Both the position numbers and the translations under genes were made by a program. Shown here piece after piece: positions 1-45,590 of a stretch of 45,590 nucleotides of DNA. The stretch comes from Campylobacterales bacterium (GTDB lineage Bacteria; Campylobacterota; Campylobacteria; Campylobacterales; Nitratiruptoraceae): positions 1-45,590 of the forward strand of contig JALVTF010000024.1 of NCBI GenBank assembly GCA_027024145.1. Direction: 5' to 3'. The notes beneath the pieces are model-generated. The model was given only the letters and a program-made list of their open reading frames with translations. It did no database searches and had not been told where the DNA came from. Within the stretch, counting starts at the first letter, position 1, and each line of letters starts with the position of its first letter.

Positions 1-88
1 GTTTGAAATCGAAATTGCTCAGATACGTGCCGTTGAAGTGCAGTGCGAGAAGCTGTTTTTCAAGAAGTGAAAACCCTTGCGTGTTCAT
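1..88 (-). CDS. Partial unknown protein, N-terminal 29 codons
   Basis: An open frame starts at ATG 88-86 on the minus strand and runs off the left edge of the window. The ATG overlaps the TGA stop of the repeat-protein gene (85-87) in an ATGA arrangement typical of translationally coupled genes. The visible protein begins MNTQGFSLLEKQ and continues without a stop to base 1. Too little is present to assign a family. The call rests on the overlap and the open frame alone. Confidence 0.55.
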   Translation of the reverse strand, partial: MNTQGFSLLEKQLLALHFNGTYLSNFDFK

Positions 89-651
89 GCACTTTTTCCT
101 AAGCGAATCTCTGCAGCTTTGCTGACATCTTTGTCGAGGTCTTGGGCGAGTTTTTGGAGCGTCTCGCGCGGTGTGGCTGGATTTTCCGCAACGCGCAGGC
201 GTACCAGCTTGTCCGGATCTTTGGCAAGTTTGTCCAAAAGCTCGCCAGGTGCATTGGGATTGCCGCTGATGCCGTCGCGGACTATCTTTTCATCATCGAA
301 AAGTGTGTAAAGACACTCTTGTGGTGTATTGGGATTGGTGGCGACGAGGGCGCGCACGAGATTGACCTCGTCATGGGCGAGCTTGGCAAGGATGTGGCTG
401 GGAGTATGGGGATTTTTGGCTACGGCCCAGCGGCTGCCCATATCGGGAACGTCGCTGAGTGCTACGAGGAGTTCGGTCATGACGGGGCTCTTGCCTTTTT
501 CTCGGTCATAGACGCTGGTGCGAAGGCTCAGGTTCATCGCGACCTTGCCCACTACTTCCATGTCGTTGCGAAAAGCTTCGAAAATCTCTTTGACTTTTTG
601 TAGCTCCAGATTTTTCTTTTCCAAAAGGGCCAGCGCTTGCTCTTTTTGCAT
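85..651 (-). CDS. Leucine-rich-variant (LRV/HEAT-like) repeat protein
   Basis: Predicted 188-residue soluble protein. The N-terminal third is a charged helical region. From about residue 75 onward come four tandem repeats of about 25 residues, each with a core of the form xxVAxNPxTPxxxLxxLAxD. This resembles leucine-rich-variant repeats, first described in nif-linked proteins of Azotobacter. The Cys-rich Fe-S segment found in some LRV proteins is absent. Such repeats usually bind proteins; no partner is visible. ATG at 651 is preferred over an in-frame TTG at 657 because an AAAGGA ribosome site lies 6 bases upstream of the ATG. The gene is coupled through ATGA to a second gene at the left edge. 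Confidence 0.75.
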   Translation of the reverse strand: MQKEQALALLEKKNLELQKVKEIFEAFRNDMEVVGKVAMNLSLRTSVYDREKGKSPVMTELLVALSDVPDMGSRWAVAKNPHTPSHILAKLAHDEVNLVRALVATNPNTPQECLYTLFDDEKIVRDGISGNPNAPGELLDKLAKDPDKLVRLRVAENPATPRETLQKLAQDLDKDVSKAAEIRLGKSA

Positions 652-1141
652 CCTCAATCCTTTTTGCAGTTATAGTAGCAAAAAAGCTTGAAAGAACGCT
701 TACCGAAAGCCAATATATTAATAATGAAACAGCAAGATCGGTACATAAAAAGCGAAGAGATACATGGCACGTTTAAGGAAAAAGGGGCTGGAAGAGGCAC
801 TATAAGCGCGCAGATGACGCTATTTCCATCAATTTATTTAATCGTATTATTAAGCCTAATGAAATAAGATACCAAAACGACGGAGAATTTACATCTGTTG
901 TCTCTACTTCTTTCGCCCAACAAGGGGTCCAGAACCTTACTTTTGCATGATTATAAAGAGATACTGCCTACCGAATATAGGGCTTTTTGGAGCTATTTTC
1001 GCGTTAAAATAAAGTGTACTTATATAAGAATTTCTTTATATTAATGGATGCGTTTAATTTTAAAACTTTACGAATTTGCTACAATGGTATGACACAAATG
1101 CCACCCTGGGCATTTTGTTATGCTACTTTCAAGGAGGTTTT
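652..1141. other. 490-bp intergenic region, no gene recognised
   Basis: This AT-rich stretch separates the minus-strand repeat-protein gene from the plus-strand sox operon. It must hold both divergent promoters, but only the sox-side -10 is clear. A 47-codon frame at 724-867 has no ribosome site and no recognisable features. No tRNA, riboswitch fold, repeat or TTGAT-type regulator box was seen. It may contain decayed sequence or an unrecognised small RNA. Confidence 0.6.
1080..1085 (+). promoter_or_regulatory. Putative -10 element of the sox operon
   Basis: TACAAT lies 57 bases before the soxC start codon. No good -35 hexamer sits at the usual distance; instead the upstream DNA is T- and A-rich, which is common for sigma-70 promoters in Campylobacterota. 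Transcription would begin near base 1092. No operator palindrome was recognised, so how sox is regulated cannot be read from the sequence. Confidence 0.45.
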
Positions 1142-2461
1142 ATGGCAAAAAAGCTGAGCAGGAGGAGCTTCCTCAAAAAGACTATGGCCTACTCTGCTAC
1201 TGCAGTTGCCGCAGCGACGGCTTTAGTGCCTGAAAAAGCAGCGGCCAAAGAAGATCCTATTTTGAAAAAACAGCCATGGGAAGTCAATGCCGGCGATCCT
1301 GTGGATATCCATCCTTATGGTTTTCCTTCGCCTTATGAGCACAATGTCGTACGCCGTACACACGAGCTGCTAAGCTCCGGTGATAAGCGTGCTTCTGTCG
1401 CGATGTGTCCGATCCACGAGCTCGATGGTATCATCACGCCTAACGGACTCTTCTTTACAAGAACCCACGGCGGTATCGCACAAATCGATCCGAACGAACA
1501 TAGACTCATGATTCACGGTCTTGTGGAAAAACCACTTGTCTTTACCGTGGAAGATCTCAAAAAAATGCCAAGCGAAAGCCGCATCCACTTCATCGAATGT
1601 CCTGCGAACTCCTCTACGGCATGGAGGGGGCCACAGTTTAACTCTTTGCAATTCATCAAAGGTATGATGAGCTGTGCGGAGTGGACCGGTGTGCCTGTGC
1701 GCTATCTCCTTGAAATGGCGGGTGTCAAACCCGAAGCGAAATGGGTGCTTGCCGAAGGTGGCGACAGCTCTCACATGGCAAGAACGCTTCCTATCGAAAA
1801 GATGCTCGACGACGCCATGGTCGTCTATGCACAAAACGGTGAGGCACTCAGACCCGAACAAGGCTATCCTCTGCGTCTTTTGGTTCCCGGATGGGAAGGT
1901 AACCTCAACGTCAAATGGCTACGTAGACTCAAGCTGGGTGATAAGCCATGGCATGCGAAAGAGGAAACATCTAAATATACGATGCTTACACCGGGCGGTA
2001 AAGCTATCCAGTACTTCTGGCCTATGGAAGTCAACTCCGTCATCACCAATCCATGCCCTGAAAAACCGTGGACGCATCTCAAAAAAGGCGATATCGTAGA
2101 GATCGAAGGTCTCGCATGGAGCGGTCAGGGTACCATCAAAGGCGTAGATATCAGTTTCGATGGCGGTAAGAACTGGGTACCTGCCAAACTCAAAGGTCTC
2201 GTGCTGCCTAAAGCATGGACGCGCTTTAGCTATATCTACAAATGGGAAGGCAAACCACTCTTGCTCTGTAGTAGAGCGTATGACGAAACAGGTACAGTGC
2301 AACCAACTGTCGGTCAAGAGATCGCGAAAATGGGTGTCGAAGCGATCTATCATAGAAACGCTATCATCACATGGGAAGTCAAAGCCAACGGCGAAGTCAA
2401 CCATGTAGAGATTCGTAAACCCCTTGTAGACATAGCAAAAGAAGCTGGATGGAGGAAGTAA
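1142..2461 (+). CDS. soxC: SoxC, molybdenum subunit of sulfane dehydrogenase SoxCD
   Basis: Predicted 439-residue periplasmic sulfite-oxidase-family molybdoprotein. With SoxD it oxidises the sulfane sulfur carried on SoxY, a six-electron step that lets thiosulfate go fully to sulfate without sulfur deposition. The N-terminus has a Tat signal (LSRRSFLKK) with Ala-rich cleavage region to about residue 35. The Mo-binding domain contains FIECPANSS with the expected Mo-ligand Cys at residue 153. The C-terminal third matches the Mo-co dimerisation domain. ATG 1142 is chosen over the longer frame from 1076 because AAGGAGG precedes it and the Tat motif starts right after. It is the first gene of the sox operon, 2 bp before soxD. 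Confidence 0.93.
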   Translation: MAKKLSRRSFLKKTMAYSATAVAAATALVPEKAAAKEDPILKKQPWEVNAGDPVDIHPYGFPSPYEHNVVRRTHELLSSGDKRASVAMCPIHELDGIITPNGLFFTRTHGGIAQIDPNEHRLMIHGLVEKPLVFTVEDLKKMPSESRIHFIECPANSSTAWRGPQFNSLQFIKGMMSCAEWTGVPVRYLLEMAGVKPEAKWVLAEGGDSSHMARTLPIEKMLDDAMVVYAQNGEALRPEQGYPLRLLVPGWEGNLNVKWLRRLKLGDKPWHAKEETSKYTMLTPGGKAIQYFWPMEVNSVITNPCPEKPWTHLKKGDIVEIEGLAWSGQGTIKGVDISFDGGKNWVPAKLKGLVLPKAWTRFSYIYKWEGKPLLLCSRAYDETGTVQPTVGQEIAKMGVEAIYHRNAIITWEVKANGEVNHVEIRKPLVDIAKEAGWRK

Positions 2462-2463
2462 TA

Positions 2464-3636
2464 ATGAGAAAGTTCAGACATATTATTACGACACTGAGCA
2501 TTGCGGCGATCGCAGTAGTGACAAGCAGCGCGTCAGCTTCTGAAAAGATGGTGAAACTCAAAGATGGTAGAGTCATCATCAAGACGCATGTCTTGCCTTT
2601 TAAAAAGAAAAATATCGACGGTTCTGCACCCTATAAGCGTCACGGGGAGTATGTAGGACCCTATCGCATCAACCCCCAAGCCGAAAAAGTAGCGAAAAAA
2701 CTGCCATACGGACAAAAAGCTACAAAAGAAGAGATCAAAGCATGGGATATTGATGTGCGCCCTGACGGTCTGGGCCTTCCTGTGGGCAAAGGTACCGTAG
2801 ACGAGGGTGAAGCGCTCTATGAGAAAAAATGTCAAATGTGTCACGGCGATTTCGGTACCGGTGGTAAAGGGTTTCCTCCACTTGCAGGCGGTGATCACGA
2901 TAGCCTCAAAAACCAGCTCCTCGATCCTAATGCAGGGGACGAGCCACCGGTTCGTACGATCGGGACCTATTGGCCATACGCTTCGACTATCTTTTGGTAT
3001 GTCAAATCCGGTATGCCTTTCCCACATCCTATGACGCTCACAGACGATGAAACGTATGCGTTGACTGCATATCTGCTCAACGTCAACGACATCACATTTA
3101 AAAATGGGGATGACATCGAGTATCTCGATAACAAAAACTTCCTCAATGTCGTGATGCCAAACCATGACGGATTCTATCCTGATGTGGACGGCCCCCATGC
3201 AAAACAAAATATCAAGAATCTCTTGGCACATCCTGAGAAATATGGTGATGTGACCTACCGCTGTATGAAAAACTGTATCAAGGGCAAAGTACCTGTCGTG
3301 CATATCACCAACGAGCTCAAAGGATTCAACCCTCCAATGAGCACCAAACGAGACTGGGGTGGCATGAACTGGATCTTGCCTAATGCGGGACACAAAGAGA
3401 GCTTCGAAGAGAAAGTCTACAACAAAGTATGTAGTGCGTGCCACAGCAACAAAGCTATCGGTGCTCCTATGATAGGCGACAAAGAGGCGTGGGCGAAAGT
3501 GCTCAAAAAAGGCATCGACAAAGTCTATGAAAACGCCATCAAGGGCGTCGGCGCTATGCCTCCTAAAGGTGGTACTAACTTGAGCGATGAAGATTTCAAA
3601 AAGGTTGTTGATTATATAATTAGCAAAAGCAAGTAA
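2464..3636 (+). CDS. soxD: SoxD, diheme cytochrome c subunit of sulfane dehydrogenase
   Basis: Predicted 390-residue secreted cytochrome with a Sec signal (residues 1 to about 26). It has two heme c sites, CQMCH at residues 123-127 and CSACH at 323-327, each within a class I cytochrome fold, the second followed by GAMPPKG as the likely Met ligand. It takes electrons from the Mo centre of SoxC and passes them to periplasmic cytochromes. ATG 2464 lies 2 bp after the soxC stop, behind GGAGGAA. The N-terminal pre-heme segment of about 95 residues is typical of SoxD. Confidence 0.92.
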   Translation: MRKFRHIITTLSIAAIAVVTSSASASEKMVKLKDGRVIIKTHVLPFKKKNIDGSAPYKRHGEYVGPYRINPQAEKVAKKLPYGQKATKEEIKAWDIDVRPDGLGLPVGKGTVDEGEALYEKKCQMCHGDFGTGGKGFPPLAGGDHDSLKNQLLDPNAGDEPPVRTIGTYWPYASTIFWYVKSGMPFPHPMTLTDDETYALTAYLLNVNDITFKNGDDIEYLDNKNFLNVVMPNHDGFYPDVDGPHAKQNIKNLLAHPEKYGDVTYRCMKNCIKGKVPVVHITNELKGFNPPMSTKRDWGGMNWILPNAGHKESFEEKVYNKVCSACHSNKAIGAPMIGDKEAWAKVLKKGIDKVYENAIKGVGAMPPKGGTNLSDEDFKKVVDYIISKSK

Positions 3637-3648
3637 AAAGGAGCCAAG

Positions 3649-4014
3649 GTGAAACTTTCAGCTTCAAAACTGATCGTTGGGAGCTGCGTGGCGCTGGCGA
3701 TGGCGCTTGGCGCCCAAGCCGCCCAAGATCAAAACCTGGTGAAGCTGGGTGAAAAGATCTTCAACACCAAAAAACTGGGCAACTGCCTGGCGTGTCACGA
3801 TGTCAATGGTAAGAAGATCGACAATCCCGGCTCGCTCGGTCCCAAACTCACTGGGCTGAAGTATTGGGATGACAAGATGCTTTACGATACCATCTACGAT
3901 ATTTACAAAGCGAGAGGTATCAAATATTCGGCCATGCCACCTTTTGGTGCCAATGGCTGGTTGAGCGAACAACAGATCAAGGCGTTGGTCGCTTACCTAA
4001 AAACTGTACAATAA
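3649..4014 (+). CDS. soxX: SoxX, monoheme cytochrome c of the SoxAX complex
   Basis: Predicted 121-residue periplasmic cytochrome with a Sec signal ending near residue 25, a CLACH heme site at residues 46-50 and a likely Met ligand at residue 96 (SAMPPFG). SoxX accepts electrons when SoxA couples thiosulfate to the SoxY cysteine. The start is GTG 3649, preceded by AAAGGAG; no in-frame ATG gives a signal peptide. It lies 12 bp behind soxD and before soxY. Size and position agree with SoxX rather than a general cytochrome c-551. Confidence 0.88.
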   Translation: MKLSASKLIVGSCVALAMALGAQAAQDQNLVKLGEKIFNTKKLGNCLACHDVNGKKIDNPGSLGPKLTGLKYWDDKMLYDTIYDIYKARGIKYSAMPPFGANGWLSEQQIKALVAYLKTVQ

Positions 4015-4048
4015 TATTTCACACAGTACATTTAGAAAAGGAGAAGGA

Positions 4049-4507
4049 ATGAACAGAAGAGAATTCTTAGGACTGGGACTTGGAGTATTGGCAGCGAGTA
4101 TGATTCCTGCACGCGTACTTGCAGAGGATTTCAGAAAAACGAAACCAAGCGTATGGAAAGCGAAAAAACCCGATCAAGCTATCAAAGCGCTTTTCGGTAC
4201 GAATAAAATGGATAAAAGCGGTGTCAAACTCAATGCACCAGATATCGCAGAAAACGGTGCCGTGATTCCTATTACGGTAGAAAAAGTACCTGAAGGTACG
4301 AAAATCCTCGCACTTTTCCAAGATGCGAACCCAGAAAGCGCTGTAGCGGTCTTTACTATCCACCCACGCAGCATTCCTGACGGATACTCTATTCGTATCA
4401 AATTGCAAAAAACAGGTAACGTCTATGCGGTAGCCCAAACAAAAGATGGCAAACTTTTCTATGATGAGAAAAAAGTGAAAGTAACTATCGGTGGATGTGG
4501 CGGTTGA
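4049..4507 (+). CDS. soxY: SoxY, sulfur-carrier protein
   Basis: Predicted 152-residue periplasmic protein with a Tat-type signal (NRREFLGLG) and cleavage near residue 25. It ends in GGCGG (residues 148-152), the mobile arm whose Cys150 carries sulfur intermediates between SoxAX, SoxB and SoxCD. The core is the beta-sandwich expected of SoxY. AAGGAGAAGG precedes the ATG. The complex partner soxZ follows after a 63-bp gap that holds no gene. Only one soxYZ pair occurs in the window. Confidence 0.95.
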   Translation: MNRREFLGLGLGVLAASMIPARVLAEDFRKTKPSVWKAKKPDQAIKALFGTNKMDKSGVKLNAPDIAENGAVIPITVEKVPEGTKILALFQDANPESAVAVFTIHPRSIPDGYSIRIKLQKTGNVYAVAQTKDGKLFYDEKKVKVTIGGCGG

Positions 4508-4570
4508 TGCCCCTCACACCGAAACACAAAGTGAAAAACATATATTAAATAGAAAATACGAGAAGGAGAG

Positions 4571-4882
4571 ATGATGAAAAAAATCAGAATGAGATTTCGC
4601 GCGAAAGCTAAAGGTGATATCGTTAAAGTTATCGGTCTTATCAAACACCCAAACTTGACATATATCATGGCGAAAAAACAGCACAAAGAAGTGAATTTCC
4701 TTACATATATCAAAGCGACACACAACGGTGAAGTGGTCTATGAAGCCTCTACAAGCCAATTCCTTTCTAAAGACCCTGTTTTGAAATTCGCATTCAAAGG
4801 TGGTAAAAAAGGTGACGTGGTAGAAGTCTATGTACGCGACCTCAAAGGAAACGAAGGAACGAAAAAGGTCAAAATCAAGTAA
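4571..4882 (+). CDS. soxZ: SoxZ, partner of the SoxY sulfur carrier
   Basis: Predicted 103-residue protein with the immunoglobulin-like fold and length of SoxZ, and no signal peptide. SoxZ is thought to be exported bound to SoxY through SoxY's Tat signal. Two adjacent ATG codons (4571 and 4574) are possible; the second has the better spacing from AGGAG. The ending KVKIK and the segment on oxygen/sulfane exchange surfaces match the family in general form. It sits between soxY and soxA. Confidence 0.93.
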   Translation: MMKKIRMRFRAKAKGDIVKVIGLIKHPNLTYIMAKKQHKEVNFLTYIKATHNGEVVYEASTSQFLSKDPVLKFAFKGGKKGDVVEVYVRDLKGNEGTKKVKIK

Positions 4883-4909
4883 GGTGCCCCTTTCATTGAA
4901 GGAGAAATA

Positions 4910-5815
4910 ATGGTCACAAGAGCACTGAAATTGGCAGCGATCTCTGCGATCGCTACCATGAGCCTCTTCGCGGGTCAGTACAATCAGCAGGCCGAAAAGG
5001 ATCGCCAAGCGTTGATCAAATATTTCGTGGCGAAATTTTCCGATCCGGTCAAAAACGCTGCACGCTTCTTCCCGTACACACCGACTGAAGAGCTCAAGAA
5101 AAATTATCGTCCTGTGAAGGATTGGCACGAATTTGCAAAGGGTGTCTACTCTTTCGCAAAAGGACCTCGTCAGCAATATCTCGAACTCATCGAAATGCCG
5201 CCATATGAAGATGACGTAGATGATGGTGAAGAGCTCTATAATAGTACAAAAGGGCTCAAAGAGTGCTTCCCAAAACCTGCAGAGGCGGCTGTGGAGTATC
5301 CAAAATATGACACCAAAAAGCATGAAGTCGTAACACTCACCATGGCTATCAACGACTGTGTCGTCAAACATGGTGGCAAACCGTGGAATCCTTACAAAGG
5401 CAAAATCGCGAAAGTAGAGGCCTACTTCGCGGCGCAAGCACGCGATGCAGGGAAAGTCATCAACGTCAAGATCCCCAATGCGGAGGCCGAGAAGGCGTAC
5501 GAGCATGGGAAAAAGTACTATTTCAGCCAAAGAGGATACATCGATATCAGTTGTGCGAACTGTCACGTCCAGGGTGCAGGGAAACGTGTGCGTCGCGATT
5601 ATCTCTCTCCACTCGTGGGACAGGTGACGCATTTTCCAGTCTATCGCTTGTCATGGGAAGAGTTGGGTACGCTTGAGAGACGTCTCAAAGGCTGCATCAA
5701 AAACCAAGGCCAGCAACCACCCAAGCCTTTTAGCGAAGATATGCGCGATCTCATCTACTTTCTTTCTTATATGAGTAACGGTATGAAAGTAGATGGACCG
5801 GATGTGAGAAAGTAG
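4910..5815 (+). CDS. soxA: SoxA, thiosulfate-coupling cytochrome (monoheme type)
   Basis: Predicted 301-residue periplasmic cytochrome with a Sec signal to about residue 22. The C-terminal heme site is CANCH (215-219), with Cys262 in RRLKGCIK as the probable cysteine-persulfide heme ligand. The N-terminal domain keeps Cys119 and Cys150 where diheme SoxA proteins have a second heme site, so this is the monoheme class. SoxA with SoxX joins thiosulfate oxidatively to the SoxY cysteine. GAAGGAG precedes ATG 4910. The 9-bp gap to the next gene suggests co-transcription with the unknown gene and soxB. Confidence 0.93.
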   Translation: MVTRALKLAAISAIATMSLFAGQYNQQAEKDRQALIKYFVAKFSDPVKNAARFFPYTPTEELKKNYRPVKDWHEFAKGVYSFAKGPRQQYLELIEMPPYEDDVDDGEELYNSTKGLKECFPKPAEAAVEYPKYDTKKHEVVTLTMAINDCVVKHGGKPWNPYKGKIAKVEAYFAAQARDAGKVINVKIPNAEAEKAYEHGKKYYFSQRGYIDISCANCHVQGAGKRVRRDYLSPLVGQVTHFPVYRLSWEELGTLERRLKGCIKNQGQQPPKPFSEDMRDLIYFLSYMSNGMKVDGPDVRK

Positions 5816-5824
5816 GAGTAGGGC

Positions 5825-6271
5825 ATGAAAAAAACAAAATTTTTAACAATTGCGGCATGCATGGCGTTGGCGTTTGGCGCCAGTGCTGTTGCAGGCGACA
5901 AGACAGATGCTATCCTCAAAGAGGCTATGAAAGTCGATGTGGCGAAAACCTGTGACCCGCAAAAAAACAGTGTCACGAAGCTTCTTGCCGTCGCAAAAAA
6001 ATACAACCCTACCGCTGTCAAATTGGGAGTGGAGTTCAAACGCCTTGGGATGACGACAACGCAATATATCCAAGAAACCCAAAAGGCGCTCAAAGCCAAG
6101 AGTAAAACAGTGACGCTCCTTGATAAAAACGGCAAACCGACAGACAAGAAAGTCTCCGTCGATTACGCTGCCGAGAGAGCGTGCAAATTCGCAGTGCGTG
6201 CTCTGCAAGAATATGTAGATGCACAGACGACATACAAGTTAGCGATTCCCGGTGAGGGCTATAAATATTAA
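5825..6271 (+). CDS. Secreted protein of unknown function between soxA and soxB
   Basis: Predicted 148-residue protein with a clear Sec signal (residues 1-23, cleaving after SAVAG). The mature part is helical and basic, with exactly two cysteines outside the signal (43 and 120) that could form a disulfide. No cofactor motif is present. Its position, 9 bp after soxA and 12 bp before soxB, makes it a Sox accessory protein. One idea is an analogue of the small SoxAX-binding proteins (SoxK/SAXB) of other sulfur oxidisers; no sequence motif here proves that. Confidence 0.85.
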   Translation: MKKTKFLTIAACMALAFGASAVAGDKTDAILKEAMKVDVAKTCDPQKNSVTKLLAVAKKYNPTAVKLGVEFKRLGMTTTQYIQETQKALKAKSKTVTLLDKNGKPTDKKVSVDYAAERACKFAVRALQEYVDAQTTYKLAIPGEGYKY

Positions 6272-6283
6272 GGAGGCTAACGC

Positions 6284-8056
6284 ATGATGATTACAAGAAG
6301 AGAGTTTATGTATATGATGGCAGTACTGGGTGCGACGCCAGTATTTGCCAACTCCCACACACGTTTCGCCCTTTCGGGTAAGTATAAAATCGAAGACTAC
6401 TACAAGCTCGATAATTTCGGTAATGTACGTATCTTGCACATGACCGACTCCCATGCGCAGCTGTTGCCTGTGTACTACCGCGAGCCAAGTGCGAACTTGG
6501 GTCTGCACTCAAACTGGGGAAAACCACCGCATATCGTCGGTGAAAACTTCCTCAAATACTACCACATCCACAACAAACGTTTGGCCTATGCCCTCACCTG
6601 CGTCAACTTCGATGACTATGCCAACTCTTTCGGACGAATGGGTGGTTATGCACACATCAAGACCGTCGTCGATTATCTGCGTAATAATTTCGGCAAAGAA
6701 AAGACGCTCCTGCTTGATGGCGGTGACACTTGGCAAGGAAGCTGGACAGCACTCAAAACGCGCGGTAAAGATATGGTAGGTGCCCAAAACGTCCTGGGTG
6801 TGGACGTACTCACGGGACACTGGGAATTTACCTATACCGAACCTGAAATCAAAGAGAACATCAAAAACTTCAAGGGCGAATTCGTCGCGCAAAACGTCTT
6901 CGTCAAAGATGACGCGCTCCTTAACGGTGCTGAAGCCTACGACGAAGATACGGGACGCGAATTCAAACCCTACACCATCAAAAAACTCGGCGATGCCACA
7001 GTGGCCATAATCGGTCAGGCATTTCCATACACTACCATCGCGAACCCCGCACGTTTCATTCCTGACTGGACTTTCGGTATCAAAGACCAAGAGATGCAAC
7101 AGCTCGTCGACCATGTCCGCAATAAAGAGAAAGTCGATGTGGTCATCGTACTGAGCCACAACGGTTTCGATGTGGACAAAAAGATGGCATCTCGCGTCAG
7201 CGGTATCGACTTCATCATGGGTGGTCACACCCACGACGGTGTGCCTGAAGCGGTGCCTGTCAAAAACAGAGGCGGCGTAACGTATGTGACCAATGCCGGA
7301 AGTAACGGAAAATTCATCAACGTTCTCGACCTTGAAGTCAAAAACGGTAAAATCCGTGATTTCAAATTCACACTCTTGCCGATCTTTAGTGATCTCATCC
7401 CTGCAGACAAAGAGATGCAGGCCTATATCGACAAAGTGCGCAAACCATACGAAAAAGAGCTTACACGCGTCATCGCGACGACAGACGAGACACTCTATCG
7501 CCGCGGTAACTTCAACGGAAGCTGGGACCAGCTCATCTGTGATGCACTGCGTGAAGTCAACGGTGCGCAAATTTCACTGAGCCCTGGATTTCGCTGGGGA
7601 ACGAGCATCATCCCAGGACAAGAGGTGACATTCGAAGATCTCGCTACGCAAACGGCGATGACTTATCCTGAAACTTATGTCAAAGAGATCACGGGCGAGG
7701 CACTCAAAAACATCCTCGAAGATGTGGCAGACAACCTCTTCAACGCCGACCCATACTATCAACAAGGTGGCGACATGGTGCGCACAGGCGGTATCAGCTA
7801 CCGCATCGATCCGAACAAAACGATCGGCAAACGCATCAGCGACATCACACTCTATAACGGTGAAAAAGTCGAACCGCACAAAAAATACAAAGTCAGTGGT
7901 TGGGCGACTGTGAAGAAAAAATCACCTGGCAAACCGGTGTGGGAAATCGTGGAAGAGTACCTTACAAACCTCAAACACATCAAGCACGTCAAAGTGGATA
8001 CTCCAGAAGTCGTCGGCGTAGACGGCAACCCCGGTATCACCAAGTGCAAGAGCTAA
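6284..8056 (+). CDS. soxB: SoxB, thiosulfohydrolase
   Basis: Predicted 590-residue periplasmic dimanganese hydrolase of the 5'-nucleotidase-like metallophosphatase family. It releases sulfate from the SoxY-bound sulfone group. The signal is Tat-like (TRREFMYM). Metal-site motifs are present in order: MTDSHAQ near residue 55, LDGGDTWQGS, GVDVLTGHWEFTY and MGGHTHDG. The C-terminal nucleotidase domain is complete. ATG 6284 follows AAGGAGG. It is the last sox gene, followed by a stem-loop at 8064-8084. Confidence 0.96.
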   Translation: MMITRREFMYMMAVLGATPVFANSHTRFALSGKYKIEDYYKLDNFGNVRILHMTDSHAQLLPVYYREPSANLGLHSNWGKPPHIVGENFLKYYHIHNKRLAYALTCVNFDDYANSFGRMGGYAHIKTVVDYLRNNFGKEKTLLLDGGDTWQGSWTALKTRGKDMVGAQNVLGVDVLTGHWEFTYTEPEIKENIKNFKGEFVAQNVFVKDDALLNGAEAYDEDTGREFKPYTIKKLGDATVAIIGQAFPYTTIANPARFIPDWTFGIKDQEMQQLVDHVRNKEKVDVVIVLSHNGFDVDKKMASRVSGIDFIMGGHTHDGVPEAVPVKNRGGVTYVTNAGSNGKFINVLDLEVKNGKIRDFKFTLLPIFSDLIPADKEMQAYIDKVRKPYEKELTRVIATTDETLYRRGNFNGSWDQLICDALREVNGAQISLSPGFRWGTSIIPGQEVTFEDLATQTAMTYPETYVKEITGEALKNILEDVADNLFNADPYYQQGGDMVRTGGISYRIDPNKTIGKRISDITLYNGEKVEPHKKYKVSGWATVKKKSPGKPVWEIVEEYLTNLKHIKHVKVDTPEVVGVDGNPGITKCKS

Positions 8057-8063
8057 GAGTCTA

Positions 8064-8084
8064 TTCGGAGCCTTTCGCTCCGAA
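8064..8084 (+). terminator. Stem-loop after soxB
   Basis: An 8-bp perfect stem (TTCGGAGC with GCTCCGAA) encloses a 5-base loop, 7 bp after the soxB stop. There is no run of T after it, so it may slow or stabilise the transcript rather than act as a classic intrinsic terminator. It closely resembles the stem-loop after nirS at 35689. Confidence 0.5.
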
Positions 8085-8142
8085 GCTCCCGCAACCATCT
8101 GCAGCACTCTATATACCCAATGCATAAAAGGGAACCGATACG

Positions 8143-8574
8143 ATGAAAGTCCTCGACGTGTTTGTCGCACCCGCTGAATCAAAAAGCAAAATCAGACAAA
8201 AACGTGACGCTATCCATCTCGTGCAAGACTACGGCGTCGAAGATGATAAATTCGCTGGCAAAGAGCTCGATAGAAGCGTCCTGATAACGCCTCATGTGGC
8301 ATACGAGATAGTCCGGGATGCCGGTATCGAACTCGAGTATGGGAGTTTGGGCGAAAACATCATAGTCGATTTCGATATCATGCAATTGCCGGTGGGGACG
8401 AAACTGCGTATCGGAGATACCGAGCTCGAGATAACCCAAAAGTGTACACTCTGCTCACACCTTGCATATTTTGGAAAGCAAGTTCCAAAACTCGTCAAGG
8501 ATCACCGAGGCGTTTACTGTAAAGTGCTAAAGAGTGGAACGATTACGAAAGGAATGGATGTTGGAGTTTGCTAA
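8143..8574 (+). CDS. MOSC-domain protein
   Basis: Predicted 143-residue cytoplasmic protein resembling stand-alone MOSC domains (molybdenum cofactor sulfurase C-terminal). It has the family-type segments DKFAGKELDRSVL, YGSLGENI and GTKLRIGDTELEITQKC. Three cysteines, in KCTLCSH and GVYCKVL, include the probable conserved MOSC cysteine. MOSC proteins are linked to molybdenum cofactor and to sulfur transfer, so a position between a Mo-containing SoxC operon and a second molybdoenzyme is suggestive. Its own role is unproven. The 3' end overlaps the next gene by 17 bp. Confidence 0.8.
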   Translation: MKVLDVFVAPAESKSKIRQKRDAIHLVQDYGVEDDKFAGKELDRSVLITPHVAYEIVRDAGIELEYGSLGENIIVDFDIMQLPVGTKLRIGDTELEITQKCTLCSHLAYFGKQVPKLVKDHRGVYCKVLKSGTITKGMDVGVC

Positions 8575-8995
8575 ACTTGAGCCGATAGAGGATCTGCGTG
8601 GATTTATCAAAGAGCATTTCGATGTGGATCTGCCTGTACGTGGCGGATGGGGCTATGATGCTGCCACACCTGTAGAAATAGTGGATGATACCAAACTTCC
8701 CAAAAAGCAGTTGCAGCATATTTTCGCTACGATTCGCGCCAATATCGAGATGCATCTGATGCAAGAGAAGGGGAAAGGCTACAGCGGCATCAACGTCAAA
8801 GAGATAGGGCGCACCCAAGAAGAAGACTGCGAGGCGGTGGAGTATGAAATCACCGCACTGCCAGAAAAGCTCTACGAAAAGTTCATCAATGAATATAAAG
8901 CCGGCTATGGCAAAGAGGATTTCGATATGGAGGAGCACTTTCGTAGAAGAAAAGAGCATACCGTTTCGCGAAAGGTGAAAATCTATTTCAAATAG
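8558..8995 (+). CDS. Conserved-looking hypothetical protein, coupled to the MOSC gene
   Basis: Predicted 145-residue soluble protein with no signal peptide or membrane segment. I do not recognise the family. It starts MLEFAKLEPIED; ATG 8558 is preferred over GTG 8534 because AAAGGA lies just upstream. It overlaps the MOSC gene by 17 bp, implying translational coupling, and is followed 16 bp later by a secreted DsrE-like gene. The middle part is rich in charged helices, and it has one cysteine. Confidence 0.75.
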   Translation: MLEFAKLEPIEDLRGFIKEHFDVDLPVRGGWGYDAATPVEIVDDTKLPKKQLQHIFATIRANIEMHLMQEKGKGYSGINVKEIGRTQEEDCEAVEYEITALPEKLYEKFINEYKAGYGKEDFDMEEHFRRRKEHTVSRKVKIYFK

Positions 8996-9011
8996 TCTCA
9001 AAGGATTTGCT

Positions 9012-9449
9012 ATGCGACGCACTTTTATCGTGCTGCTTTTGCCTCTCGTTTTGTTCGCACAGACATTCTATGCCACTCCCAAGCCAAGTTTCGAGCACCC
9101 GCGTAAGTGGCTCATACGCCTCAACACCAAAGACCTGCACACCGTCAATCATACCCTCGGCGCCATTTACAACGTCCTCAAAGCCTATCCCAGCGACGCG
9201 CTGGAAGTCCTCGTGGTAGCGTATGGACCGGGCATTCGTGTTCTGCGCAAAGATTACGACAAACATACCCTCAAACGCATCAAGTCGCTCATGGCTTACG
9301 ATGTGCAGTTCGAGGTGTGCAAAAACACGATGGAGACGATGCACTGGACCAAAAAGGAGTTCATCGACGGTGTGAGCTACGTCCAAACCGGTGTCGCCGA
9401 GGTGATCGAGCGCAAGGCCGCAGGCTGGATAGAAGTGACTCCCTACTGA
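9012..9449 (+). CDS. Secreted DsrE/DsrF-like protein
   Basis: Predicted 145-residue protein with a Sec signal (residues 1-21). The mature part follows the DsrE/F fold pattern: WLIRLNTKD, an amphipathic helix, ALEVLVVAYGPGIRVL, then the helical end with FEVCKNTM, whose Cys sits where many DsrE-like proteins have their conserved cysteine, and a C-terminal GVAEVIERKAAGWIEV. Cytoplasmic DsrE proteins carry sulfur; periplasmic ones like this are common beside sulfur-oxidation genes but poorly understood. It ends the small operon with the MOSC gene. Confidence 0.78.
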   Translation: MRRTFIVLLLPLVLFAQTFYATPKPSFEHPRKWLIRLNTKDLHTVNHTLGAIYNVLKAYPSDALEVLVVAYGPGIRVLRKDYDKHTLKRIKSLMAYDVQFEVCKNTMETMHWTKKEFIDGVSYVQTGVAEVIERKAAGWIEVTPY

Positions 9450-9528
9450 AAAACATACAAAAATATTGACCTGCCTTATCACTTTTTTTAAATGATTCGC
9501 ACGCTTTGCGTGTGATACTTCAAAATTC

Positions 9529-9588
9529 ATGCTATTTTCGCTCTGTCTGGATGCTTTAAGAATGCTTTAATGGCGATGGATTTATAAT
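9529..9588 (+). promoter_or_regulatory. Rhodanese-operon promoter with 11-bp-spaced direct repeats
   Basis: TATAAT at 9583-9588 is the likely -10. Two direct repeats, ATGCTTTAAGA (9551-9561) and ATGCTTTAATG (9562-9572), sit back to back with an 11-bp period and end exactly 10 bp before the -10. A third copy, ATGCTATTTT, starts at 9529, two periods further up. No -35 hexamer is seen. This is the geometry used by OmpR/PhoB-type response regulators, whose direct repeats replace the -35. Confidence 0.6.
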
Positions 9589-9655
9589 GGCTAATAGCCC
9601 GAAAAATCCGTACTTACGGCATAAGAGCAGATGAATATAGTTATAAGGAGAAGCA

Positions 9656-10780
9656 ATGAAGAGGTTGCTGCAGGCCCTCGTGATCATGGCTTTGGCTGCA
9701 GGCGGTGCCATGGCAGAAAAACTGACCATCAGTGCCCAGGAAGCCTACAAGCTCATAGGCAAACCGGGTGTGGTGTTTGTAGACGGCGATAGTGAAACGG
9801 CATACGAAAACGGCCACATCGTAGGATCGGTGGATATGTATGCGCACCACCTGCACCGCTCCGACATCATGGGACGCATGCGCTGCGCTCCACTGTGGCA
9901 GTGCCCCAAAGAGGCGGCGAAGCTGTTGGGGACGCTGGGCATCGACAACGATACCACTGTCATCGCATACGACAACTGGCGCGGCCCGAACGCCACAGGT
10001 GTGCTGGCCTTTTTGAAAAGCTACGGACATAAGAAGGTTTACCTGCTCGATGGCGGTATCGATGCGATCAAAGCGCTCGACCCCAATCAGAAAAAATATG
10101 ACGAGCTCAAAAAGCAAAAGCACAAACTCCATCGTGCATACCGAAAGGCCAAAAAAGCGGGCGATATGAAAAAATATAAAGAGTTAAGAGCCCAATATAA
10201 AAAAGTAAAAGAGCAGATGAAGGCGCTCGAGCCCAAACTCATTATCCGCAGAGGCATGCAAAAAGTAGCGTTGGGCGAAGGACATTTTGCTTACATTCCA
10301 CCTGCCAAAGAGGCAAAAATCACCCCCAAAACCTATACAATTGATCCAAAACAGATCGATTATAGCTGGATAGCGGGCAAGGATGAGGTCTACAAAGCTG
10401 TGCTTGATCGCCTCAAAAAGGGTGACAAGTCCAAATATGTCATCATCGACGCACGCAGCATGATCGAAATCATCGGACAGCGCAAGATGGATCACGTAGC
10501 GCGCGGCGGGCATATCCCCACAGCGAAGTTTATCGAGTGGAAACGCATCACCGATTTTAAACGCCATAGAAGCTTTCGCACCAAAGAGGAGCTCGAAAAA
10601 CTCTTCAAAAGCTTTGGTATCACGAAAGACAAGACCATCTATGCCTACTGTCAGGTGGGTACGGGACGTGGATCGGATATTGTCACGGCACTGAGACTTC
10701 TTGGCTATCCCAACGCAAAGGTCTATACCGGCAGCTGGGATGAGTGGGGCAACGCTATGAATCTACCTATTAGACGATAA
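9656..10780 (+). CDS. Secreted tandem-rhodanese sulfurtransferase
   Basis: Predicted 374-residue periplasmic protein with a Sec signal to about residue 20. It has two rhodanese domains. In the first (about 22-125) the catalytic Cys position is occupied by Asp106 in VIAYDNWRG, so this half is probably inactive. The second (about 235-370) has Cys332 in the loop CQVGTGRG, a normal active-site arrangement. Between them lies a very Lys-rich, probably coiled-coil linker (about 130-200) that is longer than in ordinary two-domain rhodaneses. It lies 12 bp before the molybdoenzyme alpha gene behind its own promoter, suggesting it delivers or receives sulfane sulfur for that enzyme. Substrate not determinable. 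Confidence 0.88.
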   Translation: MKRLLQALVIMALAAGGAMAEKLTISAQEAYKLIGKPGVVFVDGDSETAYENGHIVGSVDMYAHHLHRSDIMGRMRCAPLWQCPKEAAKLLGTLGIDNDTTVIAYDNWRGPNATGVLAFLKSYGHKKVYLLDGGIDAIKALDPNQKKYDELKKQKHKLHRAYRKAKKAGDMKKYKELRAQYKKVKEQMKALEPKLIIRRGMQKVALGEGHFAYIPPAKEAKITPKTYTIDPKQIDYSWIAGKDEVYKAVLDRLKKGDKSKYVIIDARSMIEIIGQRKMDHVARGGHIPTAKFIEWKRITDFKRHRSFRTKEELEKLFKSFGITKDKTIYAYCQVGTGRGSDIVTALRLLGYPNAKVYTGSWDEWGNAMNLPIRR

Positions 10781-10792
10781 GGAGCGAGCTGT

Positions 10793-13699
10793 ATGAGCAC
10801 TCTTGATACGAAACGACGCAACTTTCTCAAAATTTCAGGTGCGACTGCTGCTTTGGTGGCCGGCAGCGGCAATCTCTTCGCCAAAACGGATGTGATCAAA
10901 GTAGAAAACGGCAAGGAAAACTACCCCAATACCACTTATACCGAACAGATGTATCGCAACGAATTTAGCTTTACGTACGGCAAAAAAGAGGAGCACGGCT
11001 ACGCCTACCACTGCGTCAACTGCCAGGGAAACTGTGCATGGGAAGTGTGGGGCAATAACGGTGTGGTAACGCGCGAAAACCAAAGCGCTCGCTATCCGCG
11101 CATCAATCCAAAAATCCCCGATTTCAACCCGCGTGGCTGCAATAAGGGTATCCAGCATTCACAGGTGATGTATGAAAAGGATCGCATCCTCTATCCCATG
11201 AAGCGCGTGGGCAAACGGGGCGAGGGCAAATGGAAGCGTATCAGCTGGGACGAAGCGGCCGAGATCGTGGCTCAAAAGATATTCGATACCATGACCGATC
11301 CCAAAAAGGGACCGGGACGCATCATGGTCCATGCAGGGACGGGGCTTTTAACTGAAGGACGCCGCGGTTCGGTGCTGCGCTTTTCGACACAGCTGGGAGC
11401 CTATCGTATCTATCCAGCTTCATACTTAGGCGATATGTTTACAGGAAGTGCCGTAGCATACGGTGAAGGTAACATCGGCTGTACCTATGATTTCCTCTAT
11501 ACCGTCGATACAGCTGTCTTTTGGGGCGGTAATCCCAACGTTTCGCGCATTCCCGATGCACATTTTGTCTGGGAGGGCAAGTACAACGGTGCTAAAGTTA
11601 TCGTCATTACTCCTGAATTCAACGGCTCGGCCAAGTCCGCCGATCTTTGGATCCCCATCAAGCCGGGCACAGACCAGTTTTTGGCTATGAGCGTAATGTA
11701 TGAGATCCTTAAGAACAAATGGTACAAACCGGGATTTATGAAGATCTATACGGACCTGCCGTTTCTCGTGCGCACGGACAATAAAAAGCTGCTGCGCAGA
11801 AGCGATATGCAAGAGCCCAAAAACGAAGAAGAAAAAGAGAAATTCGAAGCGCAGTTCTATGCTTGGGACAAAAAGTCCAACAAACCCGTTTTGATGCCAG
11901 GATGCGAAGGAAGCGAGGATAAATCGCTTGATATTCGTGAGCTCGGTATCGACCCCGCTTTGGAAGGGACATGGGAAGTGACACTTGAAGATGGCAAGAA
12001 GGTCAAAGTGACCACCGTCTTTGAGATCTTCAAGAAAAACGTCGAGCAGTTTCCACCCGAAAAGACCCAAGAAATCACCGGTGTGCACCCCGACACCGTC
12101 AAACAGCTCGCAAAAGATATCGCACTCCCAAAAGTGGTGGAGATCACCACGGGCTTTAGCCTGAACAAATATCACAACGGTATCCTCAATGTCTGGAATA
12201 TCGCATCTATTTGCGGTTTGACAGGGCGTCTGGGACCATACGGTTCGCTCAATACAGAAAACGAATTTAGCCTCAGTGGTCTTGGTGCACTCAGTGGTTT
12301 TGGAGGTAAATACAAGCCGCGCTTTGGCTCGGGATTTGTGGGTGAGTTTGTTTTTGGTGATGGGCTCAAAACCTTCGAGAAATATTTCGGCGAAGAAGAT
12401 GTCAAACGAGCTACCGATGGTAAAATCAGCAAAGAGGAGTATATCAAGATCGTCGAAGAAGCCCTCAAAAACGGTGAAGATGGCAAAGATAGGACCGAAG
12501 AGGAGGAGTTTTATAAGCCTTGGTGGACGCCGGAAGTGGCCATCATCGTGGCCGACTCGAAATTTCGCCGCAACAAAGGGAGCGAATATCGTAAAGCCTT
12601 TTTGAAAAAAACCAAGTTTTTCTGCTACGTGGACTATCGTATGAGTGAAGCGGCGATGTTTGCAGATCTGCTGCTGCCGGCAAAATCGCACTATGAAGTC
12701 TACGATATCCGCACGAGCCCGGGCTATCACAGATTTACCAACCTCGCGCAGCCTATCGCAAATATGAAGCCTGTGGGCGAAGCGAAAGATGAGTGGAGTA
12801 TGTTCGCCTTCATCGCCAAGAAGCTCGAAGAGATTGCCAATAGACCTGAGAACAAGAAAAAAGCGAAAGTCCCAGATAGCAAGAAGTATGCACGTACAGG
12901 CTATCGCGATTTGACGAAGTTTTACAAAGAGTACACCAACACCGATGAAGAGTCCGAAGCTGCGATGGAGCCGCTTTTGGGCACGGATAAGCTGGCGGTG
13001 GAAGCGGCACTGCAAAAGTGCGAGCAGTATCAGCCTTGGACTATGGAGAAGATGTATGCAGCCGGAGGATTTTTGGAACTCAACGAAAAAGCCGCCAAGA
13101 TGAGTCCTCTCTATGCGGACAAACCCTATAGCTCAGGGGAGTTTACGCTTTTCAAATTCGAGCGCTTCGAAACATTGAGCGGGCGTCAGACGTTTTATGT
13201 GGATCATCCTATCTATCTCAAACTTGTCAACGGCACCAACTACGCCCTCAAGCCTTTGGCGCCTCAAAGCAAGAAAAATCCGTTTATGCTCATGACGCCG
13301 CATGCACGCTGGTCTATCCACTCCAACTGGAAGACAAGCCGTACGCTCCAGCGATTGCAGCGTGGTGTGCCCTATGTGGCTATCAACCGCAAAATCGCCC
13401 AGCTCAAGGGCATCAAAGATGGCGATACCGTGCGCATCTTCAACGAGCTCGGCGAATTTTATGCCATGGCGAAGGTGAGCTCTTCTGTGGCACCCGATAC
13501 GCTGGTGATGGAGCATGGATGGGAGCCGTATCAGTATCTTTTCAATAAAGGCCACAACGAGTGCGTACCGATGTCGCTCAACCTTCTCGAGCTTGCTGAT
13601 GGTTGGGGGCATCTGAAGTTCGGCGGACAGTGGGACGGTAACCAGTACGCCTATGATGGTGCGGTCAATATCGAAAAATCCACCAAGTATACATACTAA
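10793..13699 (+). CDS. Type II DMSO-reductase-family molybdoenzyme, catalytic alpha subunit
   Basis: Predicted 968-residue periplasmic enzyme with a Tat signal (KRRNFLKIS). The N-terminal Fe-S ligands are His73, Cys77, Cys81 and Cys116, with the H-x3-C-x3-C-x34-C spacing of NarG and other type II enzymes. Asp214 in SYLGDMFTG is the probable Mo ligand. The region RIPDAHFVWEGKYNGAKVIV matches type II dehydrogenases and reductases such as those for selenate, chlorate, dimethyl sulfide and ethylbenzene. The substrate cannot be read from the sequence. The sulfur-rich surroundings (sox, rhodanese, DsrE-like) favour a sulfur compound, but that is inference. Gene order alpha, beta, gamma follows. Confidence 0.88.
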   Translation: MSTLDTKRRNFLKISGATAALVAGSGNLFAKTDVIKVENGKENYPNTTYTEQMYRNEFSFTYGKKEEHGYAYHCVNCQGNCAWEVWGNNGVVTRENQSARYPRINPKIPDFNPRGCNKGIQHSQVMYEKDRILYPMKRVGKRGEGKWKRISWDEAAEIVAQKIFDTMTDPKKGPGRIMVHAGTGLLTEGRRGSVLRFSTQLGAYRIYPASYLGDMFTGSAVAYGEGNIGCTYDFLYTVDTAVFWGGNPNVSRIPDAHFVWEGKYNGAKVIVITPEFNGSAKSADLWIPIKPGTDQFLAMSVMYEILKNKWYKPGFMKIYTDLPFLVRTDNKKLLRRSDMQEPKNEEEKEKFEAQFYAWDKKSNKPVLMPGCEGSEDKSLDIRELGIDPALEGTWEVTLEDGKKVKVTTVFEIFKKNVEQFPPEKTQEITGVHPDTVKQLAKDIALPKVVEITTGFSLNKYHNGILNVWNIASICGLTGRLGPYGSLNTENEFSLSGLGALSGFGGKYKPRFGSGFVGEFVFGDGLKTFEKYFGEEDVKRATDGKISKEEYIKIVEEALKNGEDGKDRTEEEEFYKPWWTPEVAIIVADSKFRRNKGSEYRKAFLKKTKFFCYVDYRMSEAAMFADLLLPAKSHYEVYDIRTSPGYHRFTNLAQPIANMKPVGEAKDEWSMFAFIAKKLEEIANRPENKKKAKVPDSKKYARTGYRDLTKFYKEYTNTDEESEAAMEPLLGTDKLAVEAALQKCEQYQPWTMEKMYAAGGFLELNEKAAKMSPLYADKPYSSGEFTLFKFERFETLSGRQTFYVDHPIYLKLVNGTNYALKPLAPQSKKNPFMLMTPHARWSIHSNWKTSRTLQRLQRGVPYVAINRKIAQLKGIKDGDTVRIFNELGEFYAMAKVSSSVAPDTLVMEHGWEPYQYLFNKGHNECVPMSLNLLELADGWGHLKFGGQWDGNQYAYDGAVNIEKSTKYTY

Positions 13700-13711
13700 G
13701 AGGAGCGGGGA

Positions 13712-14839
13712 ATGTCTCAAAGACAATTAGCGATGGTGATGGATCTGAATAAATGTATCGGATGCCAAACCTGTACGGTCGCATGTAAGACGCAATGGAC
13801 CAACAGAAACGGTCGCGAATATATGTACTGGAACAACGTAGAGACCTATCCGGGAGACGGCTATCCTAAAAAATGGATGGAGCTTGGCGGGGGATTCGAT
13901 CAAAACGGCGATCTGCAGCCTGGTATCATCCCCAATATCGAAGCCGATTATGGTGTGCCTTGGGACTACAACTACGACTCTTTGGCACACCAAAATCTCA
14001 TCGACGGCAAACCGGAAGCCGGATGGCGTCCCGAAACCAGTCCTACATGGGGTCCTAACTGGGATGAAGATGAGGGAGCGGGTGAGTTTCCAAATGACAA
14101 CTACTTTTTCTATTTGCCGCGTATTTGTAACCACTGCTCCAATCCCGGCTGCCTGAGCGCCTGCCCGCGTGATGCGATCTTCAAGCGTGAAGAAGATGGC
14201 GTAGTGCTTGTCGATCTCGATCGCTGCCAGGGATATCGCTACTGCATCGCAGGATGCCCCTATAAAAAGATCTATTTCAACCCAAAAATCAGCAAAAGTG
14301 AAAAATGTATCCTCTGCTTTCCGCGCATCGAACAAGGACTGCCACCGGCCTGTGCCCAAAGCTGCGTGGGACGCATCCGCTTCGTGGGATTTTTGGATGA
14401 TGAAGAGGGGCAGGTCTACAAACTCGTACACAAGTACAAAGTGGCGCTGCCTTTGCGCCCAGACTATGGCACCCAGCCCAACGTCTACTACATCCCGCCA
14501 GTCGATACCCCACCGAAATTCGACGAAAACGGCCGCATCATCGAAGGGAGCGAGCGCGTGCCTATCGAGGAGCTCGAAAAGCTCTTCGGACCCGCGGTGC
14601 ATGACGCTATCAAAACCATCAAAGAAGAGCGTGAAAAACGTAAAAAAACCGGCAAATCGGAGCTCATGGATATCCTCATAGCCTATCAGCACAAAGATAT
14701 GTTCAGACTCGATCATAACTACTACGCCCAAGTGGCCAAACGAAAGGGTATGAAACCACTGCCATTGGTGGATGAGCGCTACGTGGCGGGGAAATATACC
14801 AAAGCTGATGCGATAACTTCTTTTAAGGTGCAGGCATGA
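13712..14839 (+). CDS. Type II molybdoenzyme Fe-S beta subunit
   Basis: Predicted 375-residue electron-transfer subunit with four Fe-S clusters: Cys15/18/21/25; Cys139/142/147/151; Cys172/178/182 with Tyr175 in place of a Cys; and Cys199/202/214/218. The missing Cys marks a [3Fe-4S] cluster, as in NarH, where the position is Trp. There is no signal peptide; the protein would be carried across the membrane with the Tat-tagged alpha subunit. GAGGAGCGGGG precedes ATG 13712. The 3' end overlaps the gamma gene by 4 bp. Confidence 0.92.
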   Translation: MSQRQLAMVMDLNKCIGCQTCTVACKTQWTNRNGREYMYWNNVETYPGDGYPKKWMELGGGFDQNGDLQPGIIPNIEADYGVPWDYNYDSLAHQNLIDGKPEAGWRPETSPTWGPNWDEDEGAGEFPNDNYFFYLPRICNHCSNPGCLSACPRDAIFKREEDGVVLVDLDRCQGYRYCIAGCPYKKIYFNPKISKSEKCILCFPRIEQGLPPACAQSCVGRIRFVGFLDDEEGQVYKLVHKYKVALPLRPDYGTQPNVYYIPPVDTPPKFDENGRIIEGSERVPIEELEKLFGPAVHDAIKTIKEEREKRKKTGKSELMDILIAYQHKDMFRLDHNYYAQVAKRKGMKPLPLVDERYVAGKYTKADAITSFKVQA

Positions 14840-16044
14840 AACGAGTAGCGACGATGACACTCTCTTTGGGAGTTTTGTGTGCAGCCTATGGAGCGAATGT
14901 AGTCAAAGCCGTCAAAGTGCGCAGCCTCCATGGATTGCGATGCGGTGCCTATCTGGTGCGCAAGTACGCGCACTTTACACCCGTGGTGCTCTATCCCCAA
15001 ACCACACTGCATCTCAATGACAAAAAGGCCAATGAGCTCAACAAAGATGCCAAAGCGATCGTGGCGAAAGTGGCGGCTTTCACCGACGGCAAAAAGGTTG
15101 CGATCATCGTGCACTGGCCCGATCGCAGCAAAGATATCTACAAAGGCTACAAGAGCGATAGCTATCCCGATGGCTTCGCGGTGCAGTTTGCTGCAAATGC
15201 TACAAATCCTCAAAAACTCCCCTATATCGGAATGGGTAGCGATGGTAGAGCGGTGGAGATCTTCTTGCGTAAAGCCTACGGCCAGAGCGTGTATGAGCCT
15301 AACGGCAACGGCGACGTGGCGCATCAGGTCAATCCACACAATACCGACTATTTCGGCAAAGAGCTCAAAAAGTTCGAAAAAGAGGTGCAAAAACTGGGTG
15401 TACGCCCCTATGCGAGAGCCTTCGTGAGTGAAGGATTTCGCTCTATGACCGAGATCAAGGACGGTTCGGTCACATGGCGCTCCGATATGTGCTACAACAC
15501 CAAACGCCACATCTGGGGCGGCATGGTGATTAAGCCCATCGACGATGCGTACAGCAAGGCGGCCAAAAACGAGCTTGCCATCGCGGTGGCGGTCTGGGAC
15601 GGCAAGGAGCTACAGCGCGATGGCCTCAAGCGGCTTTCAAGCTGGATCGCCGTGAAATTGCCGCACGCCAAAAACAGAGCCCTCGAGAAGGTGGTGAGCG
15701 AAAAGGTACGTGGCGACGTGGCAGAGGGCAAGAAACAGTTCGCGGCCAACTGCGCCAGCTGTCATAACGATAAAGACTTCCATAACGCCCCCATCTACAT
15801 GGCGCCCGATCTCAGCAACGTGGGAGGCCAGGCGACGGCGGCATATCTGCGCGAATCGATCCTCGATCCCAATGCCGTAGTGGTACCAGGCTACAATCGC
15901 AACCAGCATCCAAGCTATGCATGGTACAATCTCAAAAACGGCAAACGAGTCTCTATCATGCCATCTTTTAGCTATCTCGATGCGAAGGTGGTGAATGATA
16001 TCGTAGCCTATTTGCAGACCCAAAAAGCGGAGGTGGCGAAATGA
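14836..16044 (+). CDS. Gamma subunit: heme-b domain fused to cytochrome c
   Basis: Predicted 402-residue periplasmic protein with a Sec signal to about residue 19. Residues about 25-285 resemble the heme-b-binding gamma subunit of type II enzymes (ethylbenzene-dehydrogenase-type domain), including DGFAVQFA and PYIGMGS, whose Met is a candidate axial ligand. A class I cytochrome c domain is fused at the C-terminus with CASCH at 306-310 and Met375. Characterised gamma subunits normally lack this domain and pass electrons to a separate cytochrome. The fusion implies direct exchange with the soluble cytochrome pool. Confidence 0.85.
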   Translation: MKRVATMTLSLGVLCAAYGANVVKAVKVRSLHGLRCGAYLVRKYAHFTPVVLYPQTTLHLNDKKANELNKDAKAIVAKVAAFTDGKKVAIIVHWPDRSKDIYKGYKSDSYPDGFAVQFAANATNPQKLPYIGMGSDGRAVEIFLRKAYGQSVYEPNGNGDVAHQVNPHNTDYFGKELKKFEKEVQKLGVRPYARAFVSEGFRSMTEIKDGSVTWRSDMCYNTKRHIWGGMVIKPIDDAYSKAAKNELAIAVAVWDGKELQRDGLKRLSSWIAVKLPHAKNRALEKVVSEKVRGDVAEGKKQFAANCASCHNDKDFHNAPIYMAPDLSNVGGQATAAYLRESILDPNAVVVPGYNRNQHPSYAWYNLKNGKRVSIMPSFSYLDAKVVNDIVAYLQTQKAEVAK

Positions 16045-16442
16045 AAAAAGTGGCCCTTTTGGCACTGCTTGGTGCCGGTATGCTCTTTGCCGGCACTCCA
16101 TTTGAAAAGAAGGGGTTTTTGACCACTAAATGGTGTGCCGAGCATGATCTTTTTGCCGATTGTCGGCTCGAGTCCTACCACTGCGGCAGCGGCGGATGCT
16201 TTCGCGATTGGCTGCCGGGAGAGCCTGAAAAGATGCAGCTGGTGCTTTATGTGCACGACGAGGGTAAAATCTACTCCATCAAACCTGCAGGCGTGCGTGT
16301 GAGCGACCTTTTGGAAAAAGCGGCCAATCGTAACGAAGTGACTATCATCGGTTCGCTCGAAAGCGATGGCAAAACGATCGATGCCAAAAAGTTCAAAGCG
16401 CCCCCTCCGCCAAAAAAGTCCTTCTTCAAAGGCTGCCTCTAA
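16041..16442 (+). CDS. Secreted Cys-rich protein of unknown function
   Basis: Predicted 133-residue protein with a Sec signal (cleavage near residue 18). The mature N-terminus has four cysteines (32, 41, 48, 53) in a compact Gly-rich cluster, and a fifth Cys is next to last (132), after a Pro/Lys-rich tail. There is no CxxCH heme site. It overlaps the gamma gene by 4 bp and the chaperone gene by 1 bp, so it is a dedicated component of this operon. It may be an extra small subunit or a periplasmic maturation factor. Family not recognised. Confidence 0.8.
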   Translation: MKKVALLALLGAGMLFAGTPFEKKGFLTTKWCAEHDLFADCRLESYHCGSGGCFRDWLPGEPEKMQLVLYVHDEGKIYSIKPAGVRVSDLLEKAANRNEVTIIGSLESDGKTIDAKKFKAPPPPKKSFFKGCL

Positions 16443-17059
16443 TGGCGGCGAAGCGGCCGTCGGACAAGCATGGGAGAGGAGCGTGCGTGGATAACAAAGC
16501 ACGAGCCTTTGTCTATGCCTTTTTGTCGCGTCTTTTCGAAAAGGAGTTAGGGACCAAAGAGATAGAAGAACTGCGCAAAAATAGAGACCTCCTCGCTACC
16601 ATCGGAGAAGCGAGCCGAGAATATTTCGCCGCTACCGACACCGCCACGCTCCAAGAAGCGCTCAATATCGATTACCACTCCCTCTTTTCAGTAAACTCTC
16701 AGCCCATCAAGTCTATCGTCGTGGATGCTACGGGCGAGATATTGGTGGGATTGCAAAATCCCGTGATGTATTTCTATTTCGAAAACGGCTACGAAATCGA
16801 TATGAACCGCACCGAGATTTTGGCTCCTGATCATCTGGCCATCGAATTTGGATTTATGCAAAATCTCGCCTTTCGCGACGAGAAGCGTACGGCGCTGCGC
16901 TTTTTGCGTGAGCATCTTTTGGCATGGGTGCCGCCATACCTTTGTGCAATCCAAGAGATGGCGCAAACTCCCTTCTATCGGGATGTGTGCGATTTTACCA
17001 TCGAATATCTCTTTCGTGATTTTGCCCTTTTGCAAGAGGTCGGAGACGATGCAGTATAA
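16442..17059 (+). CDS. TorD/DmsD-family molybdoenzyme chaperone
   Basis: Predicted 205-residue all-helical cytoplasmic protein of the TorD family, with no signal. It has the typical regions LSRLFEKEL, the acidic centre around NRTEILAPDHLAIEFGFM and a C-terminal helix bundle. Such chaperones bind the Tat signal of the alpha subunit and hold it for cofactor insertion; the equivalent genes in selenate and chlorate reductase operons are often called delta. ATG 16442 overlaps the previous stop. Overlap with the following ferredoxin gene is 11 bp. Confidence 0.85.
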   Translation: MAAKRPSDKHGRGACVDNKARAFVYAFLSRLFEKELGTKEIEELRKNRDLLATIGEASREYFAATDTATLQEALNIDYHSLFSVNSQPIKSIVVDATGEILVGLQNPVMYFYFENGYEIDMNRTEILAPDHLAIEFGFMQNLAFRDEKRTALRFLREHLLAWVPPYLCAIQEMAQTPFYRDVCDFTIEYLFRDFALLQEVGDDAV

Positions 17060-18080
17060 ACAGCGAAGCGAGCTTTTTAGCTATGACGCTTTGCGCTGCT
17101 TGCGTAACGACTATTTCCACAACGACTGCCAAGAGTGCAAAGATATCTGTCCCGAAAATGCCTGGTATTTCGAGCGAGGGCAGCTGCGTATCGATCCTGG
17201 GCGCTGCACCAACTGCTCCGTGTGCCTGGGCGTCTGCCCCGCGGAGGCTTTGGGATTGGAGTTTTTCGATCCCAACGAGTACGCAATGCGCTGCAGTGAA
17301 GTGCTATCGTGCAAAAAGGATCTGCCTTGCCTGAGCGCTTTTGCCAGCGAGCACTTCGTAGCGATGGCGCTGAAGCGAGGCGGTATCGGTGTGGATCTCT
17401 CCCACTGTGCACAGTGTACGCTCAATAAGGATGGTAAAGTTTTGGCTTCGATCCAGGAGCGTCTCGAAGAAGCGAGGGCCTTCTTGCGAGCGCTCGGCCT
17501 CGAGGCGCAGATCGAAGAGCGTGCCTACCGTAACGACCGCCGCAGTTTTTTCAAAACGCTCTTTAACGCCGCCAAAACGATGGATAGTGCATCGATGCAG
17601 TTGCCACCGGCTCCGGACCGTTTGCCTATACGGCGTAATCTTTTGCAGCAACTTCTCAAACCGCTCAGTAAGGATCTGAGCGCTTCGCATATTCCAACCT
17701 CCTTTTCCTTCATAGCGAACAAGCAAATCGATGCAGCGTGCACCAATTGTGGTGATTGCGTGCAGTTTTGCCCAACGCAAGCGCTCTCGTATTCTCCCGA
17801 TGGTGCGGCTATCTCTTTTGTAGCCGGCTATTGTATCGATTGTGCTATCTGCAACGATATTTGCAAAGTAGATGCCATTACAGATACACAGACGGTCGAC
17901 ATCGTGGCGTGGGCTTTCGCAAGAGCTCGAGAGCTCATCCGTCATCGCATAGAAGTTTGCCAAGAGTGCAACACCCCTTTTGCCTATAAAGGCGGTGAGA
18001 TGGTGTGCGATCGCTGCAAGCAGTTCGTCGATGCGTTTGGCGATATCTTCAAACTCGCCAGCGACATGGAGGAGTCATAG
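17049..18080 (+). CDS. Multi-cluster ferredoxin-type protein
   Basis: Predicted 343-residue cytoplasmic Fe-S protein. Its clusters appear in order: CQECKDIC and CTNCSVCLGVC at residues 27-63, a middle region with scattered Cys (CAQC), then CTNCGDCVQFC and CIDCAICNDIC, and a zinc-ribbon-like end CQEC...CDRC. The start is ATG 17049, 11 bp inside the chaperone gene, not the longer upstream frame. It resembles NapF-type ferredoxins that assist maturation of exported molybdoenzymes. It closes the operon and is followed by a new promoter. Confidence 0.82.
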   Translation: MQYKQRSELFSYDALRCLRNDYFHNDCQECKDICPENAWYFERGQLRIDPGRCTNCSVCLGVCPAEALGLEFFDPNEYAMRCSEVLSCKKDLPCLSAFASEHFVAMALKRGGIGVDLSHCAQCTLNKDGKVLASIQERLEEARAFLRALGLEAQIEERAYRNDRRSFFKTLFNAAKTMDSASMQLPPAPDRLPIRRNLLQQLLKPLSKDLSASHIPTSFSFIANKQIDAACTNCGDCVQFCPTQALSYSPDGAAISFVAGYCIDCAICNDICKVDAITDTQTVDIVAWAFARARELIRHRIEVCQECNTPFAYKGGEMVCDRCKQFVDAFGDIFKLASDMEES

Positions 18081-18088
18081 ATCCAAAA

Positions 18089-18130
18089 TTGATGAAAATC
18101 ATTTTCACATCTACAATGGGACGCTACAAT
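18089..18130 (+). promoter_or_regulatory. Promoter with overlapping Fnr-like and Fur-like boxes
   Basis: TTGATGAAAATCAT (18089-18102) matches the Fnr consensus TTGAT-N4-ATCAA except at the last base. Its centre is 29.5 bp before TACAAT (18125-18130), the same spacing as at other boxes in this window. The same DNA also contains a perfect 7-1-7 palindrome, TGAAAATCATTTTCA (18093-18107), close to the Fur consensus. Which protein binds cannot be decided by eye. Confidence 0.6.
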
Positions 18131-18155
18131 AGAAAAAATTATAAGGGAGGAGGAT

Positions 18156-18503
18156 ATGAGTCTTATACCCCAAGATGCACAAAGAGTGGACGTCCCGGGA
18201 GCGACGGTGGATTTTTACAAATTCGAGCGTGATGGCGTCACTTACTACGCTTTCGATACGTCACGTTGTGGGCCGCCTGAGCCGATGGTCAACGCCATGG
18301 CGGGACTGCGCTTGGTCAAAGACCCCAATACCAAGCTCATCATGATCAACCACAAAATGCCCATGGGGCTTTTGAACAAAATCGAAGAGAATTACGATAT
18401 CGAAACGGAAAATCTTCCCGATGGACGCGTCAAGCTCGTCTTTAGCTATAAGCCCGGTGCCAGTGAAAAGGCAAATCTGAGCGATACGGCCTGCCACGGT
18501 TAA
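18156..18503 (+). CDS. Small protein of unknown function
   Basis: Predicted 115-residue cytoplasmic protein, without signal or membrane segment, beginning MSLIPQDAQR and ending DTACHG. Two cysteines are visible, in TSRCGPPEPM and near the C-terminal end. GGGAGGAGG precedes the ATG. It is first behind a strong promoter carrying Fnr/Fur-like boxes, and the oxidase-like membrane gene starts 15 bp after it. The CGPPEPMVNAM segment is distinctive, but I cannot place it in a family. Confidence 0.78.
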   Translation: MSLIPQDAQRVDVPGATVDFYKFERDGVTYYAFDTSRCGPPEPMVNAMAGLRLVKDPNTKLIMINHKMPMGLLNKIEENYDIETENLPDGRVKLVFSYKPGASEKANLSDTACHG

Positions 18504-18518
18504 GCGAAGGAGGGGAGG

Positions 18519-19748
18519 GTGTTTCATGTCTCCAAGGAGTTCGCTCCACCGTTAGGGCTTATCGTGCCCTTTTTCATCAGCGGTGTGTTCTTTTATGTGC
18601 TCAGTTGCATCGCACTGCTTTTTTACACGCCCCACTTTTCGCATCTGGAGCTTTCGGTGGCGGGATGGGTGCATCTATTTATGGTGGGGTACGTGATGAT
18701 GATCATTTTCGGTGCCATGGCGCAGTTGGTGCCCGTGGTATTGGAGACCGGGCACTTTAGCGTCGATTGGTACTACATCATCTTTCCGGTGCTGCTCATC
18801 GGCGTCATCGGCCTCATAGCCGGCTTTTGGCTCGACCCGATACTGCTGAGTTTCGGGGGGCTTTTGGTCCTGGTAGCGATGGTGATTTTCGCAGTGGATG
18901 TGTTTCTCACTATCGCCAAGACCCAGCTTGCCACCCCCACCGTCAAAGCTATCAAGCTCTCCAATATCTTCTTGCTATTGGGGATTCTCAGTGGTTTTGC
19001 CATGGCGTTGGCGCTGAGCGGCTTTTGGAGCGTGGATATCGAAGATTTTGTGCATGCCCATGTCTGGGCTGTCGTGGGAGGCTATGTGTTGATGTCGGTG
19101 TATGGCATCACGTTGGTGCTTTTGCCCATGTTCGGTCTGGCGCACGGCTTTAGCGAAGCGCCGATTCGAAGAGCCATCCCCACCCTTGCGGCTGCGGTGT
19201 CGCTGGTGTATGTGGGTGCTCTTTTTGGTTGGCGTTTTGTGGAGGGATTGGGGATTTTTGCCGGATTTGTGAGTGTCGCTTTCTATGCGCAGCAAATCTC
19301 TCTCATCTACAAAACCCGCGTGCGCAAAGAGCTCGATATCTGGTATCGCTCCATGCTCTTTGGCTACGCATCTTTTGCGGTGGCTGTGGCGGTAGGAGCT
19401 TTGGGAGTGCTTTTTGGTGCGCAGCAGGTGATCTATGCAGCCATCTGGGCGCTTTTTATGTTCTTTGCATTTTTGATCAATGGACACTTATATAAGATTA
19501 TTCCTTTTTTGGTCTGGTTTCACCGCTTCAGTGATTTAGTTGGCAAACAGCGCGTGCCGATGCTGCATGAGATGTATCCCAAAAAGCAGGCACTATACCA
19601 GTTTTGGATGAGTGCCGTGGGCGCGGCGCTGGTATTTTTGGGATTGCTTTTTCATAGCGATGCGCTTTTCAAGGCAGGTGGCAGCTTCATGCTCGTCGGT
19701 GCCATCTTTTTGGCCACCAGTGTAATGTGGATGATACGATATAGATAG
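18519..19748 (+). CDS. Heme-copper-oxidase-like polytopic membrane protein
   Basis: Predicted 409-residue integral membrane protein with about 11-12 hydrophobic helices. Histidines lie at the ends of helices in VHLFMVGYVMMIIFGAMAQLVP, HAHVWAVVGGYV and NGHLYKIIPFLVWFHRF. The pattern resembles non-catalytic relatives of oxidase subunit I or of NorB. The WHAHEM motif of NnrS is absent, so I do not call it nnrS. The start is GTG 18519 behind AAGGAGGGG; the nearby ATG is out of frame. The role may be heme, copper or NO handling. Confidence 0.7.
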   Translation: MFHVSKEFAPPLGLIVPFFISGVFFYVLSCIALLFYTPHFSHLELSVAGWVHLFMVGYVMMIIFGAMAQLVPVVLETGHFSVDWYYIIFPVLLIGVIGLIAGFWLDPILLSFGGLLVLVAMVIFAVDVFLTIAKTQLATPTVKAIKLSNIFLLLGILSGFAMALALSGFWSVDIEDFVHAHVWAVVGGYVLMSVYGITLVLLPMFGLAHGFSEAPIRRAIPTLAAAVSLVYVGALFGWRFVEGLGIFAGFVSVAFYAQQISLIYKTRVRKELDIWYRSMLFGYASFAVAVAVGALGVLFGAQQVIYAAIWALFMFFAFLINGHLYKIIPFLVWFHRFSDLVGKQRVPMLHEMYPKKQALYQFWMSAVGAALVFLGLLFHSDALFKAGGSFMLVGAIFLATSVMWMIRYR

Positions 19749-19810
19749 TGATTTTTTGCAAAAATTACCAAATCTCGCTTAAACGAGTTGCAATTGTTGC
19801 CTACGGCACC

Positions 19811-19901
19811 GCTTGAAAATTGTATTAAAAAGTGCGAACAGCTACGCTGCCCTTCGGGTTGAGCGCACTTTTTTGGCTTCATCAACATACAATTTTCAAG
19901 C
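19811..19901. repeat. Nested inverted repeats, 15-bp outer and 10-bp inner arms
   Basis: The outer arms GCTTGAAAATTGTAT (19811-19825) and ATACAATTTTCAAGC (19887-19901) are perfectly complementary. Within them, AAAAAGTGCG (19827-19836) pairs with CGCACTTTTT (19864-19873). A small CCC-TTC-GGG hairpin sits in the central loop. The whole 91 bp could fold into one long stem-loop. No flanking target-site duplication was found. Confidence 0.8.
19827..19874 (+). terminator. Probable intrinsic terminator, possibly bidirectional
   Basis: The inner 10-bp stem ends in six T on the plus strand (19869-19874) and has the matching A run on the other side, so it could terminate transcription from either direction. 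It lies 78 bp after the membrane-protein gene and ahead of the MIP18-type gene, separating two transcription units. The 27-base loop is longer than usual. Confidence 0.6.
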
Positions 19902-19966
19902 TACAATTTGCAAAGTTTGCGCTCGATTTGTAATTTTTGACTTTGTAAAATATCATAGGAGCTGAC

Positions 19967-20275
19967 ATGGCAAAAGTGACGAAAGAGCAGGTCTACGATG
20001 CCTTGCGTACCGTCATCGATCCGGAGGTGGGGTTCAATCTCGTAGACCTGGGGCTCATCTACGATGTGGATATCGACGATGAAAACAAAGTACATATCAA
20101 GATGACTCTCTCGACGCGCGGATGCCCGCTGCATCAGATGATGCAGCAGTGGGTCAAGGATGCCGTGGAGCGCATCCCCGATGTCAAAAGCGTAACCGTC
20201 GAGATCGTTTGGGATCCACCATGGAATATCTCCATGGCCAGTGACGTGGTAAAAAAAGCGCTGGGGGCGATGTGA
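19967..20275 (+). CDS. MIP18/DUF59-family Fe-S assembly protein
   Basis: Predicted 102-residue cytoplasmic protein of the MIP18 (DUF59) family. The signature pattern VIDPEVGFNLVDLGLIYDV is present, as is the conserved Cys region TLSTRGCPLHQMM and the closing VWDPPWNISMASD. Family members (SufT, PaaD-like) help assemble or insert Fe-S clusters. A -10-like TAAAAT at 19946-19951 and a TTGACT-like element lie upstream. It overlaps the next gene by 4 bp (GTGA). Confidence 0.88.
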   Translation: MAKVTKEQVYDALRTVIDPEVGFNLVDLGLIYDVDIDDENKVHIKMTLSTRGCPLHQMMQQWVKDAVERIPDVKSVTVEIVWDPPWNISMASDVVKKALGAM

Positions 20276-20499
20276 AAGAGCTGGGAGCATTTTTTCGCCA
20301 TCTCTACGGTGCAGGTATACTCTTTTTTTACTATCTCAAATGGCCTATCGTTCTGGGGCTGCCGGTACTGTATTACTATCTGCACTACCCGCACAACATC
20401 ATCATGGATATCTTGTGGCTCTACTGCCTCGGGCTCATCATAAAGGATTTTGTGGTAATGTATCTACGCTACAAAAGAGGAGAGAAGATATGGAGATAG
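20272..20499 (+). CDS. Small two-helix membrane protein
   Basis: Predicted 75-residue protein starting at GTG 20272, which overlaps the previous stop. Two hydrophobic, Tyr-rich segments (about residues 14-38 and 44-62) span the membrane, followed by a basic tail. No family recognised. Overlaps on both sides (4 and 10 bp) show tight coupling to the MIP18-type and DUF1858-type genes. Confidence 0.72.
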   Translation: MKELGAFFRHLYGAGILFFYYLKWPIVLGLPVLYYYLHYPHNIIMDILWLYCLGLIIKDFVVMYLRYKRGEKIWR

Positions 20500-20999
20500 A
20501 TCTACACACGAAAATAGGGCAGCTGCTCGAGGCCTATCCGGAGCTTGAAGAGGAACTCATTGCGATCAATCCCAAGTACAAAAAACTCAAAAACCCGATC
20601 CTGCGCCGTACCGTCGCGAGGATCGCGACACTCGAACAGGTAGCCAAAGTGGGCGGAATGGAGCCTGTTAAGCTGGTCAACCGCATTCGTGCGATATTGG
20701 GAAAGCCACCTTTGCAAGTCCCTGTCTCCAAGCTCTCTCTTGAAGATCTGCAGCCCGCACCCGATTGGGCTATCAAAGAGCCCTATGCCGTTTTGGATGC
20801 GACGCAGCTGCTGGATGAAGGGAAAAATCCCCTGGAGGTGGTCAATGAGCTTTTGCGCGATGCAAAAAAGGACGACGTAATCCGGCTGCGCGCCGATTTT
20901 TTGCCCGAACCTCTCATCGATACCATGAAAAAGCGAGGTTTAGAGGTCTACGTGCAAGAAAAGCAGGGCAGATACTCCGTCTTTATCAAGAAATCGTGA
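20490..20999 (+). CDS. DUF1858/DUF2249-type two-domain protein
   Basis: Predicted 169-residue cytoplasmic protein. The first half (IGQLLEAYPELEEELIAINPKYKKLKNP) resembles the DUF1858/ScdA N-terminal domain. The second half (YAVLDATQLLDEGKNPLEVV, then ADFLPEPLIDTMKKRGLEVYV) resembles DUF2249. Such domains often accompany hemerythrin-like or Fe-S repair proteins in denitrifiers and under NO stress. ATG 20490 follows AGAGGAGAGA. The tail overlaps the convergent FmdE-like gene by 14 bp. Confidence 0.78.
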   Translation: MEIDLHTKIGQLLEAYPELEEELIAINPKYKKLKNPILRRTVARIATLEQVAKVGGMEPVKLVNRIRAILGKPPLQVPVSKLSLEDLQPAPDWAIKEPYAVLDATQLLDEGKNPLEVVNELLRDAKKDDVIRLRADFLPEPLIDTMKKRGLEVYVQEKQGRYSVFIKKS

Positions 21000-21588
21000 T
21001 CATCTCATCCCATAATTTGCGACTGAGCAAAATCTTTTTGACCCGCTCCTGCCACAGTGCGCGAAACCGCTCCTTTTCCTGCGTCGCTGCTTGATTGGCC
21101 AAAATCTTTTGCATCAACTCTTTCATGGCCGGATCGCCTGGAATGATGGAAGGATCGTAGCTAAGGTGCACTCTTTGGCCGTTGTCGATGCGTTCTATGG
21201 CCACTTCTGCTTCGATATCGGCACCGAAAAAGAGCTTCTTGCTTCTATCAAATCTTCCACCGATACCCTTGAACCCCGCTTCGTCACTCACGCCGCAGAT
21301 GTACGCGATGGTATTGCCGATGACACCGTTGACCCCCACATCCTTGGCTCCGCGTATCAGCACGCGCATTTCGCCTCTGTGGGGATGTGTGTCTGGATAG
21401 AGGCGCTCGAGTGCGAGTTTACTCATCAGATACGCTCCCGCCACTGTGGGACACGAGTGTCCGGCGAATTTCACCGCATCGAGGTAGGTGATTTGAACGA
21501 TGCCATCTTCAAAAGCTCCCAAGAAATCTCCTAAAGGGTCGTACAGTTCTATAGGTTCTACATCGTCGAAAAATCGAGGGTAGTGCAT
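20986..21588 (-). CDS. FmdE-family protein
   Basis: Predicted 200-residue cytoplasmic protein like subunit E of formylmethanofuran dehydrogenase. It has the family motif FAGHSCPTVAGAYLM, with a Cys and a His for metal binding, and the later segment GVNGVIGNTIAYICG. In bacteria, stand-alone FmdE proteins are often found near molybdoenzyme genes, but their function is unknown. It diverges from napA across 207 bp and is read from AAAGGA at the ATG. No methanogenic pathway gene is nearby. Confidence 0.8.
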   Translation of the reverse strand: MHYPRFFDDVEPIELYDPLGDFLGAFEDGIVQITYLDAVKFAGHSCPTVAGAYLMSKLALERLYPDTHPHRGEMRVLIRGAKDVGVNGVIGNTIAYICGVSDEAGFKGIGGRFDRSKKLFFGADIEAEVAIERIDNGQRVHLSYDPSIIPGDPAMKELMQKILANQAATQEKERFRALWQERVKKILLSRKLWDEMITIS

Positions 21589-21709
21589 AGCGATCCTTTG
21601 TCGTGTATAGAATGTAGATATTGTAGCTTATCGCGTGGTGAAAATGGTTGATGCATATCAAAATCGGACTATTTTATTCTTAATTATAGCTTGAGAAAGA
21701 TTGTTAATT

Positions 21710-21751
21710 TTGATTTATGTCAATGTTTACAATTTCTAATACAAGTAGAAT
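21710..21751 (+). promoter_or_regulatory. nap promoter with Fnr/Dnr-like box
   Basis: TTGATTTATGTCAA (21710-21723) is a dyad close to the Fnr/Dnr consensus. Its centre is 29.5 bp before TAGAAT (21746-21751), placing the box near -41.5, the class II activator position. It explains how the whole nap operon could be switched on without oxygen or with nitrogen oxides. Confidence 0.75.
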
Positions 21752-21795
21752 AGTAGATGCATGAAACTGCTTAATCAACCACACAGGAGGCTTCG

Positions 21796-24606
21796 ATGGC
21801 TTTAAGTAGAAGGGATTTCCTTAAAAGCAGCGCTGCCGCAGCCGCAGCGAGTGCCGTGGGACTGAGTGTGCCCGAGGAGATGAAGGCCGCTCAGAAGGAA
21901 GCCGAAAAGGGCTGGCGATGGGATAAAGCGGTCTGCCGTTTCTGCGGAACGGGATGCGGCATCATGATCGCTACCAAGGATGACAGGATCGTGGCGGTCA
22001 AAGGTGACCCTCTGGCACCCGTCAACCGCGGGCTCAACTGTATCAAAGGGTACTTCACCGCCAAGATCATGTACGGCGCCGATAGGCTCACAACACCGCT
22101 CATGCGTATGAACGATAAGGGTGAATTCGATAAAAAGGGAAAATTTCGCCCTGTGAGCTGGAAGCGTGCATACGATGAGATGGAAAAGCAATTTAAAAAG
22201 GCCTATAACGAACTGGGACCGACAGGTGTGGCGTTTTTTGGCTCTGGTCAATACACCGTCATGGAAGGATACGCTGCATCGAAACTTATGAAAGCTGGTT
22301 TTCGTAGCAACAACATCGACCCCAATGCACGCCACTGTATGGCGAGTGCCGTGGCGGGATTTATCCAGACCTTCGGTATCGACGAGCCGGCTGGATGCTA
22401 TGACGATATCGAACTAACTGACACGATCGTGCTGTGGGGCTCAAACATGGCGGAGATGCACCCGATTCTTTGGGCGCGCTGTACAGACAGAAAACTCACC
22501 GATCCCAAACGAGTCAAAGTGGTGGTGCTCTCTACCTATAAACACCGCAGCTGTGACTTGGCCGATGATGTGATTATTTTTAAACCAAACACAGACTTGG
22601 CTATCTGGAACTACATCGCACGCAGCATCGTCTATGATCATCCCGATGTGATCGACTGGAATTTCGTCAAAGAGTACTGCGTCTTCGCCACGGGATATCC
22701 CGACATCGGGTATGGTATGCGCAATCCCAAACACGCAGAAGAATTGGGATATAGTAAAAAAGAGATGGAGACAGTGTGGCATCAAGACCACAAAAAACTC
22801 TCCGAAGCCGAAAAGAAAGCCCTCGCACCTTTTGGCTACGGCAACAAAGATGTAATGAAGATGAAGCACGTCAAAGCTGCCGGTAAACACTGGGCAATCA
22901 GCTTCGAAGAGTTCAAAAAATCTCTCGAACCCTATACTCTCGATTATGTAGCGCAAGTGGCAAAAGGCGATCCGGACGAGAGTCTCGAGAGCTTCAAAGC
23001 AAAACTTCAAAGACTCAAAGACCTCTACATCGAAAAAGGGCGCAAGGTCATCAGCTTCTGGACGATGGGGATGAACCAGCATACCAGAGGTACCTGGGAC
23101 AACGAGCTCAGCTATGTCGTGCACTTCCTTTTAGGTAAACAGTCCTTGCCTGGAAGTGGTGCGTTTAGTCTTACTGGTCAGCCAAGTGCATGTGGTACCG
23201 CTCGCGAAGTGGGAACATTCGCCCATAGACTTCCTGCAGATATGGTGGTTTTCAATCCTAAACACAGAGAGATCGCAGAAAAAATCTGGAAACTCCCCAA
23301 AGGTACCATCAACCCCAAAGTGGGAAGCCACATCGTCAAAATCATGCGTGATCTCGAAGATGGCAAGATCAAATTTGCGTGGGTACAGGTATGTAACCCA
23401 TGGCAAGATACCGCAAACGCCAACCACTGGATCAAAGCGGCACGTACGATGGATAACTTCATCGTCGTCAGCGATAGCTACCCAGGTATTAGTGCGAAAG
23501 TGGCCGACCTCATCTTGCCAAGCGCGATGATCTATGAAAAATGGGGAGCCTACGGAAACGCAGAGCGCCGCACGCAGCACTGGAGACAGCAAGTGACAGC
23601 TCCCGGTGAAGCGATGCCCGATATTTGGCAGTACACAGAATTCGCAAAACGATTCAAACTCAAAGAGGTATGGAAAGAGTGGAAACTGCCTGATGGCACA
23701 GTGTTGCCAAACGTTTTGGATGAAGCCAAAAAGATGGGTTATAGTCCAGAGGATACGCTTTTTGACGTGCTTTTTGCGAACGACTACTACAAATCCTTCA
23801 AGTGGCCCGATCCTATCGCCGAAGGGCACGGCAATACGACCGCAGAGGGTGACAAACGCAACGTCATCGGAACTGACGGTAAGCCATTTAAAGGGTATGG
23901 ATTTTTCTTGGAAAAAGCATGTTGGGAAGAATATCGTAAATTTGGTGCCGGACGCGGTCACGACTATGCGCCCTTCGATGTCTATCACAAAGTCCGAGGT
24001 CTACGCTGGCCTGTGGTCAACGGCAAAGATACGCCTTGGCGCTTCAATGTCAACTACGATCCATACGCTAAACGCGAAAAAGAGCTCGGCCATGTCAAAG
24101 GGCAGTTCGCGTTCTATGGTCATGCACTCAAAACGATCCCACAAGGATCGCTCACGGGACCTGACAAATCTAAGCCAAAAATCCATCTTCCAAACAAAGC
24201 CAAAATCTTCGCTCGTCCATATATGGAGCCACCAGAAGTACCTGATAACGAGTATGATACATGGCTCTGTACAGGACGTGTGCTCGAGCATTGGCACAGC
24301 GGTACCATGACGATGCGTGTGCCTGAGCTTTATCGAGCTATGCCTGAAGCACTGTGCTACATGCATCCAGAAGATGCGAAAAAACGCGGCGTCAAACGGG
24401 GTGATCTGGTGGTGATCGAAAGCCGCCGCGGTAAAGTTAGAGCACGTGTCGAAACACGCGGTCGTAACCGACCACCGCGAGGACTCGTGTTCGTGCCTTG
24501 GTTCGACGAACGCGTCTACATCAACAAGGTGACACTCGATGCGACATGTCCTATCTCTAAACAGACCGACTACAAAAAATGTGCGGTCAAAATTTATAAG
24601 GCCTAA
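21796..24606 (+). CDS. napA: NapA, periplasmic nitrate reductase catalytic subunit
   Basis: Predicted 936-residue Mo-bis-MGD enzyme that reduces nitrate to nitrite. It has a Tat signal (SRRDFLKSS), [4Fe-4S] ligands Cys47, Cys50, Cys54 and Cys82, and the Mo-ligand Cys181 in [12 protein letters not shown]. The length, about 100 residues more than enterobacterial NapA, is usual for Campylobacterota. It heads napAGHBFLD, with no napC; NapGH would take electrons from quinol instead. CAGGAGG precedes ATG 21796. Confidence 0.97.
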
Positions 24607-24624
24607 TGCGTAGGGGAGGGGAAA

Positions 24625-25416
24625 ATGGATACAAAGCGCCGCGCCTTTTTAGTCTCAATGGCGCAAAACGTCGCGATCGCTGCAGCGGGTGGGATCCTTT
24701 GGAGTGCCTACATCGACGAGGCCAAGGCTTCTGAGCTGCTGCTCAGACCCCCCGGTGCGCGCAAGGAAAAAGAGTTTATCAAGATGTGTATCAAGTGCGG
24801 GCTGTGCGTGGAAGCATGCCCCTATGATACGCTCAAGCTCGCAAAACCCGGGGATGACAAGCCTCTGGGGACTCCCTACTATATCCCCAGGCAGACGCCG
24901 TGCTATATGTGCGACGACATCCCCTGTGTGCCGGCCTGCCCCACGGGAGCGCTCGATATTAAGAGCGTGACGAGGGAACAAGATGGCAAACGGGTCTTTG
25001 ACATTACGATGATGCGTATGGGTGTGGCGATAGTCGATATCAAAGACTGTATCGCCTACTGGGGGATACAGTGCGATGCTTGCTATCGTGCTTGCCCGCT
25101 TTTAGACAAGGCGATCTATTTAGAGATGCGGCGTAATACTCGTACCGGCAAGCATGCCAAACTCCTGCCCGTGGTGGATCCGGACTACTGCACCGGATGC
25201 GGGCTGTGCGAGCATGCCTGCGTGACGGAAAAAGCGGCGATCCGCGTACTTCCACGCGAAGTGGCACTGGGCAAAGTGGGCAGCCACTATGTCAAAGGGT
25301 GGCAAAAAAGCGACGAAGCACGGCTCAAAGGCAGCAAAGGGATCCAAACGACCGTAACGCCAAGAAGTAAAAAGAGCGCGATCGAGACACTCAACGAAGG
25401 GATAGACTTTGAGTAG
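24625..25416 (+). CDS. napG: NapG, periplasmic ferredoxin-type quinol dehydrogenase component
   Basis: Predicted 263-residue protein with four [4Fe-4S] motifs: CIKCGLCVEAC, CYMCDDIPCVPAC, CDACYRAC and CTGCGLCEHAC. The N-terminus (DTKRRAFLVS) is a Tat-like signal, so it acts outside the cytoplasmic membrane. With NapH it moves electrons from menaquinol toward NapB. It follows napA by 18 bp and overlaps napH by 8 bp. Confidence 0.95.
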   Translation: MDTKRRAFLVSMAQNVAIAAAGGILWSAYIDEAKASELLLRPPGARKEKEFIKMCIKCGLCVEACPYDTLKLAKPGDDKPLGTPYYIPRQTPCYMCDDIPCVPACPTGALDIKSVTREQDGKRVFDITMMRMGVAIVDIKDCIAYWGIQCDACYRACPLLDKAIYLEMRRNTRTGKHAKLLPVVDPDYCTGCGLCEHACVTEKAAIRVLPREVALGKVGSHYVKGWQKSDEARLKGSKGIQTTVTPRSKKSAIETLNEGIDFE

Positions 25417-26239
25417 ACTCTACAACAAGTATCGATTCTTGATACTCAGACGCCTTACGCAGATCACTATCCTTGCGCTCTATGTGGGTGCGAACTATTT
25501 TGGATGGAAGATCTTGCAAGGTAATCTTAGCTCATCGCTCTTTCTTGGCAAAGTTCCCTTAGCCGATCCCTATGCGGTACTGCAGATTTTTGCCACCGGT
25601 GCGCTGCTTGCGAGCAATGTCCTCATAGGCGCGGCGATTGTAGCCGTTTTTTACGCCCTCATAGGCGGACGGGCCTTTTGTAGCTATGTGTGTCCTGTCA
25701 ATATGGTGACCGATCTTGCCAACTATCTGCGACGTACATGGAAGCTCGATAAATTCGAAAAAAAATGGTGGGCGAGCCGCAACATCCGCTATTGGGTGCT
25801 GGGGCTGAGCATAGTGCTTAGCTTTTTGATGGGTACGGCAGCTTTCGAGATAGTCAGTCCCATTTCGATGCTCCATCGTGGATTGGTCTTCGGGATGGGG
25901 TTTGGTTGGGCTGCGCTGTTAGGGATTTTTCTTTTCGATCTCTTTATCCTCAAAAACGGATGGTGTGGGCATGTCTGTCCGCTGGGAGGTTTCTATGCAC
26001 TCATCGGACGCTACAACCTCTTTCGCGTGCGCCACAATCAGCCAAACTGCACGCTGTGCATGAAATGCAAAGAGGTCTGTCCAGAAAAAGAGGTGCTCTA
26101 CATGATCGGCAAAAAGAGCCAGATAGTCGACATGGGAGAGTGCACGCTCTGTGGCAGATGTGTCGAGGTGTGTGACGATGATGCGCTGGGTTTTAGTATC
26201 CGCGATTATGTGAAAAAAGGAGAGAACAATGAAGCTTAA
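25409..26239 (+). CDS. napH: NapH, membrane quinol dehydrogenase component
   Basis: Predicted 276-residue membrane protein with about four helices, two CxxxCP motifs (CSYVCPVN, CGHVCPLGG) and C-terminal ferredoxin clusters (CTLCMKCKEVC, CTLCGRCVEVC). It oxidises menaquinol and passes electrons to NapG. The start is an uncommon TTG at 25409, overlapping napG by 8 bp behind AAGGGAT; it gives the family's N-terminus NKYRFLILRRL. It overlaps napB by 11 bp. Confidence 0.95.
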   Translation: MSRLYNKYRFLILRRLTQITILALYVGANYFGWKILQGNLSSSLFLGKVPLADPYAVLQIFATGALLASNVLIGAAIVAVFYALIGGRAFCSYVCPVNMVTDLANYLRRTWKLDKFEKKWWASRNIRYWVLGLSIVLSFLMGTAAFEIVSPISMLHRGLVFGMGFGWAALLGIFLFDLFILKNGWCGHVCPLGGFYALIGRYNLFRVRHNQPNCTLCMKCKEVCPEKEVLYMIGKKSQIVDMGECTLCGRCVEVCDDDALGFSIRDYVKKGENNEA

Positions 26240-26819
26240 AAGATTAGCGAGTGTCTCTATAGCTGCTGCAATGCTCTTTGCAGCAGGTTGTGCAGCTGCT
26301 ACGGCTCAAAAAGGCACGGTGGTTACGGAAGACCAGCTGAGTTATGGTAGTAAGGGAGTTCCACCAAAAGTAGAGTACTCCAAAGCAGCACCTGGAACTG
26401 CTAAAAGATTTGCGAGAAGTTATGAAAACGCCCCTCCTCTGATTCCTCACAGTGTTGATGGATTGGTACCTATTACGCTCAAAAACAATGCATGTTTGGG
26501 GTGTCACTTGCCAAGTGTAGCTAAAAGTATGGGTGCAACGCCAATGCCGCCAACACATTTTAAAGATTTCTTTTTTCAAACGAAAGAAAAGCTCATTAAA
26601 AAACGCCTCTATGAAGATGTGCAAGCATATAAAAAACGTCTCGCGCTTATGGCTAAAAAAGAGGACATTGCACCGCAACGCTACAATTGTGTACAGTGCC
26701 ATGTACCACAGGCCAATGCGAAACCGCTGGTGGCCAATACCTTCAAACCAGATTTTCGCAACCCGGAAAACAAACACCACTCCACACTCTACAAAAATCT
26801 CATGGAAGGTGTGAAGTAG
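26229..26819 (+). CDS. napB: NapB, diheme cytochrome c subunit of Nap
   Basis: Predicted 196-residue periplasmic cytochrome with heme sites CLGCH (89-93) and CVQCH (154-158), plus several His for axial ligation. It delivers electrons to NapA. The signal ends in AAGC at residue 21, which is near a lipobox, so lipid anchoring is possible but weakly supported because the -3 residue is Ala. AAAGGAGAG precedes the ATG. Confidence 0.94.
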   Translation: MKLKRLASVSIAAAMLFAAGCAAATAQKGTVVTEDQLSYGSKGVPPKVEYSKAAPGTAKRFARSYENAPPLIPHSVDGLVPITLKNNACLGCHLPSVAKSMGATPMPPTHFKDFFFQTKEKLIKKRLYEDVQAYKKRLALMAKKEDIAPQRYNCVQCHVPQANAKPLVANTFKPDFRNPENKHHSTLYKNLMEGVK

Positions 26820-27280
26820 TGCGAAGACGGGAGTTTTTGAGCTCGCTCATAATGAAGAAGGAGCCAAAGGAGCCTTCGAGGCCCTTTGTGCCCTACTATA
26901 AAGATATAGCCGATTTCGAAAAGTGTAGAACGTGCGAAACAAAAGCGTGCCAAAGTACATGCGAAGAGAATATAATCATCTTCGAAGATGGCAAGCCCCG
27001 TTTGGATTTTTCGAAATCGGGCTGTACCTTTTGCGATGCCTGTGCCGAGGCGTGCGAGATAGGAGTGTTACAAAAAGAGGCGAAACGGACTTTGCCAAAA
27101 CTCTCTATCGATGCGCTCGCTTGCCTGGCGTGGCAAAAGACCATCTGCGGCGCATGCAAAGAGGTCTGCTTGGACGATGCGATACAATTTACGGGACTTT
27201 TCAATCCTGAGATCGGCGAAGAGTGCACAGGATGCGGTTTTTGCATCCATGTATGCCCCAGCGGGGCGATAGGGGGATGA
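26819..27280 (+). CDS. napF: NapF, cytoplasmic ferredoxin-type maturation protein
   Basis: Predicted 153-residue protein starting at GTG 26819, which overlaps the napB stop (TAGTG) and yields the family N-terminus RRREFLSS. ATG 26851 is a possible alternative. Fe-S motifs include CRTCETKACQSTC, CTFCDACAEAC, CGACKEVC and CTGCGFCIHVC. NapF is linked to Fe-S loading of NapA in the cytoplasm. It ends 1 bp before napL. Confidence 0.9.
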   Translation: MRRREFLSSLIMKKEPKEPSRPFVPYYKDIADFEKCRTCETKACQSTCEENIIIFEDGKPRLDFSKSGCTFCDACAEACEIGVLQKEAKRTLPKLSIDALACLAWQKTICGACKEVCLDDAIQFTGLFNPEIGEECTGCGFCIHVCPSGAIGG

Positions 27281-27281
27281 G

Positions 27282-28232
27282 ATGAAAAAGGTCGCGATGC
27301 TGCTTTTTGCAGCCGGTATGCTCTTAGCACAGGTGCTCAAACCTGTCCAAGAGACCCATATCAAAGCGGCTGTGCTGGATATGGTGGCAGAGGGGGGCAA
27401 GATCTATGTGGCTACCGATGCGAGCAAAGTGATGGTTTTCGATAGCGATTTGAAGCTCTTGCAGACACTCTCTGTGCGCAAGGTGAAAGATTTTTTAGGC
27501 ACGCTCAACGATGCGGATGTCTATAGTGTCGATGTACTGGGGGGTGCCATACTCTATCTTGCACAAGCCGAGGATGGATATGCCGAGCTCTATGTCTATA
27601 AAGAGGGCAAAGCCCGTAAAGTGTTAGATAAAAGTGCCAAGCTCTATGCCAAAGCAGCCAAGTTTGTGGATGCGCATCGTGCCGTCATCGCACTCATGAG
27701 CGATGAGGTGGTGCTGTATGATTTGGACAAGCAAAAAATCATCAAACGTGCCAAAGCGGGAGAGTACTTCTATTCGGCGATGGCAATCGATCCCGCAAGA
27801 AAGTTCGTAGCTATAGGCGACGAGGGCGGCGAGGTGATCGTCTTGGATGCGGCTACTTTGCAGCGTATCAAGCTTTTTAAGGATGTCAATAAAGACAAAA
27901 TCCTCACGCTCGCAGCCACAGAGCATCTCGTAGCTGCAGGGAGCAGAGCCGACAAGGTGCTCGCACTCTATAGCCTGCGCGGCACAAAACCAAAAACCTA
28001 TCAAAACCCGAACTTCTTTATCTATGTCACTGCTCTGAGCCCCGATGAGCGGTGGGTACTTTTTGGCGATAACGAAAAATATATCCTCAAAATCGCCGAT
28101 ACGGATACGCTGGGCGTGCACTATGAGCTCGCCGGCCATCATAACATCGTCAATGTAGCCCGTTTTCTCGATGCCAAGACGATCATCAGCGGTAGCGAGA
28201 CGGGAGAAATTATCAAATGGAGGTTGCCATGA
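27282..28232 (+). CDS. napL: NapL, periplasmic beta-propeller protein
   Basis: Predicted 316-residue secreted protein with a Sec signal to about residue 17 and WD40-like repeats (blade ends such as KVMVFDSDLKLL, VIVLDAATLQRI, GEIIKW). napL is found in nap operons of Campylobacterota; its exact role in NapA activity is not settled. No cofactor site is visible. ATGA overlap with napD. Confidence 0.85.
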   Translation: MKKVAMLLFAAGMLLAQVLKPVQETHIKAAVLDMVAEGGKIYVATDASKVMVFDSDLKLLQTLSVRKVKDFLGTLNDADVYSVDVLGGAILYLAQAEDGYAELYVYKEGKARKVLDKSAKLYAKAAKFVDAHRAVIALMSDEVVLYDLDKQKIIKRAKAGEYFYSAMAIDPARKFVAIGDEGGEVIVLDAATLQRIKLFKDVNKDKILTLAATEHLVAAGSRADKVLALYSLRGTKPKTYQNPNFFIYVTALSPDERWVLFGDNEKYILKIADTDTLGVHYELAGHHNIVNVARFLDAKTIISGSETGEIIKWRLP

Positions 28233-28576
28233 CACTGAGTAGTTGTGTAGTTCGCTGCAAGCCCGAAGATTTACAAGAGGTCAAAAAAAGAGTCGAAGAG
28301 AGCGGAGTTTGTGAGATCCATATCGTCGATGAGCAAGGCTATATCATCGTCACCATCGAGGGCAAAGACACCGCCGAAGAGATAGAAAAAGTCAAGACGC
28401 TTGAGTTTTTGCCCGGGGTTTTGAGTGCGGAAATGATCTATTCGTATAGCGAAGAGGAGCTCGATGCGTTGCGTGAAGATCTGGCGATGCAAGATCCGGT
28501 ACCCGAGATTTTAGAAAAAGATGTACCTGCCGAAAAGATCGTCTACCACGGGGATTTGAAGAAAAAATATATCTAA
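28229..28576 (+). CDS. napD: NapD, NapA signal-peptide chaperone
   Basis: Predicted 115-residue ferredoxin-fold protein that binds the NapA Tat signal. The start MTLSSCVVRCKPEDL and the segment EIHIVDEQGYIIVTIEG fit the family; the C-terminus is longer than in enterobacteria. ATG 28229 is preferred over ATG 28217 because GGAGG lies 5 bp upstream and it overlaps the napL stop as ATGA. It is the last recognised nap gene. Confidence 0.9.
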   Translation: MTLSSCVVRCKPEDLQEVKKRVEESGVCEIHIVDEQGYIIVTIEGKDTAEEIEKVKTLEFLPGVLSAEMIYSYSEEELDALREDLAMQDPVPEILEKDVPAEKIVYHGDLKKKYI

Positions 28577-28585
28577 AGGCACACT

Positions 28586-29107
28586 ATGGATATCAGCTGG
28601 GATATGTTTATCGAAACGGAGGTGCCTAAAGATGAGCTCATCATCTCGCGCACCGATCTATCTGGCATCATTACCTATGCCAATGAAACTTTCGCACATA
28701 TTAGCGGCTACGAACCCGAAGAGCTCATAGGAAAACCGCATAACATCTTGCGCCATCCCGATATGCCAAAATCTGTCTTCAAAGAGCTGTGGGATACTAT
28801 CAAAGCCGGTCAAATCTGGCGAGGGTATGTCAAAAACATGCGCAAAGACCGTGGCTACTACTGGGTCTATGCCGAGGTGAGCGGGGTGTACAAAGATGGC
28901 AAGCTCGTGGAGTACAAATCGATGCGCAGCTGGGTACCGAGGGAAAAGCGCATAGAAATGCAGCGGCTCTATGACCGCATGCGCTATGAAGCGGGAGAGA
29001 AGGTGCGCGCCGTGAGCTATATCGATGCACGCATCTACGCCAGACTCTTGGAAAAAGCGCAAGACCAAGGTGTCAGTATAGAGAAACTTATAGAAAAATT
29101 AGTATAA
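28586..29107 (+). CDS. CetB/Aer-like PAS sensor protein
   Basis: Predicted 173-residue cytoplasmic protein made of one PAS domain (about residues 15-125) and a helical tail. The segments TDLSGIITYANETFAHISGY, HNILRHPDMP and WRGYVKNMRKDRGYYWVYA match the FAD-binding PAS of Aer and the CetB half of the two-protein CetA/CetB energy-taxis system of Campylobacter. No transmembrane, HAMP or methyl-accepting region is present, so a partner receptor is needed. It lies 10 bp after napD, probably in the nap transcript. Confidence 0.85.
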   Translation: MDISWDMFIETEVPKDELIISRTDLSGIITYANETFAHISGYEPEELIGKPHNILRHPDMPKSVFKELWDTIKAGQIWRGYVKNMRKDRGYYWVYAEVSGVYKDGKLVEYKSMRSWVPREKRIEMQRLYDRMRYEAGEKVRAVSYIDARIYARLLEKAQDQGVSIEKLIEKLV

Positions 29108-29119
29108 AACATCAAAAAA

Positions 29120-29162
29120 TTGATTTTAGTCAATGCGGCACATCATAAATTTTATATATGAT
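29120..29162 (+). promoter_or_regulatory. Porin promoter with Fnr/Dnr-like box
   Basis: TTGATTTTAGTCAA (29120-29133) is followed by TATGAT (29157-29162), whose start is 30.5 bp from the box centre, one base off the spacing at the other boxes. Overlapping TATATG at 29155 is an alternative -10. It suggests the porin is induced together with nitrate respiration. Confidence 0.68.
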
Positions 29163-29220
29163 TTGCATAAGGGTGGCTGAACTTTTTATCAAAAGAGACA
29201 ATCATAACAAAGGAGAAACG

Positions 29221-30477
29221 ATGAGAAAAGTGACACTCAGCTTGGCCGGTGCAGTCGTTCTGGCATCTATAAGTATGAGCGCCCATGCCGGTGCTTTGGA
29301 AAATATCATCTCCAATCCAAAAGTGAGCTTGGAACTCCGTCCGCGCTATGAGTATGTGGATCAAGACGGCAAAACAGATGAAGCCAATGCACTTACTATG
29401 CGAACGGCACTGGGACTGAACGCCCAGCTTTTCGGTGTCGATGGACTCGGAGCGCAACTGCAAGTCATCAACGTCGCCAATGCGACGACAGATTACGCTC
29501 CCGAAGATAGCACACCTGGCAAATACCCTACAGTCGCCGATCCATCGCAAACACGCGTAACCCAAGCGAACGTCAGCTACGCAGCTGATGGATTCGTGGT
29601 ACTCGCGGGCCGCAAGATGGTAGTGCTCGATAATGCACGCTTCATCGGTAACGTAGGCTGGAGACAAATGCCCCAAACCTACGATTTGGCGGCTGTAATC
29701 TACAACGGCATACCAAATCTGAGCCTCTTGGGTGCGTATGTATGGAATGTCAATAGAATCTTTGCAAAAGACGGCGACGGTCCACTTAACAAACATTTGA
29801 AAACAGGCTCCGTGCTCTTGCATGCGGCATACAAGTTTTCACCCGCTATCACCGCGACGGTCTATGACTACATGATCGAAAACTTCGCCGATCATATCGG
29901 TATTCGCCTCACAGGTACCTACAATCTTAACGGTATCAAGCTCAAATATACCGGAGAGTACGCCGTACAAAACGATCCGAGTCTCGATGACAGCGATCAT
30001 CCGCTCTACAGCCCCACAAGAAGCGAAGATGCAGATTACTACAACCTCAATCTCGCAGGCGCCTACAACGGTTTCATCGCAGGTATAGGTTATGAAGTAC
30101 TCAGCGACAAAGGAGATGGAGACTTTGCTTTCTGGACACCACTTGCGACGCTCCATGCAATGAACGGTTGGGCTGATATGTTTTTAAAAACACCAGACGA
30201 GGGTCTTGAAGATCTGAGCATCAAACTCGGCTACAATTTCGGAGCATACGGTAAAATCATCGGAATCTACCATGATTTCCAATCCGATAAGAAAAATACG
30301 GCAGGTGACGATGATCTGGGAAGTGAAATCGACGTAGCCTACAAGTATAAAATCAACAAAAACTTAGGGCTTCTGCTCAAATATGCTGACTACAATAGTG
30401 GAGACGCAAGTTTCAATAAACCCGATACTACCAAATACTGGGTCCAATTCGACTACAAATTCGCAGCGAGCTTATAA
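29221..30477 (+). CDS. Outer-membrane porin
   Basis: Predicted 418-residue beta-barrel protein with a Sec signal (residues 1-22, ending SAHAG). The mature part has alternating amphipathic strands (VSLELRPRYEYV, LTMRTALGLNAQLF, VVLAGRKMVVLDNARF) and a C-terminal strand YWVQFDYKFAASL, as in major Campylobacterota porins. ATG 29221 follows AAAGGAG, inside a longer open frame. Under an Fnr-like box, it may admit nitrate or nitrite; the substrate is inferred from context only. Confidence 0.85.
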   Translation: MRKVTLSLAGAVVLASISMSAHAGALENIISNPKVSLELRPRYEYVDQDGKTDEANALTMRTALGLNAQLFGVDGLGAQLQVINVANATTDYAPEDSTPGKYPTVADPSQTRVTQANVSYAADGFVVLAGRKMVVLDNARFIGNVGWRQMPQTYDLAAVIYNGIPNLSLLGAYVWNVNRIFAKDGDGPLNKHLKTGSVLLHAAYKFSPAITATVYDYMIENFADHIGIRLTGTYNLNGIKLKYTGEYAVQNDPSLDDSDHPLYSPTRSEDADYYNLNLAGAYNGFIAGIGYEVLSDKGDGDFAFWTPLATLHAMNGWADMFLKTPDEGLEDLSIKLGYNFGAYGKIIGIYHDFQSDKKNTAGDDDLGSEIDVAYKYKINKNLGLLLKYADYNSGDASFNKPDTTKYWVQFDYKFAASL

Positions 30478-30482
30478 GCACA

Positions 30483-30502
30483 TCTCTCCCTCTTGGGAGA
30501 GA
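30483..30502. terminator. Stem-loop after the porin gene
   Basis: TCTCTCCC and GGGAGAGA form a perfect 8-bp stem around a TCTT loop, 6 bp past the porin stop. No T run follows. It shares its last two bases with a larger inverted repeat. Confidence 0.55.
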
Positions 30503-30576
30503 ATAGAGAGCAGCACGCATCTAATACCGCCGGTTTCATTCTACTCCCCTTCCCCCGCATGTGCTGCTCTCTATTC
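30501..30576. repeat. 16-bp inverted repeat between convergent genes
   Basis: GAATAGAGAGCAGCAC (30501-30516) is the exact reverse complement of 30561-30576, with 44 bp between. The right arm covers the stop codon of the Crp/Fnr-type gene on the minus strand. It may form a transcript-end structure shared by the convergent porin and regulator genes. Confidence 0.75.
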
Positions 30577-31209
30577 GAAAAAGGAGTGCAATCCTTCACG
30601 GTTACAAACAACGTAATTGGACTTCTCTTTTTGCAAAAGCCCAAGCTTTTTGAATTTTGCCAAGATACGCGAGAGCGTTTCGGGTGTGATATTGAGAAGT
30701 TCCGCTATTTCGTTTTTCTTCAGATCCAAAAACTCCCTTTCATGCTCGTAGATAAACTTCGCCACACGTGCTGTGGAGCTGAGCACTAAGTCGTTGGTAA
30801 TGACATGCTCGAGATAGCGGATTTTGTTGGTGAGGGATTTGATGATGATGAAGGCCACTTCGGGATTTTTGAGAAACTCTTTTTCGAACTTTTCATAATC
30901 GATTAAAATCGCCGTCCCGTCCGTGAGAAACTCACCCGTAGCGGGGTAGGGCATATTTTCGAAATTGACGATCTCTGCGATGAGGGTGTGGGGATAGAAG
31001 ACGTGCAGGACGATTTTATTGCCCTTGGCATCGCTTTTGTAGATCTGTAAGATCCCTCTGGTGAGCAGCATGAGATACTTACTGCGGTCCCCTTCGAAAA
31101 AGGCGATCTCGCCCTTGGAAAAATTTTGCACTTTGGAGATCTCTTTGAGTCTTTTGAGTTTCTCTTCGGGAAGATTATCGAAAAGATAAAACTTCTCTAT
31201 CGCTTCCAT
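30571..31209 (-). CDS. Crp/Fnr-family transcription regulator, Dnr/Nnr-like
   Basis: Predicted 212-residue regulator: a cyclic-nucleotide-like sensor domain (1-115), a long dimer helix, and a winged helix with recognition segment TPETLSRILAKF. The E-x2-SR pattern is that of regulators reading TTGAT half sites. There is only one Cys, near the C-terminus, so it cannot hold the Fnr-type [4Fe-4S] cluster. Together with its place between nap and nor-nir, this points to NO sensing through heme or another non-Fe-S signal. It diverges from the nor operon and likely controls the TTGAT boxes in this window. Confidence 0.85.
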   Translation of the reverse strand: MEAIEKFYLFDNLPEEKLKRLKEISKVQNFSKGEIAFFEGDRSKYLMLLTRGILQIYKSDAKGNKIVLHVFYPHTLIAEIVNFENMPYPATGEFLTDGTAILIDYEKFEKEFLKNPEVAFIIIKSLTNKIRYLEHVITNDLVLSSTARVAKFIYEHEREFLDLKKNEIAELLNITPETLSRILAKFKKLGLLQKEKSNYVVCNREGLHSFFE

Positions 31210-31236
31210 CGTCGCTCTTTCGGGAAAGATGTCTCT

Positions 31237-31242
31237 ATTATA
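31237..31242 (-). promoter_or_regulatory. -10 element of the Crp/Fnr-type regulator gene
   Basis: TATAAT on the minus strand, 28 bp before the start codon. The shared box at 31287-31300 would centre about 63 bp upstream of the predicted transcript start, close to a class I activator position, so the regulator may control itself. Confidence 0.5.
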
Positions 31243-31286
31243 AAAATAGATTCATTAATTCGCCATTAAAGTTTTTTTCGCAGGCG

Positions 31287-31328
31287 TTGATGTATGTCAA
31301 AGCTTTTTCTTTAATATGGGTATAAAAT
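31287..31328 (+). promoter_or_regulatory. nor-nir promoter with Fnr/Dnr-like box
   Basis: TTGATGTATGTCAA (31287-31300), centre 29.5 bp before TAAAAT (31323-31328). This is the same spacing as at the nap promoter. Transcription would start near 31335 and could run through norCB, nirS and beyond, since no strong terminator is seen before nirS ends. Confidence 0.75.
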
Positions 31329-31362
31329 TGTGATGTAAATGAAAAATTTCAAGGAGGCGGCG

Positions 31363-31683
31363 ATGGAATATTACATGCACGATATTCCGCTCCATGACTT
31401 TTTACCGATCTTTGTCGACTCGGCGATGGTGATCTTTTTGGGGATGATGTATGCCGGGTTCTTCACACTCGTGAAGCTGAGATTGGTAAAGAGTTACTTC
31501 ATGGTAGCTGCCTACCTCTCGTGGTTGGGACTGGTGGGGTGTATCTACTATCTGGGGGTGCTCTTGCAGGTAGAACCCTATACCCAAAAGGTGCTCTTCG
31601 GTGCAATGGTAGGCTATCTGATCTTCCCGCATATAGTCTACTTCTTGCTGGAAAAAGTCCATAAACGCTTCGAGCATGCCTAA
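31363..31683 (+). CDS. Small membrane protein preceding norC
   Basis: Predicted 106-residue protein with three hydrophobic helices (near residues 17-37, 45-67 and 78-96). ATG 31363 follows AAGGAGG and is preferred over ATG 31339, which lies almost on the predicted transcript start. Family not recognised. As the first gene of the nor operon, with its stop 10 bp before norC, it is probably an assembly factor or accessory subunit of NO reductase. Confidence 0.75.
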   Translation: MEYYMHDIPLHDFLPIFVDSAMVIFLGMMYAGFFTLVKLRLVKSYFMVAAYLSWLGLVGCIYYLGVLLQVEPYTQKVLFGAMVGYLIFPHIVYFLLEKVHKRFEHA

Positions 31684-31693
31684 AGGAGGAGAG

Positions 31694-32368
31694 ATGGCTA
31701 AAGTCTCAGTATGGAGTAGCAATCGCTTCTGGAGACGATCGGCTACTTGGGTAACGGGTGTTTCGGCGGTGCTGCTGATTTTGCTGACGTTCGATTCTAT
31801 GGCGCAGATGCAGATGGGAACCGCCAAGGATATCAAAAACAAAGTGGACAAACGTATCCCTTCGCCTGTGGTGATCAACTATAAGATCGAATACAAAATG
31901 AGCCGCAAACGCGGACATGAAGTGCCGATCATCGGCGGTATGAGCCCGGATGGTAAGAGTCTGTACCAGGTCAAAGAGAAGTTCTTTGGCCGTGACGACT
32001 ACACCGAAGCCGAAGCCAGGGCGCTGATTCATAAGGGCAAACTCACCATCCAAGCCAAAAACTGCATGGACTGCCATACGCTGCTTGGCAACGGTGCGTA
32101 CTACGCTCCCGATCTGACCAAAGCCTGGCTCGATCCTACGTGGGAAACTCTTGCACCTGCGTATGGCGGCAAAGAGTATGCTATCGCTACCTTCTTGCAA
32201 AATCCGCCCGCTATGGCGATGCATGAGCGCAAAATGCCAAATCTGGGCATCACGAAAGATGAGGCAAAAGCGGTGGTGGCATATCTGAAGTTTATGTCCG
32301 CTATCGATACCAACGGTTTTCCGAGAAACTTCGGCAAGATAAAAGGAGCTGTCGATGCATGGAAATAG
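31694..32368 (+). CDS. norC: NorC, cytochrome c subunit of nitric oxide reductase
   Basis: Predicted 224-residue protein: one N-terminal membrane anchor (about residues 16-36) and a periplasmic cytochrome c domain with CMDCH at 124-128 followed by TLLGNGAYYAPDL, and a later MPNLG Met ligand. It feeds electrons to NorB. ATG 31694 follows AAAGGAGGAG. The region between anchor and heme is longer than in Pseudomonas NorC. Overlaps norB by 14 bp. Confidence 0.93.
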   Translation: MAKVSVWSSNRFWRRSATWVTGVSAVLLILLTFDSMAQMQMGTAKDIKNKVDKRIPSPVVINYKIEYKMSRKRGHEVPIIGGMSPDGKSLYQVKEKFFGRDDYTEAEARALIHKGKLTIQAKNCMDCHTLLGNGAYYAPDLTKAWLDPTWETLAPAYGGKEYAIATFLQNPPAMAMHERKMPNLGITKDEAKAVVAYLKFMSAIDTNGFPRNFGKIKGAVDAWK

Positions 32369-33785
32369 ACTCTACGAAGGGCAAAAGCTCGCTCTGAAAT
32401 ACTTCTTCGTGGCGATGGTGCTGTTCGGTGCACAATTGCTCTTTGGGCTTTTGGCGGCGATACAGTTCTTGTATCCCGATTTTCTGTTTGGTGTTTTGGA
32501 CTTTTCCATCAACCGCATCGTGCATATCAACGCACTTGTCGTATGGCTGCTCTATGCGATGATAGGCGCGGTTTACTGGCTCTTGCCCGATGAAGCGGGG
32601 CGCGAAGTCGTGGGCATTAAACTTGGCAATCTCGCGTTTTACGTGCTTACTGCGGCAGTGGCTGTGGTGGTGCTGGTCTATCTTTTTGTCCAAGTAGGCC
32701 CTGGTAAAGAGTCCACTATATGGTTCATTACAGAAGGTCGTGAATACATCGAAGCGCCGCGCTGGGCGGATATCGGTATCGTAGCGGTGGTGCTCATTTT
32801 CCTCTATAACGTCTATGCCACCACGATGAGCGGGCGCCGCACAGGTATCCTCTCCGTGCTCATGGCCGACCTCATCGCCCTGGCCGGTCTGTACTTAGCT
32901 GGAATGTTCTATACCGACAACATCGCCGTGGATCAATATTGGTGGTGGTGGGTCATTCACCTTTGGGTGGAAGCCACTTGGGAAGTGTATGTGGCTGCAG
33001 TAGGTGGCTACATTCTCATCAAGACCCTCAATGCAAACCGTAAAGTGGTAGAGATGTGGCTCTGGATCGAAGTGGCCATGATGTTTGGCTCAGGTATCTT
33101 AGGATTGGGTCACCACTATTTTTGGATCGGTACGCCTGAGTATTGGTGGGAAATCGGTGCACTCTTTAGCGCACTCGAACCTGTGCCTCTCGTAGGTCTT
33201 TTCGTGCATGTACTCTATGACTGGGGTAAACACAGCGGCCAAGGACACAAAATCATCAACGTCCCGGCCTTTGCATGGCTCACCGTCGAGACATTCGGCA
33301 ACTTCTTGGGTGCAGGTGTATGGGGATTTATGCACACACTTCCTCAAATCAACCTCTACACCCACGGTACCCAATGGGCAGCCGCGCATGGACATCTGGC
33401 CTTTTTCGGTGCGTATGTAACGATCCTCATCGGTGCTATCTACCTGGCTATCCAGGGTAAAGCGGGTCTCAAAGAGCTCAAAATGACCAAAGCCGGCTGG
33501 TGGGCTATCGTCCTCATCACTGCGGGTATGCTCTTTATGACGGTGGCGCTCACTGCATCTGCCTATGTGCAAACGATGGTAGAGCGCGGTATGTACGGTG
33601 CTACTTGGCAAGGCTACTTCGCAGCGCAAGCCAACCGCTGGTTCCTCGAAGGTATGGGATGGCGTCTGGCTATGGGTGTGGTAGTTATCGCAGGCTATGT
33701 ACTTTTGATCTACGATATGCTCACATGTACCAAAAAACAGCCTGCCGAAGCCTATGAAGGTGAAGTCGCTGCAGCTGCAGCATAA
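32355..33785 (+). CDS. norB: NorB, catalytic subunit of cytochrome-c NO reductase
   Basis: Predicted 476-residue membrane protein with 12 helices that reduces NO to N2O. Oxidase-family ligand histidines are visible: HINALVVWLLYAMIGA, WWVIHLWVEATWEVYV, GHHYFWIG and the pair in AAHGHLAFFGAYV. The glutamates WVEATWE match NorB and not oxidases. It has the short NorC-dependent form rather than the quinol-oxidising qNor. 21 bp later a 55-codon gene begins. Confidence 0.95.
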   Translation: MHGNRLYEGQKLALKYFFVAMVLFGAQLLFGLLAAIQFLYPDFLFGVLDFSINRIVHINALVVWLLYAMIGAVYWLLPDEAGREVVGIKLGNLAFYVLTAAVAVVVLVYLFVQVGPGKESTIWFITEGREYIEAPRWADIGIVAVVLIFLYNVYATTMSGRRTGILSVLMADLIALAGLYLAGMFYTDNIAVDQYWWWWVIHLWVEATWEVYVAAVGGYILIKTLNANRKVVEMWLWIEVAMMFGSGILGLGHHYFWIGTPEYWWEIGALFSALEPVPLVGLFVHVLYDWGKHSGQGHKIINVPAFAWLTVETFGNFLGAGVWGFMHTLPQINLYTHGTQWAAAHGHLAFFGAYVTILIGAIYLAIQGKAGLKELKMTKAGWWAIVLITAGMLFMTVALTASAYVQTMVERGMYGATWQGYFAAQANRWFLEGMGWRLAMGVVVIAGYVLLIYDMLTCTKKQPAEAYEGEVAAAAA

Positions 33786-33806
33786 GATCATGAAAAAGGA
33801 GATGCT

Positions 33807-33974
33807 ATGATTTTAGAACCGTGCCGCGATGTGGTATGCAGCTTTTGGTCTATGCTGGACCAAGGGCCTATGACGCTCACTATCACGCTGCATACGCTCA
33901 TAGTCCTGCCTATGGTATGGATCTATTTCGACGAAAAAAAGCGACTCGAACGTGGTGATGTCCCCGAGGAATAG
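33807..33974 (+). CDS. 55-residue single-helix membrane protein
   Basis: ATG 33807 follows AAGGAG and opens a 55-codon frame ending in TAG 33972-33974. The protein has two N-terminal cysteines (EPCRDVVCS), one hydrophobic helix (about 20-41) and an acidic-basic tail. It resembles in size the tiny accessory subunits of oxidases such as CcoQ, but has no clear homology. Position between norB and nirS suggests a role in assembly or contact of NO and nitrite reductases. Confidence 0.7.
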   Translation: MILEPCRDVVCSFWSMLDQGPMTLTITLHTLIVLPMVWIYFDEKKRLERGDVPEE

Positions 33975-34025
33975 GGGATGTCTTGCGATGGAGGAAGGGG
34001 AAACCCATCACATAAAGGAGCGAAG

Positions 34026-35684
34026 ATGAAACTCAAAACCTCTCTCGGCGCCCTCGTGGCACTGGGACTCTTGAGTACGATGAGTATGGCCGATCAGGTC
34101 AAACTCTCCCCACAAGAGATGAAAAAGGCCACACAGATCTACTTCGACCGTTGTGCCGGTTGTCACGGGATGCTCAGAAAAGGTGCCTTGGGGCCTAACC
34201 TCTTGCCAAAAACAACACGCCCCATCGGTACCAAGACGCTCGAATATATCATCTACAACGGTACTCCTGGCGGCATGCCAAACTGGGGATCGAGCGGCGA
34301 GCTGACCAAAGCGGAAACGGAGCTGATGGCCAAATTCATCCAGCTTCCGCCCGTCGCTCCACCGGAAAAATCGATGGCCGATATGAAAAAGAGCTGGCAG
34401 GTGATCGTGCCGCCCAAAGATCGCCCCAAAAAACCGCAGACCAAACGAGACTGGAAAAACTATTTCGGTATCGTACTGCGTGATGTGGGTAAAGTAGCCA
34501 TCGTGGATGGCGATACGAAAGAGCTTGTCAGCATCGTTCCTTCAGGCTTCGCGACGCACATCTTGCGTATGTCCAAATCGGGACGCTATATGTACGCCAT
34601 CGGTCGTGACGGACGTGCAGAGGTGATCGATCTTTGGATGAAAAAGCCACAAGTGGTGGCTAAGATCAAAGTCTGTAACGACGCACGTAGTATCGAAACC
34701 TCTAAAGCTCCAGGCTATGAGGATAAATACGCTGTGGTAGGATGCTACTGGCCACCTTCTATCGTCACACTCAAAGGCGATACCCTCGAGCCTATCCAAA
34801 TCGTCTCTACTGCAAGCTATACCTATGATACAGGTGAATTTCGCCGAGAAGCACGGGTGGCCTCTATCGTGGCTGAGCATAACAAGCCTATTTGGGTTAT
34901 CAATATCAAAGAGACGGGGCAGGTATGGCTCTACAACTACTCCGACCCAAGAAACCCAAAAATCAAAATGCTCATGGCGGAACGCTACTTGCATGACGGT
35001 GGATGGGCTCTTGGCAAACGCTATTTCATGGTAGCTGCCAACGCACGCAACAAAATCGTGGCAGTCGATACCAAAAAAGGCAAAATCGCTGCTATCATCC
35101 CAACAGGCGGTATCAAGCCACACCCGGGACGCGGTGCTAATATCGATCATCCGAAATATGGACCGATCTGGTGTACCGGCCATATCGGTAGCAACGATAT
35201 CGTCTGTATCGGTACGGATCCAGAGCATCATAAAAAGTATGCATGGAAAGTCGTAGCAGATATCAAACTGCCCGGAGAAGGTGGCGGTAACCTCTTTGTC
35301 AAAACCCATCCGAAGTGTAAATATATCATCGCTGACCGTCCGCTCAATCCCGACCGCAAACTCCAAACACAGGTCTATGTCATCGATAAAACCAAACTCA
35401 AATTGGTCAAAACCTTGCCGACTCCGAAAAAATTCATCGAGCCTCGCAAGGTCAACGTCAACGGCAAAGAGGTCCTCATCAAACCTCGCGGCCCCGTGCA
35501 TATCGAGTTTAACAAAGACGGCAGCGAATTTTGGGTGAGTGTGTGGGGGAACAAATATGTACCAAGCGCTATCTTGGTCTACGACTCCAAAACCCTCAAA
35601 CTCAAAAAAGCCATTACGGGTGATTGGGTGCGCACACCTACCGGTAAATTCAATGTCTACAACACCATGTACGACATCTACTAA
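34026..35684 (+). CDS. nirS: NirS, cytochrome cd1 nitrite reductase
   Basis: Predicted 552-residue periplasmic enzyme that reduces nitrite to NO. Sec signal to about residue 22; heme c site CAGCH at 43-47; then an eight-bladed heme d1 propeller with family motifs VGCYWPPS, EARVASI, GGWALGKRYFMVAANARN, HPGRGANIDHPKYG (active-site His) and a C-terminal VYNTMYDIY. ATG 34026 follows AAAGGAG within a longer open frame. Heme d1 genes follow directly. Confidence 0.96.
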   Translation: MKLKTSLGALVALGLLSTMSMADQVKLSPQEMKKATQIYFDRCAGCHGMLRKGALGPNLLPKTTRPIGTKTLEYIIYNGTPGGMPNWGSSGELTKAETELMAKFIQLPPVAPPEKSMADMKKSWQVIVPPKDRPKKPQTKRDWKNYFGIVLRDVGKVAIVDGDTKELVSIVPSGFATHILRMSKSGRYMYAIGRDGRAEVIDLWMKKPQVVAKIKVCNDARSIETSKAPGYEDKYAVVGCYWPPSIVTLKGDTLEPIQIVSTASYTYDTGEFRREARVASIVAEHNKPIWVINIKETGQVWLYNYSDPRNPKIKMLMAERYLHDGGWALGKRYFMVAANARNKIVAVDTKKGKIAAIIPTGGIKPHPGRGANIDHPKYGPIWCTGHIGSNDIVCIGTDPEHHKKYAWKVVADIKLPGEGGGNLFVKTHPKCKYIIADRPLNPDRKLQTQVYVIDKTKLKLVKTLPTPKKFIEPRKVNVNGKEVLIKPRGPVHIEFNKDGSEFWVSVWGNKYVPSAILVYDSKTLKLKKAITGDWVRTPTGKFNVYNTMYDIY

Positions 35685-35688
35685 AATC

Positions 35689-35707
35689 TTCGGGGCTAAG
35701 CCCCGAA
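35689..35707 (+). terminator. Stem-loop after nirS
   Basis: TTCGGGGC and GCCCCGAA form an 8-bp GC-rich stem with a TAA loop, 4 bp past the nirS stop. No T run follows. It probably stabilises the nirS 3' end or causes partial termination, as high nirS and lower d1-gene expression would require. Confidence 0.6.
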
Positions 35708-35732
35708 TGAGCAAAGTTGTGTAAAAATAGAT

Positions 35733-35775
35733 AGGAGCAAGAAGTGTCAAGGCTGCCTTGGCAGTTCCTGCTCCT
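35733..35775 (+). repeat. 43-nt near-perfect hairpin before the nirN-like gene
   Basis: Bases 35733-35752 pair with 35756-35775 around a CTG loop, with two mismatches and one G-T pair in 20 positions. It ends 4 bp before the AGGAGG ribosome site of the next gene, so its folding could affect translation or processing. Confidence 0.75.
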
Positions 35776-35789
35776 TGTAAGGAGGAGTG

Positions 35790-37469
35790 ATGCGCTATCT
35801 TTTTTTGCTTGTGTTTCTCATCGCATCCGTGCAGGCTGCAGGCTTGGTGCATAAGCTCGAAGCCACCGGTGTGCGCCATGATGGCAAAGATATCTATATG
35901 ATGTACTGTGCCAGGTGCCACGGCACGGAACGTCAAGGCATCTCGGCTCCTCCTTTGCTCCCGCAGTTTCTCAGACACAAAAGCGATAAGCGCCTCGCGC
36001 ATATCATCCGCTACTCTTTGCCCCAGACGCTGATGCCAAAATTTCCTTACCTCGGCGACGAGGAGGTGGCGAAGTTAGTGCGATTTTTGCGCACGCCGGC
36101 TGGGCAGATCCACTGGAGCAAAAGCGATATCGAGCATAGCCTCGTACGCTACGACTTTCCTAAGAAAAATCTCAGCATCAAAAACATCGACAACGTCACT
36201 CTCGTGGTGGAGCGCGGCGGCGGCAAAGTCTGGGTGATGGAGGATGAGAAAATTCTCGATAGATTCGCTTTCAAAAATGTCCACGGAGGACTCAAATACA
36301 CCCTCGATGGCAAGAATTTCTACGTCCCTACACGTGATGGATGGATAGGCCACTATTCATTAGCAAACGGAAGACTCGAAGAGAAGGTGCGCGCCTGTGT
36401 GAATCTGCGCAATATCTCGCTCAGCCGCGATGCCAAATATCTCTTCGCTACCTGCCTTTTGCCCCAGATGGTGGTGGTATTCGATAGAGCCTCACTGCAT
36501 CCAGTCAAACTCTATCGCGTTGACGGCAAAATCAGCGCACTCTATGAGCTCTATAGCCAAGATCAGGCGATTTTTACATTGCGCGACAAGCCGTTGCTCT
36601 ACAAAGTCGATACCAAGACCCTACGCTTTACACCTATCAAGCTCGATCGACCCATCGAGGATTTTTTCATCGACCCCTTCGAAGAGTTTTTGATTGGCAC
36701 CACCCGTCATGGTAAGGATCTGCGCGTCTATAAGCTTGATAGCCTCCAAGAGGTCTTTAGCGCGCCGATTGCGGGGATGCCGCACCTTTTTAGCGCCACC
36801 TACTGGTATCGCCACGGCAAGTTCTACTTCGCCACGCCGCACTTAGGCACGCCCTACGTGACTATCTGGCAGATGTATGACTGGAAGTTAGTGAAAAAAA
36901 TCGACGTGGGCGGCAGCGGCTTTTTCGTCAAGACCCATCCCCAAAGCCGCTATCTGTGGATCGACAACGGCAGTGACCAGCTGGTATTGGTGGATAAACG
37001 CGACTTTCGCGTGCGCAAGGTGGTGCCGCGAAAGGGCAAGCGCTACATCCACACAGAGTTTAGCGGTGATGGCAAGTATGCGTATTTGAGCATCTACGAG
37101 CCAGATGGCGATCTTTTGGTCTGGCAAACCGACACACTTCGCGAGCTCAAAGACTACCCGGCCAATATCCCCGTGGGCAAATACAACTTCATCAACAAAA
37201 ACCGCATCTTCTACCCCAGACTCTTCGGTCTTTCGATTTTCAAAGAAAAGTGCTGGGGATGCCACCACCAGACGGCCATGGCCTTCGGACCGCCCTTTCG
37301 CCAGATCGCCGATACGCGTGATAGGAGCGAAATCGTCGCACAGATTCTCGATCCAGAGCATACCTACAAACATCTTGGCTACAAGCGCAACGCGATGCCC
37401 GCTTTCAAGCTCTCGCCAAGAGAGCTGAGAAGCATCGTCGATTACATAATGAGCTATAAGGATAAGTAG
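35790..37469 (+). CDS. NirN-like heme d1 propeller protein with two cytochrome c domains
   Basis: Predicted 559-residue periplasmic protein with a Sec signal to about residue 17. N-terminal cytochrome c domain with CARCH at 40-44, a NirS/NirN-like propeller (about 110-470), and a second cytochrome c domain with CWGCH at 488-492 and Met536. NirN of Pseudomonas oxidises dihydro-heme d1 to heme d1 and hands it to NirS, and has only the first cytochrome. ATG 35790 has better spacing from AGGAGG than the adjacent GTG. The extra domain may carry the electrons away. Confidence 0.8.
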   Translation: MRYLFLLVFLIASVQAAGLVHKLEATGVRHDGKDIYMMYCARCHGTERQGISAPPLLPQFLRHKSDKRLAHIIRYSLPQTLMPKFPYLGDEEVAKLVRFLRTPAGQIHWSKSDIEHSLVRYDFPKKNLSIKNIDNVTLVVERGGGKVWVMEDEKILDRFAFKNVHGGLKYTLDGKNFYVPTRDGWIGHYSLANGRLEEKVRACVNLRNISLSRDAKYLFATCLLPQMVVVFDRASLHPVKLYRVDGKISALYELYSQDQAIFTLRDKPLLYKVDTKTLRFTPIKLDRPIEDFFIDPFEEFLIGTTRHGKDLRVYKLDSLQEVFSAPIAGMPHLFSATYWYRHGKFYFATPHLGTPYVTIWQMYDWKLVKKIDVGGSGFFVKTHPQSRYLWIDNGSDQLVLVDKRDFRVRKVVPRKGKRYIHTEFSGDGKYAYLSIYEPDGDLLVWQTDTLRELKDYPANIPVGKYNFINKNRIFYPRLFGLSIFKEKCWGCHHQTAMAFGPPFRQIADTRDRSEIVAQILDPEHTYKHLGYKRNAMPAFKLSPRELRSIVDYIMSYKDK

Positions 37470-38584
37470 TGTTTCGGCTAAGCAATCTCATACGAAGCAC
37501 TCTCGAAGATGCGCCCACCAGGACGCTGAGCGGTGCCATAGCGATATGGAACTTCACCAATCGCTGCAACCTTTCGTGCCTGCACTGCTACTCCAAAAGC
37601 TCGTTAGAGGAGCGTGATACCCTTACGACTGAAAAGATTTTCGAAACACTTGAGCAGATGCGCCAAGCCGGTGTGAGGTTCGTGATTTTTAGCGGCGGCG
37701 AGCCTCTGACGCGCAAGGATATCTTCGCCATCGCTGATAAGTGCCGCGAGCTTGGTATCATGACCTATCTCTCTACCAATGGTCTGTATATCAATCCAGG
37801 CAACGTCCAAAAGATTTTGGATCACTTTGGCTACATCGGTATCAGCATCGATGGCGACGAAGCGACGCACGATCGTTTCAGAGGCCTTGCGGGTGCCTAT
37901 CGCAAGAGCCTGCAGGCGATAGAGATGATCCATGCAGTCGGCGGCAAAGTGGGCGTGCGCTTTACGATGACCAAAGAGACCATCGCTTCGCTGCCCCATA
38001 TCTTCGAGCTGGCAGAATCGATGGGGATCGACAAGATCTACATCTCCCATTTGGTCTACAGCGGCCGGGGTCTTGAGAATCTCAAGATGGATCTAACCAA
38101 AGAGGAGCGACGAGAGGCGGTGGAATACATCTTTTCTAAAGCCTTCGCCTACTACGAGGAGGGGCGCGACATCGATATCGTCACGGGCAATATGGAGGTG
38201 GATGCGGTGCTGCTGCTGCGCCATTTCGCGCGCCGCTATCCCGAAAAGATAGATACGCTGCGCCAAAAATTGGAATCTTGGGGCGGTAACAGTGCCGGCA
38301 GGAATCTACTCAATATCGATAGCGAGGGCAACGTCAAGCCTGATCCCTTCTTTCCCGTAATCTTAGGCAATATCCACGAAAAGAGCTTCAGTGAAATCTG
38401 GCAAGATAGCCAGAACGAGCTCTTGCAGCGCTTGCGCGAATATCCCAGAAAGATCGGCGGTAAGTGCAGTGACTGTCCCTACATTGCCATCTGCAACGGC
38501 GGATCGCGCTCCAGGGCTTGGGCGATTTACGGCGATCTGTGGGCGGAGGATCCCAGCTGCTATATCCAAAAGGATGAGGTATGA
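37469..38584 (+). CDS. nirJ: NirJ, radical-SAM heme d1 synthesis enzyme
   Basis: Predicted 371-residue radical SAM protein. The SAM cluster is Cys33, Cys37 and Cys40 in NRCNLSCLHC; GGEPL follows; a C-terminal SPASM-like cluster is in CSDCPYIAIC. NirJ removes the propionate side chains of didecarboxysiroheme on the way to heme d1. The start is GTG 37469, overlapping the preceding TAG stop, and the end overlaps nirF as ATGA. Confidence 0.93.
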   Translation: MFRLSNLIRSTLEDAPTRTLSGAIAIWNFTNRCNLSCLHCYSKSSLEERDTLTTEKIFETLEQMRQAGVRFVIFSGGEPLTRKDIFAIADKCRELGIMTYLSTNGLYINPGNVQKILDHFGYIGISIDGDEATHDRFRGLAGAYRKSLQAIEMIHAVGGKVGVRFTMTKETIASLPHIFELAESMGIDKIYISHLVYSGRGLENLKMDLTKEERREAVEYIFSKAFAYYEEGRDIDIVTGNMEVDAVLLLRHFARRYPEKIDTLRQKLESWGGNSAGRNLLNIDSEGNVKPDPFFPVILGNIHEKSFSEIWQDSQNELLQRLREYPRKIGGKCSDCPYIAICNGGSRSRAWAIYGDLWAEDPSCYIQKDEV

Positions 38585-39699
38585 AAAAACTTTTTTTGTT
38601 TCTCTTTCTCATTGCGTCGCTCTTTGCACGTGAGAAGGTTTATGTGGTAGAGCGTGAAAACAGTGCTTTGGCGGTTTTGGAAAACCACAAACTTGTGGGT
38701 GAAATCACCGGGATGCACAACTGCAACCACGCAGTGGTGAAATTCAAAGGGCGCTACGGCTACGTGATCACCCGTGACGGGTATCTGGTCAAGTTCGATG
38801 CTGCCACCGATACAAAAGTAGCCGAGGTCAAAGCCAGTGACAGCGCCATCGGCTTTACACTGGGTGATGGGTTCATCGCCGTAGCCAACTACGCCAACAA
38901 AACGGTGGAGATTTTCGATTACAATCTCCACAAACTCCAAAGCATCGATACAGGCTCGCGCAACGTGGGTATCAAAACCTACAAAGACTACCTTATCTTC
39001 GAAGCAATGGACAAAGACCAGATATGGGTGATGCGAAAAACATTGCAAAAGTTTCCTCTGAGGTGCCTCACGCCTGACGGGAAGCCAAGATATGAGACAC
39101 GCATCGTCTTTAAGCCAGTCAAAATCATTAAAAACGCCGGTGAGATGCCCTTTGATGCGATGATTCATGGTAATATCTATGTCGCTGGATTTTTTAATTC
39201 ACCCTTTGTGGGAGTGCTCAATCTCAAAGATTTTAGTTACAAACAAGTACCCCTCAAACTCGAAAAGCGCACAATGGTGCTCAAGGTCCCTCACTTTGGA
39301 TTCTGGTCGATTATGAAAGATAAGTTCTTCATCCCCGCCGTGGGAGATAACAAGGTTTTCGTGTTTGATAAAAACTTTCACTTCATCAAAGCGATCGAGG
39401 TGGAGGGTAATCCGGTCTTTACGTCGCTAAGTCCTGATACCAAATATTTAGCCGTCACTTTTAGTGGCGAGAAGTTTCCTATCGTGCAGATTATCGACAC
39501 GGCCACGCTCAAAGTGATCAAGCGCTTCGATTTTGGCGGAATGGTGCTGCACGTGCGCTGGAGCAAGGCCGAGCCGCTGCTCTATGTCTCCGATAACGGC
39601 GATAGCCAAGTCATAGGTGTGGACACCAAGCAGTGGCAGCGGCTCTTTAGCGTCGCGGTGCCCAAGCCTTCGGGGATATTTTTGTACGAGGAGGAGTGA
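38581..39699 (+). CDS. nirF: NirF, heme d1 biosynthesis protein
   Basis: Predicted 372-residue periplasmic propeller protein with a Sec signal to about residue 16. The N-terminal pattern MHNCNHAVVKFKGRYGYV and RDGYLVKFDA is typical of NirF. It acts late in heme d1 formation, probably on a tetrapyrrole in the periplasm. No CxxCH site. It overlaps nirJ (ATGA) and nirE (TGATG). Confidence 0.92.
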   Translation: MKKLFLFLFLIASLFAREKVYVVERENSALAVLENHKLVGEITGMHNCNHAVVKFKGRYGYVITRDGYLVKFDAATDTKVAEVKASDSAIGFTLGDGFIAVANYANKTVEIFDYNLHKLQSIDTGSRNVGIKTYKDYLIFEAMDKDQIWVMRKTLQKFPLRCLTPDGKPRYETRIVFKPVKIIKNAGEMPFDAMIHGNIYVAGFFNSPFVGVLNLKDFSYKQVPLKLEKRTMVLKVPHFGFWSIMKDKFFIPAVGDNKVFVFDKNFHFIKAIEVEGNPVFTSLSPDTKYLAVTFSGEKFPIVQIIDTATLKVIKRFDFGGMVLHVRWSKAEPLLYVSDNGDSQVIGVDTKQWQRLFSVAVPKPSGIFLYEEE

Positions 39700-40454
39700 T
39701 GGGAAAGGTCTATCTCACAGGTGCCGGTCCGGGGGATATCGAACTTTTGACTCTCAAGGCCGCGCGCGTCATCGAGCAAGCCGACGTCATCATCTATGAC
39801 CGTTTGGCAAACCCCGAGATCCTCCAGATGGCCAAGGATGGCTGCGAATTTATCTATGTAGGCAAGGCCGACGGCAAGCATATCCTGCCCCAGGAGCAGA
39901 TAAACGAAGTGCTCTATGAGTGCGCCAAGAAATACAACGTGGTAGTGCGCCTCAAAGGGGGTGATCCTTTTGTCTTTGGTCGCGGGGGCGAAGAGGGGAA
40001 GTATCTCTATGATAGAGGCATAGAGTTCGAGGTGATCCCCGGCATTACTTCGGCTATCAGCGTGCCTGCTTATGCCGGTATCCCGGTGACGCATAGAGGT
40101 GTGAGTGTCAGCTTTCGCGTCGTCACGGGCCACGAAGCGCCCAACAAGGAAGCCAGCCAGATTCCTTGGGAGAACTTCAAAACTGATGATACCATCGTCT
40201 TTTTGATGGGGTTGCATAATCTCGACCAAATCGCCAAAAAGCTCATCGAAATCGGGAAGCCGCGTGACTTTCCCGTGGCCGTCATCTCCAAAGGCACCAC
40301 ACCCGAGCAGCGCACCGTTATCGGAACGCTTGATGACATCTACGACAAGGCCAAAGACCTTCCCACCCCCGCCCTCATCGTGGTAGGCAAAGTGGTGGAG
40401 CTGCGTGAGGAGCTCAACTGGTTCGAGCGAAGCTTGGAGCTTAGCGCAGTTTGA
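39699..40454 (+). CDS. nirE: NirE, uroporphyrinogen III C-methyltransferase
   Basis: Predicted 251-residue SUMT. Family motifs: VYLTGAGPGDIELLTLKA, VIIYDRLA, RLKGGDPFVFGRGGEE, GIPVTHRG and FLMGLHNL. It makes precorrin-2 from uroporphyrinogen III with two SAM, the first step toward siroheme and heme d1. It may equally serve general siroheme supply, but the overlap with nirF (TGATG) makes a d1 role likely. Its tail overlaps the convergent gene by 14 bp. Confidence 0.92.
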   Translation: MGKVYLTGAGPGDIELLTLKAARVIEQADVIIYDRLANPEILQMAKDGCEFIYVGKADGKHILPQEQINEVLYECAKKYNVVVRLKGGDPFVFGRGGEEGKYLYDRGIEFEVIPGITSAISVPAYAGIPVTHRGVSVSFRVVTGHEAPNKEASQIPWENFKTDDTIVFLMGLHNLDQIAKKLIEIGKPRDFPVAVISKGTTPEQRTVIGTLDDIYDKAKDLPTPALIVVGKVVELREELNWFERSLELSAV

Positions 40455-40815
40455 AAAATTGCTCCACCCAGGCTCGCTCATTGGGATTAAGAGCAATTTT
40501 CTTTTGCACTGTTTTGTTTGCATCCATGATCACAAGCATATCGCCCTCGAGGCGGAGATGCTTCTTGCCCCACTCTTGCAGGAGCCGGTCGTAGACCACA
40601 TAGACTTTCGCGTTGTCGATATCGAGATCTTTGTGCTTGCGTACATCTTCTATATCGAGTCCTCCCAGCTCCTTTTTGATCTTATAGGGGAAGTAGGGGA
40701 GGATCGCTTCGTAGACGCGCTTATTTTTGGGTGCTGGGAGATTGGCATAAAAAAGAGCGAAACTTACGAAGATAAAACCAGCAAGCATAGCCCAGATCAG
40801 TTTTTTGCTATACAT
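40441..40815 (-). CDS. Unknown membrane-anchored protein
   Basis: Predicted 124-residue protein with one N-terminal helix (about residues 7-25) and a soluble, charged remainder with KVYVVYDRLLQEWGKKHLRL. No family recognised. It overlaps the stop of the Met8-type gene by 1 bp and so shares its transcript. Confidence 0.75.
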   Translation of the reverse strand: MYSKKLIWAMLAGFIFVSFALFYANLPAPKNKRVYEAILPYFPYKIKKELGGLDIEDVRKHKDLDIDNAKVYVVYDRLLQEWGKKHLRLEGDMLVIMDANKTVQKKIALNPNERAWVEQFFKLR

Positions 40816-41387
40816 TATCTATCCTTGAAGTGTTTGTCGATGTACTTTTTTGCTTTTTTATCCAGCAGCTGCATACGTTCGCGCCCTTTTGGGAGGCTTT
40901 TGCGAAGCATTCTCAGCTCAGCCACGAAAGAGGCCAGGTCTTTAGGAAGAAGTTTTTGGATAGCGCGGCGCAAATATTTAGAGAGCGATGGCGAAGCGCC
41001 GCCGCTGGAAAACGCGATCACCATGTCTCCCTCTTTGATGTAGGAGGGATAGATGAAGTCGCAGTACTCCACGCTGTCTACGGCGTTGCACAGCGCCCCA
41101 ACTTCTTGGCACTCCTGCCACACCGCTTTTTGCACATCCAGATCATCCACCGCCACGATGACGATGAAATAGCCTTGGCAGTCGCCTCTTTGGTAGGGGC
41201 GTTTGTGGATGGTGAGATTATGTTTGGCGGCGAGCTCCCCGATGCGGGGACTTATCTTTGGTGCGATGATGGTGATATCGGTGGTGAAGTCCAGCATATG
41301 CTCTAACTTATCGCCTGCGATCTTGCCGCCGCCGATGATGAGGGTGCGCCTGTTTGATAGGTTTAAAAAGGCTGGAAAGTATGCCAT
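40815..41387 (-). CDS. Met8-type siroheme synthase (precorrin-2 dehydrogenase/ferrochelatase)
   Basis: Predicted 190-residue protein matching the N-terminal half of CysG. It has the NAD-binding motif TLIIGGGKIAGDK and the segment FIYPSYIKEGDMVIAFSSGGASPSLSKYLR. It turns precorrin-2 into sirohydrochlorin and probably inserts iron to give siroheme. ATG 41387 follows AAAGGAG; the longer upstream frame reaches into the divergent promoter and is rejected. It supplies the substrate of the decarboxylase encoded opposite. Confidence 0.9.
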   Translation of the reverse strand: MAYFPAFLNLSNRRTLIIGGGKIAGDKLEHMLDFTTDITIIAPKISPRIGELAAKHNLTIHKRPYQRGDCQGYFIVIVAVDDLDVQKAVWQECQEVGALCNAVDSVEYCDFIYPSYIKEGDMVIAFSSGGASPSLSKYLRRAIQKLLPKDLASFVAELRMLRKSLPKGRERMQLLDKKAKKYIDKHFKDR

Positions 41388-41404
41388 GCCACTCCTTTTG
41401 GTGC

Positions 41405-41474
41405 ATTGTAGCATAAGGGCTCTTGGCTTGTGTTGATAGCTATCAAGGAAACGCAAGCCAAAAGCTTTTACAAT
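41405..41474. promoter_or_regulatory. Mirror-symmetric divergent promoter around a perfect Fnr-type palindrome
   Basis: TTGATAGCTATCAA (41433-41446) is a perfect match to TTGAT-N4-ATCAA. TACAAT boxes lie on both strands: 41469-41474 on plus and 41405-41410 on minus. Each starts exactly 29.5 bp from the palindrome centre. A further inverted repeat (41419-41430 with 41454-41465, 11 of 12 matches) flanks the box. One bound dimer would be at -41.5 for both genes. Confidence 0.82.
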
Positions 41475-41494
41475 AGAAAAACAAAAGGAGTAGC

Positions 41495-42487
41495 ATGAAA
41501 GAGGCACTACTTGAAAAAATCCAGGGTGAGTTTCCCATCTGCCGGCGACCGTTTGCAAAGCTTGGCGAGGAGTTGGGTGTCAGCGAAGAGGAGGTGCTGA
41601 GGCTCTATAGAGACCTCGTGGATGAAGGGATCATCCGCCAAACATCGGCGATATTCGATACCAAGAGCCTCGGCTACGATTCGTCGCTGGTGGCTTTCAA
41701 AGCCCACGATATAGAAAGAGCGGCAGCCTTTATCAACACCCATCCGGGAGTTTCGCACAACTACGAGCGCGACCACGATTTTAATCTTTGGTTTACCATC
41801 GCTACGCCGCCTGATAGCGAGCTGGGGCTGCAAAAGACGGTGGAGATTTTGGCCCAGCATACGGGAGCTGAGGAGTATATCTTGCTGCCTACCAAGAAGA
41901 TGTTTAAGATCAAAGTCCAGCTCTCGATGCAGGGAGCCACCACCAAAAAGGAGAAGGTGGAAGAGAAGAAAAAGGAGCGCTTTGAGCTGGAACCACTCCA
42001 TATCGAGCTCATCAAAGCTTTGCAAGAGAACATCGAGCCGGTGCCCGAGCCCTTCGCGAAAGTGGTGGAGAGCCTCGGGATCGACTATGAGACACTCCAA
42101 AGAGAAGCCGAGCGTCTCAGGCGCGGCGGCTATATGCGCCGTTTCGCTACGATCCTGCGCCACCGCAAAGCGGGATTTACAGCCAATGCCATGGTGGTGT
42201 GGCGCGTGGATGAAGCACGAGCCGAAGAGTTAGGCAGGAAAGTAGCTGCCTACAAGGCCGTGAGCCACTGCTATTTGCGTCCCACCTATCCCAACTGGCC
42301 CTACGCGCTCTTTAGTATGATTCATGGCAAATCCAAAGAGGAAGTGGAGGCGGTGGTAGAAGAGATCGCGCAAGAAATCGAGCCAAAAGAGTATCGCTAC
42401 CTCTACTCCACGCGCGAATTCAAAAAGCAGCGCATCAAGTACTTTAGCAATACCTTTTATGAATGGGAGCGACGTTATGGTGGTTGA
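41495..42487 (+). CDS. Fused siroheme decarboxylase (NirDL/NirGH- or AhbAB-type)
   Basis: Predicted 330-residue protein of two Lrp/AsnC-like halves in tandem. The first has GVSHNYERDHDFNLWFTIA and the second AVSHCYLRPTYPNWPYALFSMIHG, the known decarboxylase signatures with ligand histidines. Each half starts with a degenerate helix-turn-helix. The two units are joined by a charged linker near residues 150-170. It makes 12,18-didecarboxysiroheme for NirJ. AAAGGAG precedes the ATG. Confidence 0.9.
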   Translation: MKEALLEKIQGEFPICRRPFAKLGEELGVSEEEVLRLYRDLVDEGIIRQTSAIFDTKSLGYDSSLVAFKAHDIERAAAFINTHPGVSHNYERDHDFNLWFTIATPPDSELGLQKTVEILAQHTGAEEYILLPTKKMFKIKVQLSMQGATTKKEKVEEKKKERFELEPLHIELIKALQENIEPVPEPFAKVVESLGIDYETLQREAERLRRGGYMRRFATILRHRKAGFTANAMVVWRVDEARAEELGRKVAAYKAVSHCYLRPTYPNWPYALFSMIHGKSKEEVEAVVEEIAQEIEPKEYRYLYSTREFKKQRIKYFSNTFYEWERRYGG

Positions 42488-42833
42488 TTTTTTTCGTGAA
42501 GAATTGGTGTTTATTCTGATCGCGCTTTTCGTTTTCGCTATCGCCCTCTTCGTGGTCACGAGGCCTTTTGTACATCTGCCGGCGAAGAAGATTCTCACAG
42601 GCTTGGGAGCCTTTTTAGCCCTGATGCTGGTGCTGCATTATAGCTGGCGTCAGCACCACATGGAGCAGGTGCGTGAGGCTTTCAAGGCTGGCAAGAATAT
42701 TCTTTGCCTCGATAAGACCAATAAAATCGGCTACGTGCTTATCAACCGCGGCGAATGGAAGATAAAAAAGGACGAGTTCGTCCATCCAGAATTTCCAAGA
42801 GGCTACAATATCAGAGAGTGCGTGGTGGAGTGA
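42477..42833 (+). CDS. Unknown protein with two N-terminal membrane helices
   Basis: Predicted 118-residue protein: two hydrophobic helices (about 9-28 and 38-56), then a soluble part with HHMEQVREAFKAGKNILCLDKT and GYVLINRGEWKIKKDEFVHPEF. No family recognised. ATG 42477 is favoured by GGGAG upstream; ATG 42459 would extend it six residues. It overlaps the decarboxylase gene by 11 bp, which suggests a role in d1 or denitrification metabolism, but nothing more can be said. Confidence 0.75.
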   Translation: MVVDFFREELVFILIALFVFAIALFVVTRPFVHLPAKKILTGLGAFLALMLVLHYSWRQHHMEQVREAFKAGKNILCLDKTNKIGYVLINRGEWKIKKDEFVHPEFPRGYNIRECVVE

Positions 42834-43203
42834 ACGTGGCTACCGGATAACGAGGGATGATGGCGTCTTGCGTCATGATAGTCAGTTTTTCACATTGAGC
42901 CTGTGCTATGAGAATGCGATCGAAGGGATCTTTGTGGATATCGGGAAGATTGCGCAGAGCAAGGGTATGTGAAGCAAAAATCGGTAAGATGGTAAAATCC
43001 TCTTCCTCTATTGCTTGAAAGTAGTTTTCATCTATTGTGAGCTTACCAAGATTGCGTTTTATCTCTATCTCCCACATGGATGCTACACTTACGACTATTT
43101 CATTGTTTGGATCGGCGATGCAGTCGCGAAAAATACTAGCGAGATTTGGATGGTCGTAGAGCCACCAGATGAGTATATGCGTATCGAGCAGATAGCGATT
43201 CAT
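42811..43203 (-). CDS. VapC-type PIN-domain toxin
   Basis: Predicted 130-residue PIN-domain ribonuclease. The acidic active-site residues are visible in YLLDTHILIWW (Asp8), SVASMWEIEIK and HKDPFDRILIAQA. It overlaps its antitoxin gene by 4 bp and the convergent unknown gene by 23 bp. PIN toxins cleave RNA when the labile antitoxin is lost. It appears intact. Confidence 0.9.
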   Translation of the reverse strand: MNRYLLDTHILIWWLYDHPNLASIFRDCIADPNNEIVVSVASMWEIEIKRNLGKLTIDENYFQAIEEEDFTILPIFASHTLALRNLPDIHKDPFDRILIAQAQCEKLTIMTQDAIIPRYPVATFTPPRTL

Positions 43204-43427
43204 GAGCCAAAAAGCTCCTCGATGTCACTATCTGCTTCGTCAAAATGTGCCATATCGAGAGGTTTGCCTGCCAAAACCCCCGGTTTGCGTTTTTTGTGTT
43301 TTGGGGTGTAGGGTTTGAGGATTGCGACTGCTTTGCCGGCTTTTGCGATAATGATCTCCTCTCCTTTTGCCGCGAGCTCTACAAGTTTTGAAAGATTGGT
43401 TTTTGCTTCATGCATATTGACGGTCAT
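43200..43427 (-). CDS. Phd/YefM-type antitoxin
   Basis: Predicted 75-residue protein beginning MTVNMHEAKTNLSKLVELAAKGEEIIIAKAGKAVAIL, the first part of which is typical of Phd/YefM antitoxins; the disordered acidic tail would block the toxin. AAGGAGG lies right upstream, adjoining an 18-bp palindrome. It is first in the toxin-antitoxin operon. Confidence 0.9.
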   Translation of the reverse strand: MTVNMHEAKTNLSKLVELAAKGEEIIIAKAGKAVAILKPYTPKHKKRKPGVLAGKPLDMAHFDEADSDIEELFGS

Positions 43428-43437
43428 CGCTACCTCC

Positions 43438-43455
43438 TTAGCTAATATTAGCTAA
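43438..43455. promoter_or_regulatory. 18-bp palindromic operator of the toxin-antitoxin operon
   Basis: TTAGCTAATATTAGCTAA is a perfect palindrome 10 bp before the antitoxin start codon, touching the ribosome site. It is also a direct repeat of TTAGCTAA. Toxin-antitoxin complexes normally repress their own operon by binding such a site. Confidence 0.75.
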
Positions 43456-43474
43456 TTTGGAACCTTTTGTCAAA

Positions 43475-44857
43475 TCACACCTCAAACACCCGTATCATGT
43501 TCGTCGTCCCCTCTTTGCCGACGATACTTCCCATCGTGATGATGACTGTATCACCAGATGCCAGGAGGTTTTGGCGTAGTGCCACGTCGCGAAACTTTTC
43601 GATGAGGCGCTCAAGATTTTTGATCTTGGGCAGTTCGATGATGCTTTGCACGCCCCAGACGAGGCTCAGTTTGTGGGAGGTCTTTTTGTCGTGCGTGATG
43701 GCGATGATGGGCGCGGCGGGACGGTACTTGGCTATAGAGCGCACGGTAGTGCCGCTACTGGTAAAACTCACGATCGCACGTGGTGCGATGGAGCGGCACA
43801 GATCCGCCACGCTGCCCGCTATCGCGTCGATATCCTTGCCTTCGTAGTGTTTGTAAAATGGATAGATCTGCATCGTCTCTTCGATCACTCTCCTAAGAGT
43901 CTGCACCGCTTGGATGGGGTATTTTCCCACGGTCGTCTCGTCGCTGAGCATCACCGCATCGCTTCCGTCCATCACGGCGTTGGCCACGTCGCTCACTTCC
44001 GCGCGGGTGGGGAATGGGGAGTTGACCATCGAGAGGAGCATCTGCGTGGCGGTAATGACCGGCTTTTTGAGGCGGTTGGCTTCCTTGATGATGCGCTTTT
44101 GGATCACGGGCACGCGCTCTATTCCCACTTCGATCCCTAAGTCCCCGCGCGCCACCATCACACCGTCGCTGGCTTCGAGAATCCCGGAGAGATTCTCCAC
44201 CGCCTTTTTGGTCTCTATCTTGGCCACTATCCAGGGATTTGCGCCGTTTGTTTGGAGGATTTTACGCGCTTTCTCGATATCGGCAGCGGTGTTGACGAAG
44301 CTAATCGCCACGATATCGACGCCGTTTTTGGCGCCAAAGAGGAGATCTTTTTCATCTTTTGGGGTGATGGCCGAGAGGCTGAGATTGGAGTGGGGGAAGT
44401 TGACCCCTTTGCGGCTTGAGAGCACGCCGGCGTTTTTAACGAGCAGCTTGGCGCGGCCATCCTCTACTTCCAATACTTTGGCTCTAATGGAGCCATCGGC
44501 GAAAAAGACATACTCGCCGGGTTTGAGATCATCGATGATCTGGGGATAGGAGAGGGTGAGTTCGTAGGGGGTTTTGGGTTTGGATTTGACCAGATAGATG
44601 GTATCGCCCTTTTTGAGCTCCAATATCCCATCGATCTCGCCGATACGGATCTTGGGTCCGCTGATATCTTGGAGGATCGCCGGTTTGGCGCCGAGCTTCT
44701 TGGCTATGGAGCGAATCTTGGTGATGGAGGCTTTGTGGGTTTTGTGATCGGCGTGGCTGAAGTTGAGACGAAACACATCCACGCCGGCACCGATGAGCTC
44801 CTCGATCTTGTCGATAGAGCTGGGACCTATCGTAGCTACGATTTTGGCTGCTTTCAC
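43475..44857 (-). CDS. pyk: Pyruvate kinase
   Basis: Predicted 460-residue glycolytic enzyme (phosphoenolpyruvate plus ADP to pyruvate plus ATP). Signature regions are KIVATIGPSS, FRLNFSHADH, the metal-site stretch WIVAKIETKKAV, GVMVARGDLGIEV and KPVITATQMLLSM. The C-terminal domain is complete. The start is GTG 44857 behind AAGGAGC. It is a housekeeping gene outside the respiration cluster, read divergently from the next gene. Confidence 0.95.
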   Translation of the reverse strand: MKAAKIVATIGPSSIDKIEELIGAGVDVFRLNFSHADHKTHKASITKIRSIAKKLGAKPAILQDISGPKIRIGEIDGILELKKGDTIYLVKSKPKTPYELTLSYPQIIDDLKPGEYVFFADGSIRAKVLEVEDGRAKLLVKNAGVLSSRKGVNFPHSNLSLSAITPKDEKDLLFGAKNGVDIVAISFVNTAADIEKARKILQTNGANPWIVAKIETKKAVENLSGILEASDGVMVARGDLGIEVGIERVPVIQKRIIKEANRLKKPVITATQMLLSMVNSPFPTRAEVSDVANAVMDGSDAVMLSDETTVGKYPIQAVQTLRRVIEETMQIYPFYKHYEGKDIDAIAGSVADLCRSIAPRAIVSFTSSGTTVRSIAKYRPAAPIIAITHDKKTSHKLSLVWGVQSIIELPKIKNLERLIEKFRDVALRQNLLASGDTVIITMGSIVGKEGTTNMIRVFEV

Positions 44858-44919
44858 GCAAGCTCCTTTTTTATTTTATAATAGCATCACTTCGTTACAT
44901 TTTAGCAACAAGGCGTGCA

Positions 44920-45590
44920 ATGCTCACAATCGCAATTGATCGCGGCGGTACCTTTACCGATGTCTACGCCATCTTTGATGGAAAAGTCTATACCGAAAAG
45001 CTGCTGAGCGTTTCGGGTGCGTATGAAGATGCCAACAGTGAGGGTGTTAGGCGAATCCTTGAGCGCATCTTTGGCCATAAGCCGGAGATTATCGACTTAG
45101 ATAGCATCGCATGGGTGCGGCTGGGCACCACCGTGGCCACCAATGCACTGCTCGAGCGCAAAGGAGCTCCCGTCACCTTCGCTGTCACCAAAGGCTTCGC
45201 CGATCTATTGGAGATCCGCTACCAGGATCGCCCCGACCTCTTCGCGCTCGATATCCAAAAACCAAAGCCGCTCTATAAAAAGGTGATAGAGATCGACGAG
45301 CGCGTACTGCCCGATGGTGATGGATACAAGGTGCTTTATAAAAACATCGAAGCGCTGCGAGGCAGTGGCGAGTCGCTGGCCGTGGCACTCCTGCACTCCT
45401 ATGGGTATGAAGCGCACGAAAAGGAGGTGGCCAAGCTTGCCGAAGGCTTTGGCCATATATCGTTTTCGAGCGAAGTCTCGCCATCGCTCAAGATCGTCAC
45501 ACGCGCCGAAACCACCGTGGTGGACGCCTACCTCACACCCGTGGTACGTGAGTATGTGGCGAAAATCTTAAAAAACTTCAGAGGCGATAC
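44920..45590 (+). CDS. Hydantoinase/5-oxoprolinase-family protein, N-terminal part
   Basis: The frame opens at ATG 44920 and runs off the right edge, giving 223 codons. It begins MLTIAIDRGGTFTDVYAI, the ATPase-type glycine loop of the HyuA/oxoprolinase family, followed by RLGTTVATNALLERKGAPV. Family members split 5-oxoproline or hydantoins using ATP. The substrate cannot be told from this part. Confidence 0.9.
   Translation, partial: MLTIAIDRGGTFTDVYAIFDGKVYTEKLLSVSGAYEDANSEGVRRILERIFGHKPEIIDLDSIAWVRLGTTVATNALLERKGAPVTFAVTKGFADLLEIRYQDRPDLFALDIQKPKPLYKKVIEIDERVLPDGDGYKVLYKNIEALRGSGESLAVALLHSYGYEAHEKEVAKLAEGFGHISFSSEVSPSLKIVTRAETTVVDAYLTPVVREYVAKILKNFRGD

Follow-up and report, generated by a model that had tools for sequence, protein, structure and literature searches.

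What does a type II-like molybdenum enzyme act on when a secreted rhodanese is its fixed genetic partner? This question is raised by seven tightly spaced genes on the plus strand (9656–18080) of a Nitratiruptor-like genome, which we delimited from the list of open reading frames and family searches in a window of 45,590 nt, i.e. the whole stretch of DNA that was analyzed. An initial annotation had described these genes as one operon; its gene set and tight spacing hold up, but its start at 9529 is about 130 bp too early (true start 9656). The relevant features are listed below; the name CysS is coined here, and the export signals of the rhodanese and CysS were judged by eye.

88–651, minus strand: LRV-repeat protein (PF01816, on its ortholog)
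9012–9449, plus strand: DsrE-like protein with a signal-like N terminus (PF02635)
9656–10780, plus strand: secreted tandem rhodanese, 374 aa (PF00581, two stretches)
10793–13699, plus strand: alpha catalytic subunit, 968 aa, type II-like molybdopterin oxidoreductase (TIGR03479, 771.7 bits, below cut-off)
13712–14839, plus strand: beta iron-sulfur subunit, 375 aa, 15 invariant Cys (TIGR03478, 527.7 bits, above cut-off)
14836–16044, plus strand: gamma subunit, 402 aa, EB_dh heme-b domain fused to a c-type cytochrome (PF09459 and PF00034)
16041–16442, plus strand: CysS, small secreted protein, 133 aa (conserved tail, structural model)
16422–16442, plus strand: DNA for the CysS tail FFKGCL-stop, sole match in the window
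16442–17059, plus strand: TorD/NarJ-like chaperone (PF02613, 31.5 bits; NF003442 TorD, 58.1 bits, below the cut-off of 132)
17049–18080, plus strand: polyferredoxin with extra CxxC pairs (Fer4 families)

The operon of rhodanese, alpha, beta, gamma, CysS, TorD-like chaperone, and polyferredoxin is confirmed as real and is more coherent than earlier noted. The same seven-protein order recurs in 13 out of 20 relatives and the stretch from rhodanese to CysS in all 20, which is far beyond chance. A survey of rhodanese-alpha-beta-gamma co-occurrence, proposed in the initial annotation, thus came out in favor of a conserved neighborhood (20 out of 20). Among 199 Campylobacterales genomes, alpha is found in 68, the rhodanese in 67, and CysS in 64. 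Both alpha and the rhodanese are present in 66 genomes, and the three genomes with only one of them are all broken at contig ends, where the mismatches of CysS with alpha or the rhodanese also lie. These counts establish the rhodanese as a fixed partner of alpha. The remark in the initial annotation that such enzymes are not encoded with a rhodanese applies at most to the type II enzymes named there, since rhodanese-domain proteins are part of srrA-F, an operon for selenite reductase in Bacillus selenitireducens, as described in the available text of PMC12481199. Within the open-licence literature searched, we found no description of the present operon; most subscription papers fall outside that scope, so prior publication is possible. 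The rhodanese carries an active-type loop (CQVGTGR) at Cys332 of its C domain, and by eye the corresponding loop of the N domain has no Cys. Cys77, Cys83, and Cys332 are kept in 84 out of 84 distinct orthologs, with Cys77/Cys83 as an extra conserved pair; the nearest solved structure is the Thermus rhodanese 1uar.

A sulfur substrate had been argued from the adjoining sox operon, and this argument did not survive comparison across genomes. The SoxB, MOSC, and DsrE genes upstream of the operon were borne out by searches, and the further sox names come mostly from reading the sequences, as do the labels MoaC, MobA, porin, NnrS, SelA, and the chlorite dismutase of G328 used below. However, soxB is not associated with alpha: it scores above cut-off in 20 out of 68 alpha genomes and in 41 out of 131 others (p=0.87), and outside the window's family in 10 out of 52 alpha genomes (p=0.14 against the same 41 out of 131). 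Moreover, the sox block intervenes between two genes that are close neighbors in most of 95 distinct loci, those of the LRV protein and the rhodanese; the LRV gene lies just upstream of the rhodanese in most relatives, and here the sox, MOSC, and DsrE genes separate the two. The DsrE-like gene is absent from the neighbor clusters of at least six loci and shows no conserved association with the operon across the loci compared. The sox adjacency is incidental, and on the soxB counts and locus comparison we discard sox linkage as an argument about function. It is highly improbable that the operon is an accessory to the Sox pathway of thiosulfate oxidation, as the adjoining sox genes of the window might suggest. 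Separately, we observed that an Mrp/NUBPL iron-sulfur carrier gene often adjoins the operon.

The subunits themselves define a type II-like enzyme with features of its own. In alpha, the predicted molybdenum ligand Asp214 and the FS0 ligands His73/Cys77/Cys81/Cys116 share alignment columns with their counterparts in PcrA, ClrA, and NarG (in EbdA, two residues are inserted at the FS0 site), giving the His-x3-Cys-x3-Cys-xn-Cys and Mo-Asp signature of the type II DMSO reductase family. The twin-arginine signal scores 20.8 bits in the TAT model PF10518, just below the cut-off of 22.7. With TIGR03479, alpha and its relatives (778 and 718.2 bits) stay below the curated family cut-off of 984.75, as does a chlorite-dismutase-linked plasmid protein (557.5); scores elsewhere are 1347.5 for ClrA and 1305.8 and 1241.1 for two haloarchaeal proteins. 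The positions of the PcrA aromatic gate (Phe164/Tyr165) are Pro and Ala in alpha, which differs in this from perchlorate reductase, and no chlorite-dismutase-like protein was seen by eye among the window's open reading frames. Alpha keeps the equivalent of EbdA Lys450, so that, together with the Mo-Asp, oxygen-atom chemistry would be expected. Its AlphaFold model has a mean pLDDT of 63.6, with values below 50 for residues 1–130 and several active-site stretches, a quality too low for judging docking. Phylogenetically, the alpha orthologs form one clade with a stem of 1.45–1.73, sister to ClrA (support 96/91 and 96/92), in trees with a single ClrA row that, with EbdA omitted, is the only other row on alpha's side. 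The phylogeny suggested in the initial annotation accordingly places alpha outside the sampled chlorate, perchlorate, nitrate, and ethylbenzene lineages, in a sampling where SerA was represented by ClrA, to which it is 83.6% identical according to the available text of PMC12724226.

Beta exceeds the TIGR03478 cut-off of 480.7, as for a type II subunit, and its 15 Cys are conserved in 85 out of 85 distinct orthologs. Gamma scores 104.1 bits with PF09459 (cut-off 33.3) and falls below cut-off with TIGR03477 (61.8 vs 169.85), as does the chaperone with TIGR03482 (28.3 vs 152.3). Gamma has a CxxCH motif at 306–310, and its Met133, Lys265, and Met375 are invariant in 79 out of 79 distinct orthologs; by presumed analogy to EbDH and cytochrome c, the first two are candidate heme-b ligands and Met375 a candidate heme-c ligand. 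The polyferredoxin keeps 24 Cys in 61 out of 61 distinct orthologs and has no visible export signal; it probably starts at ATG 17049 (the listed open reading frame opens at TTG 16848, and the searches used start 17043).

The main new finding is CysS, and its tail is the strongest clue to mechanism. A Cys-rich secreted protein had been noted at this position and is indeed present, but its invariant C-terminal Cys tail had been missed. Specifically, (K/A)(S/E)FFKGCL is terminal in 78 out of 78 distinct orthologs, with Cys132 as the penultimate residue. The last eight positions have a mean majority share of 99.4%, versus 58.8% in the core, and the tail is conserved while synonymous codons vary. 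The single DNA match to FFKGCL-stop in the window compares with none in 100 shuffles. In the structural model, a confident folded core and a low-confidence tail fit a flexible swinging arm; the arm is proline-rich and predicted to be flexible. No Pfam or NCBIfam family matches CysS at E≤0.01, fold matches are weak (best E=0.093; the OB domain of the heme chaperone CcmE at E=0.16), and searches of plasmids and solved structures returned nothing significant. SoxY and DsrC carry sulfur on flexible arms with a Cys close to the tip, and a protein ending in the SoxY-type GGCGG is encoded in the same window; the family and structure searches revealed no likeness of CysS to SoxY or DsrC. Tail motif matches in G048, G124, and G156 looked like chance and had no CysS similarity; the match in G164 resembles a decayed remnant.

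We propose, with a probability of roughly 0.4, that the complex is a periplasmic molybdenum enzyme for sulfane sulfur bound to the carrier protein CysS. The gene set and its joint distribution across genomes, the kinds of subunit, the conservation of ligand positions, and the invariant tail are computed results, whereas sulfur as substrate, the loading of Cys132 by the rhodanese, the docking into alpha, and the direction of the reaction are inferred. The secreted rhodanese would accept sulfane sulfur (from polysulfide, thiosulfate, or a persulfide) on Cys332 and pass it to Cys132 at the tip of the proline-rich CysS arm, which would then enter alpha's substrate funnel. There, the Asp-ligated molybdenum would add oxygen atoms to the arm-bound sulfur. 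Oxidation appears the most likely direction; in the mirror case, alpha would reduce a bound sulfur oxyanion. Electrons would run from FS0 over the beta iron-sulfur clusters to heme b and heme c of gamma and on to a periplasmic cytochrome c, with the TorD-like chaperone and the ferredoxin serving assembly. This may follow the same logic as SoxCD with SoxYZ, a molybdenum enzyme acting on sulfur held on a C-terminal Cys arm, although the parts are unrelated: alpha is MopB-type rather than SoxC-type, and CysS ends in FFKGCL, without a family match, instead of the SoxYZ motif GGCGG. The best 80 of 147 relatives belong largely to sulfur-cycling Campylobacterota genera, with the operon in Hydrogenimonas, Sulfurimonas, Sulfuricurvum, Sulfurovum, Sulfurospirillum, Nitratiruptor, and Thiovulum. 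Sulfurospirillum arcachonense DSM 9755 (L093) also has the operon; in the available text of PMC11406935, S0 and microaerobic growth are scored positive for this species, and seven acceptors (nitrate, nitrite, sulfite, thiosulfate, sulfate, arsenate, and DMSO) negative.

The carrier reading is weakened by the fact that alpha shows no association with soxB, that its nearest sampled relative is a chlorate reductase, and that the selenite reductase, too, has a rhodanese. The complex might instead serve respiration by reducing a small oxyanion (selenate, chlorate, or similar) with electrons from cytochrome c, the rhodanese and CysS handling by-products. ClrABDC of Ideonella dechloratans (SerABDC by proxy) shares the type II alpha (ClrA being the closest sampled alpha, at ~35% identity), iron-sulfur beta, gamma, and TorD-like chaperone, but no rhodanese is found among the 17 annotated features around it, a chlorite dismutase is near, and gamma and cytochrome c are separate genes. 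The description of srrA-F in PMC12481199, to which this comparison is limited, includes a molybdenum reductase and a chaperone besides the rhodanese-domain proteins, but with an anchoring subunit where we find a soluble gamma cytochrome and CysS. The operon occurs in the putative genomes of S. multivorans (G171), where alpha is frameshifted, and S. halorespirans (G193), where it is intact, both species being scored selenate-positive in PMC11406935; so, however, is S. barnesii, whose putative genome (G242; 2.5 Mb, single contig) lacks alpha. S. arcachonense, too, speaks against an oxyanion reductase, as it has the operon but is scored negative for the seven acceptors above, a set that does not include selenate or chlorate. 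Further points against this reading are the long separate branch of alpha and its replaced gate residues: PcrA (4ydd) resembles alpha overall across 64–950 but belongs to a different clade, and one Sulfurospirillum-group genome (G328) encodes a PcrA-type gene, clearly different from alpha, with a chlorite-dismutase-like neighbor. On clade, gate residues, and the contrast with G328, we judge a chlorate or perchlorate reductase unlikely, and we rate the broader oxyanion reading as distinctly unlikely.

The CysS tail could also serve assembly or docking instead of carrying sulfur. The rhodanese and CysS would then be assembly factors, the tail acting in the maturation or protection of the exported subunits, either as a docking peptide or as a thiol relay, with a true substrate unrelated to sulfur carriage. 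CysS strictly follows the enzyme, and the weak CcmE match and the frequent Mrp/NUBPL neighbor agree with such a role. Yet molybdenum cofactor and iron-sulfur clusters are inserted in the cytoplasm, whereas both proteins bear export signals by eye, and we know of no other catalytic rhodanese in type II enzyme maturation; we regard this explanation as unlikely. Less probable still is an enzyme for organic substrates similar to DdhA or EbdA, which might, for example, oxidize an organic sulfide or hydroxylate a carbon, with the rhodanese as a passenger. Although EbdABC (2ivf) shares the Mo-Asp, the Lys450 equivalent, and the EB_dh gamma, and alpha lies on the EbdA and ClrA side of the tree, alpha scores only 328.1 bits in the ethylbenzene dehydrogenase model NF042978 (equivalog cut-off 2000). 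Moreover, such a reaction offers no obvious task for the rhodanese and CysS as fixed partners, and EbdABC has, to our knowledge, neither rhodanese nor carrier.

One variant bears directly on the tail. The divergent genome G100 has a TGA exactly at the tail Cys codon of CysS, which may be selenocysteine or a truncation, and it also encodes a Cys-tailed paralog. SelB scores above cut-off in G100, and a SelA-like gene is seen by eye. An Rfam search of the TGA region gave no match, and the single 3.1 kb G100 contig scanned holds no tRNA-Sec. The hairpin behind the TGA, considered as a possible SECIS element, has −18.6 kcal/mol (z=−2.61; 3 out of 200 shuffles equally good). In a control of 88 CysS tail ends including G100, the median fold energy after the Cys codon was −13.75 and the median z about −3.1; G100 had z=−3.03, and stronger folding is seen in six Cys forms. 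Hairpins are thus common there in Cys forms too, which weakens the case for selenocysteine and leaves it as a candidate. The FKG-TGA-(L/F)-stop pattern was dropped as evidence, being frequent by chance (81 out of 398 genomes). If the gene is simply truncated, the tail would be dispensable in G100.

At its widest, the proposal would make CysS the first of a new class of proteins that carry sulfur covalently, having converged on the solution of SoxY and DsrC. The complex would be a sulfane dehydrogenase built on a DMSO-reductase-type molybdenum enzyme, many Campylobacterales would thereby possess a second system of the Sox kind, and at least one lineage would have a natural selenocysteine form of the arm; this extended version we consider doubtful. 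If the carrier proposal itself is right, many sulfur-cycling Campylobacterales would hold an overlooked sulfur-redox enzyme independent of Sox. This would bear on elemental sulfur processing in strains without a full Sox set: the available text of PMC4288042 names Sulfuricurvum genomes without soxCD, and three Sulfuricurvum loci in our set (L079, L082, and L084) carry the operon. Sulfur metabolism would also gain a third design of carrier arm, and type II-like molybdenum enzymes a new kind of partner; the finding would further call for caution against annotating such metagenome genes as selenate, chlorate, or ethylbenzene enzymes.

ORF calls and family matches bear out, at 9656-18080, the gene set that the initial annotation had described, in which neighbouring genes lie no more than 12 bases apart or overlap by 1 to 11 bases. 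The set runs from a secreted tandem rhodanese through the molybdenum (alpha), iron-sulfur (beta) and cytochrome (gamma) subunits, a small secreted Cys protein that we call CysS, and a TorD-like chaperone to a polyferredoxin. For the polyferredoxin there is an ATG at 17049 (its listed ORF opens at 16848), and our searches with it were run with a start at 17043. As contig 24, the window belongs to a source genome that measures 1.53 Mb and is 92% complete; its closest named relatives among the matches listed are labelled Nitratiruptor, or by order or phylum alone. The relevant features of the window are:

88-651: LRV gene
1076-9449: sox, MOSC and DsrE genes, between the LRV gene and the rhodanese
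9656-18080, forward strand: the operon, rhodanese to polyferredoxin
18156-19748: 3' of the operon, a 115 aa protein without a family match, then an NnrS-like membrane protein; homologs of both also stand 3' of the operon in another genome (G064)
21796-24606: downstream, a NapA-like molybdopterin protein, a second molybdoenzyme in the window

In a sample of 199 genomes from the order Campylobacterales, we found alpha in 68, the rhodanese in 67 and CysS in 64. Alpha and rhodanese occur together in 66 genomes, which confirms the rhodanese as a conserved neighbour, and the three mismatches lie at contig ends or involve another contig. Two have alpha without the rhodanese: in G022 the contig begins inside alpha, and in G038 a 6228-base contig stops at the 5' end of alpha, which is truncated there. 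The third (G053) has the rhodanese without alpha, with beta, gamma and CysS starting at the edge of another contig, and is the only genome with CysS and no alpha. Alpha without CysS is seen in G022, G117, G150, G178 and G183; in G022 and G178 the retrieved contigs finish before CysS is reached, and the coordinate-matched contigs of the other three finish 0.7-2.2 kb past alpha. We observed the same arrangement in a set of 100 loci (20 plus the best 80 of 147 relatives, with partly overlapping organisms; 95 distinct). The rhodanese lies upstream of alpha in 96, the other four being on contigs that reach no more than 235 bases upstream, and CysS is present in 84, the remaining 16 having at most 2218 bases of contig past alpha. 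TorD and ferredoxin are not universal among the 100 loci: in 8 of them (6 distinct), each extending at least 8 kb downstream, neither was found near alpha, and Thiovulum stygium (L049, identical to L098) is one of these. Alpha was also found in 54 of 397 genomes drawn from the phylum, all 54 from this same order, in a draw that may have held no other. In five loci (L144-L148, from G051, G064, G040, G195 and G171), some of them in single-contig genomes, alpha is interrupted by frameshifts or stops, which may reflect decay or sequencing error. An apparent remnant of a lost operon lies at about 10120-10890 of locus L151 (G164), where the tail of CysS is kept together with a fragment of TorD (159-194, 47%), another gene lying between the two.

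To gather CysS orthologs, we searched for similarity to the CysS of the window and read each match through to its natural stop; the 84 matched loci gave 83 complete proteins, which with that of the window made 84 and, minus 6 identical ones, 78. All 78 end in FFKGCL (KSFFKGCL in 74, KEFFKGCL in 3 and ASFFKGCL in 1). The mean majority residue reaches 99.4% over the last eight positions and 58.8% over the core (22-119), and synonymous codons in the tail DNA differ among orthologs. The gene parts, their co-occurrence and this invariance of the tail are computed results. A DNA pattern for FFKGCL-stop matched 67 of the 199 genomes, 62 of them with alpha and one (G053) with the rest of the operon; the match in G164 looks like a remnant, and those in G048, G124 and G156 look like chance. 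The reversed pattern, used as a control, matched two genomes. In the AlphaFold model of CysS (mean pLDDT 83.5) the core (about 21-119) is confident and the tail weak; Foldseek returned weak matches (best E 0.093), several of them OB-fold proteins. By eye, several orthologs are lipoprotein-like at the N terminus. A flexible arm bearing a penultimate Cys, as in CysS, resembles that of DsrC; the SoxY-like protein of the window ends in GGCGG. In many genera, strong hairpins start almost immediately after the stop codon of CysS (for example in loci L038, L039 and L040); they may act within the operon as terminators or as RNA-stability elements.

In one genome outside this set of 78 (G100, locus L149), which has one of the most divergent alphas (60%), the CysS frame reads DFKG-TGA-CTC-TGA, so that TGA stands in place of the Cys codon, followed by the usual Leu and stop. 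This TGA, with a hairpin directly 3' of it (11537-11591), may encode selenocysteine or mark a truncation. G100 encodes SelB above the curated cut-off, with a SelA-like neighbour named by eye. SelB is also above cut-off in three of eight other genomes tested; the window's genome has none above cut-off. Three observations speak against selenocysteine: a hairpin just behind CysS is frequent in Cys forms also (median -13.75 kcal/mol, 88 tail ends), Rfam gave no match, and a second CysS paralog of G100 keeps the Cys in its tail (LFKGCL; locus L195, 4020-4848), on a contig that lacks the enzyme operon. The gene just 5' of this paralog has a weak DsrE match under the cut-off.

In each of three trees the alpha orthologs form a single clade (support 100/100), whose stem measures 1.45-1.73 changes per site. 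Its sister is ClrA and EbdA comes next, with PcrA, NarG and haloarchaeal enzymes on the opposite side, in trees whose long branches were flagged by the tree program; without EbdA, ClrA still stands beside the clade, but as the sole other row on that side. Among the enzymes sampled, alpha falls inside none of the ClrA, EbdA, PcrA and NarG lineages. SerA is represented by ClrA as proxy only, to which it is reported to be 83.6% identical (PMC12724226). The curated type II cut-off is passed by ClrA and by two haloarchaeal enzymes; alpha scores under it, as does a third comparison protein, which is linked to chlorite dismutase. In the alignment, Asp214 of alpha stands at the molybdenum position and Lys459 at that of EbdA Lys450. 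Alpha differs from PcrA in having Pro208 and Ala209 in place of its gate residues Phe164 and Tyr165.

The initial annotation had also read the adjacent sox genes as a substrate clue, which was not borne out: soxB is above cut-off in 61 of the 199 genomes, 20 of 68 with alpha versus 41 of 131 without (p 0.87). A divergent Mrp/NUBPL gene, a gene for a small protein and an LRV gene are found upstream in 62-63 of the 95 distinct loci. The sox, MOSC and DsrE genes of the window stand between LRV and rhodanese, two genes that lie close together in most relatives; the sox linkage is therefore local, and this order suggests an insertion or rearrangement. Downstream, some loci have a MoaC-like (34/95) or MobA-like (12/95) gene, both named by eye.

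Cultured relatives offer clues to the substrate. Sulfurospirillum arcachonense DSM 9755 (L093) has the whole operon; a comparative table in PMC11406935 lists this species as negative with the acceptors nitrate, nitrite, sulfite, thiosulfate, sulfate, arsenate and DMSO, as positive for S0 and microaerobic growth, and as not determined for selenate. In the genus of G193, presumably Sulfurospirillum, the operon's alpha occurs in 12 of 24 genomes; the thirteenth match is of PcrA type and belongs to a perchlorate reductase operon at 4406-10165 of L198 (G328), in which a chlorite-dismutase-like gene is its neighbour. The same table scores S. multivorans, S. halorespirans and S. barnesii as positive and S. 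deleyianum as negative for selenate (PMC11406935). Alpha is frameshifted in the presumed S. multivorans genome, intact in the one presumed to be S. halorespirans, and absent from the presumed single-contig genomes of S. barnesii (2.5 Mb) and S. deleyianum (2.3 Mb). Selenate use in S. barnesii is therefore probably not due to this enzyme, which may have a selenate role elsewhere in Sulfurospirillum.

Our best explanation is that the rhodanese would load sulfane sulfur onto the arm Cys of CysS, from which it would pass to the molybdenum site of alpha for conversion. By analogy with SoxYZ/SoxCD and the O-atom chemistry of the family, we infer that the direction would be oxidative.
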